NCBI GenBank assembly: GCA_014871385.1
Contig: CM026432.1
Location: forward strand, 5,977,224-6,041,223
DNA from: Ceratodon purpureus
Taxonomy: Eukaryota; Streptophyta; Bryopsida; Pseudoditrichales; Ditrichaceae
Direction: 5' to 3'
DNA length: 64,000 nucleotides
Part shown: positions 1 through 64,000 of the stretch, piece after piece
Position numbering within the stretch: the first letter of the stretch is position 1
How the letters are laid out: each line of letters begins with the position of its first letter
Translations under genes and position numbers: made by a program
Notes under the pieces: model-generated
Databases searched by the model: none
The model's input: only the letters and a program-made list of their open reading frames with translations
What the model was told of the DNA's origin: nothing

Positions 1-74
1 ATGAACGAATAGGGGAGAGCATTGACCGCACACGGCACGGACCTAACCTAAAATCAATATGTGTTGGAGTCTTC

Positions 75-3000
75 CTAAACCAGCCTGACCCAGTCCGCAT
101 GATTGGCGGCGTTGGGTTTCTTATGTGTAAGGAAAGAAGTTCTCTCTCCCGCACGGCCCGGTCGTCCTCTACATGAACCGTCTCAGACATGTCTGAGAGC
201 GTTTCGGCGACCACTAATGAAATCACTTCCAAAGAAGTGGTCTGCGCTTGACCAGAATGTTCGCCCACAGTCTGGTGACTTGGATCCACTGCTTCAAGCG
301 GCATGACATTTGCAGTAAGGAAGGGTGGTGAGGGAGGCGTTTCAACTTGTTGCACGATACCCATCTGTGTGAAAGTGCGGTGAAGCTCCTTCTCACGAAG
401 CTCCAGTAGCAACTGTACCACGCGATTTACGGGCTCCTTCAAATCCTCTGGGACTGGTTGTTGATTGTCAAGGCCCAGCATCGACCATCCAAAGTCCACG
501 TCCTCGCGTATACATAACATCTTCAACATCACCTGTAGTGCAAGATCAATTATCACTTCATGTCCTATTTACATATACGTATGCAGAGAAGGGATTATTT
601 AGTTATGCTACGGAAATGATGACCAACTGTCCTGTCTGGATGTTTTTACCTCATTGCAATGAAGGCGCAGAGTTGTAGGATCGTCTGGACCACGAACCCA
701 CCACATAGCCGCAAGCTCAGCAGAACTTCTTCCAGATCTGTGCAGATCCAATATTGCTCGGCGTGCAACACGGTTAAGAAACTGTTCTATCAAGTGTAGT
801 ACGTCATCCTGGTTCCATCCGTCAAAGCCCATCAGTCCCAGCATATCCCCCCAACAACGACGAAGTGGAGCACAGATACCTCCTAAAATGCATGGGAAAT
901 ATACCCAGCCAATGTCAACAACATCTTGGGCACATGCTGAGAGTCGTTTTGACTCTACTTTGTCCTTTGCTATAGCAAGTATATTTGCTCTTGTCATGCC
1001 TGTAACTGGATGGCAAATTGGGGAGCGCCGTCCAAGGGAGACACGGGCGTACAACTTTAGGGCACGGACAATATGAGGACAATCAAGCTCTAGCGACATA
1101 GGCTCCATCTTGTCATCTGCATGTAGTGCAGCAAGTATACGGTCTAGCTCTTCCTGCGTATGAGACCATGGACGTGGCGGAAGTGCAGGAGATCCTTCTT
1201 TGCACAATATCCGAAACATGGGGGACCAACCCCAATCCCTGTCCTCCAATCGCATCTCCCTTTCGCAGTCGTACAGTTTAAGCTGGCCCAGAACATGTGA
1301 CTTCCGCCGGTCCTGTAGTGCAATCTCCGCATTGAGTCGTTTGGAGACATACATAGCCTTATCCTTGAGGTACTGCAGGTAGTGCTCTAGCTTGGTAAGT
1401 TCGGAGTTTCTTCCGTCGTGGTTTACTAACTCAATGTAAGGATTCCAGGGCTTCACAGACATCATAACAAAGTTCACGTCCTCTTTTTGTCGTGCCTCAG
1501 ATTCCCCCTGGACCTAGAAACATAATAGAAAAGGAGATATAAGACATTCATTGTCTTATTATGAGAATGTGAGATAAAAGAATTGAGATGCAGGTAGAAT
1601 ACAAGGAGGATTGTACACACATGTACCTGTGATTCTTTCCATGCTATCCATGAGCCTATAGAGGCAAATATGAGCCCTCCTAGCTCGTCTCTTGCTTCTA
1701 GTCTCCGAAGCTCAATCATGCATTCTTCATGGTTGTGTAAGAGTTTGCGGTCAATGATAGTGCTGACCGGTAATTCCTGGATCAGGTGATACAACCCTGG
1801 GCAACTCTTAACCTGGGGAGGTGGGCCAATGTTTGGAAATGTGTTTTCCACTGTTAAAGAAGCTGCGTAACGTTCGGCTTCTTCCAGTACGCCCTCTCGA
1901 GTAGCATCAACGGGAAACGTATAAGTCGAAATTGGCTCATCTTCATGCACTACATCGGAATGAAGGGCTCCTTTTCCCGACCCAACCTGTGTAGAGGAAT
2001 CAAATGGAGAAACGTCCTCGTGATATTCTGACTGGAAATTGGTGGAGTTAGGACTCTCTCTAACCGGTGCGAGCACTTCCTCCGCAGCCTCCTGGTCCTT
2101 TTTTCTCTTCCTAGCTCCAGCCAACGAAGTACTCTTCTTTTTGACGACTCCTTCAAGATGGCCCTTTCTTTGAGGAGAAACAGACGGTGCCCCGACGTGG
2201 TTGTGTTTGGAATATCTAACCCAGAAATGCGGCTCGTCTGAATCAGAACCTTCCTCCTCGTACTGCACTACAGACTTGCTACACCTCTGGAACTTCTCCT
2301 GCACTACCGACGTCTTTGCCCTCTCAGTTGACTCTTTTACAGCGCAGTCATTTTTCTTGTAAACCATTGTCACCTGGCGCTGTCCTGTAGTGCCAGATCC
2401 ATCCTTCTGTGGCCTGACATTGAGATTATGTGCATCCTTACCTGTCCCTAGTCTCACTTCCTTTACAGAGTCCCTGTCCTTTTTGGTTATTGGCTGCACT
2501 ACACGTGGTAGCTGTACCCTCGGATTCCAGGGTCGGCTACCCTCTTTCTCTGGGAATGTCAAACCAGCTTCCTGTAAGATTCCTTTAAGCACGTGTTGTT
2601 CACTCTGAGTAAACGTAGGATACATTTTCAAAACTCCAGAACCAACTTCCTTCCACTTGTCACATTGATCCTTATAACGATGATAAGAAATTGCATTCTT
2701 ATCACTAAAGTCCTCGTGACAGTACTTACACCAGTAGTAATAACGCTTTTCGTGGCCATGTGGGTTCTCGTAAAAGTGATAACGGCACGTGTAGTGCGCC
2801 TCGACTACAAGATCTTTGTATTCCCGCTCAGTATAAAGACATGCGCATGGTACTCTACCCTGCTTTAACTCAGCTCTGTATACCCTCTCGCCTCCAACCG
2901 TATACCCCTGCCATGTGTAACGCAGCGATTCTGAGAACTACAGCATTGTAGTGGCCAACATTTAATGCGAACTAGGTCGAATTAGATAAACTCCTTTGGC

Positions 3001-3415
3001 AGAACGTGACGTACCTCTTGTAGACCTTGTGGTCCGTTCCTTAGTAGCATCTTCCAGGTCTCCAGTCCCAGCCCGTCTATAAGACGCTTATCCTCATTGA
3101 TTATTAATTTCTCGTCCTCGAGAAAAAGAATTCTGGGTCCTGTCACTCCAACACCAAGGAAAGATATCGAACCTGAACTTACGGCTGGAGGCAATCGTTG
3201 TCTACTGTGAGCTGTACCTCCGCTACAGCTCCTGGCCTGTCTGAGTTTACCCTGTGAAGAACCTTCTTTAAACTGCTCGTCTAGGTCCGTAGAAGCATCA
3301 CTGCCTTCCTTCGCCGCATCCCTTAGCCCCAGCAATGGTCCAATCGCGGCCTCAATACTCGTGTCACCTATAGGAACCTGCTGCGACGATGCCCTCGTTA
3401 ATCTCCGGCTATTAT
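75..3415 (-). CDS. C2HC zinc-finger protein, copy 1 (partial, related to copy 2)
   Basis: Exons read on the minus strand: 3415-3015, 2937-1627, 1513-650 and 532 down to an in-frame TAG at 77-75. Donors are GAG|gtacgt, CAG|gtacat and GAG|gtaaaa; acceptors end ctgtag, ttctag and cactacag; every junction is phase 0. The joined frame aligns along its whole length with the gene at 5965-10677. Exon 2 carries a zinc-finger pattern C-x2-C-x12-H-x5-C (WCKYCHEDFSDKNAISYH..C), then a Lys/Arg/Glu/Ser-rich linker. Exon 3 holds the best conserved block, around CPHIVRALKLY and HPVTGMTRANIL. Exon 4 matches copy 2 (REDVDFGWSMLGL against RENIDLGWAMLGL). No Met lies upstream in exon 1, so at least one 5' exon is missing from my model. 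The protease exon found in copy 2 would fall off the left edge or be absent. Function is unknown; a DNA-binding or transposon-derived role is a guess. Confidence 0.75.
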
Positions 3416-4751
3416 CTACAACCCACCAAAACGAGAAGCAACAAACATTCAGAACGTGTGACCATGCATAGAGAAGTTGTATACTGATTGAACAAAATAC
3501 CACCTACCCTATGTAGCATAAATCGTGAAAACAACGTCCTGGCAAGCCTCTCCAACCACCTACAGTTCTAATCAAAGAGAATCCCAATATTCACCTATAA
3601 CCCTAAACAGCATTAAAAGAAGGGGCAACTTCCACCTCTATTGAGCGTCCACTAAAATCTACTATCCAATTCTTGCTGTTGTCTTTACATGTCGGAATCC
3701 AGCATTTTACAGACCTGAACCCGACCACCCATCTCAAGGAAAAAAAGCTACATCCAAAGAAAACATGAAGGCGTACTAAACCCTAACCCTGGTTTCTTGA
3801 ATCCTCATCTCTCACCTGACTCCATGCTGCCGTCTCAACTCCAACACTATACTCTACCACAACCATTGCCGCACCTCACTCCCCTCTGAAACTATGCTAC
3901 ATGAAGAACCCAGAACCCAGAATTGTAGGATCACGTCCAGGTCGCACCCCACACGAGCTCTGTCCCTCAATAAAGACGGAACGACTTCTGCGATGGAAGA
4001 TCACGATTTGAACCACGGGACCTCCTCTCGAAGACCAGAGCAGGCCTCCTTGTAGAACAGCGGCTGAGCAGCACAAGTCAAGGCCACGGAGGAGAACTGC
4101 TGTACGAAGAGTCAGCCACTTAAACAAGGGGTCACCTTTATGTTGTTTTCTGAAGTCAGAATTCTACCTACGTTGTCTGGAAACCCCCGATTTGTACGGT
4201 CTCCTCTATTCCACCCATGGTTTAATAAAACCATGTCGGATGGAGGACATATACAATCTTTATGTACCACTAAACAACTCATTATGTGGATATTAAATCG
4301 CATGAATGCATTCATTGACTATCGATGATCTTCAAAACTTCATATTCGCATGTAACATTTTATTGAATATCCGTATCACCATATTATTTCTCACATATAT
4401 GAAATTATTTATAATCCTTATATATCACCTAGGATTGATAGTTATATTCAGGAACTTTATTACTCCTCAGATTTTATTTTTTCATTTGCCTCATTAATTT
4501 TGTTTTTTCTAGTTATTCAAACTTATATCTCATGAATATAATCGTTCACCCTAGCCTACATCATTTTCGTGTCCCTTCAAATCACTTGTTCCATATACAT
4601 TACTTCAATTCGTGCAACTGAACTTTCACGTTCACTACGAATTACCCAATTCTATTTTAACATTTATTTTTCATTATCGTTTCCTTAAAACCTTTATCGT
4701 TTTATTCCAGATCCTAATTCCTTAATGCATCATATACAATTAATCTTATGC
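3416..4751. other. 5' side of copy 1; no supported gene
   Basis: The first part probably holds the missing 5' exon, 5' leader and promoter of the minus-strand gene ending at 75, but I could not fix a start codon. From about 4320 on it becomes strongly AT-rich with no coding signal. Confidence 0.4.
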
Positions 4752-5395
4752 TTTTTAAGTGTTTCATCTTAAATTTATTTTCCCTTTTCACATCTTCCTT
4801 ATATTTTTGTCTTTGCTTGCATTTCATTTCTTATTTCAATTCTTTTCCTTTTTTTTCCCCTTTGTATTTATTTTTTCACTCTATGACTCCACTCTTTCCC
4901 CACAGTAATCCTTTGATTTCAATCTTATTATTTTTATTTTTCCCATTCTTTTTAAGTGTTTCATCTTAAATTTATTTTCCCTTTTCACATCTTCCTTATA
5001 TTTTTGTCTTTGCTTGCATTTCATTTCTTATTTCAATTCTTTTCCTTTTTTTTCCCCTTTGTATTTATTTTTTCACTCTATGACTCCACTCTTTCCCCAC
5101 AGTAATCCTTTGATTTCAATCTTATTATTTTTATTTTTCCCATTCTTTTTAAGTGTTTCATCTTAAATTTATTTTCCCTTTTCACATCTTCCTTATATTT
5201 TTGTCTTTGCTTGCATTTCATTTCTTATTTCAATTCTTTTCCTTTTTTTTCCCCTTTGTATTTATTTTTTCACTCTATGACTCCACTCTTTCCCCACATT
5301 AATCCTTTGATTTCAATCTTATTATTTTTATTTTTCCCATTCTTTTTAAGTGTTTCATCTTAAATTTATTTTCCCTTTTCACGTATCCCTTTAAT
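4752..5395. repeat. 197-bp pyrimidine-rich tandem repeat, about 3.2 copies
   Basis: The word TTTTAAGTGTTTCATCTTAA recurs at about 4753, 4950, 5147 and 5344, exactly 197 bp apart. The three full units are almost identical over their length (one visible change, cacagtaatcc against cacattaatcc), so the array expanded recently. The plus strand is T/C-rich. Open frames through it are incidental to base composition. Confidence 0.95.
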
Positions 5396-5964
5396 TTTCT
5401 TTACTTCAACAATTCAATCTCTTGATCGTTTCACCTTGAATGTTATTTTTACTTTTATTTAAATTGCTTCATTAATTATTATTTTATTTCTCTCTTCTTC
5501 ATGGAGGCACATGATGTTCTTCCATCGCAATGAATTTCCTATTTTCCTTTCTGTTTTGTTCTATTAATTCGTTTAAGTCTGTGATTAAATTTTTCCACTG
5601 GAATACCTCATGTGTAATTTATTTGGTTCCCTTGAATCTTTGATTTATAGAGATACATATGTTTTTAAGTTACTATGTGAATAAATATTATTTTATTATT
5701 TTATTTATTTCTTAATTTCCTTAAAAAATTCGCCTTAATTTATTTATCTTTTGATATGTTTGCGTTATTCTTTTATCTTGTAAATATTCAGTAGTCCTTC
5801 TCAAGCTGAGCACCCTAGAAAACACTTGAGACATGTCGCAGATCCATGACTTTTTAAGTGAAATTTCATTTGAAATATACATCCAAAAATACAAAGCCGA
5901 TGCCAGAAAATGGCTGGAAAAATAATTTACAACACTACGTTCAGCACCGAGTGTCCTACAACGA
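5396..5964. other. AT-rich spacer, no gene seen
   Basis: This stretch is T-rich low-complexity DNA continuing from the tandem array. It lies just 3' of the zinc-finger/Ulp1-like gene, so it may hold that gene's 3' end and poly(A) signals. I can place neither. Confidence 0.4.
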
Positions 5965-8900
5965 TCAAGGGCTTCCAACGTGGTCACCATACAACCCTAC
6001 GGAAACTTCACATTTGTAGGGACCCGCCATTCCACAACGTAGTGCAGATACTATAGCGTTCTTCAATGCATTCCGTAACGCTAACACCTCGTTGTGATCA
6101 AAACACTCCGAAATCTGCACATCGTTCCACCATTCCCTTTGATGTCAAACAGAATTCATATATCCTCCTCTTGAACCCATATTACTCATAATATAACACT
6201 ACAACAACTCTACTACCGCACTACAACTATTGCAGCACTACAACCACTGCAGCACTACAACCAGCACAATATTACAACCACTACAGCAGTACATTCGCTA
6301 CAACAGACTATTTTTTCGAACACCACAATGTGCACTTTACTTACAGCTTCCTCCCAGATCCTCTCATCTGCGGTGGTCCGCTTCAGATAGTTAGTCAACA
6401 TCACTATGTAGCAGGCCACATAAAATCCGCATGTCCAGTCATCAGGTTGCTGTGGACAACTGGCATGGACCCAAGACTTTATAGATGCGGCTCGCTTCCA
6501 TTCAGTTGTACCCGGACCGTGCCCATTCGCCATGCACCACACTTTGGCCATTGCTTCATGAAGACGTTGTGGCCCGTGAAAATTGGGATTGGTGTAGTAA
6601 CCAGAATCAAACTTGAAGAAGCCCTCATCTGAAATCACCGCCAAACTCCAATGGCTACAGTCAAATACAGGAATGAACAAAGTCTTGCCCCTAAATTCGG
6701 CAGTATAAGTGTTTGTCTCATAGAATCCACGTAGTGTCTGTGCCGAGACAGAGCAATTAGTAAGGGCCCTCAAGGACACTGCAAACTCTGTCTTGCAAAT
6801 AAGCGTGGCAGGAGGGATATCTCCACTAAACCAGGCTGCAAACCAATCCATCAATGACTGACTCAACCCCATGCCACAACAATCAAGGATATCCAAGTCT
6901 GGCTCCAAGGTCAGCCTGATCTTCTCTCCGCCAAAAGAGAAGTCCAAGTATCCTCCACTCTCTTGGCCACCTTCTAGAGAGATTCGTTCCTTTGACATAT
7001 TGAGTAAACTGCAATGATAAAAATCCCTTTATTTATAATGTCGCAAAATCCATGTCCAATACAATGCTACAGTGAGCAAACTGCTACATGAACTACATGT
7101 ACTATAGCTAGGGATAGGTACTGTTTTGCAAGAGCAAACAAGACGGAAGTAGTGCATACTTTGCACATGGCAATAGGAAGTTACGGACAAGAGAATTGTA
7201 GGGCTACACTACCTACTAGGTGTGTGATACTCTGCTGTAGCTGGTCCATGCACTACAGCAGCGTCGCTTGTAGCATCCATGTTTGGATCACCCTCCTCTT
7301 CCACCTGAACCTCGGTTGTCCCCAACGGTGCTCCTTGGATGTCCCCATCAATCAGAGCCGTAGCCATGTCTTGAAACGAAGTCTCCCCACCGTGATCATA
7401 AACCAGTAGACGCATAGGAGTAGCTGAGTACGTAGATAATCCCTGTCCGAGCCTCAACTGAAGATGGCATGGGGTTTTACGATGCCACTGGCTACCACCG
7501 TCCTCCACTACCACTGGAGCTGGCACCTTGATGTGCTCGCAAAGAAGACGTCGCTCCCTCTCCCCTGACATCGCATCTGGAGAGACCGCAATCTGAGTCC
7601 AATCCAAATGGTGCTGAAACTGCGACCCTACAATCTGGGACATCTGAGGAATGTCCAGATGATCCAAGTTAACAGGGCTAGACATCGATGATGACTCTGG
7701 AGCACCTTCATTATTGTATCCAAGAATCTTGAAAGCTATATCCTGCTCCTTGGTATGTAGCTCCGTCAATGCATCCACAACCCTCTCTACATATGGCCGT
7801 AGTGTCTCTGTAGGTGGCTCTTGGTTCTCCAACCCGAGCATCGCCCAACCGAGGTCAATATTCTCCCTCAACATATGCACCCTCGAAAACACCTAACATT
7901 GCAACCAAAGACACACTACATGTCAGCCCCTGATATATAGATATTTAAACTGCACTACAGCACTACATAAATGTAAACTTCAACTCGGTTTAGCAGCATT
8001 GCTTACCTCTTCACATTGGTGCCGTAGTGCACCTGGATCCTCGGGAGGTGGGGTATACCACATCGCAGCCACTTCGAGTCTATGGTCCTGCATTCGCCAC
8101 AAATCAAAAAGAGCACGTCGAGCAATTTTCTTCATGAAATCCTCTATCTTCTGCACCACTACGTCCTGACGCCAACCTTGAAACCCCATCAGTGCGACCA
8201 TGTCTGAGCAAGAAGTGTAAGTTGGTTCCTTTGTTTTCCCAAAGGTACATGGAAAATATGCAAATCCAATATCAACCAGATCTTGGGCGCATACAGACAG
8301 GCGCCGCGACTCCACTCCATCCCTCGCAATCTCCAGGAGCCTCGCCCTTGTCATACCGTGAACTGGATGTGCCAGTGGTACACCACGCCCCTCCGTCATC
8401 CTCATGTAAAGCTTTAGAGCGCGCACCACGTGTGGACACTCTACCTCCAAGGTGGACTTGTTCTCTCCTACCTCCTGGGCGAAGACCCTCATGATCTCCT
8501 CCAATTCGGTTGAGGTGTGCTTCCAAGGGCGTTGTGGTCCGCCAATTGGGGGGTCCCTCAGAAGAGTTTGATAAAGAGGCGACCAGGACCAGTCGTTCTC
8601 CTCATCAATGGAGGCACGCTCCAAAGACTCAAAATCTTCCAATGCTTTCCGTACATATAACTCCCTGAATTCTTGGACTGCTGCTACCTTATACTCCTCA
8701 TACTCCCTAGCCTGTTTCTTGTACTGCAAGAATTCACTGAGTCTCTTCAGCTCAGTTACCCTTCCCTCATTGTCATGCACGGTCACGTAAAGGTTCCAGC
8801 AGCTTGCTGCACGATGAACCAGTGTTTGTACTCCTTCTTCTTCCTCACAAGTGGTGTCTGGTCCCTGCTCATCACGGACGATACAACCAAATAGCGTCAA

Positions 8901-10677
8901 TACATCACAAACATACTAACCCTTTCCACTACACGAATGGTCGCACTACAGATTGTCACATATAAATATTGCACTACAGATTGTCTCATGTAAGTATCGC
9001 ACTACAGACTATTATCAGAGGGTAAGTACAGCGTACCACACGCGCCATGCGCCACTGAATCCAATGACCCAAAGCTTGGACAATCTTCACCCCGAGTTGC
9101 CCACTAGCTTCCATACCGGTGAGCATTTCCATACATTTCTCCGGTGCAGTTAACAACACCTTGTCAACAACCGGGACTGGCCCTTCCATGAGAAGGTGAT
9201 AGAGACCAGGCGCAGACAGTGGCTGTGGAGGAGGATTTACATCCTGTAGGTCACCTATAGTTAGCAGGGCTGCACGACTTTGTGCCGCCCGAATGACCTC
9301 GTCTCTCCTAGACCCTCTAAACTGAGCTACTGATGGGGTTGGACGAGGAGTACAGACCCTTTCAAGATCCCCACCGTCACCGACGTCAATAAGATCCTCG
9401 AGAGGGACGTGCTCTTTGTTTACCTCTACTTTCTCACCGGCCACAAAGTCTAAATTCCTTCGCACTACATGGAAGGTGGTGTCTTCGTCCTCCCCTCCTA
9501 CTTCTTCTGCGGCGTTCAACTCGCATAGACCAGCTGCCTCCCTAGGTCCGAATCCTTCACTGTCCAACTGCTCCAACTGTATACTCTCGGTCGCTGTTCC
9601 TCCTGTCTCGGACTCACATGGCGCCTTCTCTGACACTGATGTATTGTGTTTCCTACACAATCTTTTTTTCCCCTTTTTTCTCTGGTCTCCGTCCTCCTCG
9701 CAATCTCCATCTCTCCTACTCGGGTCTAAGGCCGGGGGCTTCTTCCTTTGACTCCTTCGCACTACACTAGTACCGGACTGTATTGTGACTGCAGTGTCGT
9801 CTTCCGATTCGGAACTTTCGGGCATCTTCATCCTTCTCTTTTGCCTCCTCGATGGACGCGTCGACTTCAGTTCCTCCACTAGGTCTTTTACTGTAGGCGA
9901 CCCCGGTCCGTCCCGAGTGATATTCTTTCTCTGTCTACCGCCACTTGTAGCTGTCCCTCCGACCTGTAAGCCCCTCAAAGAAGATGACCGTGGCAGCTTT
10001 GCTTCCACACCACCCAAAATCGCCACCTCTCCAAGTCTTGGAGCCCAGGGTCGTTTTCCTTCAACTTCTGGGAACTTCAGCCCATGCTTCAAGAGTATGT
10101 GCTTCACCGATTTTGTGTCACTGGTCTCAAATGTAGGGTACATCTTCAACACCCCCCGTTTTCCACCTGTTAATGTCTGCCAACCTCTACAGAAATTTTT
10201 GTGTCGATGGTAAGAGAGAGCGTTCTTATCTGAGAAATCCTCGTAGCAGTACCTGCACCAAAACCATCTTCTCTGCTCCTTTCCATGGGCACGGTAAACA
10301 TGATATCGGCACTTGTAATGTGCTTCCACTACAAGCTCCTCGTACTCTTCCTCTGTAAACAAGCACACACAATTCTTAGCATGACCCTGAGTTAGGGTGA
10401 ACCTGTACAGATTCTGGTCCTTCACCTTCGTGCCAGCTACCAACCCGATTGGCCCGTTCACAACAATATCCCACCACCTATCCAATCCAAGCTCCGCAAT
10501 GAGCCTGTGATCCTCATTAACCTTGAAGGTAGAATTGGATCCATCATTTCGAAATTCTCCTCCTGTAATGCCGACACCATATCCCTCAACACCTGGATTT
10601 GCAAGTGGTTCACTTGACACTCCCTCTGTGCTTCCCTGCCAGTCTTGCGACCCGTCACGATTCCTCTCGGTCCTCAT
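5965..10677 (-). CDS. C2HC zinc-finger protein with C-terminal Ulp1-like cysteine protease, copy 2
   Basis: Exons on the minus strand: 10677-9037 (ATG start, 547 codons), 8864-8007, 7892-7213 and 7008-6345, with consistent phases (0, 0, 2). Donors include gtaagc and gtaagt. A possible last exon, 6136-5965, is open for 56 codons but does not join in phase, so the C-terminus is unresolved. Near the N-terminus is C-x2-C-x12-H-x5-C (WCRYCYEDFSDKNALSYH..C). A basic/acidic linker follows (RRQKRRMK, KKGKKRLCRK), then a conserved block shared with copy 1 (CPHVVRALKLY, HPVHGMTRARLLEIA). The exon at 7008 encodes a Ulp1/SENP (C48) fold. Counting from its Met at 6998, the catalytic set is His116 (HWSLAVI), Asp131 (KFDSG), Gln184 and Cys190 (QPDDWTCGFYV), with the usual Gln-x5-Cys spacing. 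Such proteases cleave SUMO-like tags, and plant transposons are known to carry Ulp1-like genes, so this may be a transposon-derived gene. The protein is at least 1281 aa. Confidence 0.8.
6195..6300. repeat. Imperfect short tandem repeat of CACTACAAC units
   Basis: A run of about eight imperfect copies of (CACTACAAC)n with 2-6 bp spacers lies just 3' of the protease exon. It is the densest local cluster of the octamer that pervades this region. Confidence 0.8.
8943..9010. repeat. Three direct repeats of GCACTACAGATTGTC in an intron
   Basis: Copies begin at 8943, 8971 and 8999, exactly 28 bp apart, inside the intron between exons 10677-9037 and 8864-8007. The third copy diverges after the GCACTACAGA core. 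Confidence 0.85.
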
Positions 10678-12255
10678 CTCCGTCGCTCCAATTGTTTTTA
10701 AACTCGTACAGACTGCCTCGTTTCTTCCCTATGTAGTCTCTGTCCATTAGAAATAGCGCACAAGTTCCTTAGGTTAGTATACAAATCGTTACTATTGTCT
10801 ACTTGCATCCACCATAAAACCCCTAAACCCCCCATATCACATCCAAGCATTTATAAAATTTGTCGCTCACATTCCACCCAACCAGTTTCCTACTTCTGCC
10901 AACAATCTACTAAACCGATATTCCTCCTCGGACCTCAACCACTCCACCAAGAAGACAATCCACCCATGTCGGACGGGAATGAAAACCCACCTGGCCCCAA
11001 ACACCCCGTAGCCTCCACACCACATGCAAACGTGGAAAACAACACGCACCCCAGGAGCCTCTCAACGTTCGCATAACTGTCGCCCTCCTTCAACGCATGC
11101 TGCACTGTCTGCCAACTCCTGCGTCTCCAAGACCAGCTTCTCGTCATGCAACTCCACCCTGCAGTCCCATGTATCAACTCACATCAATTCAATGAGTGCC
11201 CGCCACTATGCCACACCCATTATCCCGACCACTCCACCCTGAACCCACCAAAACTGCCCCACCAGTTCATACTATCCCACCCATCCATTCAACCATCACA
11301 TGCTACAAAACCCAGAACACACCACAACCCAACCCTAAACCGCCATTCCATAGAACGCGTCAAAGCTTCATACCTCGACTCTTCGTCCAGCAGCTCTTCC
11401 AGCTCCCTTGTGCTTGGCACCTCTCCCAACACCTAAACATGGTACCACACTGTCAAACGACCGCCCACACGCACGATCACATTCACACCTAGCTCCACCC
11501 TCAACAACCCTGAACCAACCAGTGCTAAACTGAACTGAACCCGCGCATTCCAGCATCTAAGATAACACTACTACGGAGTACATTCGAGCAGTGACCCAGC
11601 ACTTGCTTCAGTGCGATAAATAAACACCCCTAAAACCTCAACCAAAAACAATAACACAATGCCTCAATTTTTGTATGAGCAACTCAATGTACCTGAAAAC
11701 CCTAAATTTTTTGAAGTCGGAATTCCAAGCCCAGCATCCACTAACCTCAATTCGACGACGTCGCCCTCGGCCTCTTTCCCTCACTTCTAGTCCGGAGCTC
11801 TGAAGAGACCCTCGGCCTTGTGCGCCATCGACTCCCCCTAACAATACTACGTGAAGAACACCTACACCCAAACCTCGAAACCTCGCCACAGCCCGAGGCA
11901 GCGCACTACACTCAGGTTCCAAACCCATGACCGAAACTCTAATGCAGCACAAGGCAGATGAATGAGGGATGAGAACCCTAAACACCAGCCCGTCACATCC
12001 AAGAACCCAAACCCGGGCTGGGGAGAAAGGGACGGGTCCGCCAGCTCCGACCCGGTCAAGGCGGTGGGGCCGGGACGGGTGGACCACCGGCGCGGGCCCC
12101 GGTCAAACCACATGACCCGGCGGGCCCGTCCCCGCCGCTTTTTCGCGGGCTGCCCCTCCTTCCCTGACATTGCTAATTTTTGGGGTTGGAGGGGGGGTCG
12201 ATAACGTAACGCAAAGAAAAGAACCCACTCTCATCGGCAGAGATGAACTCCCCCA
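10678..12255. other. 5' flank of copy 2; no supported gene
   Basis: This is the likely promoter and leader of the minus-strand zinc-finger/protease gene. Several open frames exist on both strands but are C- or G-biased, lack splice logic and show no family. A very GC-rich block at about 12020-12150 contains a local inverted repeat (GACGGGTCCGCC against GGCGGGCCCGTC) and stands out from its AT-rich surroundings. It may be a relic of a hAT element subterminal region. Confidence 0.4.
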
Positions 12256-15200
12256 ACTAAGGTAGAATGACCTTCAACCGTGCGGCCCCCCAGAAGCGCA
12301 GGGTAGACCGCCCCTTAGCCACCCATGGTATGGACCTTATTGCGTGCACAGCAATTTCATAAATAGTGACTCGATATGGACACGTGTAGGGAGGTGGTTG
12401 GTTCATAGATTCATGGTTCATTAACTCTATTTGCACGGTTTTAGCTACATGCGTGAGCGCCACAAAGGAGAGTCTACTGATCACTTTAAGGTCATGTACA
12501 CTTTTCGCTTCAAAAATTTGTAGTAAATTCAGTTTTCGCTATTTAATTCTGGAAATTTTTGCATTCACTCTCCCTCCTGTTTCCCCATCCACAAAAAATT
12601 ACAAACAGTACACACGAGGTCCACAACCAGCGTTTTTTCTAGCTCATCCCAGAGGTGAGCGAAAGGCGCTTCTTTTGTGGAACCCTTTGCCATAGTGTCG
12701 AAACTTAGACTACAGTAAGTTGATTTGCCACCCACACCAAGTTAGTAAAACTTATCATAAATCGATGCAAGAATTCAGCGACTGAAACTTGCAAAAATTA
12801 TGGAGACAGAAGAGCCGAATAGGCTCATTGTGCCGTCCCATTTCTCTCCCTCGCCTCTCTCCAGTGATCAAAAGCCACGCTGTAAGGGAACGACTCCAAG
12901 TCGTACCAAGTTTGAGAGTATAAACGGATTGAAGTATCCAGGTTGCCCCCCAATCGATTCCGTAGCTTACTCTTCACAAAACTTAGTGTACTGAAAGTGC
13001 GTTCATCTTCACAGGACCCAAGCACCGCAGTCACAGCAATATTGGCCAGTTTCATATACTCCGAGAGCTTGTTGCAGAGCAATGCGTTGCAGCCCAAGCG
13101 CTGCCAAAGTCTGGTGACGGGGTTGACATCATGAGGGGGTTCCATCGACTTTTTTGCGTTCCCCTTCATTGTAAGCTTAAAGAGGCACTGCTGCATCGAC
13201 AGTAAATGCCAATCGAGGGGAGGTGTAATCTGCTTGAAAGTAGCATCGGCAATGTTGCCCATCGACCTCATGGTACAGAACCACGTTTTTATGACCTCCA
13301 AGTGCCTTGGGAAAAGCTCATCAGCTTTCTCTTGTAACCAGTATTGGGGGAAGATAACTCCGAGGGCCTCCATGATTTCGCTATCAGGAAACCGCTTCTC
13401 CAGTTGAGCGATAAGCATTTCTGCAGCTGCGGTGCACTGCCCCTTCACGGCAGACAAGATGCCCTCAAGGTCACTGCACGATACAGAGAGTGGCCTGCCT
13501 GAGACTGCATCAATAACATGAGCAGGATGAGTGTGATCATTCACACGGAACCCAAGTGTCTCGGCCCCATCATTTAAATCCGTAACCCATTCCTGCTGAA
13601 TGGTATGGCTACGATCCGAAACCACATCATGGAACAATTCGAAAGCACGAGGACCAAATGCAGTAGCACTATCGACATACATCTCGAAAATTTCATGCTG
13701 ACAAATTTTCACTGCAGCAATAAAATCCGAGACGAATACATGACGTGATTGTGCGAATTTAATCAAAGACTGCACTGACTCAAGCAATGGGAGGATACAT
13801 GGCAGAGCAAAGAGGGTCTGAACGTCAAGGAGACGATTCAGATTTGCTTTGGCAGTAGGCTCCTTCGGGGCATCCTCAGCGAACTTGGCAAGCAACGCCT
13901 TATATTCACCTTGGATTCGTTTGAGGGGCTCAAGCAGGGAGATCCAACGGGTCTGCACCTCCTTGAGGATATTAAGCCCCTCTGTCTCCACAATCTCAGC
14001 AAGTTTAGTGAGCGCCAAATGGCGCTTGGGGGATCCTGCAAAATAGAGATGCAAATTTTTGCACAACCGTTCCAATTTCTGCACAAACGGAAGTCCCGAC
14101 AAAGCCTCGACAGCCAAGTTAGTTCTGTGTGCGAAATCATGGACTCCAATAACGTAGGGGGCATGGGAGGTTTGTAAGCGGTGAATCACTCCTGATCGGC
14201 TGCCTTGGAATACAGCTGCTCCATCTGCCCCGAAGCAGATGAGTTTTTGAGCTAAGTGAACCCCTTGAATCCCCCCATGCCAACCGACCTGGTCAAGGAT
14301 CATTTCGGTCAAGTTCGCAGCATTAGCATCGCAATCCACTCTACGTATGCACAGCAAATGCGACTCCCTCACGAAATTTACGCAATAGTAGACATGGACC
14401 GACAGCCACTGTTGGTTGTCCACACTTGTCACTTCATCTGCAGATAGCGACAAATACAGAGCCTCGGCCACTCCTTTCTTGAGCTTATCAGAACACACAG
14501 CAGCCATAGCACAAGCGAACTCCCACCCCGCCCCTTGCGACCAGTGCTTCCTCGGAATTTCGGGAGCATTTAGACTCACAAGCAATTTCTGCATGGCAGA
14601 ATATTCGGCCATGGGCCTGCCCTGCATGAGGACATGCAGGCAGGTTTTGAACTGCACCATCTTGCGACGCCTCTCTTTCGTAACCCCAGCAAGGACTTTG
14701 GTAAGCACGGTCTGTCCTCCCCTCGCAAACCAGACCCGCTCATTCTTAATGTGTTGGTTCTGCCCCAAGTAATAGTACTCACCTCTCTTCACCTTCCCCA
14801 TGTCAACCATGGCTCGCCGACGCCCTGCATGCTTAAACAACCCGTCAATCTTCGGCACCAACAGCTTCTCCCTCCCCTCAATCTCTGAACAGATCTTGCA
14901 CCTCACTTGGGTAATGGTACCGCCGACGCCAATCACCGATTCTGCCCATGGGAGCTTGGCAGCCCATGAGTCCTGGAAATGACGACAAGCATCATAGTTC
15001 TTTCTTCTCTTCCGACTCGCCTCCGCCTCCGCCGAAGTCACTGCCCCGACAACAATGGTATCCGGCGTCTTCAACTTCGCAGGAGTTGAGCGCTGCTCAT
15101 CGACCGCGCAGTCAGAGTCGAGCCCCGGCTCCAAATCCTCGAGCTCCTGCTTCACCTGTGACAGATCAAGGGAGTCATGAGTCTCTTCTAATTCAGGTGC

Positions 15201-16002
15201 CCCGCGACCTCCGTAAAGAAATTTACGGAGAGGAGCCTGGATTTTGAAAGACCTAGGCGCCATGACCCAACAATGCAACTCTCCCCACAATGCGAATCAG
15301 AAAACAAAGCACAATTCACTAATCCCCAAAACCCACGATCACCGAACCCAATCAATTCGCTAATCCCCAATCACCGAACCCAACAATTGCAAATTACAAA
15401 ACACCATCAAAGCCAAGAGAGAAGGTGAGAAACTCCCCTTCGAGACGACCCTAATGTACTCTGCGTGCCCACCCCGAAATCCCCATCGCATCCTCTGCAG
15501 CACTCTTAATTCAGCAACTGAAATCTAAACCGCTCTAAAACTCCAAAGCCTGCACAGAAACTAAATCGAAGAGCGTATTCTGGAGGTGGCGCCAAGGCAC
15601 GTCAAGATAAGCTGAAGAAGGCGATCTAAACAGGGAAGGAGGAGGAAAACGCAGGCTGTGATCCGGAATTGTGGGGAGAGCGAAGGCTAATTGCAGCTTA
15701 TGGAGGAAGGAGCCGAGGCGACAGCAGAGTGGAGGAAGGGAGAAAGTGGCGCGAGGTGACAGGGACGGAGCGCCAAAGCGGCGCACGACAGGAGTGACAG
15801 GGGAGTGGAGAACGCGAGTGGGGTCACATCGGAGGTGAGGTTTTGGCCCTGGCCCGGGGAATACCCGGGTGTATCCCCGGCAGGGTATTCGCCCGCACCC
15901 AAACAGGGTGCGGATATGGCGAAAATTCGCCTGCACCGAAAACGCTGTCCACAACCATGCTGAATCTCTTATTCGCACGATTTAAGGTCATTCTACCTTA
16001 GT
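12256..16002 (-). mobile_element. hAT-like DNA transposon with intact transposase
   Basis: Terminal inverted repeats: the left end from 12256 reads ACTAAGGTAGAATGACCTT then CAACCGTGCG. The right end, read back from 16002, gives the same 19 bases then AAATCGTGCG, so about 29 positions match with two differences. The transposase gene lies inside on the minus strand. No 8-bp target duplication abuts these ends. The nearest matching octamers are GGCAGAGA at 12237-12244 and 16017-16024, a few bases outside both ends, so the true termini may be slightly wider. The element looks structurally complete. Confidence 0.7.
12825..15263 (-). CDS. hAT-family transposase
   Basis: A single uninterrupted exon of 812 codons, starting at the first ATG (MAPRSFKIQ). 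Upstream in-frame sequence exists but has no ATG. A Cys-Cys/His cluster at residues 122-145 (CKIC...H) looks like a degenerate BED-type zinc finger for binding the element ends. The middle carries blocks typical of large hAT transposases (SLSADEVTSVDN, CFGADGAAVFQGSRSG, HDFAHRTNLAVEAL). The C-terminus from residue 751 (CEDERTFSTLSFVKSKLRNR, then L..NLDTSIRLY) is the hAT dimerisation domain. It resembles the ZNF862-like branch of the superfamily more than Ac. Absence of stops and frameshifts suggests recent activity or selection. It sits between the inverted repeats at 12256 and 16002. Confidence 0.9.
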   Translation of the reverse strand: MAPRSFKIQAPLRKFLYGGRGAPELEETHDSLDLSQVKQELEDLEPGLDSDCAVDEQRSTPAKLKTPDTIVVGAVTSAEAEASRKRRKNYDACRHFQDSWAAKLPWAESVIGVGGTITQVRCKICSEIEGREKLLVPKIDGLFKHAGRRRAMVDMGKVKRGEYYYLGQNQHIKNERVWFARGGQTVLTKVLAGVTKERRRKMVQFKTCLHVLMQGRPMAEYSAMQKLLVSLNAPEIPRKHWSQGAGWEFACAMAAVCSDKLKKGVAEALYLSLSADEVTSVDNQQWLSVHVYYCVNFVRESHLLCIRRVDCDANAANLTEMILDQVGWHGGIQGVHLAQKLICFGADGAAVFQGSRSGVIHRLQTSHAPYVIGVHDFAHRTNLAVEALSGLPFVQKLERLCKNLHLYFAGSPKRHLALTKLAEIVETEGLNILKEVQTRWISLLEPLKRIQGEYKALLAKFAEDAPKEPTAKANLNRLLDVQTLFALPCILPLLESVQSLIKFAQSRHVFVSDFIAAVKICQHEIFEMYVDSATAFGPRAFELFHDVVSDRSHTIQQEWVTDLNDGAETLGFRVNDHTHPAHVIDAVSGRPLSVSCSDLEGILSAVKGQCTAAAEMLIAQLEKRFPDSEIMEALGVIFPQYWLQEKADELFPRHLEVIKTWFCTMRSMGNIADATFKQITPPLDWHLLSMQQCLFKLTMKGNAKKSMEPPHDVNPVTRLWQRLGCNALLCNKLSEYMKLANIAVTAVLGSCEDERTFSTLSFVKSKLRNRLGGNLDTSIRLYSQTWYDLESFPYSVAFDHWREARERNGTAQ

Positions 16003-16831
16003 AAGACAGTCATTAAGGCAGAGAAACCAAAAACTGTGAAAATAAGGTGATTCGACCATAAAGGAGGGAGACAGAAATTCTCTGAATTTTTTTTTAAGAT
16101 GAAGAAGAAGAAATGATGAAGAATGAAGCATGATTCGTATTTTTATTCCTTGTAAATAATTGTCTAGAATTTCTAAACGTGGAAAGATTGTCAAACCCCC
16201 TTTTTGTATACTAGACTCTTCCTAAACCAAACGATGATGGTGTTCTAAAACTGTTAATTAATATCACTGAAAACTGGACATAAGATTACTAAAAATACCC
16301 CAAATTTGTCATTATGTGGTAAAACCTCACTGGTCCACCAAAAGTTCAAAACCATGCAAAAATTCACTGTTTTCAGTCTACCACTTCTCTATTTTTTGGC
16401 CAACTCTACTGCACGCTTATAAGGCATTCACAGTTTTTGGTTTCTTTACCTTAGGAGAAAGAAAGGGCTACTTTATATTGCCAATTTTCCATGGAGAAGT
16501 TTAGGAGTCATGAATTTTAACCGGTAATGAGACTCTTGTCTTTTTGGGATTTACACTGTGGCTAAGCACCTTTGGTGGAGAACTTCAAGCATAATTTGAT
16601 GAGAAAATAACATGCTTGTCTACATGGCAACACTTTTTGGGAGAGGAGTTCTCTCACTAGTAGAAATCCTGTCATCCAACCTAATGCACAAATGACTTCA
16701 TGTCCAATTTTTGTCCTTAAAGACGTGACAAATGACAGTTAATTTTTAGTAGTTAACTGGAAGTACTAGTTATCGACGTGTTGTCCTGTACATAGCGATT
16801 TACGAGGTGAATACCATGGGTATTATGCAGC
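16003..16831. other. AT-rich spacer, no gene seen
   Basis: No coding exon, RNA or repeat is supported between the hAT-like element and the first of three related TIR elements. Confidence 0.5.
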
Positions 16832-17572
16832 GGGGGGAGAGCACAATAAAGTGGACCACAAAGTGCAAAATGTGACCACCAACAAGTGAATATGAAGTGT
16901 GCTGTTTTTTAAGGCTTAGAGCTGATTTTGAGCATTTTGGTGTAGTTTTTGAGCATTTTAGTCACTTTCTAGGGTGTTATAAGGTATCTTATATACATCT
17001 TCATAAAAAGAACATCTTCAATTGAAACTTAATCTGACCACTAGTTCTAATTCATGAAAATGAACTTTTCCAAAGTCTTAATTTCTTCATTTGGAGCCAT
17101 CTATTGTCTTTAGAGGATGTTTTTTTCAATTTGAAAAACAATGTTCGATGAAAAAAAACGCACAAAAAGTACCGTGGAAGTGACCCTCTTAAAAAGTATC
17201 CTTGCGGTACTTTTGGAACCCTAAACCAATCAATGAGTATATTAATTGACTATTTTAGAATACTTCTGAAACATATAGAGTGCACCACGAAATTAAAAGT
17301 GATTTCGGACAAAACCCTAAACCGTTATGTTCACTTTTCCAAATGACGACCATTCACTTTGTCTGACTTTGACGTCTCCGTTTTCCATTGTAAACTCAAT
17401 ATCTTTTCTCGCAACTTTGGGAAGTTGGAGAAGATCAAGTCTACTTTCCGTATCCCAAACTTAATTTTGCATCAACATAACGTAAATCCCACTTTCTCTA
17501 GTCTTTACAGAAGGGGCTGAAATTGGAAAAAAGATAAGCACTTTTGTGGTTCACTTTATTGTGCTTCCCCCC
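16832..17572 (+). mobile_element. Non-autonomous TIR element, family G6, copy 1 (741 bp)
   Basis: The left terminus GGGGGGAGAGCACAATAAAG and the right terminus (read back GGGGGGAAGCACAATAAAG) form terminal inverted repeats extending past GTGG-ACCACAAAGTGC. A 3-bp target duplication AGC flanks it (16829-16831 and 17573-17575). The interior is AT-rich and non-coding, and shares long segments with copies 2 and 3 (for example AGCATTTTGGTGTAGTTTTT). A 3-bp duplication with a G-run terminus would fit PIF/Harbinger-like or CACTA-like elements; I cannot decide which. Confidence 0.85.
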
Positions 17573-17698
17573 AGCGCCATTTCTCTGGTTGATTTTTTTA
17601 CCTTGCAATTCGGTGTGCACACTATGTACATGTCTCCGAGAATGCTCTTGTATCTCGATAAAGGATTGCTTGATGTACACAATAGCAGTCGTGACTCA

Positions 17699-18940
17699 GG
17701 GGGGAAGCACAATAAAGTGGACCAAAAAAGTGCTTATCTTTTCACCAATTTCAGCCCCTTCCGTAAACACTAGAGAAAGTGGGATCTACGTTATGTCGAT
17801 GCAAGATTAAGTTCAGGATACGGAAAGTAGACTTGATCTTCTTCAACTTCCCAAAGTTGCGGTAGAAGACATTGAGTTTACAATGGAAAACGGAGACGTT
17901 GAACTCGGGCAAAGTGAATGGCCTCATTTGGAAAAGTGAACATAACGGTTTAGGATTTTGTCTAATTTCACTTTTAATTTTGCGGGGCCCTCCGTATGTT
18001 TAAGAGGTATTCTAAAATAGTCAATTCATATACTCATTGATTGCGTTAGGGTTCCAAAAGTATCGCAAGGATGCTTTTTAAGAGGGTCTTTTCCGCGATA
18101 CTTTTTGTCACTTTTTTTTCACCGAAAACACTGGTTCCGTTAAAAATGTATGTGGCTCCATAAAAGTGGACTTATTAGAATTTTAGGGCATTTCGAAATA
18201 TGAATAAAATTATGTGAAATTATGAATATTGTGGTTGTAAAAAGATAAGACATATGTTTCACTTGCAATATATTTTAAATTATTTAAAGGTTATTCTTGA
18301 TTGATTGTCATTTCTTCTTTATTATAATTCAAAAGACGGTGTGGCATATGCCACACCTTATTATTCCTTTATCTAAAAGTTGAATAGAGGGTGTGGCATA
18401 TGCCCTCCCCCCCTCTCGGTTTTATTTATTTAGAGTTGAGCAAAGGGTGTGGCATATGCCTCACTCTTCTTTTCATCCTTTTATCTTTTTTTTTATCTTT
18501 TTATCAAATCATATTTAGATGAAAAAAAAACTAAATGTACCATAAAATTAATAATTTAATATTCAAAAATAATCCCTTAAAAAAAATGCACATGGTTATG
18601 TCCACTTTTCACAGAACCGACGTTCGAACATTGTTTTTTAAATTGAAAAAAACATCATCTAAAGACAATAAAGGGCCCCAAATGAAGAAATCAAGACTTT
18701 GGAAAATTTCATTTTTATGATTTAGAACTAGTGGTCAAATTTAGTTTCAATTCAGGATGTTCTTTTTATGAAGATGTGTGTAAGATACCTTATGACACCT
18801 TAGAAAGCGACTAAAATGCTCAAAAACTACACCAAAATCCTCAAAATCAGCTTTGAGCCTTCAAAAACAGCACACTTCATATTCACTTGTTAGTGGTCAC
18901 ATTTTGCACTTTGTGGTCCACTTTATTGTGCTCTCCCCCC
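17699..18940 (-). mobile_element. Non-autonomous TIR element, family G6, copy 2 (1242 bp)
   Basis: The termini GGGGGGAAGCACAATAAAG (left) and its inverted partner ending at 18940 are flanked by the 3-bp duplication TCA (17696-17698 and 18941-18943). The internal order is reversed relative to copies 1 and 3. It is longer because of an extra central segment of roughly 500 bp holding the GGCATATGCC palindrome repeats. Confidence 0.88.
18338..18460. repeat. Three GGTGTGGCATATGCC palindromic repeats
   Basis: The first copy (18338-18357) is a perfect 20-bp palindrome, GGTGTGGCATATGCCACACC. The second (18390-18404) and third (18446-18460) keep GGTGTGGCATATGCC and lose the outer arm. Starts are 52 and 56 bp apart with AT-rich, partly similar spacers. 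All lie in the extra segment of TIR element copy 2. Confidence 0.9.
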
Positions 18941-18943
18941 TCA

Positions 18944-19537
18944 TAGAGTTTGTCTTCTAATATACAAACTTGAACTGGAAGGTTTAGGTGGTCTTTGCTT
19001 GCGATATCCGCCACCAAGCTATCTGAACATTTCAGGAGATCGCTTTTGAATCATCATCTACTCGAAGTTTCAACGCATGAAGGCTACAGTTATGATCAAC
19101 TTCTATACGTAACAGATGTGTTATCTTCAGAATGTCCTTGAGAAGCGGATGTTAACACAATGTCTATTGTGTACATATTCAAGAAGAGCAAAGTGAAGGC
19201 ACTCAAAGCTTCCTTTAAATGGATGAAAAGAAGGTATTGCAGGGTGAGGTGAAGCTGAAAAAAATAATGCTTTCTGACTCAAGAGACTTATGGAAGCGGA
19301 AAGCCAACATCAACTGGAGCGTTTGCGGGAAGAAGAGAAGACTTTGCAGCCCAGCGACTCAGCGAGGGTCTGGCCTTCAAGGTGTCGTTGGAGGAGAAGG
19401 TCCTTAGTCATCATGTTGGAGAAGTGGCAACTTCTGAGGTAGAACTATCCACGTTGAAGGGGAAGTTAAATGAGTGTTCCACAGAGTATAATAGTGCAAT
19501 TCTTGAAAGGATATCATTTTCAGAGATGTTGTACTCA
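18944..19537. other. Spacer, no supported gene
   Basis: Mixed-composition DNA between two TIR elements. About 19080-19420 is less AT-rich and open in pieces, possibly an eroded exon, but no family or splice structure is recognisable. Confidence 0.35.
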
Positions 19538-20273
19538 TGGGAGGAAGCATGGTAAAGTGGACCACAAAGTGCAATTTGTGATCAATAAGAAGTGAATATG
19601 AAGTGTGCTGTTTTTCAAAGCTCAAAGCTGATTTTGAGCATTTTGATGTAGTTTTTGAGCATTTAAGTCACTTTTTAAGGTGTCATAAGGCATCTTACAG
19701 GCATCTCCATAAAAGAAGCATCTCCAATTGAAACTTAATTTGACAGCTAGTTCTAAATCATAAAAATGAACTTTTCCAAAGTCTTAATTTCTTCATTCGG
19801 CACCCTCTATTGTCTATAGAGGATGTTTTTTCCAATTTAAAAACAATGTTCGGTGAAAAAAACCTCACAAAAAGTTTCACGGAAAACAATGTTTTAAAAA
19901 CGTCCTTGAAATACTTTTCGTCCGCCCAAATTTTCATTTGAACTTGGTCATGGTCATTTCTACAACCGCAATTAAGAAACAGAGGTCTTGTTGAAATTGA
20001 AGGTGATTTCTGAACAAAATTCCCCATCTTCTTATCACTTTTTCAAATGATAGCTTTCACTTTGTCCCACTTTGCGGTTCTCGTTCGACATTGTAGAAGC
20101 CGCGGATCCGTTCAGAAATTCCCCACTCTTTATAACCAAGTCTATTTTCCATATCCAAACTTTTTTTCAACATCTCGTAAATGATGATGCCACTTTTTCT
20201 AGTATTTGCAAGAATGGCTGAAATTGACAATGAGCTAAGCACTTTTGTGGTCCACTTTACCATGCTTCCCCCG
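19538..20273 (+). mobile_element. Non-autonomous TIR element, family G6, copy 3 (736 bp)
   Basis: The left end (GGGAGGAAGCATGGTAAAGTG) and inverted right end (GGGGGAAGCATGGTAAAGTG, read back) are variants of the same family, with ATGGTAAAG in place of CAATAAAG. It is flanked by TCA at 19535-19537 and 20274-20276. The interior matches copy 1 in the same orientation. The terminal difference suggests an older copy or a subfamily. Confidence 0.78.
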
Positions 20274-20318
20274 TCATACAATGAGCAGCTGCAGTGCATG
20301 AGTTTGGAATGAGGAGCC

Positions 20319-20558
20319 TTGTTGTTTCCATTCCCAATTAGCAATAACCCTAGCGTCCCCAAAAGAGTGGCTTGCATCTTAAACACTTGCCCAGTGTGTG
20401 GGTTGTGGTACAAATGCTACAACTACATTATTGCAGCATGTGGCCACACGGACCATCCATGGTACGTCGTGGAACATTCGAAATCATCCGACAACTGCTT
20501 GGTAGCACTTTGTGATGAGTCCTCCACTGCCCAATGGATGGCCGCCATTGGAATTTGA
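20319..20558 (+). pseudogene. Fragment of a RING-like Cys/His-rich protein
   Basis: An open stretch encodes ILNTCPVCGLWYKCYNY, then AACGHTDHPWYVVEH and further cysteines (CLVALCDES): a C-x2-C ... C-x-H-x2-H ... C pattern like a RING/FYVE-type zinc-binding end. There is no plausible start, upstream exons or downstream continuation. It lies directly after a TIR element, so I read it as a gene or transposon relic. Confidence 0.5.
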
Positions 20559-20825
20559 TTCATGGCTAATGCAGGAGCTGGAGAGCAAGGACAGAATGCC
20601 TTAATGATCCCTTCAAAGACTTTGAAGATTGAAGCTAGCGTCAAAAGCTAGGATATCATGTTCGATATGATATATTTGCAATATATTTCGTATATGATCG
20701 TTGAATTTATTGTGTTTTTTGGTGGCTGAAAGTCCTTCACTAGTTGCTTCCATCGTAGATCTGTAATTTCTTTGTATTTCTTTGATCATTACTTTTATAT
20801 ATAATTCACTATGCCAGAATCTAGT

Positions 20826-21230
20826 CATTAGGTGTAATTTGGGGTCTCCAAAAGGCCGTGTAAGCCTGCCCTTTCTAGGTGAACTCCCTACTTTGGGCAC
20901 CTCTGCCGCTGGCAGCGGATGCCAGAGTTGCTGCCCGCACAGAACTGCGTGGCGCACTCACAACAAAGGTCCTCGGAATATTAGTTGAGACATGAATGTC
21001 TTGGCTCGGGCTTTGGTCCCAAGTGGGCAGGTTGTGTCAGCCCGACACTGTAGCTTGTGCCCTCCACATGCCTCGCTCGGAGGTCATTGGTTCGAGCCCC
21101 CGTGGCGGTTGCTGGCACCAAGGTGGCACAGCCGGTGCCACGTCAAAAAGTACACGGGCAGCACCTGTTTTTTTCTCTCACGTGCCGCTTACACGGCCTT
21201 TTTGTGACCCGATTTTGCACCTAATGTTAC
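20826..21230 (+). mobile_element. Short TIR element with internal tRNA-like B box
   Basis: The left end CATTAGGTGTAATTTGGGGT...AAAAGGCCGTGTAAG and the inverted right end (CATTAGGTGCAAAATCGGGT...AAAAAGGCCGTGTAAG) pair over about 40 bp with a few mismatches. The interior contains GGTTCGAGCCCC (about 21090), a good match to the polymerase III B box, following a stretch that could contain an A box. No clear target duplication is visible unless it is TA. It could be a MITE that captured a tRNA-derived sequence or a SINE flanked by inverted ends. Confidence 0.6.
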
Positions 21231-21299
21231 AAAGAGCTAAAAAACAAAATATTGAACAAGAAATTCAGTAGATGATACAGACTAGATTTCTTAAAGATC

Positions 21300-22156
21300 T
21301 AAATATTATTGACGGCAAGCGTGGTGGTGTTGGATACAAAGGAGAGTGCAAGAAAAAGAAATGATTTTCAAAATTGTATGTTTTGCCTTGTGCAAAAACA
21401 TCCAATTGTGCATATTTTTAAAAATGTATTTTTAAATACATCTATAGATACGAAGCTTAAGGTCTTACAAAAACAAGAGTACTCCATCCACTATCGTCAT
21501 AAGGTATGTCAAAATTACTTGTCCAGTTCAAATCCATCAAACATGGAGGTAGAGAAGAGGCATATTGAGATGCTTGAAATGCGAGCCATGAATGATCAGC
21601 TCAAGGACGAATGCGAGCCATGAAGGATCAGTTCGATACGATGGAGCTCATCTTGAGAAAACAGGTAAGCAAAAAATACACTATTATTACATCTTTGTGA
21701 ACTTTGGGGAACATTGAGAGTAGTGTTGTTTGCGAATTTGTATGAATTTGATGCTTAAATTCATTGACATTTTAAAACTTCTATTGATTTATTGTTTTTT
21801 AGGTTTTTCTTACAAACTAAGTGAAGCGGCGTGTGGCTTTGGAGAGGGCAAGAGCCAAAGTGATCACTTTGCACAACAAACCGTCCCATGTTGTTGGGCA
21901 AAGTTGGGCAGAGTACTTCAAAGTTTTCACTATGAAGGAATGGGAGATGGTGTTTGATGGAGTAGAGGATATGAAGAACATCAAGAATGTGAAGACCCTA
22001 CTTTGCTATGGATGTATTACTCCGAACAAAGACATTCATGAATTAACATTTGAGGATGTTTTTGAGAGCATTTATGCTCAAGAGGCATGGGTGTGGGTCT
22101 TGAAATTTGGCTTTTCAAAGTCAAAACAAGAAATTGATGATGCTTTTACCAATTAA
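21300..22156 (+). pseudogene. Eroded two-exon gene remnant
   Basis: Two stretches look coding: about 21309-21623, with charged helical residues near its end (EVEKRHIEMLEMRAMNDQL), and 21804-22156 (RRVALERARAKVITLHNK, WAEYFKVFTMKEWEMVFDG). The second ends in TAA at 22154-22156. The second starts after an acceptor-like tttttag at 21803. The join is not clean: the first ends in TGA before any good donor. No family recognised. It could be a host gene relic or transposon-borne. Confidence 0.35.
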
Positions 22157-24182
22157 GGTAAGTTAGATGGTTAGGAAGCGAGTCACAGTCAATGGTGCGA
22201 AGCACCCGCTCCTTACAGCCGCAATCACCTATCAAATTAAATAGTTTTGAACAATTCAACATTGAATAGTTGCACATTTAACAGTTGCACATTGAACAGT
22301 TTTGTCGTTTGTTAGTATCAGCTATTGAAACATCACTTTGTGACGCTCAAGTGAAAACTTGATGCAAATAACAAAAAAAAATCTAAAAATAAATAAAAAA
22401 TGCAAGCAATTAAATGAGTTGATGTCTTGATACATGTGCAAGACGCTAACAATCAACTAGCGCGTATCTCTACAGAATCATATATAGTACTGGATTTATC
22501 ATATAATTTGCTTTTCACTGATTTATCAAATAGTTCATTTTTTGGTGATTTGTAACTGTAGCAACTTTTGAGGTTTTGCTTCTTTCTTATGATATATAAT
22601 GAGAATATTGGCTTGAATATCTCTTGTGGTTAATTAGATTTTTTTTGTATAAAAAGCTCAAACTTTTGGGTGTGATTTCGATATCCAGGCCGTTGAATTT
22701 CAAAATAGAGATTGTTTTGTTGGCAGCATTTTCAAGGGACTTTTGATTGGTTGAAGGCCAATAACATGGCATTAGTTGCTATTGTAAGCCCACTTTTATT
22801 TCATTGCTTGGTTGAGAATTTTTAGCGTAATGTATGTAGATTTTGGTATTCCAATGACAGCATATTTCAGTGCTCAATGTGTATTATTTTCAAGTTCACT
22901 TGTCCTGCCCATTACTGAGCAAGGACTTGTCTTTGTCCCAATGTGTTTCTTATGGATTTTGAGATTAAGCTAAAAGAAATTGTTTGATTTTTAGGTGGAA
23001 GATTGTAGTTACTACAATTGAGTAGAGAAGAATTAGGACTTAGCGGATCTCAAATGGAGACATCAAGGAGCAAATCTCTTGATAATTTTTCCTTAAGTTA
23101 GTATAAAAATTTAAATATATTTTTTTCAAATTTGAGAAGATATAATTAATTATTTAAAAATATAAGTATTTTTTGTTTTAATATACACTTTGCAATTTAT
23201 CAAATGACATTCAAGGACACGGTTGGTGGCTTATCTTCCCAAAAAGATTGATAAGTTGGATTCTTGATGTCCTTTACAAAATTATAAAATATTATTTTAA
23301 ATTCATTTGAGAACTCATTTTGTGAATTGTCTTGCCGAGAGGGTTGACTATTCGGATTTATGATGTTTTATTTAATTTTAAAAACTAATATAATATTAAT
23401 TAATAAACACAGTGGGTGTTTTCTCTTTCCAAAAGGATTGAGATATAAAAAAAACCTTGTATTCTTTTAAAAATCTAAAATTTAAAGTTAAATTAAAAAT
23501 AAGAATTTGATGATATTTTTTTTCTAGAAAAGTTTATAATTTGGATTTTTGATTTGAATGAGTTTTTTTTTTTTTTGGTGTATAGGAGGACCAGCAAGAA
23601 AAGAGAAAAAAAAACCATCTAAACGACGTCAAAAGAATATTACTTTACCAAGTGGTGAAAATTTGATTTTGGGAGAAGATGAAGAGTTTTTTTGTTTTGC
23701 ATGTTGTAAAACAGTTGTTCGCCGAGGACTTAAAGATTATTTCAAAGAAAAAATTCATATGAACATAGAGGTTCAGGGAGAACATGGTAACACGGACATT
23801 GCATGAGGACAAAGGCGCATTTTAATTCTCTTATAAAGAAGCAGAACTTACTTTATCATTTTCTTTTAAAACATGGCCTGAGTTCAATAGAAGGAAAAAA
23901 AAGATTCAGATGAAACAAGGAGTCTTATTGGAAGAGGAATTTGCCTACAATTTATGAATAGCTTGAACTTCCTGTATTCAAGAAACACTTATCTACTATT
24001 CAGCCTATTTATCCTTTTGCATTAGCAATTGCATACAAAGGTTTTCATGTACCAAATCTTATTTACACCAATCAAAAAGCAAACCAAGAATAATAATTAC
24101 GTAGACCAAGAAGTTTAGGAATAACTTTGACTTATTTTCAGCGATTGAGGATGATGAGAAACTATCGGGCCCAACCACTATC
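22157..24182. other. AT-rich region with one possible isolated exon
   Basis: Mostly AT-rich non-coding DNA. An open segment at 23586-23806 after a poly-pyrimidine/tag acceptor encodes a lysine-rich start and FFCFACCKTVVRRGLKDYF, then stops. It could be an exon of a decayed gene. Nothing else is supported. Confidence 0.3.
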
Positions 24183-25195
24183 CTATCAAATAGTATAAAT
24201 AAATTTTTTCTTCAAATTGTTAATAAAAAATTCAGCGAGAATGATCTTAAGGATACAAATGCATTTATTCTTCAAATTCTTAATGAAGTATTCAATGAGA
24301 ATGATCTTAAGGATACAAATGCATTTTTTGTTCTAATTTTCAATGAGAATTCAGTGAGAATGATCTTATTGATAAAAATAAGTATTTTTTTCAAATTGGC
24401 AATAGAAAATTCAGTAAGAATGATCTTAAAGATATAAATGTATTTCTTCTTTGAATTGTTAATGCAACATTCAGTGAGAATAATCTTAAGGATACGAATG
24501 CATTTATGCTTTAAATTGTTATAATAAAATTCAGTGAGAATAATGTTTACGATAAAAATGCACTTGTTCTTCAAATTGTCAATCGAAAATTGACTAAGAA
24601 TGAGCTTAAGATTACAAATGCATTACTTCTTCAAATTGATGATGCAAAATTCGGTGAGGATGATCTTAAGGATATAAATTAATTGCTCTTTCAAATATTG
24701 AATGTAGAATTCGGTAAAATCTTAAGAATACAAATGAATTTTTACTTCAAATTATTAATGGAGAATTCGGTGAGAATGATCTTAAAGATACAAATACAAT
24801 ACTTCTTCAAATTAATAATGCAAAATTTAGTAAGGATGATTTTAAGGATGCAAATGCATTTCCTCTTCAGATTGGTGATGGAGAATTCAATTGGAACGAT
24901 CTTAAGGATACAAATACATTTTTTCTTCAAAATTTTTATGTAGAATTCAGTGAAGATGATCATAAAGATAAAATTGAATCTCCTCTCCAAATTGTTAATG
25001 CGGAATTCAATGAGAATGATCTTAAAGATACAAATGCATTTCTTTAACTGTTAATACAGAATTCAGTGAGGATGATCTTAAGGATACCTATGAATTTATT
25101 CCTCAAATACTTAATGTAGAATACAGTGAGAAAGATGTTAAAGATACAAATGCGTTTCTTCTTCAAATTGTTAATGAAGAATTTATGTAAAAGAA
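24183..25195 (+). repeat. 60-bp minisatellite encoding a 20-residue repeat, block 1
   Basis: About 17 degenerate units of roughly 60 bp. The plus-strand consensus reads as the repeat DLKDTNAFLLQIVNAEFSEN. Units differ by many substitutions and occasional small indels that now break the frame. The exact 20-codon period implies it was once, or was built from, protein-coding repeats. A 340-bp part (24836-25180) recurs nearly unchanged at 26033-26375. Confidence 0.9.
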
Positions 25196-25218
25196 ATGTG
25201 AAAGAAATGTGATAGAAA

Positions 25219-26035
25219 TTATGACAACAAGTCCTCCCAGTTCTGCGAAGTATACATAACGTACGTGCTTTTACGGCTCGGAAGCTCCCACCCCAAAAAG
25301 CGGTTCATCAACTCGTTCTTCATCAGCCTCACCAGTCGTTCCCTGGTTCCTGCTGCATGAAGGTACGGTATTCTTGCCACTTTATCACCTTTGGTAGCCT
25401 TCGAGCCCTTCACAAGAGATTTCTTTTTTCTCCAGAAGGTCAACAAGGTAGTGGATATCCTCTGAGCGCATGCCGTATAGCGCTTTCAAGTCATGCTGGA
25501 GAAAGGGCTTACGTTTCAGGTTGTAGTTCGTCTGCACATTCCCTTGCGTATCTGGCAACTTCCCCTTGATGTATTGTTTTTCAATCTCCACCCATCGGTC
25601 AACGGCCGTGTCGTCTTCAATAAAGAGTAGGGGAATCTTGCAGTCCTTTAGCTCTGAGTTCTTCACGTTTTTGAAGATCGATGGAAGAGCAGGTACAAAG
25701 TCCTGCATTCGAGACGTTAGGGGAGGTGTTAGTAGCGCTCTCTAATGAGGTAATCGTCATCGGGGGATCCCTCGATGATGTAAAGTATGAGGAAGGTTAT
25801 CAGAGGCCAGATCGTAGTCCATAGGGAGGATATACAGTCTTACCAAGAATCCCTGAGGGTGCTGCCGTCCATGTGTAGATGGCTTCGAACAATTCATCTC
25901 TTTCCACTTGATTCAGGCATTCAGCACCTGCATAAAAAATGTGTGCTCATTTTGCGGGCCGGCCATATCCTGATTTAATACACGCGAGAGAAGCATGAAC
26001 TTGTTGTGGTCAGTCTTCGGCGCCCATCCTGCAAT
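25219..26035 (-). pseudogene. Multi-exon gene fragment inserted in the minisatellite
   Basis: Higher-GC minus-strand sequence between two repeat blocks. Candidate exons: about 26033-25930 (WAPKTDHNKFMLLSRVLNQD), 25925-25843 (CLNQVERDELFEAIYTW, before a gtaag donor), a short one near 25770-25730, and 25705-25219. The last begins after tgcag with DFVPALPSIFKNVKN and ends RKSTYVMYTSQNWEDLL then stop. It needs one frameshift near 25440 to join DIHYLVDLL to SLVKGSKATKGDKVARIPYL. Retained introns point to a DNA-level capture, not retroposition. No family recognised. Confidence 0.5.
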
Positions 26036-27435
26036 GATTTTAAGGATACAAATGCATTTCCTCTTCAGATTGGTGATGGAGAATTCAATTGGAACGATCT
26101 TAAGGATACAAATACATTTTTTCTTCAAAATTTTAATGCAAAATTCAGTGAAGATGATCATAAAGATAGAATTGAATCTCCTCTCGAAATTGTTAATGCG
26201 GAATTCAATGAGAATGATCTTAAAGATACAAATGCATTTTTTTAACTGTTAATACAGAATTCAGTGAGGATGATCTTAAGGATACCTATGAATTTATTCC
26301 TCAAATACTTAATGTAGAATACAGTGAAAATGGTGTTAAAGATACAAATGCGTTTCTTCTTCAAATTGTTAATGCATAATTCGGTAAGAATGAGCTTAAA
26401 GATACAAATGCATTATTTCTTCAAATTGATGATGCAAAATTCAGTGAGGATGATTCTAAGGATATAAATGCATTTCTTTTTCAAATTGTTAATAGAGAAT
26501 TCAATGATAATTATCTTAAAGATACAAATGCATTTTTTTTTCAAATTGTTAATGGAGGATTGAGTTAAAATGAAATTAAGGATACAAATGCGTTTTGTCT
26601 TCAATTTGTTGATGGAGAGTTCAATGAGAATGATCTTAAGGATACAAGTATAATTCTTCTTTAAATTCTTGATGCAGAATTCAGTGAGATGATTTTAAGG
26701 ATAAAACTAAATATTTTCTTCAAATTATTAATTCGGAATTCAATAGGAATACATTTAAGAATACAAACGCATTTCTTTTCAAATTGTTAATGAAGAATTC
26801 AATGAAAATGATCTTTAGGATACAAATGAGTTTTTCTTCAAATTGTTAATATAGAGTTCAATGATAATTATCTTAAAGATACAAATGCATTTCCTTAAAG
26901 ATACAAATGCATTTCTTTTTCAAATTGATGATGCAGAATTAAGTGAGGATGATCTTAAGGATATAAATGCATTTCTTCTTCAAATTGTTAACGTGGAATT
27001 CAATAAAAATACACTCAAGGATACAAATGAATTTTCTCTTCAAATTGTTAATGCAGGTTCAGTGAGAATAATCTTAAGGATACAAACATGTTTCTTCTTC
27101 AAATTGTTGATGGAAAGTTCAATGAGAATTATCTAAAGAATACAAATGCATTTCTTTTTAAATTGGTGATGAAGAATTCAATCAGAATGATTTTAAGGAT
27201 ACAAATGCATTTTTTTTAATTCTTAATGCAGAATTTTATGAGAAGTATCTTAAGGATATTTATGAATTTATTCTTCAAATTGTCAATGGAGAATTCGGTA
27301 AAGGATACCAATGCATTTCTTCTTCAAAGCGATGATGCAGAGCTCAGTGAGGATGATTTTAAGGATACAAATGAATCTCCTCTTCAAATTGCTAATGTAA
27401 AATTCAGTGAGAATGATATTAACGAGACCAGTGTT
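26030..27435 (+). repeat. 60-bp minisatellite encoding a 20-residue repeat, block 2
   Basis: About 23 more units of the same repeat (variants such as NDLKDTNTFFLQNFNAKFSE). It begins with the duplicated 340-bp segment also present at 24836-25180. Two stretches stay open for 70 or more codons. The array ends abruptly at about 27435. Confidence 0.9.
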
Positions 27436-29917
27436 TTGGCATTGTAATTGTTAAAAATGGTAAAACTGTGAGGAATGATGAAAAGATGGAAAGAATAAAA
27501 GTTGCACGAAAATGATGTACCACCATTTCCGCGATACAAAGGATTTAATTGTGAGGTAAGTTCCATTATACAATTAGTCTTTATATATTATTTTAAACAT
27601 TTGTTTAATTTATTTATGCTTTAAGTCTTTATAATTATTTTTACATAAATATATTCTTTTATAAAAAAAATTGCAGATTTAAGTAGGATGAACCCCACCA
27701 TTTGAAGTCATTACATTGATTAGTCTTGGAGCAATTGGAGATGATTTGGGCCAAAGAGAATCTACCAGCAGATATTGGTAGAGTTGGTGAATCTCCTTTC
27801 ATAGCAATAACTTACCAAGGATTATTCTTGTAATCCTTAAACAAACAATGAAGATCTTAACTATAGCTTTTTTATATGGTTGGTTGTCAATGGTAAGTAT
27901 TTGATATTCTGAATACTTTTTAATTTATTTTTCAATCGTCTTTAATTTTAATTGTATTTTTTAAATGTAGGTATTAAAGACGATGCTGAAAATAAATTGA
28001 GGTTTTATTTTGGAACTCTTGGTTACTATTTTAAGCTTAGTATTGGAGATATTCTTCTATGTAAGAGTAATGTTAAGTTCATTGTTCTAAGAGTACTGGA
28101 TCAACTGAACAATTAGACATTGTGTTGTTTCAGAAGTCTACATTTCTCAAGATTATCAAGTATTGAAGGAGAAACTACGCGACGATATTAATGACCGTTT
28201 GAGTAAGTGTTGGCTAACTTCTGAAGAATTTTAGGGCGTTATTTAGATTTTATTTCTTATCATTTTTCTTTGTGTATAGAGAAATGTACAATATTGAATA
28301 TTTTATTTTTTTTATATAATTTTGGATTTGTATTTGGACTATAAACCTTCAATTGCATACGTGTAATGGTATTCTTTTTTACAGTGATTATAATTTAAAC
28401 ATAATGCATTTTATGATTGCAAAGTTTTTGTTCACTACAATGAATGTAAATTCTCATATTATATGAACCTTCAATATATATTTGACATAGTAGATTTACA
28501 AAGTTCATCGCTTTTCTCTAGATGTAGAGTACTCTATAAAGTAAATTTCAATTAATGATATGCAATTGAAGAAAATTATTAAAATACTTCTACTATATTC
28601 AATTTATAACTCCAGTATGCTCTTAGTCAACATTTATTACTTAATTTGTTTTTTTTAGAAATTGACTATAATTTAAATGCCTAGTATAAGTGAAATAATT
28701 TTTTTATAAATGGATACATATTGTACTTAAATGACTACCATATAGAACAATAATGCTCTAATAAAAACTTTGAATATATTATATATTCTTTAAAGTTACA
28801 TTAAAAGACAACATATTATACTAAATGTCTCTAAACACAATAGATTTATAAAAAGTCTTTAAAAGGATTTATAAACCTTTTTAATACTCTAAAAGGTATT
28901 AAAGAGGTATTCAAAAAGAATTCATAAGATCTTTAAAAAGTATTTAGAAATTAATGAAGAAGTCTTAAGAAATTCTTTAAAAATTCTCTAAAAGGTATTT
29001 AAAATGTCTTCAAATGGTCTTCAAAACGTCTTGTATATGTTATTATATGGCCTTTAATCCCTAAAGTTCTTTAATTATGTTTCATTAAAAAATGCTCTAA
29101 AACTATCATTCTCAATGTCAAATTATAAATGACTAAAAACCGTTAATTTCTAAATATAATTGTAAGGTCTTCAAAAATATTATTTTAGTAGATAGCTAAA
29201 ATAAATTCATCATAATCAACTATAGAAAATAGAAGATTATAGCAATAAAAATTTGAAAACAAATTTTTTTTAATACGATTTTTAAATAGGTTGATAGACT
29301 CTTTCTTATTTTTAGTTGGTTTTATGCAATATGGAATTTAGAAGTTTTGGAGAGTAACAATGAAGACTACATTGTGTAATTATAAAAATAAATGAAGAAC
29401 AAAAGATAAGTGTAGCATATTAAAAATAATATTTTTATTAAGTCAAATACATACGAGTACTAATTTAAATTTCTTTCTAAGAAATTCCATTATCATGCAA
29501 AGTCCAAATCCAAATGGTCAAATTAAAGATTGATGTTCATTCTTTACGTTAAAAAGTTAAAAAACTTAGAGAAATATTTTTATAGCTTTTATGAAGGAAA
29601 AAATATGTTTCTTGGTATATTGCATAAAACAGTGAGAAAACTTTAATACTTTGTAGAGTGAATATTTTGTACCGAGAGAATTGTTTTTGGAAATCTCAAA
29701 ATTGATACCATAATTTATTTATAGCAAAAATCTAAAAGGTATTGATGTAATTAACATGGAGCCCAAATTGCCCACTAAATACGAAATTCCACTTTGATTA
29801 TCATACCTTTTTTTCAAAGTGTCTAATTGAAATAAAATTGATTCTCTTAAAGTCCTTATCACAGCAAACATTCACAAAGAATGTTAGAAAAAATATTTTA
29901 AATTGCATCCATAAGTA
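27436..29917. other. Very AT-rich region, no gene seen
   Basis: Base composition is extremely AT-rich. About 28840-29040 holds many imperfect repeats of words such as CTTTAAAAAG and CTAAAAGGTATT. No splice-consistent coding structure, RNA gene or TIR was found. Confidence 0.5.
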
Positions 29918-29927
29918 CATGCCCAAA
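29918..29927. repeat. Target-site duplication, left (CATGCCCAAA)
   Basis: Identical to 33966-33975 and flush with the terminal CAG of the Mutator-like element. Confidence 0.88.
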
Positions 29928-30947
29928 CAGCGACGCTATCTTGTGAGCGGTGAGTAGTGAGCGGTGAGCGGTGAGCACAAAATTTCACTTTTTTTCAAAA
30001 AAAAGTTTGAATTTTTTTTACAAAAATGAAATCTTTTCACCCAATTCTATCAAAAACCATAATCTTAAAACTCTTTCTTCGAAGACATGATTAAATAATA
30101 AATGACACCTATTATCGTGGAAGGTTAATAAATTTGACTATTTTTAAAAAAAATCCCAAAAAAGGGAAAACGAAAAAAATTGCTAAATTTATATCAAAAG
30201 AAGAAATGGGATAAAACCAAAACTAGGTGGGAAAAAAACTCTTACGCAAGGCCTTTTTGGATTCACAAAGAGAGTATTCTTTTATATCCACTTTTGAAAA
30301 TAAAATTCCACAAAGATATAACATTGAAAGGTGGATCCGACAATCGATTACATGTGGTTTTAAAATTAAAATTTTTGTTTTTAATATACCTGTTTATGAT
30401 TTACTATAGAATATTATATAATTGAAGGGGCTTAGTAGATATGATCTTCATTTATAGAAGGTAAGTTCAAATACATACTAAGCATAAATTTAAATTAAAT
30501 CCGTTAGGAGAAATTATGAGTCACAATGTAAAAACTTCTATAGCAATTGCAATTAGTTCCAAAGAAACATCCAAAAGAATCTATCAAGTGTAGTAAGTTC
30601 TAAAAACGCATAACTTTGTTGAAACCAAGTCGATGAAAGTATCCACTTTGTAATCCATCTTTTAGAGATATAAAAAAATCTACTAAACGTGTTTGCAGTA
30701 CTTTTCTTGTCCTATCTTTCCAAGGATTTATAATATCATCTTCATGAAATTTTAGAATGTACATTGGGGTTCATTGATGATAGTAATGGAGTACACCTTC
30801 CCCTTTCCACCATCTATAGAAATAACATATCTATAACTACAACATGGTATGAATTTTAAAATTATCATACAACAATTGTTTAAACCCCTGAAGAAAGATT
30901 TCTAAAAACATGTGACAAGAATTATTTCCCAAAACAAATGATCTTGT

Positions 30948-32538
30948 AATTTTCCATAAAAACTATCAAATAATACTCAAAATTAAACCACTTGATGGAA
31001 CTCTTGAATCTCAAAGACCCATAAAAGGATGTGTCTTTCCAATGAAAAGTACATTCAAAGCATACAAAGTGACGTAGGAATCCAAAAGAGGTTTAACAAT
31101 CACATGGTTATTGAATTTTGAGTTAAGTAAAAATAGGCATCCGACTTGAAAGGGATTAAAACGCATAAAAGTTCTTGAAAGTTAGAAAAGATAAATGTGG
31201 CCTTCACACCTCAAGGGATCCATAATGTATTAGCTTTTAAAAATTATTCAACAAAAAAGGTATTTTAACTATGTTGATATTCTGACAATGCTGTTTTGAA
31301 TTCTTCAAATTGGCACTACACATGGAGATTTTCTCCAAATATTTGATGTAATACATCGTTGGAAAGCCCTCGACAAGAGCTTCTGTCATAGATTATTCTG
31401 TCATATATTCGCCTCTCGGATCCGAGAGGAGAATCTTACATATATTTTCTTTTTGAACTTCAAACTGTGAGTAAAAATTGTAACCACGCACTCAAAAAAG
31501 CAAAAAAAAATACTTCGCCAAGGCAACCCTCGGATCCGAGGGATGGTTCGGAGATGCTTTCTGCCTTCACTTTAAACTGAAAAAGCAGAGAAATCTGAGC
31601 ATCCAACATTGAGCTGGAGCTCACATGGAGCAAAAAAGCGAGTGAAAGTCGAAGCTTGGGGGCACCTCTCGGATCCGACAGATGGATTGGGGGTGCCTCT
31701 TGCATTCACTTTTTTTGACAACTCGCATGGAAAATGACGAGATTTTTTTTTTTCTTGGAAATACGGCTTGTTGTATGTTTTTGGAAAGCTCTTGTCGAGG
31801 GCTTTCCAACGGTGTATTACATCAAATATTTGGAGAAAATCTCCATGTGTAGTGCCAATTTGAAGATTTCAAATCAGAATCGTCAGAATATCAGCATAGT
31901 TGAGAAATTTATAATGGAGTTATACTATAATATTTTCATGGTAGAGCATAAAAAGTGGGCAAACATTTGGACCAAAGATTCTCCTCTCGGATCCGAGAGC
32001 ACCCTAAGGTGGGTGGGATTTTGACACTTTTTTTGACAATTTGCATGGAAAATCACGAGATTTTTTTTTTCTTGGAAATATAGCTTGTTGTATGTTTTTG
32101 GAAAGCTCTTGTTGAGGGCTTTCCAACGATGTATTACATCAAATATTTGGAGAAAATCTCCATGTGTAGTGCCAATTTGAAGAATTCAAAATAGCATTAT
32201 CAGAATATCAACATAGTTAAAATACCTTTTTTGTTGAATAATTTTTAAAAGCTAATACATTATGGATCCCTTTGAGGTGTGAAGGCCACATTTATCTTTT
32301 CTAACTTTCAAGAACTTTTATGCGTTTTAATCCCTTTCAAGTCGGATGCCTATTTTTACTTAACTCAAAATTCAATAAACATGTGATTGTTAAACCTCTT
32401 TTGGATTCCTACGTCACTTTGTATGCTTTGAATGTACTTTTCATTGGAAAGACACATCCTTTTATGGGTCTTTGAGATTCAAGAGTTCCATCAAGTGGTT
32501 TAATTTTGAGTATTATTTGATAGTTTTTGTGGAAAATT
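30948..32538. mobile_element. Nested foldback-like element with 435-bp inverted arms
   Basis: Arm 30948-31382 is the near-perfect inverse of 32104-32538, both 435 bp, starting AATTTTCC and ending in AAGAGCTT. A further partial copy of the right arm (about 31715-31906) repeats in direct orientation with about 32030-32221, including GCATGGAAAAT...ACGAGATTTTTTTTTTCTTGG. No coding sequence. Target duplication not clear. Confidence 0.85.
31412..31999. repeat. Four CTCGGATCCGAG-type palindromes
   Basis: CCTCTCGGATCCGAGAGG at 31412-31429 (18 bp, perfect), CCCTCGGATCCGAGGG at 31527-31542, a one-armed CCTCTCGGATCCGA near 31665-31678, and CTCTCGGATCCGAGAG at 31984-31999. All are in the loop region of the foldback-like element. 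Confidence 0.9.
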
Positions 32539-33065
32539 AAGCAAACTCATGTTTTATTGTTAAAACTCAAGTGCTCGAGTTGAGCTGTGCGTTTGCTTGT
32601 TCAACTTTGCTACTTGCAACAAACAGGTAGCGCTTTCTTTTTTTTGTTTAAACCCCTTTTGTGGAGTATCGAACTGGTTCCTTCGGATCGAAGATGAGAA
32701 TCTTCTTATGATTTTTATAATGTCAAAGATGACGTTGTAAGGTAGTTGGATTTGAGGTTGTTTGTGTTGGAGGGCCTTTTTGGAGTTCTCATATCTTGAG
32801 TGATTATAAGAGAGTCTTTACCGTTGAGCCTGTACGATCTTTGAATAATCAGCTAAGAGCTTTGCATGTGTTAGAGTATATTTTCTACTGTGTATATGCA
32901 TTTTCAGTTTAAAATTGTTTTTTGTCGAGTCTCCCTTATATTGTTAATGCATGGTTTTTTTTTATTGTACTTCTACTTTTACAAGATAATATGATATGAT
33001 ATAAAGTTATTCTAAGATGATGCTTGACTTGTTTGCATATCATCCGTCATGTTGACATTTTTCAG

Positions 33066-33695
33066 CCGAAGCGTGAAATGACCTCTGAAAAATTGCAGCT
33101 TTTCGCAACTGCCAAGGTTTTTGCCCAGTACAAAGAGAGATGGCTAAAGTGGTGGAACATGAGCAAAGAGAGTCGCCTAGAGTATAACCGTCCTCCATCA
33201 CCAACTTCTGATTCAGTTCTCCGGGTTTGGATTGATCAAGTTGCCTTTTGGACTGGGGTATGTATTCAAATCTTTTGGCTGAAATTGTTGAATTCATTCC
33301 ATGTCTTCTACCGGTTAGAGAAACAATATATTTGTTTAAAGTAAAATATGTACTTATGAAAATTGTCATTGTTTGTTACCGCAGTTAAAGGAGGAGGCTC
33401 TCAATTGTTATGCCAAGATTGTAGAGGAGGACATGATACTGTTGAAGACACATGATTTACCAAATCCTGTAGAGTGCATTGGCTCTTGGATTGAGTCTCA
33501 TTCCATCACTTTGTAGGAAAAAGCCTTTAGGAATTTTATCCTGAGGCTAGCACTTTTACCAAGAAGGAACCATTTCTCAACCGGGCTGGTGTTGAGAATG
33601 CTATGAAGCAGGCTATCTTGAGGTACTTCTGGAGGGAGTTGGTTGTTAAGGGTGCATTTGACAAGAACGATATTCCACAGCGGTTTAAGAAGTGA
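33066..33695 (+). pseudogene. Captured fragment of the ParB-methyltransferase gene family
   Basis: Exon 33066-33257 (acceptor tttttcag, donor GGG|gtatgt, phase 0) and exon 33385-33695 (acceptor ccgcag, phase 0). The second has two in-frame TAG codons (33514-33516, 33529-33531) before its terminal TGA. The end of exon 1 (RWLKWWNMSKESRLEYNRPP...RVWIDQVAFWTG) aligns without gaps over 40 residues to RVLELWNSSSDEKQKYRFPD...QKWLNRRAWWEQ in the gene at 52941-64000, about 10 identities, and the intron falls at exactly the same place. Further on EFYPEAST and AILRYFWRELVVKG match RFFPEIFT and VMRFVRWLCEQLLIKG. The stops make it non-functional. It lies inside the Mutator-like element near its right end. 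Confidence 0.7.
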
Positions 33696-33965
33696 GTGGA
33701 TGTCTCTAGCAGTAATGTATTTTTACAGATTATTAGAGAAAGCATTTTGGAGCTCCTCACCTCCATTGGATATGAATCGGGTGTAAATTTCTACATTGAT
33801 CAATTTAGAAGCCATTATCTTTTGAAAAAAACCTTTAACCACCTTCCACGGCCATAGGTCCCATATATGCCATGTCATGCAAAATCATCTCAAAATATTC
33901 AAATAATAGTAAAAAATTTAAAAATTTAGTGCTCACCGCTCACCGCTCACAAGATAGCATTCCTG

Positions 33966-33975
33966 CATGCCCAAA
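33966..33975. repeat. Target-site duplication, right (CATGCCCAAA)
   Basis: Identical to 29918-29927 and flush with the terminal CTG of the Mutator-like element. Confidence 0.88.
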
Positions 33976-35271
33976 TTGTAAAAAATCCCAAATGAAGCAA
34001 ATTGTCCTTAAAGGTTTAACAAGTCTTCTAAGATCGAAAAAGATGTCTAGTGTATAAAAATTAAAATATGTAGAAGCAGTTTGTAAAAGGTATGGCGACC
34101 GTTTATGAACCCAAGACTCCAAGTTCCTCATTCCATTTTCCAAAAAAATCACTCCAATTTTTTAGTTTGTGTTTCACTGGAGCCAAATTCTTTCCACCCT
34201 AAGGCCTACAATAAGTTTTTGAGTAATGCAATTGCGGAATGTTAATTACTCCACCTACATCCCACTTTGAGTTATGTACACTTGATGTGGAATATGGTCG
34301 CTCCTCAAATGTATGCCATTGGCAGTTTTTGGCATTCTCTGTCGTCGACTAATTTCTCGTTGCATTGCAACAGAGGCTCGTGATCACCATAATCTTTCTT
34401 GTCCATCTCTAGCTACCGTGTGATAGAACACAATTACCTAAATGTTCGACTTCTTACATGAATTCACCATACAAAGAAAACATCTCATCAGCGATACAGT
34501 TCCCTGGATATTTTCTGACGTTTTCTACTCCCTCGATCAAAGAATTTCTACGACCTACAGCCTACAATTTGAATCTGCTACTTAAGAAGCCGATCATAGA
34601 GTTTGCGATCAGCTTTGAGTGTGCGTGAATTCCGGTTGCATTAAATTACGAGAGCATGAGATTCAATATAAAAATTTAGAGTTCCGGAGAAATTGCTAGA
34701 GGTGGATTGATGAGGTGCCAGGGTTACTGAGATCGGAGCTTAGAGATGTGCATGTTTTTCAATGCAATTATTTTCAGCATACCACTCATAATGCAATTCA
34801 TTACAACAATGCACTCGAGCTCAGGGAACGTACCAAATGCGAGCAACTATCACAAAGTAATAAGCAAACACCAACCTTCCAAAGATCTTAAGAACATTTG
34901 TATGCAAGAGTAGTGTCCTAGGTCTGAGTGAATTGCCACAAATGAAAATAATGTAAGGTTATTCCTCACTACTACCGAAGTATCAACAACTGGGTTAACT
35001 CACAGGATTTTGTAATCAACCCTGATTACGCTATTAGAATAACAAGGAGATGAACAAAATAAAAGGATAACTCTATCATCTCTTAACTTGAAATGTGCGT
35101 AATGACTGACCTCAAAGATCTCAGATCGTGAAAAATAGAGCACCAAAACGCCCGCAAATTTAGTGAGAGTGATTCCACTGTAATGTTTAAATTGTGACCA
35201 GCATAAGGAAGGAATGATTGAATTGTGACCAAAATGATTTTAGCAGATGCCAAGATGTTCTAAATTAGTAC
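33976..35271. other. Spacer, no gene seen
   Basis: The downstream exons expected after the NPC1 relic (the GITLTKL-type segment) are not found here. No other coding or RNA signal supported. Confidence 0.45.
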
Positions 35272-36349
35272 CTGAAGACTGAAGCTCCCATGATTACGAG
35301 AGCCTTGCTTGCTCTCTCTCCCTTGTATCCTGTGCTCATCTGCAACAAAAGAGATAGAGCTTTCATAATTGAGTAAACTTCCTCAGTGTTTTTGAGATAA
35401 GATGGAAGTTGCAATGGAACAAAAGAGGAGATGCTTACGGTGAAGGCGTGAGTGATGTGAACGCAGAATTCAACAGCGATGCCGATGGCCACAACCAGGT
35501 TCACAACAGAGACGGCATTGAGTTCTATATCCCACACCACCATGAGGCCCTGTAGAACCATCAGCACATAAGTATATTAATGGCCATGTCCAGGTTCAAA
35601 TCAACCAAATCCTAGATGTTGCACGCCATTCTTGTACTAGATAAGTTTGTACTTGCAGATTTGCAGAACTGGAGTTGGACAAAGAAGCATGAAACTCACC
35701 ATCAAATCAACGATTATCATTACAATAACAAATACGATCGTCGCAGCCGTTGAAATGCTGTAATAAAAACATACATGTTATGAGTAGAAATTACTAACAA
35801 TAAGAAATCCTTAAACCAGATTGAACATCGTTTTCAATTGGCATATCTGGATAAATCAACACTACATACACTGCATTCTAGTAACTAACCTTGTGGTGAT
35901 CAACAGGCAGACGAAGAATACAGCCGCTGCAGCACAAGCACAATCAGGCAAAAAGTACGTTAAGTTTCGATTTCTTTCGAGCTTAGTTGATATCTCAAAC
36001 AAAGTATGCGTTGGAATAAGTCTCATTAACTGGGGAAGCCCCTCAACTCACTCAAAGCAAGAGAAAGGCTCATTATAAGAGTTTTCCATACATGTCCAGA
36101 TATTGCTCGAAAAATATATAGAAAACTGACTACGGGAAAACTTCAATCTGCAACACCAACCACCAATCACCAACCATGAGACAACAATGTTACAATGATA
36201 CTTCAAGCAAGGAACCAGAAGCGAACAAGCTCAAACTGATGTTACAAAGGCAGAATTTGGGGACCTGCTTCGTGATAGCGCACATTTAAAGAATCAGATA
36301 CTCTCTTGGTGAAGTCCTTCGCTGCTCGAAGTGCATCAACGTAGTCGCT
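35272..36349 (-). pseudogene. NPC1-like sterol transporter, truncated pseudogene
   Basis: Six minus-strand exons match the C-terminal transmembrane (patched-like) part of NPC1: 36349-36284 (SDYVDALRAAKDFTKRVSD), 36147-36092 (IEVFP stop SVFYIFFEQYLD), 35926-35890 (AVFFVCLLITT), 35757-35700 (AATIVFVIVMIIVDLM), 35549-35439 ([20 protein letters not shown], then CVHITHAF) and 35339-35272 ([20 protein letters not shown]). Most splice sites are intact (gtgagt, gtaagc). The codon expected to be Tyr in FPYSVFY is TAG (36132-36130), and the segment between exons 2 and 3 normally containing WK.AL.NLAIA is missing. Exons before SDYV and after MGASVF are absent. NPC1 moves sterols out of endo-lysosomal or vacuolar compartments; this copy cannot encode that protein. 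Confidence 0.85.
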
Positions 36350-38256
36350 CTGTCACAAAATCAAAATAGGTAATCAATAATACTGCCATACAATCAGCAC
36401 TCAAGCACTAGAATTTACGAATTAAAATTAAAACTGACTCAAAGAATTATACCTGCTTATTCAGAGGGGTGTGATAAAAACGAAATTCTGATGCCTAAGT
36501 TATAACACCACTTTCATACCCTGATGCAATCACCAAATAGTATTAAGACGTTCAGATATCTCCGAGGAACAATTGATCTCATCAGGAGCTACTCCCGAAT
36601 TGCTGAGGAACTTCTAGAGCTTCAAGATCATTAAAATAAGCGACATTAAAGAATTAAATCCCTTGCAGATTCTTTCCTCAACAACACCATTTCTAAAGAT
36701 GAAAGCTCAGTGGCATATTACCAGTGTGAAGAGTACCCGTAAGGTCAAGGCTGGTTGTATCACTACTGCAATAAGGTAGAACCATCTATCTCCGACCAGT
36801 TAAGGTTTGAGCATGTGTTTTTGAGGCGACGAATTTGATGAGGATTTTTCCCTTGTGGAGACATAAGCTTATTCTTGAATGCAAATTTTTTTGGAATTTT
36901 ATTCCCAAATTCGAAATAGTTACAGATTTTTAAAGTGAAAAGCACAAAACCACCCATAAGTAATCAGTAGGCCCACCTAAAACCGACCACCATAACACCA
37001 AAACTTGATCACCAGAATATTTCCATATGATTCCCTCTCTACCAATCATGCTAGATACTTTCTTCTAGATCTCTCAAGATTTTAGATCTAACAGAAGGTT
37101 GGAATTGGAGAAGACTACTGATCGGTTATGGGTCCCCGGTTGGAGATGGGTGGTTCTACCTTACCTGGCCTTTTCTCGCGAGGGTCCCGTACAATTCCAT
37201 TCTCCTTCCACTCCGAGTGAAAACGCGCACGCGGGCCACTTCCACTTCCAATTCCAAAATTCATAAATACTAATTCAAGATAGATCTAAACTTTATGACT
37301 GCAATTGATCCAGTCTTACATACATTGCACGTTTACTTAACCCTTAAACGACAATTCATGGCCTAGGCGGGTAGCCCGAAATTGGATCACAACAACTTCT
37401 GTACTTGGGCATCATGAATAGTGCACTTTTTGAACTTGGGCTTCATGGATGAACCAATTAATGATGAGCTTACAACCTCGTACAAGGTTATGTGCAACCC
37501 CAACCTATTTACCACAATCCTTCTAAAGCACAAATCCCTCATACAAATTGTGATTTAAATTATAAAATCACACTTTCTGAATGCATCATAAGAAGGTGAT
37601 TAAAATGATACCAAAAATGATACCAAAAACTATGTGAAAATTTGAGTACAAGGAGAGCTCCAGGGAAGATTCTGGAGAAATCAAGCCCCTCGAGCTTGCT
37701 CTGTCGTGTTAAATTGATTCCCTTGGCCACTCCCCCAATACGAGTCGCAATCTGAATTCGTGATGTTTCCGAGCATCATACTTAACACTGAAAGTTGCCG
37801 GGAAAGTCCTTCTCACATTCTTTACTCCCGAAGTGCTTAGCAAGTAAAGATGAAAGATTGCTCTCGAGACTCTTGAGTAAGTTGATTACCAAGCATACGT
37901 TCAGTAATTTGCGTTGAAAAAATCTCCAAAACATCTCGCCAGGAACTTGCCTTGGTAATTATTGTACCGTATCATTGCATATTTCAAAGAATATTTCAAA
38001 GATATCAGCAACATTGGATATTTCAAAGAATTGTTAAAAATCCTTGAAGGTGATTCCCTCCAGATTGGCCTCCAAGCAACATCACCTCTTATAGAAGCAT
38101 TGTCTTCCGTTCAGTATCCACAGACTGCGGAGGTAAGTGACAAGTACGTGACGCATGCTTTGGGGCGCTCCTCACACGCAGAGCAGCGTTTTTCCGAGCG
38201 ACTAAACTCTTGGATTGCCGATCAGTCAGATTTTGGGATTTGTAGAGCTAGCCGCA
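36350..38256. other. Spacer upstream of the dehydrogenase pair, no gene seen
   Basis: AT-rich to about 37.9 kb, then rising GC up to the first dehydrogenase. The promoter of that gene should be in the last few hundred bases. I see no canonical element I would defend. Confidence 0.4.
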
Positions 38257-39210
38257 ATGACAACGCGCGTCACAACTCCCTTCGACTGTAACTCCACCAC
38301 CGACGACGTGCTTGCAGGGGTCGACCTGACTGGCAAACGCGCCATCGTCACGGGAGCCTCCTCCGGCCTCGGCATTGAGACGGCCCGCGCGCTCGCGTCC
38401 AAAGGAGCCGAGGTAACGCTTGCAGTGAGAGACACCGAAGCGGGCAAACAAGTCGCGGCCGACATCACTGCCAAGACCGGCAACGCGAACGTGCATGTCG
38501 CTCCGCTCGACTTGAACAGTCATGCGTCCATCGCGGCCTTCACCAAAGCATGGACAGGCCCTCTGCACATCCTCATCAACAACGCAGGGATCGCGGGCCT
38601 GCCTGAGCTCACACGAACGCCAGAGGGGTGGGAGCAGCAATTCGCTACCAACCACCTGGGTCATTTCGAGCTCACACTGGGGCTCCACGACGCACTCGCC
38701 TCAGCAGGACATGCGCGAGTAGTGTCCGTGAGCTCTGACCGCCACCACATGTCTCCAGTCGTGTTTGAGGACATCCATTTCGAGCGCCGGAGCTACGACC
38801 CGTATAGTTCATACGCGCAGTCGAAGACGGCGAATGCGTTATTCGCTGTGGAAGCCAACAAGCGGTGGACGAAGGACGGGATCACTGTCAACGCCATCCA
38901 CCCCGGCGTAATTCGCACCAACTTGGCTCGTCATGTGCCGGTTACACCAGAATGGGAGAAGATGAGGAACAGCATTCCCTATAAAAGCCTGGAACAGGGC
39001 GCGGCTACGCAAGTCTTCGTGGCGGCGTCGCCGTTGCTGGAAGGCATCGGCGGGCGGTACTTTGAAGACTGCCACGAACCGGAAGTAAATCCAAACTTCG
39101 AATACCGCGCAGCGAGCAACGGCGTCAACCCTCATGCTGTGGACCCCGACGCTGCTGCAAAATTGTGGGCTATGTCCTTGGAGATGCTGAAGCAGCGCAC
39201 AGCTGCTTGA
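38257..39210 (+). CDS. Short-chain dehydrogenase/reductase, copy 1
   Basis: Intronless, 317 aa, start at ATG (MTTRVTT), which matches the start of copy 2. Classical SDR with NAD(P)-binding TGASSGLG at residues 32-39, NNAG at 108-111, active-site Ser near 159-160 (SVSSDRHH) and YAQSK with Tyr186 and Lys190. The length and the long C-terminal substrate region resemble retinol-dehydrogenase/WWOX-like or protochlorophyllide-reductase-like SDRs that reduce or oxidise carbonyls or alcohols; the substrate cannot be read from sequence. The CDS is strikingly GC-rich with C/G third positions, unlike the AT-rich surroundings, and lacks introns. This suggests acquisition from bacteria or fungi, or a retrocopy. 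A second, near-identical copy lies 1.3 kb downstream. Confidence 0.93.
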   Translation: MTTRVTTPFDCNSTTDDVLAGVDLTGKRAIVTGASSGLGIETARALASKGAEVTLAVRDTEAGKQVAADITAKTGNANVHVAPLDLNSHASIAAFTKAWTGPLHILINNAGIAGLPELTRTPEGWEQQFATNHLGHFELTLGLHDALASAGHARVVSVSSDRHHMSPVVFEDIHFERRSYDPYSSYAQSKTANALFAVEANKRWTKDGITVNAIHPGVIRTNLARHVPVTPEWEKMRNSIPYKSLEQGAATQVFVAASPLLEGIGGRYFEDCHEPEVNPNFEYRAASNGVNPHAVDPDAAAKLWAMSLEMLKQRTAA

Positions 39211-40552
39211 TTACTTGGGGAATGAAGAGCATCGCCCACAGAAGAGCCGCGGGATTCGTCTCGCCGGGCTTGTACCCAAGCCGCTCGTTTCCTTCATATA
39301 TAGCTTGCCCCCGCTACGACACTCGGAGAGTTGGATCCGTACGGACTTCGTGGATTTTGTAATTTAAACAAATATATAGAGGTCGTGATTTAGCAAAGAG
39401 GAGACAATATTGTAATTTTCTTTGTAAATAACTATGCGGATTTTATAGGAAATTCTATGAACTTCGTCCTTCCATTATGGTCAAGTGTGCAGGGAGTTTG
39501 GGTGGTAATTTGGATGGCAAATTATGTGTGAGAAAAGTCGTAAGAGTATCTACATGAGTGACTTGGAAGCCGAGGTTATTTGGTTAACAAGGGATTCACC
39601 GTGGTGCTCCCCAAAGCCGAGTGCCAGTAACCATGGCTTGTAAGAGTTCGACTTCACCTCCATCACCTGCCACACGAGCAAGATTTTTCGTCATGGCGAA
39701 TCTGCTCTTTTGAAAGAAACGTTCCTCACAGAATGTGACACTTCACATACTCACATGTTTTTTTGTGCTCATCCGAAGGAGAAAGAAGAAGGATTCATGA
39801 TATGTGAGAAATTTCACTTAGTTCTTTAAGAAATAGCGTTTGTGAGGAGTCTCTGAGTGGTCATAGTTCCTCTTATTTGCTCGTCATTCGCATGTTAACA
39901 ACACATGGAGGTGTGCTGGAATGGCGTTCCTTCACAAATCCGGCTTAAAAGTGCTCGCAAATCAGTACCAATCCTTTTTGCATCCACCATATTCCGTGAC
40001 AAACATAGAGAAAATTGGACGATATCGCCACATCGGTATCGGGATATCTACCATGCTGATGCGTCAGACATTATTAGTAAACATGACGACAGTGTGTTCG
40101 ACTCCAAATGGAGGACCGTTTTCAATATTTCACAATAGATAACATTTGAAAACGTACAAGCATGGATTGGCAATCAAGCATCCAAGGAACTGCATTCTAC
40201 CTATCTTCTTTTCACATAGAACTCTTGACTTTGACAGAAATTGTACAGAAGCTAGTTCGAAACGTGCGACGACTTTCCTTCGATACATTGTCCGACTGAG
40301 CATGTGTTAATGTAATAGAAGAAAGTGGTTTTAAAAGCAGTTTCGAGATCACATTTAGACATCCAAGTGAGCCTGGAGTATTCCCCGGACTCATGCATAC
40401 TGGAAGGATTGGTGATTTATAAAGCGCCTCTGTCTTTCGCAAGCCACCCAGCTTTGGATTCAGGCACTGAGGCTAGAATGTTTGAGTTTGTCGGAGACGA
40501 GTTGGCTACTGATTAGTGTAAGCGGATTGTGGGGCAGTGTCCGAGGAGCATC
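39211..40552. other. Spacer between the two dehydrogenases
   Basis: AT-rich; apart from the first bases after the stop it does not resemble the sequence after copy 2, so the duplication covers little beyond the coding sequence. No gene seen. Confidence 0.45.
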
Positions 40553-41503
40553 ATGACAACACGCGTCACGACTTCCTTCGATCGTAACTCTACCACCGAC
40601 GACGTGCTTGCAGGGGTCGATCTCACAGGCAAGCGCGCCATCGTCACGGGCGCTTCCTCTGGCCTCGGCATCGAGACTGCCCGCGCGCTCGCGTCCAAAG
40701 GAGCCGACGTAACGCTTGCAGTGAGAGACACGGAAGCGGGCAAACAAGTCGCGGCCGACATCACTGCCAAGACCGGCAACGCGAATGTGCATGTCGCCTC
40801 GCTAGACTTGAACAGCCATGCGTCCATCGCGGCCTTCACCAAAGCATGGACAGGCCCTCTGCACATCCTCATCAACAACGCAGGGGTCGCATTCCTGCCG
40901 CTGACGCGAACGGCGGAGGGGTGGGAGCAGCAGTTCGCTACCAACCACCTGGGTCACTTCGAGCTCACGCTAGGGCTCCACGATGCACTCGCCGCAGCAG
41001 GAAACGCGCGAGTGGTGGTCATGAGCTCTGACCGCCACCACATGTCTCCAGTCGTGTTCGAGGACATCCATTTCGAGCACCGGAGCTACGAGCCACTTGT
41101 GGCATACGCGCAGTCGAAGACGGCGAATGCGTTGTTCGCCGTGGAAGCCAACAAGCGGTGGGCGAAGGACGGTATCACTGTCAACGCTTGCCACCCCGGC
41201 ATAATTCGCACCAACTTGGGTCGTCATGTGCCGCTCACCCCAGAATGGAAGCATATCGAGAGCCGTATTCCGTATAAAGGCCTGGAACAGGGCGCGGCTA
41301 CGCAAGTGTTTGTGGCGGCGTCCCCACTGGTGGAAGGCATCGGCGGGCGGTACTTTGAAGACTGCCACGAACCGGAAGTGAATCCAAACTTCGAATACCG
41401 CGCAACGAGCAACGGCGTCAACGCTCATGCTGTGGACCCCGACGCCGCTGCAAAATTGTGGGCTATGTCCTTGGAGATGCTGAAGCAGCGCACAGCAGCT
41501 TGA
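40553..41503 (+). CDS. Short-chain dehydrogenase/reductase, copy 2
   Basis: Intronless, 316 aa, ATG at MTTRVTTSFD. Nearly identical to copy 1; differences cluster after NNAG (VAFLPLTRTAEG against IAGLPELTRTPEG, one residue shorter) and around the substrate-binding region (HVPLTPEWKHIESRIPYKGL). The TGASSGLG, NNAG and YAQSK motifs are kept, so it should be active. Same GC-rich codon use. The tandem arrangement in the same orientation indicates duplication after arrival in this genome. It may be a paralogue with shifted substrate range. Confidence 0.93.
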   Translation: MTTRVTTSFDRNSTTDDVLAGVDLTGKRAIVTGASSGLGIETARALASKGADVTLAVRDTEAGKQVAADITAKTGNANVHVASLDLNSHASIAAFTKAWTGPLHILINNAGVAFLPLTRTAEGWEQQFATNHLGHFELTLGLHDALAAAGNARVVVMSSDRHHMSPVVFEDIHFEHRSYEPLVAYAQSKTANALFAVEANKRWAKDGITVNACHPGIIRTNLGRHVPLTPEWKHIESRIPYKGLEQGAATQVFVAASPLVEGIGGRYFEDCHEPEVNPNFEYRATSNGVNAHAVDPDAAAKLWAMSLEMLKQRTAA

Positions 41504-43754
41504 TTGCTTTAGGAGTGAAGACCATCACCCGCCCACAGGGTCTCCAAAAGAGTCGGTGCGGTGTCCGAATTTTAATGGCACATGGGAATTTGTCCCATTT
41601 CTATACAACAATCTCTGATGGACTTCTTCCTTTCCACACAACTAGTTTGCAAGGAAAACTTCTCACTTTGTATGCCAAGATTGTGAAAAGAATAAAATGT
41701 TGAGATTGGCTCAGTACAATTTCGTTTTCTTTGGCATCTTAACCATCAACTGCTCATTTTCATGAGTTGGAAAGTACAAAAACAGCCAAAAATTCAACTT
41801 TGATTGCTCACACCTACAAATTGACCATTCCTTTCTGTTTGCAAGTTGGCAATCTATGTACTACACAACTACACCTACAATATATCCAAAAATGGTTTCA
41901 AGCCAGTAAAATTCACTCCTCCAGATGATTCCTTTTGTGAAAACAGTCTCACTAAGACAACTTCTTGAAAATCATCTGAAGGACTCAAAAGGGATGTAAG
42001 AAGTGATCTAATTTGCGTAGAATCAAATTTGTTGTTACAATCAACAATGCAAGCAGAACCTAAAACAATCACTCGTCAAGCCGATTTCAAATTCATCTTC
42101 ACACACCATCCTCCAAAAGATCCACCGCACACATGGGTAAGCGACGAGACGGTCCTGGAGGGTACTCCAAATGTATCGGTGCCCGTTTCCAAAATGCAAC
42201 ACCACATTGACCATTCCCTACTAACAGATTTTGTAACACATGCAAGACGCTACAAGACAATTGTAACTCTTCCTACTAAACATAATTATTTCCCCTCTTT
42301 TCCTTCTCTGCTAAGATTGCAACATGTGTTGCTCCATTGGCCCGCACTACCAATCCCTACCAAGGTCACGTCCTGCCATGATTGTTGCCTTCTCAAGTGA
42401 TTCTCTATTCAATCAAGCAACCCATGAGATTTGTAGTAGAAAAGGGGAGGGATTGAGAGCCACGCAAAAGTGGAGACATTCACAGTGCCCGTATCCCTCG
42501 TTGAAGTGGTCGCTGCTTTGTTTAAGTCCGTTGGCACACCTCCAATGGGGTAGGTAAAAGGCCATGGCCATGGCCGATGGAGAGGGCTATAGGCACATCC
42601 CATTGGAGATGCTCTAAGCCAGATGGAAGCTTTAGGGGTTAAATGACCACTGGAGATGTCTAAGTAACTTAATGCGAATGAGTGAATCCAATCGAACTTA
42701 AACATTTTTTAATGAAGGGCTCCTTCCTTGATCCTTAGTACAAGTTTACACATGATCCTTCAGGAAGTGGGGAACTGCTACTAGCCTGTTAGTACTGATA
42801 TCATATATGATACAATATCATAGTGTCTTGAGACTACTGTGGCTTGTCTGTACCAACGAGGAACAATGGGGAAACAGAAGTAGATCTCTGGTATGCCCAC
42901 GAGCATTGAGTTTAGCAAGCTAGTATAATACACTACTCGAAACTAAATTCTCGAGAACAGCTCTGGTAGCGATGACATAGCCTTCAGATTAGAAACTGTG
43001 CACCCTCCAATGGTGCAAATTGTTCTCAATGCACACATTCTCCAGTCAGCCACAACATTTGAGAATGGCACAAGAGTAGTGAGTGCATGGAAACCCCTGG
43101 ACACCATGCCATAATCTTTCACAGCATGTTATAGATCTGTGGTTTCAGTTAGGTTTACATTTCATTCTGTAGGAACCCAAGGCTGGGGAGCTAAAGGAAA
43201 TACAATCAGGGAAGAGCGTTTGCTTGCTGCTTGTATTCCATACGCTGCTGTTAATTTCACAGTTGTCCAATATGTACTCGCAAAGAAAGCAGGCTCTATT
43301 ATGCCCCTGGGCATTCTCCTACAGCCTGGTGGAGACTATACTGAGCAATAATGCGAAGGATACCACGTCCTGCAAGAGAGGAAACGGCCCAGTCTGTTGG
43401 AGAAAATTCAGTACAAACGTTGACATTCTTCAGCTTAATTCCAAGGAGTGTAGAATCTGAACAAAATTTAGAAAATAAAACAGGAGCTACAAAAAGCACC
43501 CGGTATAATGTCTCAAGTGGATATTATTCTGCTGCCCATGATCAGTATCACCTAAGGTTCGCATCGCACAGCTTAATAAACATCACTCTAAAAAAAAGGA
43601 AGGAACAGCACTCAATAAAGGGCAACATTTTCCAAGAGAAGATGCCCTTGCTTGCTACAGTTGATTAGTACGAGGATGGGAAGCAACTTACGAAGTAGTG
43701 CATATCCGACCTTCCAAATGTTGGCTTTCAGCATCAAAATTACTGTTCTGCCTG
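41504..43754. other. Spacer; small palindromic MITE-like motif, no gene
   Basis: No splice-consistent gene. Around 42538-42660 the words CCTCCAATGGGG and CCCATTGGAGATGCTCTAAG form a short inverted pair like a common plant MITE terminus, but no complete element with target duplication could be outlined. The last few hundred bases are probably 3' UTR of the membrane-protein gene. Confidence 0.4.
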
Positions 43755-44800
43755 TTATCCTAGACTTGGAGCAGGTGACGGTCCCGGAATGCCCGAGTCA
43801 CAAAGTATCACACGAACCGAAGCTAAGAATAAACCCGAAAATATGAGCAAAATCACAACTACAGCCGCACCGGACCAGGCTAGCCTTGTTTGTGCCGCTG
43901 GCCTTTTGCTCTCATCAGGATCCTTGGCGTGCTTGGCAAAGGAAAAACGTTCCCTCTGCTGTAACAGTTTCTTAACTCGATTGATACAAACCTGCAAACC
44001 GACAGAACGACACCCAATGCAAGTTGAGTAATTTCAGAACGAAATGGACCAAATGACTAAACTTTTAAAACAATGGCAGCATTGACAAAGATACCGTACT
44101 ACCTGCAATTATGCTTCTTCTGTATCCAACCGAGTGGACATACGAGGTGAAATTTAATGAGGGGAGAGAGGCGTACCGTGCGAGTAAAACTCTCGCTACT
44201 GATGGTCTTCTCCAAAGCTATAACAGAGAAGAATTTCTGTATAACGCCACCGACGGTGACCACAGACGCAAGCAAGCTTAGACAAAAGGCAGTCCACCAG
44301 TTGTGGCAGGTCAGGAGGTTGGACTGTGCCACGGCAGTCATCAGCACGCCCTGGAACACAAGGTAAAATCCTATCAACTGATAAATCTCGTTCCGCAAAG
44401 AGCTGCTCTGCTTCCTCTTCTTGTCGATCCTGTTTGCAAACAAAGTATCTAGGTTTTCCCAAGTTTCTAGGGCTTCCTTGAAAACCTCATTCCCATCCTC
44501 CTTGACCCAAAGCCGACTCCTAATTTGCATCTCGGCCAGACTCTCGGACTCGGCAGCAGTAACTGTACCACCACCATTGCTATCCCCTCCATTCCCTGCC
44601 GGGCCAAGCAACGGAACCCTCACATCCCCTTCCAAACGACCGTTCTGGTTCTCCACATCCCCCGGCACCGTGGAATGGATCTCGTCCGGCAGCACATCCA
44701 CCCGCACTTCACCTGGTGTCTGCTCAACCATCTCGACCCTCCCGTTGGACTCATCAGATCTGGTTGCGCCACTTGGACCATTCCGAACTGGTGAGCTCAT
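43755..44800 (-). CDS. Plant membrane protein with three predicted helices
   Basis: Two exons, 44800-44177 and 43991-43755, joined phase 0 (ACG|gtacgc ... tttgcag|GTT), giving 286 aa. The start is the first ATG in frame (MSSPVRNG). Residues 1-95 are polar, Gly/Glu/Asp-rich and probably disordered. A charged stretch WENLDTLFANRIDKKRKQSS leads into helix 1 (about 141-158, QLIGFYLVFQGVLMTAVA). Helix 2 spans about 168-190 (WWTAFCLSLLASVVTVGGVI) and helix 3 about 246-268 (AWSGAAVVVILLIFSGLF). A basic/coiled segment (INRVKKLLQQRERF) sits between helices 2 and 3. The pattern resembles an uncharacterised plant integral-membrane family; I cannot assign a function or compartment. Confidence 0.8.
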
Positions 44801-47550
44801 TCTTTGACCCAGCAATCGCCGCGACCACCTTCACTCTAACCTTCCAAACACACATGTGCGTAACGAGGCGGGGAGACTTACTCCGCCAAACCCTTCAACC
44901 CCATCCACATGAAGCAAAAAAACTAAAACACAGAGAACCCTTGCAACAACCTACGACATGACGGCATGCACTTCAAATCTTCGAAGGACCGCTATCGACA
45001 AGCATCAAAACCTCCACAGGATCGAAAACAGCAAACCAACAAACGCCAGTCAAAACTATATCCTAACAATATACATTAAACGATTCCAGCAATCCAAGTT
45101 AGTCATTTTTAATACTCCATCAACAGCTCTCTACCTCTTGACAAAGATAGAGAGATACTACTAGGTCGAAAACTTCTTACACCACAATCCCAAAAGACCA
45201 ACTCTTCATCCCCACTCCTTCAAGTGCGTTTCCCCCGCCTCACTTCCTCCCCACAAGTAGCCTACTACTGTTCACCACTCAAGAACTCAAATGATGCCGG
45301 TGCAACCAAAACCAACCTCAGACACATCTGATTAAAATCTTTATATATTCTTATCAACATCAAAAACACCAGCTTAAACCTGTAGCCTGCATCACTCCTC
45401 TGGACAGTGAAGCTGGCTCATTTCTTCCTAGATACCGTCCCCGGATGGAGAGAGAGAATGTGCGAGAGATGGCGATGATACCACCATGGCCCATGGGGGC
45501 TTGACTCCCAGCAAGGTACCATGCTTGACTAACTTAATATTATACGAGTTCTAGCACAAGAAATGATAATTTATCTAGAATCTAGAACTGCGACGTGTGA
45601 TATTCAATGAGTGTCTGTACTGACGATGGAGTGTGCCAGTTGAATGTTGGTGTACTGTACCAAGTGAAGTGCATGATGCAATTACTAGATTACCGACAAT
45701 GTGACCTGGTCTGGTTTTGTGTGTGTGTGTGAACTGTGAAGGACGTGCACGGTGCACCTGTTGTTGCCACTGAAATATGGCACTCAGGGCTGGGTTAGGG
45801 GCCGGCCGGCCGCCGGACAAACTCTTCAAATTTCAACCAATAGGATCAATCAATTTTTTCAAATCTGGCCCAAGGATTTTATACTAGGGCCCAATTGGAA
45901 CTTTATTTTATCCTATGTGGCATCCTATGTGGCATTGTTTTGGTGCAAAAATGTTGGGCATTTCTCTTGCAATGATAATAAAGGTACCATTTGTTCCAAA
46001 AAAAATCAAAAAATGTTGGGCCTTAGTGATGCAATTGGGACAAGGTTTTTGCTGACCCAAACTCCTAATTTGGGTCAGAACGGATGCCCCAATTGGAGGC
46101 TGATTTGATGAGCAATTTGGCCCACCTTCTGGCCAGCCCCAGACGGCACGTAAAGTGGGCATAAGTGTGGGTTTTTTTTGGGACCATATTTGCTTCTGTT
46201 GGGTACTCAGTTCGTGATTGTGAAAGGATTGCAGTGCATTATTTGGACACTGGATGAATTATATGTGAATTTTTCATGTTTTGATTTGGAGTTGTCAAAA
46301 AGAGCATTTTTCAATTTCCTTTTTTCATTTTTGAGGTGTGTTCTCACCCTTGTGTTTTCACTTTCTATAATTTTTTTCTTGTTCTTTAGATAATACTAAA
46401 GGAAGCCAAAGATTCTACATTTGACTATTATTTATCATTTTCATTGGATTTTGTTTTTTTCTGATGTGGCTTATAAACAAATCTCTTATTATTATTATTA
46501 TTTCTCATTTCTAAATGACAAAATGAACCTAATTTTTTTCTTTTAAAAATGAGATGAATAAAATATTTTACTTGACATACATTGATTGAACAAACATTTA
46601 TTGAGCATGTTTGTTTTACCTTTTATTCACTACCTTATTCCAATTCACATTTTTTTCTCAAGATGAAAATCAAGATTCATTTTTGTATTTTTTTTCTTGT
46701 AATTTCTCAAGTCATTTATCATGTAGAGTATGAAATTGCTCATTATAGAATTGTCAGCCCTATTTTTTGAAAATTCAATAAGGAAAAGGTTTAAGATTTT
46801 GAAGGGAAAAGAATTTTATGATAATTTGGCTGTAAGATCCTACAGTTGGATTTGCCTAAGAATATTATGAAATTGAAGAAACCAACTTGCCTTAGAAAGA
46901 AGCATTGAAAGGGAGTTTTTGATCTAAAATCTTCAATGATATTACGAGTTAAGAATTTTTATACAATGCATGGTTATTTGGCGTAAAGAATTGAATGTTG
47001 GACAAGTTGGAAAAACATTACATGATTATTTCAAAAATGTTTAACTAGTCATTGTGTAAACACCAAGATGAGAAGTATATTGAGCAATTTAATGCAAAAA
47101 AAACAATTCCAATAGCCCAAGAGTGATTGAAAATCCCTAAGAATAGCATTTGAGGAAGACAATCAACACACGATAACAAACTATATTATCTAGTGTAACA
47201 AATTAAGTTATAAAATTCAAAAGTAGTATAAAAATCTTTGAAATGACCTTGAATAAAGTACATGAGAGGAGCTAAAAATGAGAGTATCAAAATAAAATAT
47301 TGATTGAAGTTGAGGTTTCTCGGAGGCCAAGTTTCTTGTTTAAGGCTTTGATGTTGCCACACAAACTTGTTCTCTGGTAAAATTCCCTCTCAACAAGTGT
47401 TGGCACATTAGCAGCCATGTCATTTTTTTCATCTATGCTTGAAGTTCTCCGTTGGACGAGTATTGCAGACAGTGAGAACCGAGAGTCTCATTTCTAGTCA
47501 ATCAAATTGCTGCATTCTCTTAGAATTCATTAGTGATGGACTTCTCGACT
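44801..47550. other. Promoter side of the membrane-protein gene, then AT-rich spacer
   Basis: A GA-rich stretch (GGAGAGAGAGAATGTGCGAGAG, about 45445-45467) may belong to the promoter. A possible small TIR element with GGGCTGG-type ends spans about 45785-46142 but has no certain target duplication. 46.2-47.5 kb is AT-rich without genes. Confidence 0.35.
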
Positions 47551-47553
47551 ATA

Positions 47554-47931
47554 AGGTAATGCGCCCAGAAACCGTCCCGGCCCAAAAACCGTCCCATAGG
47601 CTTTGACATAGGCTGTTCCTGAAACTGTGCAAAATCATTCTAATTCCGTCTATGGCTGCAGAAATTGAGTGCTTGTGATTGGTGCAGAAACGTCCTATTC
47701 ACAGAATCCAAGTGGTCATATTAACCATGACTCTAGGGACGGTTAGTGGAGCACCTAGGGCTGAACATTCAAAAATTCATAGGAAATTGTAGACTTACTC
47801 AAAAAATGATTTTTTTTTTTTTGGGATGGCTTTGCACTAGCTTTGCACTTCATCCAAAAATTATAAAAAAATTCCACCACTATTCCAAATGAGCAAACCT
47901 GAAATTCGGACGGTTTCTGGGCGCATTACCT
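47554..47931. mobile_element. MITE-like element with 24-bp perfect inverted ends
   Basis: AGGTAATGCGCCCAGAAACC (left, from 47554) is exactly inverted at the right end, finishing at 47931, with the pairing continuing into GTCC. Flanks are TA on both sides, compatible with a TA target duplication as in Tc1/mariner-related MITEs, though palindromic flanks make the boundary uncertain. Non-coding. Confidence 0.75.
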
Positions 47932-48017
47932 TAAGTGCAAGGCAACCACAATTTATGTGAAGGTATGGGTTTTGTGGATCTTGGAGCCCCACATTAGGTA
48001 AGGAAAATCTACTAAGA

Positions 48018-48800
48018 GTAAGTGGCTCAGAAACCGCTGAGATTTTAGATTGGTAGGCTCGATGGGGAGCTATTAAAGGAATGAAATTTTGGAAGATGTG
48101 CAAAGTATACAGAAAATTGGACCAATTGGAATTATTAATTTTGGATTAATATTGAATTAGTTATAAATTTCAGAAGGAGAACTTGTAGGTGGCTCAAAAA
48201 CCGCTCAGCCCTAAAATGTACACCATGATTACATAGAAATTTGAAACTGGAAACTATAATATACTTCCTGCTTGGATAGGTATAATAGGTATAGACTGTG
48301 GTTTTTCGAGCCGCGCGGGTTTTGAGCCACATACTGTAAGTTATGTACCAGTATGGCCATGAATAAGGTAGTAATACCATAAACCAAGACCCCCCCATAA
48401 CCTCTGTAGTAGACTTGTGCTGAAACCGTACCAACAGGAATCATGATCCATGATTTTTGGTACAGTGAGTATATACCTTGACAAACCTTCAGAAGCATTG
48501 ATGCACCTGACAAGCCTTGAGATCTTATATCGGTTTTGGGTAGAGCTGCTTTTGGAATAGTGCCTATGCCAGTAGCATACTTTATGAAGTCTACAACACA
48601 AGAAATGGGATGGACAAACTTTTTAGCTAAAATATTTATAGGAAATTGTATTTTCATCAGAAAATTATGAAAACAACTTCTATCATTCTGTTTTCAATTT
48701 GTCTATGTACTTGCAATAATTCCCTGAGAAAATGATAGTTCAAATTGCTCAAAACTCCTTATCACTGTTCGGAAAGGTTTCTGAGCCAACCAGCCTATGT
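48018..48800. repeat. Dispersed GGCTCARAAACCG motifs, probable second small element
   Basis: AGTGGCTCAGAAACCGC (about 48020), GGTGGCTCAAAAACCGCTC (48188), a paired GGTTTTTCGAGCC/GGGTTTTGAGCC (about 48300-48330) and GGTTTCTGAGCCAACC (about 48778) recur in both orientations. The outermost pair is inverted. They share the AGAAACCG core with the MITE-like element just upstream. An open frame of 142 codons lies within on the minus strand (48657-48229) but has no recognisable family. Confidence 0.55.
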
Positions 48801-50853
48801 CCTCTATTTTCAAAAAACAACCGGTTTTTTTAGATTATACCCAGTATATCATGTCTATGAATACTAAATATAATTCTTTTTCAATCAATTGATCCGGTGA
48901 TTTGCTTCTATCCTTGAAAATCTACCAGCTATTTTCAAAATCCATTCGGTAGCCTTGTAACTAACTGCCGGCTCTTCCCGGACAGTGCTCCTTATTCTAT
49001 TGGTTTATGGTATTACTACCTTAGAGACTTTGTTACAGTGTTTTTCAAAGTTCACAACATCCTTCTTGTAACTTGAATTTATTGTCAAACGTAGAAAGCT
49101 CCTACAGTAGTACAGTGTGCAGCAGAACGGACAAACTCCTTTTTATTCCTGCCAGCTTCATATAGAAAGCAACTTTTCAGCTTCATTACATTCTTCAACG
49201 AGGCAGTGGTTCAAGAGTGCACCATTGGGAGTGCGCGTAGGCCTGCGGCGTGCCAGGGTGTCAGGCACGAGCAGTACCTCGTAAGGAGCGCAAACGACAC
49301 ATTCATTGTCCGCTGACGATATCATCCGCATGAAAATACTGTCCAGAATAAATAAAAGGCCAGAAATACAGACCGTATAAGTATACATCGTACGAAACGT
49401 AACACCCCAAATATCATCCAGTATTCATCCGCTTGACATACATACGAATACGAATACGAATACAGTATACATACTGAAAGAGGAGGGAGATGGCGCCGGC
49501 GCCAGGTGGGATGAATCGTCTCACAGGTGTGGCACGATGACAAGCGTTTCTGCCACAGTCCCAAAATATTACCAATAGCAAACCAGAAAAATCATAGACC
49601 TGGGTAGGGTGTGAGACCACAAGTTTGACTGATTGTGAAAACAACAGCAGAGTATTGGTGTTATCAAAATAAAGGGGGGACGGTGTTATCAAACACTTTA
49701 TATTTACAGGATCTTTGCGACAGCGTGTTGTTTCATTGACGCTGGATTAGTCAATATTGATATACTTCCTACGCATCAACTATGTAAAAAACAAAATTAT
49801 CCAAAATCCGTCGCATATAAATAGCCGCAGCAGTTGAATCCAGGAGCACTGAAATACATCCTTTCAACAATTTCAACACAGTGCTTTCTTTTGCTTTCTT
49901 GACAATTGATCATCTTCAACAGAGAACTGAAGACTTCATACTAAGATTCTCCAAGTCAATGACTTCCGAGCGCAACACTGACGAGCCTTGGCTGGGTTAG
50001 CAGAAGCTCAAGAAAAATGGATGCGTTGAAAATGTTATTGGATCATGGCGCCGGCGCCAGGTGGGAAAGTCATAAAACAAACTTTTTCGAAATCAAGAGC
50101 CAAGAGGTCTTCAAGCATTGAGACAGTCACGGTTAAACGGTTATAAACGCCAAACAAATTCATCCAAAAATTGAATTACCATCAAACGGGCTGTTCAGAA
50201 CTAATGTGAACCCAGATCGCAACCTTTAAAATCCAAAAATAACATGCAGAACACCAAGGAAAGACTTGGAAATATCCCGGCTCACTAGAGCATCGACAGT
50301 GGAGAACACAACAGTATTCTCAGAAAAGCTAACTGAGAAATGCGCGCTGTCGATAGATCTATACTGCAGCGTTCCAGCGTAACAGGTCAGATTGCTCAGT
50401 GTTACAAATAACATCGTAATTCGTATCAAACTCAAATAACAATATGTCCGACTGCAGTCACCAGCGACCGCGCCAACGAAAACAAAGATAAACCTTCCTG
50501 AAACTTGGCATACTCGGAGGTGACTTGAAACTGTCGAACTTACAGGCTTGAGGGTGGCGCCAGCGCCATTCGATGGCTCATTGACGTGGCCAGTTTATTA
50601 GACCTCGACAATCTGGAACAAGTGTTTATCCTATAGGCTATGGTGGCATTTTCAGTATAATGTCAAACCCCCAAAAAGAAAGCTTTCGCTACTGTATAAG
50701 ACAGACATGTACAAAAATCAGATTATAATCATTTCGGAGACAAGTTCAAGTGATCAACCAAAGCAATCACACTATATTGAATGGAGTGAACCATTATCAC
50801 AAGCGCAAACGCTGCAAACTCAATGACGAAGAATAACATTGATAAAAGTATGC
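48801..50853. other. Spacer carrying the first GGCGCC palindromes, no gene seen
   Basis: No splice-consistent coding region. Two perfect copies of TGGCGCCGGCGCCA (49491-49504, 50046-50059) and one variant (50555-50568) lie here, in the 3' flank of the small gene at 50854. Confidence 0.45.
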
Positions 50854-51483
50854 CTACAGTTCACAATGCGTGGGCTGAATTTCAACTTCCTCCCACATCT
50901 GACCCTCAGTAACTAAGTAACGAGCAGTACCACGATGAATCCAAGTCCGAGCGCTCTCGTCTAGCTGCCAAAAATGCAAGACTTGCAATATCAGGCGTCC
51001 TGTGATGTGCCTCGTAATCAGTACTTGTCTCGGTTGAAGGCTAGCCACGTCGCGGTTCAGGTACAGAACAGCTCGGTCAGAAATTGGACCAATGCTAGAT
51101 CCCAGAATCAGGATAAAGTGGGGTTTATAAGGAAAAGAGTTGATACTGATCCCGTCTTTGATAGAAGACCATGAAAAGCATTGCTCTGAACAAGGATCCA
51201 AGTGAGGCAGAATCAGCTGTAGCAATCTGAACAGTCGACTCGAAGAGAGAGCTCGAAACCAACCGATTGTCAAGAGTGGTTTTGAAAGTATGGACTCCAC
51301 ATTTGGTTCAAAGTCGGAGTCGCTATTGTCACTACCGTCACAGAGAACTTGTGCAGACCCTCCACAATCATTCCACACCAACGCATTACCCGCAATCATC
51401 GCATTTACTTCCTGGCTCCTTGAAGGAGGGCTGCATCTACTACCCACGGCAATGACCATACGAGGCTGCTTCCTCTTAACCAT
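50854..51483 (-). CDS. Hypothetical protein, 209 aa
   Basis: Single open exon from ATG (MVKRKQPRMVIAV) to TGA. Residues about 45-65 are acidic (DGSDNSDSDFEPNVESILSK). The rest is mixed, with FLLQLILPHLDP-like hydrophobic stretches but no clear membrane helix or known motif. SDSDFEPNVESILSKP faintly resembles the start of the ParB-like exon of the neighbouring gene (GESEPENDDDGRVQTILRKP), and RLFRLLQLILPHLDP resembles its PLRLLIPLCRLKP. It could therefore be a shortened, diverged paralogue of that N-terminal region; this is weak. It lies on the same strand, 1.5 kb beyond that gene's stop. The plus-strand candidate at 51889 is divergent, 405 bp away. Confidence 0.5.
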   Translation of the reverse strand: MVKRKQPRMVIAVGSRCSPPSRSQEVNAMIAGNALVWNDCGGSAQVLCDGSDNSDSDFEPNVESILSKPLLTIGWFRALSSSRLFRLLQLILPHLDPCSEQCFSWSSIKDGISINSFPYKPHFILILGSSIGPISDRAVLYLNRDVASLQPRQVLITRHITGRLILQVLHFWQLDESARTWIHRGTARYLVTEGQMWEEVEIQPTHCEL

Positions 51484-51888
51484 CGCGGTACACAATATCA
51501 AACCGGACGCTTAAAATGATGCAAGCCACGCGCTCACAGAGATTTAAACAGTAGCGCTCTTAGGCGGAACTTACTGATCCACGGATACGGTGGACATGCG
51601 AACGATAATCGCTAAGTCACTCTCTTTTCGTTGGAGAAAAAGGCGGCAGTGGATTCCAGGCTTATTATAATCATTCAAAGCAGTCGCCAACTTAGACGGA
51701 GTAAATCAACAGAGTTGTGACGAAGGGAACTTACGTCAGAACATGATAATCCGTGGCACTATATTTAATTTCGATTTTGATTCCAAGTAGGATTTTGTCG
51801 AACTACTCTGATCACGGAAACTGCCATTACTGAATATCAAAGCAAATCAAAACAGAAAAACATTAACGTCGTATACGGCGCTTCTGCC

Positions 51889-52619
51889 ATGTCCGGCCTC
51901 ACTAACTACAGTAGTCTAGATTCGGCGCTTCTCCCCTCGGTATTTGTACACTGCAATTATGGGTTCACAGCTACCAACACTTCGAGCCATGTCCTATACA
52001 CTGTGTCCATGTACTCGACCTTGAACACTTCTTTGCATTTGCTCAGTCCCCGATTTGCGATGGCGGCCACCCGGCGGAGAGCGAGGAAGGCCACCCGGCG
52101 GAGAGCGAGGAAGGCACCTCAGAAGAGTGCGAGAAGAAAATGGCGTATGGGAGCTGCAGACATCAGATGGACTGAAACTGACGAAGCAATGGGTTGTGCT
52201 GGTACGTGCTTTCGAAAAGGCTGACCTATTTGGATGCTGCTTACATCTATTGAGGCTTAGATTGAATCAAGCCTCCGACGTACAATTTTGTTGCTTGTTG
52301 TGAAGTAGCTATGTAATCAATTAGATTGGTTCAATGTAATCTTCTTTTATCACTGTGCTGCGCAGAATGCGCCTGTCTTTGCCATGGGAAAAGTGGGAAT
52401 CCATTCGACTTTGCCCCTGGGATAATCGGGCTGGAGACCGCCGATGCTATGACATTTCCTTTAGTTCCCATGTTACCTATCTGGGAAGTTCCTGCATTTG
52501 TTGTCTCAGCAGGTGGTCATCAGCGAGAAGACATCGGGTCAGATGGAGTACAGGACGTCTTACAATGTATCCCAAAGTTCTGGGCAGATATTGTGAGCGA
52601 GGACGAAATAGGTGAGTGA
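51889..52619 (+). CDS. Uncertain two-exon gene with Arg-rich repeat
   Basis: Exon 51889-52201 (donor gtacgt) and exon 52366-52619 (acceptor ctgcgcag) join in phase 1 to an open frame of about 188 codons. It holds an Arg/Ala-rich duplicated segment (ATRRRARKATRRRARKAPQK) made by two 24-bp tandem units at about 52063-52110, then CACLCHGKSGNPFDFAPG and PIWEVPAFVVSAGG. A third exon after 52663 would need a 52-bp intron and is doubtful. Another frame of exon 1 (EENGVWELQTSDGLKLTKQW) also looks protein-like and would end 19 codons into exon 2, so the correct frame is unsettled. It is convergent with the methyltransferase gene ending at 52941. No family recognised. Confidence 0.35.
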
Positions 52620-52940
52620 CTATGGACACAAGTCTAAGGAATCCCATCTAAACCATTGCACAGTATGTAGAACCGTAGCTTGATGCGAAGGTGATGAGAA
52701 GTAGAGCAGCCCAGTGTTTCCAACATGGATTTTGAGAGTATTTGCACTGTTTCGAAAAGCCGTGTATAAAGACTGAGGAGTCGTGAAGAAATCTGTTGAT
52801 GCTGTTAGCAGTCATTTTTATTGCAATCATATATGCGTTACAGATAGTTTAAATTCTTATACACTTGCAAAGTAGAAATGGACTATTAGTCTACAATTCT
52901 CAATCAGCTCCCTTCATCTGATCAGGACCTCAGCACTTTA

Positions 52941-55900
52941 CTAAGTCGCAGTGCTTGCAATTCCATAAGAGGTCCCGCTTACGGAGGGTTTAGATTGCGA
53001 GGGTAAACTGCCGACAATGCCAAGGTGCTGTTGAAGACTGAGAAGCTGGTTGTCCTCTTGAGCAATATCTACGTCAGCCTCCACAGAAATTTCTTTCAAG
53101 AAGACATGAAAGGGTGATGCATCCTCCTCCATGGCAAGAATGTGACGTCCACTGAGTTCACAAGCGGACACAGACGAGCCTGCAATCGGACGCAATTGGT
53201 TAGAATTTCACGAACTCCTTTGCAAATTATTTTCAATTCAATGAGATTAGTGAGAACGGTCAGAATAATCATACCTACACCGGCGGTCAAGTCAAGCACC
53301 GCACTCCCCCTCTCGGTGCAAATCTCAATCATTGACTCCATAAACGCAGGCGACTTCTGTTTTGATCCACGAAATGAGTCAACCCCGTCTACTCGCAGAA
53401 GGTTATCGTCGGTCACAACGTTTTGAAGCACATCAGATTGGTCCGGGTTCCAGTCCATGACTTTACTCGCAATTTCGTTGAAATGGAACGCTTCATTTTT
53501 CATGCTCCTTTTCCGTAGAACCTTAGCCTTGAACAGCCGTTTCTGAAAAGCATCAATCCACAGAATCAGTTACGAACATACCTAAATATTCAGGCATATC
53601 CATGTAATAGTCTGTGATGGCGCCGGGGTCACCTCAAATGAGGAAGGGATGAAATTCGACACATAATAAAGATCTGACGCCTTAAACTACCAAAATCTAG
53701 GACCACGACATCGAAGTCGAAGTAACACCCTGGACTCGGGATCAAAATGAACATGGAATAGCGTTCCATGTGCTCAGATTATGAGGGAAAGATTATCAGC
53801 ATGACCATGCATCATCCAGCAGCGCATTCTCCAGTCAAGAGGTATGTACAGGCGAATATCGAAGAGGCTTGGGACTCACCATTCCGGTGCTAATTAGACT
53901 AAAATACAAGCGGCTCATGAGACTCACAGTCCTCACGGCTCAGTAGACTCAAAATCCAGCGACATTGTACAAGGATCTTACCCAGGCTGGATTGAAAGGC
54001 CTGTGATTCACAACATAGAACGTTCGTACACAGTCCCAATCATGAAGCGCATTTAGGTCATCGAGCTCCTCTGCAGGCACAAAGAGGAGAAGGAATCCAG
54101 AGTCTGACAGGACCGCCTCGGCAATGTGAAATATGGCTGCAAAAGTGGACTTCTTCACCATGTTCCACGTTGGAACATTTCCCAATACACCAGGCACCCT
54201 ATTATTATCCGGTGTATCGCAAATAATCAAATCGACGCAGTTGGGGCTAGCTACCCCATCATGCTGCCGAAGCTTGCCACCATTGATCTGTATACACATT
54301 AAGATAAGCCAGAGAGTTGAGCAGTAAGTATCCAGCAATCATGAAAAGCATGGTTCACATTGACCCAGAGATCAAAAAATAAAAGGAAAAAAGAAAAAAG
54401 AAAGTAAAGCATGGTACAAATGGCGCCGGCGCCATGACAATATGATGGACAAGAAATGAATCGATACTTTGCAAATTTGCAACGAAATCGGTGGAAAAAA
54501 GACCGTCCACAATAGAAAGCACCTCGAAAAATAGACCTTGCAAAAATCAAAACTTCAGGCAAGAAAATACTGATTGCGGAATGCGGGATAAAAGAAAGTC
54601 AATTCATTGAATCCGAAATGAATAACACCAAGTTTGAAATACTCTGAAAGCATGTCACCAATAGTGTTATTGCCATTGCCAACATGTAGAGAAACAGTTT
54701 TCGACCACTCGAAATGAAGAATGAAGGACTTGCTGATGGCGCCGGCGCCATCCGGAGAAAAAGCTTAAACTGCAGGACTGCTTTCTAAGCAGAAGGAAAT
54801 GCAATGAGACTGCGAGAAATCGAAAACTGCGAGAGCCTTGGGAAAGCACCTAGTATACCTGATCACAGGTGTCCGCTTTCAGCTTATCCGACACTAAGAA
54901 ATTACAATGTCATGAGGCTCTATATATAGGTAATGATATAGAGAGCGGAGGAGAAATGGCCTATCATGATACTGCATGCGTGGATAACGATGAGAACGGA
55001 ATTTATGAACTGTCAACTAAAATCCTAGTAAATATCTCACGACCTTCGGCTGCAAGACCGAGTTTGGCAAAAATACATGCCTCACGAAAAACAATTGCAC
55101 TGTAATCCGAACGATCGAAAGAGCGACTCTATCTTACACAGGACAAGCCTACTTGGCAGCAAGGAGCTCAATAATGTCTATGCTAAGAAATCCCCTTTTA
55201 CGTTATCCATCTCTAACAAAATTAGCAACAACCATGTCAAATGGAAGTCACGAAGTACAAGACCACAAAGTTTTAAACAGCAACCGCAATCGAAAGCATC
55301 CTAGTAGTGGACAGGCTATCTCCGCAGCAAGGAACTCAAGCAATCACAAGTAGAACTATACACTAACATAAAGGCAACAGAGATAAATAGTAACTCACCC
55401 GCTTTATGCAATTCATAAATGTCTTGAACATGGATCGATCAATTCCCTCGAGGAGGGACTCAAACGCGAGATGTAGGGACAATTTAATCGTCTTTGCCAC
55501 GCCATCTACTGGCAATGCCATATATCTCACAAGCGGTATTGCGTCGTCGCCACCTTTGGGAGTTTTCCTTCCAGACTTCGATGGGTGTCGTTTTGGGGGT
55601 GCCACTTGACTGTTTAAAGCGGCCTCCTCCTCATGTGTGTCCTTGACAATGCGAGGGCGCAATGTCGGTCCTCGACGAACACCGTCTGTTGGCTCACCCT
55701 GAATCTCCTTGTTCCTTGGCTCTCCTTGAGTAGCCCGTAGAAACTCGAGATCATCGTCTTCATCAGAAGTCACCATTTTCGACAAGTCCCCAACAACACC
55801 TCTAATCGCATCTGTCGCGTCATCGTTTTGCGAGATATCTCCGCGTTTTGATGACTCAATTATGTCCTGCAGCTCAGTGAATAGAATGGGGCCATAATCC

Positions 55901-58900
55901 ATCAGCATCCCATTGTTAGTGACCGGTACGTAAACATAACTGACTCTACCCTCAAGCGCACCAAGTAGGTCAGACGATGGGGTGGGAGATACCATTCCAG
56001 GGGCGCCATTCCCATCGCGAAGCGAGCTCTCAACTTGCGACTTGACCATCTGCATCGTTTCAGAGAGCACCGAGGCCTTCTCTGCCAGAGTCGCATCCAT
56101 CGTAGCCTGGATCTGCAGAAGCACTTGATCGCGTAGGTTTTTGTCCCCCTTGTCCATATAGCACTCGGTTACACCTTCAATGTCCTCAATATACCATCCC
56201 AGGCTATTCAAGTGCGGGGGATCGAAGTGATCAACTTGGTACTGGGTGAAGCAACCGTCGGCGGATCGACGTTGCCAATCTTGAAATACAGGGAAGTCCT
56301 TTAAATTCCCGGATTCACCTTTTATCAGTAGTTGCTCACAAAGCCATCGCACGAACCGCATGACACACCTCTTCACGGCCTTCTCTCCCAACTCGTATCT
56401 TGGCTGTTCCTCCCAGGTCTTATGGCGAACTGGTCCTGCCTCTACTGTAAAAATCTCCGGGAAGAATCTATCAAAACCAAAGATCATTACATCCTCAAAG
56501 TAGTCTTCCAGCAGCTTCGTGGTGTCACTCTTTAAACGAAGGAAACCAATTCCTTTCTCCAGCTTGGTTTTTCCGAGAAGTTGCTCGAAGACCTCACCAA
56601 CCCTCTTTTGCAACTGTGACACAAAACGAATACAGCACAGCTCACAGACATTAGGGTCGAGTACCTGCATTGAGCTGACTGCATACATCAATAATATTAC
56701 TATTTAAACATCAAGGACTTGCTGATGGCGCCGGCGCCATCTGGAACAAAAGTATCTACAACGACGACTGTCCTAAGGAGAATCCGAAGCAATGACTCGT
56801 AAACAGTTCGAAAACTACAACAGCCTTGGGAAAGCACCAAGTCTATCAATCACAGAATTAGTTCGAGATTAGACCTTTGATTCGGGAATTGCTCCACTCA
56901 GAATAATAGGGTGAGCATCTGAAGAATAAGACAAAGCTAAGAGAAATCTAGAGCAAGTCACGAAATCCAGACAAATACCGTACGAGCCTCGGCGAAAGAC
57001 AAGTCCACTGAATCAAAGGATCCAAAAGATCAAAACAGAAACTAAATTGGAATGCAACATGTTACAAAACAAGCATACTCGGCAGCAAGGAACTCAAGAA
57101 TTAGTACACAGCACTCCCAACGACACATTCTGCAGCGTGGCTAGTACCAGACTCCCAGCCTCCCAGAGTATAGGAATTCAAAACAATGAGCAAATTAATT
57201 CATTTGTTCAATAGTTTGCAGAATATATTCTCATCAACAGTCCAACAAGCAGCCCTAGTGCTAAGAAGTAAATCCAAACTATAAGGAAATGAAATATCAG
57301 GAGTATGTTAACTTAAACTTCATTAAAAAACAGAGGACAGCAACCCATACATAAAACAAATAACTGGCGAGACAGAAAGAATTTAAATGATACAAGTATC
57401 ACCGCCTAAAGCCCATAGATCATCATAAAAACCTCATCTCAACCTGACCACATTCGAAGACCGCACAGCTCAGGGACACCACGTTCGAAGACATGGGAAG
57501 GGAACCTAATGTCATTAAACTGACTGCATGGCTGCCGGATGAAATGCGAAACAATCCGACCTCTGTTTAAAGGCTAAGATACCAAACCATAAAATTGAGA
57601 AATTGGAAATTGTCCGACTATCTATGCAATGGGAGGTGGAGAAGTCACCTGCTCCCACCAGGCTCTCCGATTGAGCCACTTCTGGAATGCGGCCCTGGTG
57701 AAGTCCTGGTCCGGAAATCTGTACTTCTGCTTCTCATCACTGCTCGAATTCCATAACTCCAATACTCTTTTTATGTCAACACCCTGAGCACCCACCAAGA
57801 TATTGAGGTTGTCGACGGTCATTGCGCCAATCTTCTTGTCACTGGCCATGGCGCGACTGCGACTGTTACGGACCAGCTCTTCGATGAGATGCGGGTGATA
57901 CTTGGGGTTGCATAGTCGAAATATTTTTTTCATATAATCCATTTTTTCCTTCCGTATCCTCTGAGCGCCCATGTGCTTCGCGTCCTCAATGGCCAAAGCA
58001 GTTGGGTTGTTCACTTTGTTCTGCAGCCTCTTCACGGAGTCTCGTTCCGCCATGCTTATTTCACGCTGCATTGAAATAAAACCGCCATTAAAATTAGTTT
58101 CAAGGTAAGTTCGTTAAACATGCCCCTCTCTGCTATCACAAGTTGGCAGCATGCAGCAGGAATTCTGACTTGAAACGCAAAGCTAAGGTTAGTTTAGAAA
58201 GCACCAGCAGTATCAATCATATTAAGTAGGACTTAAATCTACATCGCTAGATCCCTAATTCTCCCTACTACTAATTCCATCAAGAAATAAACAACATCCT
58301 CCTAACTAATCGAAATAGCTGGCCACAGAAGGAAATAAAGCACATGCTGCAGATTCGTCGCACTTATCAGGTATATGAAAGTCATAAATCCGAGGCCTCG
58401 GTGATCCTTAGTCAGATCGAGCAGGAATTTTAAAATCAATAGAGACAATACATCGCTTACCTTGAAGTAAACTTCGCATACAGCATCACACGTCATCCTA
58501 TACCATCGCCCCTTGCAGACATCCTTGATGCGCTCAATCTCACTCTCTGTGAAGTAGACCTTGTACTCAGTGGGTTCACGACTAGCAATTTGCATTACTT
58601 CGAAAATGGTGTGAGCCAACTGTTTCTTCACTGTTGAGTTCACTGTCCCACTGCGTATTCCGAAAACCCAATGTTAAAATAATGCAATGGCCAGTCCTCT
58701 GAAACTTCTCCTTATACTATGTCAGTTTATATTACCTCATGCCGCATGTTTGCTTCCCACAAATAACTCAAAGCAGTTTTGGAACTATCAACTAAAATCA
58801 AAGTTACAGTGACTGAGATAACAATAAATAACCAGGCCGACATCGCCATGCTGATCAGAGAATCGACACAACTGGAACTGCTGTGAAACTGTAGCAATAG

Positions 58901-61900
58901 TACCATCTAGCCTCCTCTGTTCGCAGTATTTGCAGCCTCACGTGTATTCTTATCACGCTGCCAATACACTCCCAAGTGGAGCTAACGAACAGCACCAGTA
59001 CAGAGTACGGAACTCTAAACAATGTGCGTGTCAACTGAAAATCGAGTTCTAAGCAAGCAGTGACCCACTCTGCCCCATCAATCACAACCACTCAGAACCC
59101 ATTCCGAAACCACAAGTCCATTTAAAATCCGCGCAAAAGTGAAGCACGAAGAGGGTGCATAATCCATGAGGGTACACATTCAAGGCTACAGCTGCCATAA
59201 CGCAATCAAATACCTCACGATGAAGAAAAAGGAAGGACAGATAGGATGAAGCGGAACCAATATGGAGTAGCCTAGGGTTAAGGGTCATACTCGTTAATAT
59301 CACGCATGAAGTTCGAGATCCAGCCACGGTCCTCTTCAGAATCGTTAAGAACAAAGCAGTTCACCATAATCGGCTCTCCATTGCACTCTCTGATGTGCCG
59401 CATCCAAGCCAAAGCCCTATGGTTCCCGTCCCATACATTTACATAGTGCCCTATTATTTTCTCAAAAATCGGTCTATTTTCGGGGTCACTCTCGCATCGA
59501 TCTCTGAGGTCCTTGTCGAATTTTGCAGACACAGCTTCCCACCTCTCATTATCCTCAAGCTCCTTTAGAGTGAAGGGACCGGGATTTCCGCAGCTAGTCA
59601 CCCAGAAGTTGGCACCCCAATCCCCGATATGAAAACCTTCATAAACGATTTGCACATCTGCCTCCAGTGCTTGTCGAACCCACGTCGTCGGCTTCAGTCT
59701 GCAAAGAGGAATTAGCAAACGGAGGGGCTTCACCTTTTTTACCGCAAGCCGCTTGTGAATGTTCAGTTGGCTACATAAAGCCTCCTGAAACTGCTCAAAT
59801 GTGGACACGGTGGGCTTCACATCGGGTTTTCTTAAGATGGTCTGGACTCGTCCGTCGTCATCGTTCTCTGGTTCTGATTCCCCATAATCGCTCATGCCAG
59901 TCTCACTCTGCGAAAATGCAAACAAGATGTGAAATGATTAGAAAGCCTGAATTAGAAAGCCCACCAACAACTCGCAACTGAAACACTGCTTGCAAGGCTG
60001 ATGTCGCCAGAAAATCTTGTAAATTACAGTTTAAACAGCAGTACTCTTAACGTTTCAATATTCAAACGACGACTCTTTTTGTTGCAATGGCAGTTCACCA
60101 TTTAATTCAAAAAATAAATAACTCAAACCACGAGAACTCGCATCAGGAGACAGTTATTAATCCGAGAAGCAAGTCAAGAAATATCTAGCGAACAGAGTTA
60201 GAAACACGATCACTGTATTAAGTAGAGAAATTCGAATCGCAAAAACGTCAAAACAAAGGAAATGTTTTACACTTAGACATTGTTAGCAATGCCGATGCCG
60301 TCCAAACCAGACCCATAGAAAATGCAGCCGTAAGCATTACTTTACTCTTGAACAATCACCCAGAGCTATCACTCATGTATCTATACAAATAAGAAGCTCT
60401 TTACTTTACAGCAGTTCTCCCAAATTAGATTACAAAACAACGATGCTGGTGAGTATATGGACATCTAAAAAAGTTTCAGGCTCTGAACCGCACTGATAAG
60501 AAACAAAGGATTAGCTCGCAAGAACTAATAAACTGCTGGCGAGGTAATCGTTGTCAAAATCACAACAAAGAAGCAAATAATATAATGCATGATAGCCGTT
60601 CAAAGCAACCGATCCTGAACATGCCTGCGCCGAAGGCTCAACATTCATGAACTGCAGACACACTATCACTAGTTTCAAACGTCAACTATCTCCTGCGACT
60701 TCTCCAACTATCCACGTCTGGTCATCGAGATAGATCTCTGTAGATTGCAAGTACGAACCCTCAGACAAGAATTGACATCTGCGTCGGACTAAAGGACCGG
60801 GTATAACTACAAGCTTATGTATGCATTCGTAATCAAAAGACTACCTCACGGTTACCTTACCTATAAATTCATCACAACCAAACAACTTGTATGCTCAGCA
60901 TACAAATAATATCTCCAGCATGCATCGAAGCCGAAGTATTATGGTCAAATCACCGCAGCTACTTCATTATTCATAAATAATTAAATAAGATGAAAACAGC
61001 ACCTAAAATGGAAAGCCACCTAGTCCACGACTAGCGGCCATTGCAGCGAAATCGTATTTGCTTAGGCAACACCCAGAGAGTTTGGTAAGGATCGAACTGG
61101 CGCCGGCGCCAGTAGGGAGGCGGTTACGAAGTTAATTCAGAATGTGACTAAAAGGAACGACCATGAAGTTCTGCCTTTCAAATGAGGAAGGAGTACCGGC
61201 GCTATCAATACTTCTAAGCTATCAAAGAAAATACTGTTTAAATAAAATTATGTGAAGAGCAAGTTCAAATACTAATAAACATAAACTCTGTGAGACGTCC
61301 GAGGAAGTCCGACCACACACCTCACAAGTTGGCTCCAAGAATCAGTTAGCACTAGTGAATTTGCGAAATAAAGTCCAGCCAATAACAACTTCCATAAGAT
61401 GAAAATGATAGCAACACTGGGAGACGAGAGTCTAATCTTTAGAAGAGCCAGTAAAGAATAATCGATGCACATACCTCAGGAGTCTCGGTTGCAAGACCCA
61501 CTATGTAGAGGCCATCCTACAATAAACAAGTCAATCGAATAAATGTATTCGAAAGTTCAAGCAGGAACTGAATTGAGAATCAACCAAGCAGAGTACAATC
61601 ATTCTCCGAAGCAATCACAAGCATCCAATCTGGTCCTCGAAATCGATGACTGTAGAATGCAAGTACGAACGCTGAGACAGAAATCGACTTCTGCCTCGGA
61701 CTGAAGGACCGGGCCTGACCACAAACTTATGAAGATCATGGGTCATATATCCCAATTAGCCCCTGCCCCACTTGCGTTATCAAATTTTATATGCAATCGT
61801 TATTAACTGACTACCTTATGGATACCTTACAGCCAAACAATTTGTATGCTCAGGTTCATAATTTCATCGATGCCGAAGTACCATATGGACTCTGAGAAGA

Positions 61901-64000
61901 GTATCACTGATTCCACTCAACTGATCATTCTATGTTATTAATTAATAACTGCTTTTCTAACCATGTGTATAATGGTCAAATTATAAAAAAATAGAATAAG
62001 TTGAAAACTACCTAGTCCAGGACAAGCGTTCTCGGCAGCGAAAACCTCAGGCATTCTTAATGCTGTTTGGTAAGTATCGAACTGGCGCCGGCGCCAGGTG
62101 GGAGGCGGTTCTGAAGTTGACTCAGAATGTAACTAACAGCAACGAGCATAAAGTTGACTAACAACAACAAGCAACAAGCACTTGCTTTCAACGGAGCAAG
62201 TGATGGAGTACCGGCGCTATCAATACTTCCAAGCTAACACAGACGAATGTATACTTATAAAAGACTGTTTAAATAAAATTATGTGAAGAGCAAGTTCAAA
62301 TGCTAATGAAGATAAACTCTGTGAGACGCTCAATTATGTGAAGAGCAACTCGAGAAAGTGCGACCAAACACCTCACAAGTTGGCTCAAAAAAACAGTTAG
62401 CACAAGCGAATTTACGAATAGTTTCCGAAATCCAGCCAATAACGAGAAACGAGAATCTAATCTTTTTGAAGAGCCTCGCTTGCAGGTCCCACTATGCAGA
62501 GGCCATCTCACGATAAACGTATACAATCCAATAATCGTATCAGAAAGTTCAAATCAGGAACTAAAATAAAAATCAATCAAGCAGAGGACTAGCATTCTCC
62601 GAAGCAATCACAAGCATCAAATCTGGTCCTCGAAATCGATCACTGTAGATTGCAAGTACGAACGCTGAGACATAAATTGACTTCTGCCTCGGACTGAAGG
62701 ACCGGGCGTGACTACAAACTTGTAAACATAGAGAAAGGATGGACAAAGGACGGACAAAGGATGGAAATGGCGCCGGCGCCAGTTGGAGGCTAGTATGCAA
62801 AAGTCATAGAACCTAACAAATATAAGCATTTGCGTTCACTGGAGTATAGAAGGGAAGGCCTAGGGCTCTATTAATATATCGGTGCTAATAGTCATGTATC
62901 CAAACACATAAAATTCTATCCAATGCATGCCACACTTGTGGAAAATAATGGAGAATTCAAAACCTGGAATGGGTTTAGTGAAGCACCACTTGTATATGAG
63001 ATTAGAGAATAAGAACGTATGTCCTCCACTTAGATTCCCAAGGTAAGCATGTGAGTATGAGAGCAAAAACTGAAATAGTTGATAGTTAACTCTAAGAAAG
63101 TCTCCATAACCATACAAACGGCGCCGGCGCCAGGTGTGAGGCAAATCTGCAAGGAACCAAAATATCCTACGCAGCCAAGTAGACGCAGTTAACAAAGGTT
63201 TTGAGTCACAAATGATAGCGTCAAAATCTCTCACGGGACACAACGCTGGCTCCAGCTGGGTCTGATAAACGGACTCTAAACCGAGATGAGGGCGTAAATC
63301 TGAGATTCACTGATAATAACTTCTGCGGAGTATCACATCCATACGGGATCCGCAAGAAGAGAAATTAATCAAACACGTGAAAGAGTTAGGGTTGAGAGCG
63401 ATGTGACCAAATTACAGTATGTGATGGCGCCGGCGTCACCTCACATGATGGGGGAATTTATGTTGACATCCAATGAAGATTAGACTATCCACATCAAAGA
63501 CTAAGTGATCCAAATCGTGCTCGCATCGGCATCGGCATGCAAAACTACCATGCATCTACTCAGTGAATCCGGGAATGAGTACTGCGATGAGCAGACTTGA
63601 TCAAGCAGCGTAATTTCTATACAAACCATATAGACCTGCAAGTATCCGAGTGCTTTTACAGTCAACAATGCGATGCTAGTTGGACATATCCTCTAGCGGA
63701 TCAAAAAACTCACAACCCCACGCCTCAAAATCCCCCCAACTCAATACAATGTGAATCTCAAGATACAGTCGACGCATTTTCCGCGGCTCGTGGCGCCGGC
63801 GCCAGTTCTAAAGGGTACCTCACCAATCTGATCGCGAAGAAGAATTCCTAGAGACACAAACATGAAACATAACAATCTGACCTAATTCCGAAAGACCCAA
63901 CAAGCCCATCCACAAAAAACCGACTCTAAGTACCTGGACTTCAGTCTTTCGTTTCTTGCGCCCTCGACCCCCACCATCCTCGTCCTCCCTGGACCTCCTA
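52941..64000 (-). CDS. ParB-like domain fused to a beta-class DNA-methyltransferase-like domain (5' end off the window)
   Basis: Nine minus-strand exons: 64000-63934, 61516-61475, 59907-59291, 58650-58461, 58065-57649, 56664-55399, 54287-53982, 53542-53275 and 53179-52941. All eight introns are GT-AG and in phase (0,0,2,0,0,0,0,1), giving 1136 aa in the window. Order: basic NLS-like GRGRKKRKTE; acidic SESEPENDDD-like stretch; a ParB/sulfiredoxin-like region (PLRLLIPLCRLKPTTW ... HYVNVWDGNHRALAWMRHI), whose GNHR box is the signature; a 550-residue middle region with no recognised fold (WLNRRAWWEQ, VMRFVRWLCEQLLIKG); a basic linker (PPKRHPSKSGRKTPKGG); then a circularly ordered methyltransferase: motif IV-like VDLIICDTPDNN, SFRGSKQKSP (equivalent of HPTQKP) and motif I AVLDLTAGVGGSSVSACELS followed by GRHILAMEED. 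Motif IV is DTPD, not DPPY/NPPY, so catalysis may be altered or lost. ParB-plus-methylase fusions are known from phages and plasmids; here it is an intron-rich nuclear gene. Confidence 0.8.
54723..56850. repeat. Two related ~135-bp intron repeats around GGCGCC palindromes
   Basis: 54723-54860 and 56712-56850 share GGACTTGCTGATGGCGCC at one end and CAGCCTTGGGAAAGCACC-type sequence at the other, with similar spacing. One lies in the intron before exon 54287-53982 and the other in the intron before exon 56664-55399. They look like copies of one small mobile or duplicated unit. Confidence 0.75.
60720..62830. repeat. About 1-kb tandem duplication inside the first introns of the ParB-methyltransferase gene
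   Basis: Blocks at about 61050-61740 recur at about 62040-62725 in the same order: the GGCGCC palindrome, GAGTACCGGCGCTATCAATA, AAATTATGTGAAGAGCAAGT, the micro-exon, and GCCTCGGACTGAAGGACCGG. A third partial copy of the last block is at about 60720-60830. Substitutions throughout show the duplications are not very recent. Confidence 0.85.
61475..61516 (-). other. 42-bp micro-exon of the ParB-methyltransferase gene
   Basis: Acceptor tattgtag, donor GAG|gtatgt, 14 codons DGLYIVGLATETPE, phase 0 on both sides, joining KRKTEVQ to SETGMSDYGE. A decayed duplicate lies at about 62473-62507, where both splice sites are lost. Confidence 0.7.

What the first reader, a model, noticed from the sequence alone, without database searches (positions are those of the whole stretch)
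52941..64000. Nuclear, intron-rich gene fusing a ParB-like domain to a DNA-methyltransferase-like domain
Seen: eight introns with mutually consistent phases join a DGNHR ParB/sulfiredoxin-type box, a long novel middle region and a C-terminal segment with motif IV-like, TQKP-like and motif I-like blocks in beta-class order. Known: ParB-methylase fusions occur in phage and plasmid DNA-modification modules. Inference: an ancient transfer became a eukaryotic gene, perhaps a chromatin or DNA-site-recognition system.
Basis: partly seen in the sequence, partly recalled or inferred. Interest (0 to 1): 0.88.

Follow-up and report, generated by a model that had tools for sequence, protein, structure and literature searches.

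The report
Moss mobile element with ParB-methylase-like gene
The intron-rich gene is real, but it belongs to a large, repeated, apparently mobile element of a moss genome, and a 14-letter mirror-image DNA sequence recurs through these elements, which hints that the element recognises its own DNA.

Summary
The gene is real but is not a single domesticated host gene. On the minus strand 8 exons (7 GT-AG introns; start codon 125 bases beyond the window) encode 1147 aa. Its C-terminus is a beta-order N6/N4 DNA-methyltransferase domain: a phage methylase aligns over 95% of it (E 3e-6), but catalytic motif IV reads D-T-P-D where the phage enzyme has D-L-P-Y. The ParB-like box is present only by eye; no profile or fold confirmed it. 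The gene sits in a large (about 30 kb or more) dispersed element of the moss Ceratodon purpureus: 59 loci hold at least a piece of the gene. The left end is sharp at window 49200, where six copies share the end next to unrelated DNA. A divergent intronless gene has transposase-like (SWIM/DDE) relatives. Intact copies evolve under purifying selection (dN/dS about 0.1). The palindrome TGGCGCCGGCGCCA occurs 793 times genome-wide (reversed control 0) and, in the sites sampled, clusters at these elements. Best explanation: an element-encoded self-recognition factor acting at the palindrome, working like the VANC anti-silencing proteins of Arabidopsis VANDAL elements. Binding, methylation and transposition are untested; the right end and target duplications were not found.

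The parts
63934..64000 (-). part of exon 1 (full exon 64125-63934, ATG at 64125 beyond the window); basic NLS-like stretch RGRKKRK
   Evidence: aligned without gaps in the five other stretches searched
59291..59907 (-). exon 2; ParB-like segment with VWDGNHRALAW box (DGNHR 59430-59416)
   Evidence: ParB fold not confirmed
58461..58650 (-). exon 3
57649..58065 (-). exon 4
55399..56613 (-). exon 5, long middle region without a family match
53982..54287 (-). exon 6, motif IV-like DTPD (54218-54207)
53275..53542 (-). exon 7, QKSP block and motif I-like VLDLTAGV
52941..53179 (-). exon 8 and stop
49200..49470 (.). left terminus of the mobile element (first bases GAGGCAGTGG)
   Evidence: similarity to five other copies begins at 49196-49200 with a query that started at 40001; unrelated flanks at six copies; 23 of 26 genome matches of 49200-49470 keep the first base (that query began at 49200, so it does not itself show where similarity stops)
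49491..49504 (.). palindrome TGGCGCCGGCGCCA
50046..50059 (.). palindrome
54421..54434 (.). palindrome in intron 5
54737..54750 (.). palindrome in intron 5
56726..56739 (.). palindrome in intron 4
61098..61111 (.). palindrome in intron 1
62083..62096 (.). palindrome in intron 1
62768..62781 (.). palindrome in intron 1
63119..63132 (.). palindrome, one outer base changed (12-bp core intact), intron 1
63791..63804 (.). palindrome in intron 1

Best explanation
The finding is one gene of a large, multi-gene DNA element that has moved or been copied around the Ceratodon purpureus genome (shown: dispersed copies that share one sharp end next to unrelated flanks; transposition itself is inferred). Its neighbour, whose start codon lies 488 bp away in the opposite direction, looks like a Mutator/IS256-type transposase (inferred). 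The protein joins a ParB-like N-terminus (inferred) to an N6/N4-methyltransferase domain (shown by sequence) whose motif IV lacks the usual aromatic residue. I propose that it is a self-recognition factor: the ParB-like part and/or the methyltransferase-derived part recognises the palindrome TGGCGCCGGCGCCA, which is dense in the element and absent from the 49 kb beside it (shown), and marks or shields the element's chromatin from the host's silencing. That is the role VANC proteins have on Arabidopsis VANDAL elements. Binding to the palindrome and anti-silencing are inferred. The altered motif IV suggests a reader or clamp rather than a normal methylating enzyme (inferred).
For: Dispersed copies: 69 DNA matches and 80 protein matches merge into 59 loci with at least a piece of the gene, on 12 contigs. 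Homology of copy C8 with the window's surroundings runs from 49198 to 78572 with gaps, with short matches to about 79.9 kb. Sharp left end. Purifying selection across the whole protein, dN/dS 0.12, 0.11 and 0.08 for the three pairs among C12, C8 and C5. Palindrome: 793 sites against 0 for the reversed control; 14 exact and 9 one-mismatch sites in 49200-80100 against none with up to 2 mismatches in 1-49199; 0 expected in shuffles; 16 of 16 core sites of the window's copy outside the frames counted as coding, which make up 38%. Clustering: of the first 50 sites listed, all on contig C1, 38 lie within 50 kb of a gene locus; the four loci cut out for the bare palindrome (two places, five sites) hold element genes at 34-78% aa identity. 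An 18-bp version: 32 of 37 within 25 kb of a gene locus, 0.8% expected. Sites persist: 11 of 19 identical in four diverged copies against 12-15% of other non-coding 12-mers. VANC precedent: short motif, dense, in introns and intergenic parts, spread by tandem repeats (PMC5735166, passages); copy C8 has a tandem array of about 1.08-kb units with seven sites, one per unit.
Against: Nothing links this protein to the palindrome beyond co-occurrence; another element protein or a host factor could bind it. In the C1:689k place and in copies C8, C5 and C6_78 some sites lie inside gene B's coding part, so they are not always non-coding. Of the 37 18-bp sites 5 are far from every gene locus found; one of these (C8:17950020) is about 300 bp from an element end, four stay unexplained. 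Many 18-bp sites are copies of one ancestral site, so they are not independent, and only 15 of 37 lie outside stretches I had already fetched (10 of these 15 near a gene). On C1, 2 single sites and 5 of the 9 sites of the 689-718k cluster were not read. In copy C5 only 1 of 4 covered sites is identical. Gene B and some neighbouring frames in C8 and C5 have length differences that are not multiples of three, so those copies may not be fully functional elements. The ParB fold is unconfirmed. Right terminus, inverted repeats and target duplication were not found.
Confidence: 0.45

Rival explanations
1. The palindrome is an internal or accessory binding site of the element's transposase (gene B), and the ParB-methyltransferase-like protein does something else, such as target choice, replication help or a chromatin role.
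For: At C1:689-692k the palindrome sits in and beside gene B (76-78% aa in its best part), and no ParB-methyltransferase match at that place was among the scored hits. Transposases of this kind commonly bind their own DNA (established knowledge).
Against: Sites are spread over 30 kb rather than concentrated at the known end. The rest of the C1:689-718k cluster was not read, and the match list is a lower bound.
Confidence: 0.2
2. The methyltransferase is catalytically active with an unusual motif IV and deposits 4mC or 6mA at or near the palindromes as a self-mark.
For: Domain conserved under strong purifying selection, dN/dS 0.09; motif I and a QKxP-like block kept; eukaryotic 4mC precedent in bdelloid rotifers (PMC8885841, abstract start in the listing) and DNMTs inside retrotransposons (PMC5890265, abstract).
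Against: Motif IV is D-T-P-D in the window, C8, C5 and P0001, where the phage enzyme has D-L-P-Y; the aromatic residue is a near-universal catalytic feature of this class (recalled). In the palindrome the only adenine of each strand is the outermost base.
Confidence: 0.15
3. The element is a decayed or integrated large DNA virus, or a virus-like element, rather than a transposon.
For: Large, multi-gene, with accessory genes (weak RING matches, S1-like) and a methyltransferase related to phage enzymes.
Against: No capsid, polymerase or packaging family among the element frames scanned against Pfam (not every frame of the element was scanned); intron-rich gene; one end shared by many loci; SWIM and weak IS256 signals in relatives of gene B.
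Confidence: 0.1
4. One reading: an ancient transfer became a single host chromatin or DNA-recognition gene.
For: Nuclear, intron-bearing, under purifying selection.
Against: 59 loci with at least a piece of the gene, equal or nearly equal match scores on different chromosomes, broken copies on C6, linkage to a transposase-like gene and a shared end.
Confidence: 0.05

Closest known systems
VANDAL21/Hi and VANC anti-silencing proteins (Arabidopsis, Mutator-like)
   Same: Multi-gene plant DNA element; extra gene beside the transposase; short motif at high density in introns and intergenic parts; motif spread by tandem repeats (PMC5735166, passages read).
   Different: Here a 14-bp palindrome rather than a 9-base motif arrayed in one orientation; the extra protein is ParB-like plus methyltransferase-derived, with which VANC has no similarity that I know of (recalled, not tested); element of about 30 kb or more; no binding or demethylation data.
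Phage and prophage ParB-CTPase / N6_N4 methyltransferase fusions
   Same: The same pairing of domains is reported as frequent in phages (PMC12704722, passages read); the methyltransferase domain aligns with phage methylases. The phage enzyme I aligned (280 aa) matched PF01555 only, so it is not itself such a fusion.
   Different: 1147 aa in 8 exons with a long middle region; motif IV DTPD; eukaryotic element. In eukaryotes that survey names sulfiredoxin as the most common form of the fold; the passages I saw name no eukaryotic ParB-methyltransferase fusion.
DNMT-carrying retrotransposons of dinoflagellates and charophytes
   Same: Mobile element that carries a DNA methyltransferase (PMC5890265, abstract and outline).
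   Different: Those are C5 enzymes of host origin in retrotransposons, shown to methylate CGs; here an N6/N4-type domain with altered motif IV in an apparent DNA element.
Mutator/IS256-type (MULE) transposases
   Same: Gene B relatives P0002 and P0003 (33% and 32% aa): SWIM finger above the Pfam cut-off in P0002 (E 6.8e-5), weak in P0003 (E 2.5); IS256 at E 0.003 in P0002, far below the NCBIfam cut-off.
   Different: Gene B itself has no Pfam match; inverted repeats and target duplication not found.

Membership tests
N6/N4 DNA methyltransferase, beta order (PF01555) | sequence similarity over the domain with order motif IV - QKxP - motif I | tested here: met
   Phage enzyme aligns over 95% of the 219-aa query, E 3e-6 tblastn, 25% identity, co-linear. 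Pfam E 4.7e-5 but 23.9 bits against a cut-off of 26.7.
N6/N4 DNA methyltransferase, beta order (PF01555) | catalytic motif IV (D/N/S)-x-P-(Y/F/W) (recalled) | tested here: not met
   DTPD in the window, C8, C5 and P0001 opposite DLPY. So: methyltransferase-derived; not filed as an active enzyme.
ParB/sulfiredoxin fold | profile or fold match to ParBc | tested here: inconclusive
   No match in Pfam, NCBIfam, PDB profile (100) or phages; model mean pLDDT 41.7, unusable (105). DGNHR box present by eye and conserved in all 4 proteins aligned (40).
Mutator-like transposon | DDE transposase with SWIM finger | tested here: inconclusive
   SWIM and weak IS256 signal in relatives of gene B, none in gene B itself; candidate D, D and E positions invariant in the 3-sequence alignment, picked by eye.
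Mutator-like transposon | defined ends, terminal inverted repeats, 8-10 bp target duplication | tested here: inconclusive
   Left end sharp; right end, inverted repeat and duplication not found in the sequence held.
VANDAL/VANC-like anti-silencing system (works like) | short motif dense in the element, rare elsewhere, expanding by tandem repeats | tested here: met
   some sites are in coding DNA of gene B and four 18-bp sites are far from any locus or end found
VANDAL/VANC-like anti-silencing system (works like) | encoded protein binds the motif and causes hypomethylation | not testable with these tools
   needs DNA-binding assay, ChIP and methylation data
VANDAL/VANC-like anti-silencing system (member of) | homology to VANC proteins | not tested
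   No VANC sequence was compared; I do not claim membership.

The most novel reading that the evidence does not exclude
A eukaryotic giant transposon runs a parS-like system: an element-encoded ParB-type clamp fused to a retired DNA methyltransferase loads at a 14-bp palindrome repeated through the element and spreads over it, making the element's DNA visible as self and keeping it out of host silencing.
Probability: 0.2. Interest if true: 0.93.

Novelty: new variant of a known kind. Interest (0 to 1): 0.78.

Why it matters
How transposons tell their own DNA from the host's and escape silencing is known in detail for few systems. This would be an independent solution in a moss, built from prokaryote-type DNA-handling domains, with a candidate target so specific that it can be tested directly: 793 sites, a reversed control of zero, and intact gene copies. 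It would also show a methyltransferase fold recruited as a sequence reader.

Tried and rejected
Nine-exon model: replaced by 8 exons; an extra exon between 59907 and 63934 is not needed for an open, in-phase frame. Whole-protein AlphaFold job on P0001 plus window exons: mean pLDDT 41.7, not used for any fold search. A second job on exon 2 was never accepted because the queue was full. Phage ParB-methylase fusions for a profile comparison: two stretches of Wolbachia phage WO fetched, four proteins annotated as hypothetical scanned, none ParB or methylase at E 0.01. Protein database searches: only P0001 for this gene, only P0002 and P0003 for gene B. Terminal inverted repeat and target duplication scans: nothing convincing. 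Copy C6_92 aligns only from 49420; its left end is probably the 96% match at C6:92331702, about 183 kb away. The random expectation printed is too high because positions were redrawn per gene; one search uses exact coverage.

Literature: searches listed no title or abstract start on this element, and 133 found 0 papers with the palindrome letters; the library holds open-licence papers only, so absence there is weak.
Full report
WHERE IT IS. The window is G000:C12:5977224-6041223 of a 362-Mb genome with a 110.5-Mb contig C6. The only protein relative found is 'hypothetical protein M758_11G066700 [Ceratodon purpureus]', P0001, 55% identical over 94%. I take the organism to be the moss Ceratodon purpureus and C6 to be its sex chromosome; the latter rests on recalled assembly sizes.

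THE GENE. On the minus strand, exons 64125-63934, 59907-59291, 58650-58461, 58065-57649, 56613-55399, 54287-53982, 53542-53275 and 53179-52941 give one open frame of 1147 aa with GT-AG introns (the end of exon 1 was corrected between 25 and 32). The start codon lies 125 bases beyond the window. Matches of P0001 in the genome split at about residues 210, 275, 409, 808, 915 and 1006, about the places expected from this exon structure. Read with the window's exon limits, copies on C8 and C5 give 1146 aa without internal stop; their exon 2 has its acceptor AG 9 nt further upstream, in frame. The three copies read on C6 have frame-changing length differences. Between C12 and C8 differences by codon position are 60/54/245, dN/dS 0.12; by part 0.12, 0.14 and 0.09. 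The protein is therefore kept as one unit.

THE METHYLTRANSFERASE PART. Pfam N6_N4_Mtase E 4.7e-5, 23.9 bits, under the 26.7 cut-off. With P0001, PHROG methyltransferases match at best E 6e-6 and a PADLOC type II methylase at E 1.4e-6. A 219-aa piece of P0001 finds phage methylases, best E 3e-6 over 95% of the query; at the lax limit of E 10, 314 records match and 36 cover at least 80%. The alignment with the best one is co-linear: DLILCDTPDNS against DMILCDLPYNT, QKSP against QKPI, VLDLTGGIGSS against VLDNCMGSGTT. The aromatic residue of motif IV is aspartate in all four moss proteins aligned.

THE PARB-LIKE PART. The run 'IPLCRLKP...VYEGFHIGDWG...YVNVWDGNHRALAWM...EPIMVNCFVL' resembles ParB box order by eye (recalled pattern) and is strongly conserved. 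No tool confirmed it. The structure model was too poor to use. I leave it as plausible.

THE ELEMENT. DNA of the gene's 3' part (1347 bases) has 69 matches in the genome. Five stretches of 30-40 kb holding six further copies were read. With a query that began at 40001, similarity of five of these copies starts at 49196-49200; the sixth (C6_92) starts at 49420. To the right, similarity reaches 78572 in C8, 76660 in C6_92 and 74181 in C5 (the last two at or near the edge of what was fetched), 71288 in C6_78 and 65696 in C6_75; short C8 matches reach about 79.9 kb. At the left edge six copies, the window's included, share 'GAGGCAGTGG...' (one reads GAGGCAATGG) next to unrelated DNA. Of 26 genome matches of 49200-49470, 23 keep the first base and one the second; since that query starts at the edge, this shows how widely the end is kept, not where similarity stops. 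together give 59 loci with at least a piece of the gene, 27 of them on C6 (positions copied by hand, merged within 8 kb, a lower bound). Equal or nearly equal scores on different chromosomes (C4/C8, C2/C7) suggest recent movement (inference).

THE OTHER GENES. Divergent to the gene, from 64614 to 68954 on the plus strand, outside the window, gene B is a 1447-aa intronless frame. Its relatives P0002 and P0003 (33% and 32%) carry a SWIM finger (P0002 E 6.8e-5, above cut-off; P0003 E 2.5) and P0002 a weak IS256 match; gene B itself has no Pfam match. Further right are two frames with weak RING matches, all under cut-off, a frame with an S1 self-incompatibility domain (E 1.7e-5, above cut-off) and two more, one F-box-like by eye only. 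Six of the eight frames examined beside the main gene show third-position excess against C8; ORF 50854-51510 and ORF 51781-52224 do not and are probably not genes. Gene B, and some of the smaller frames, have length differences in C8 and C5 that are not multiples of three, so those copies may not be wholly intact as elements.

THE PALINDROME. TGGCGCCGGCGCCA occurs 793 times in the genome; read backwards, 0. In the window it occurs 9 times exactly and 12 times with at most one mismatch, all between 49491 and 63804; shuffles give 0. In 49200-80100 there are 14 exact and 9 one-mismatch sites; in 1-49199 none with up to 2 mismatches; in 80101-93777 one exact. It supplies the top words of the element. 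Its neighbouring bases differ from site to site, so it is not one hitch-hiking repeat, though some sites are copies of each other. In the window's copy 16 of 16 core sites are outside the frames counted as coding, which make up 38%. In other copies some sites fall into gene B's coding part. Over the four diverged copies 11 of 19 covered sites are unchanged, against 12-15% of other non-coding 12-mers and 16-25% of CpG-rich ones; by copy 3 of 5 (C6_75), 4 of 5 (C8), 1 of 4 (C5) and 3 of 5 (C6_78), and 12 of 14 against 55% in the closest copy. Copies are related, so these are not independent.

DOES IT FOLLOW THE ELEMENT? The 50 sites listed first, all on C1, fall into four clusters (9, 17, 11 and 10 sites) and three single sites; 38 lie within 50 kb of a gene locus. 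Of the other 12, five were read: four loci at two places (C1:130k and C1:689-692k) hold element genes at 34-78% aa identity. Five more belong to the same 689-718k cluster but were not read, and two single sites were not examined. An 18-bp version gives 37 sites, all listed; 32 are within 25 kb of a gene locus, expected 0.8%; leaving out stretches I had already fetched, 10 of 15. One of the five distant ones lies about 300 bp from an element end at C8:17949713.

HOW IT MAY WORK. Shown: a conserved, element-borne protein with a methyltransferase-derived domain; a site that recurs through the element and its diverged relatives and outlasts its surroundings. Inferred: that this protein reads the site. 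The closest working model is VANC: Arabidopsis VANDAL elements encode a protein that binds a short motif dense in their introns and intergenic parts, lowers DNA methylation there, and the motif spreads by tandem repeats (PMC5735166, passages). The parallel includes a tandem array in copy C8 with seven sites spaced 1076-1093 bp. ParB-methyltransferase fusions are reported as frequent in phages (PMC12704722, passages). I put 0.45 on the self-recognition explanation, and 0.95 on the narrower statement that the gene belongs to a mobile element.

LIMITS. No transcript data. The right end, inverted repeats and target duplications are missing. The genome tool was mostly unavailable, so gene B copies were not counted. 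The fold question for the N-terminus stays open.

Noticed in passing
window 24186-27461: Large AT-rich array of about 60-bp units (39 copies of an 87-nt reference).
   Followed up: no
window 30947-32539: Near-perfect inverted repeat, arms 271 nt, 99% complementary, with further repeats nested inside; may be a non-autonomous element.
   Followed up: no
window 16832-19843: Several inverted repeat pairs (203-317 nt, 87-93%), a nested palindromic structure.
   Followed up: no
window 38206-41500: Two tandem short-chain dehydrogenase frames (adh_short E 2e-32 and 5e-31), 89-93% alike in DNA: an ordinary gene duplication.
   Followed up: partly
window 4739-5398: Three direct repeats spaced 197 nt, 96-98% identical.
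   Followed up: no
window 8989-10728 and 12828-15296, minus strand: Long open frames (580 and 823 aa) without Pfam match at E 0.001.
   Followed up: partly
C12 71151-72131 in window numbering (L009): Element gene with N-terminal hydrophobic leader and plant self-incompatibility S1 domain (E 1.7e-5); a relative at 34% sits at the single palindrome C1:130006.
   Followed up: partly
C8:7689250-7697200: Tandem array of about 1.08-kb units at the right side of copy C8, seven palindromes, one per unit.
   Followed up: partly
C2:22267708, C3:5737389, C4:4986863: Only the first 65-79 bases of the element's left end match at these places (87-91%): other element kinds or short relics sharing the end.
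   Followed up: no
C6 copies at 75.76, 78.61 and 92.14 Mb: All three copies read on the putative sex chromosome have frame-changing lengths, whereas the frames of the C8 and C5 copies are open.
   Followed up: partly
window 60717-62721: Intron 1 holds three copies of a 100-nt repeat about 1 kb apart (81-85%), with palindromes nearby.
   Followed up: no
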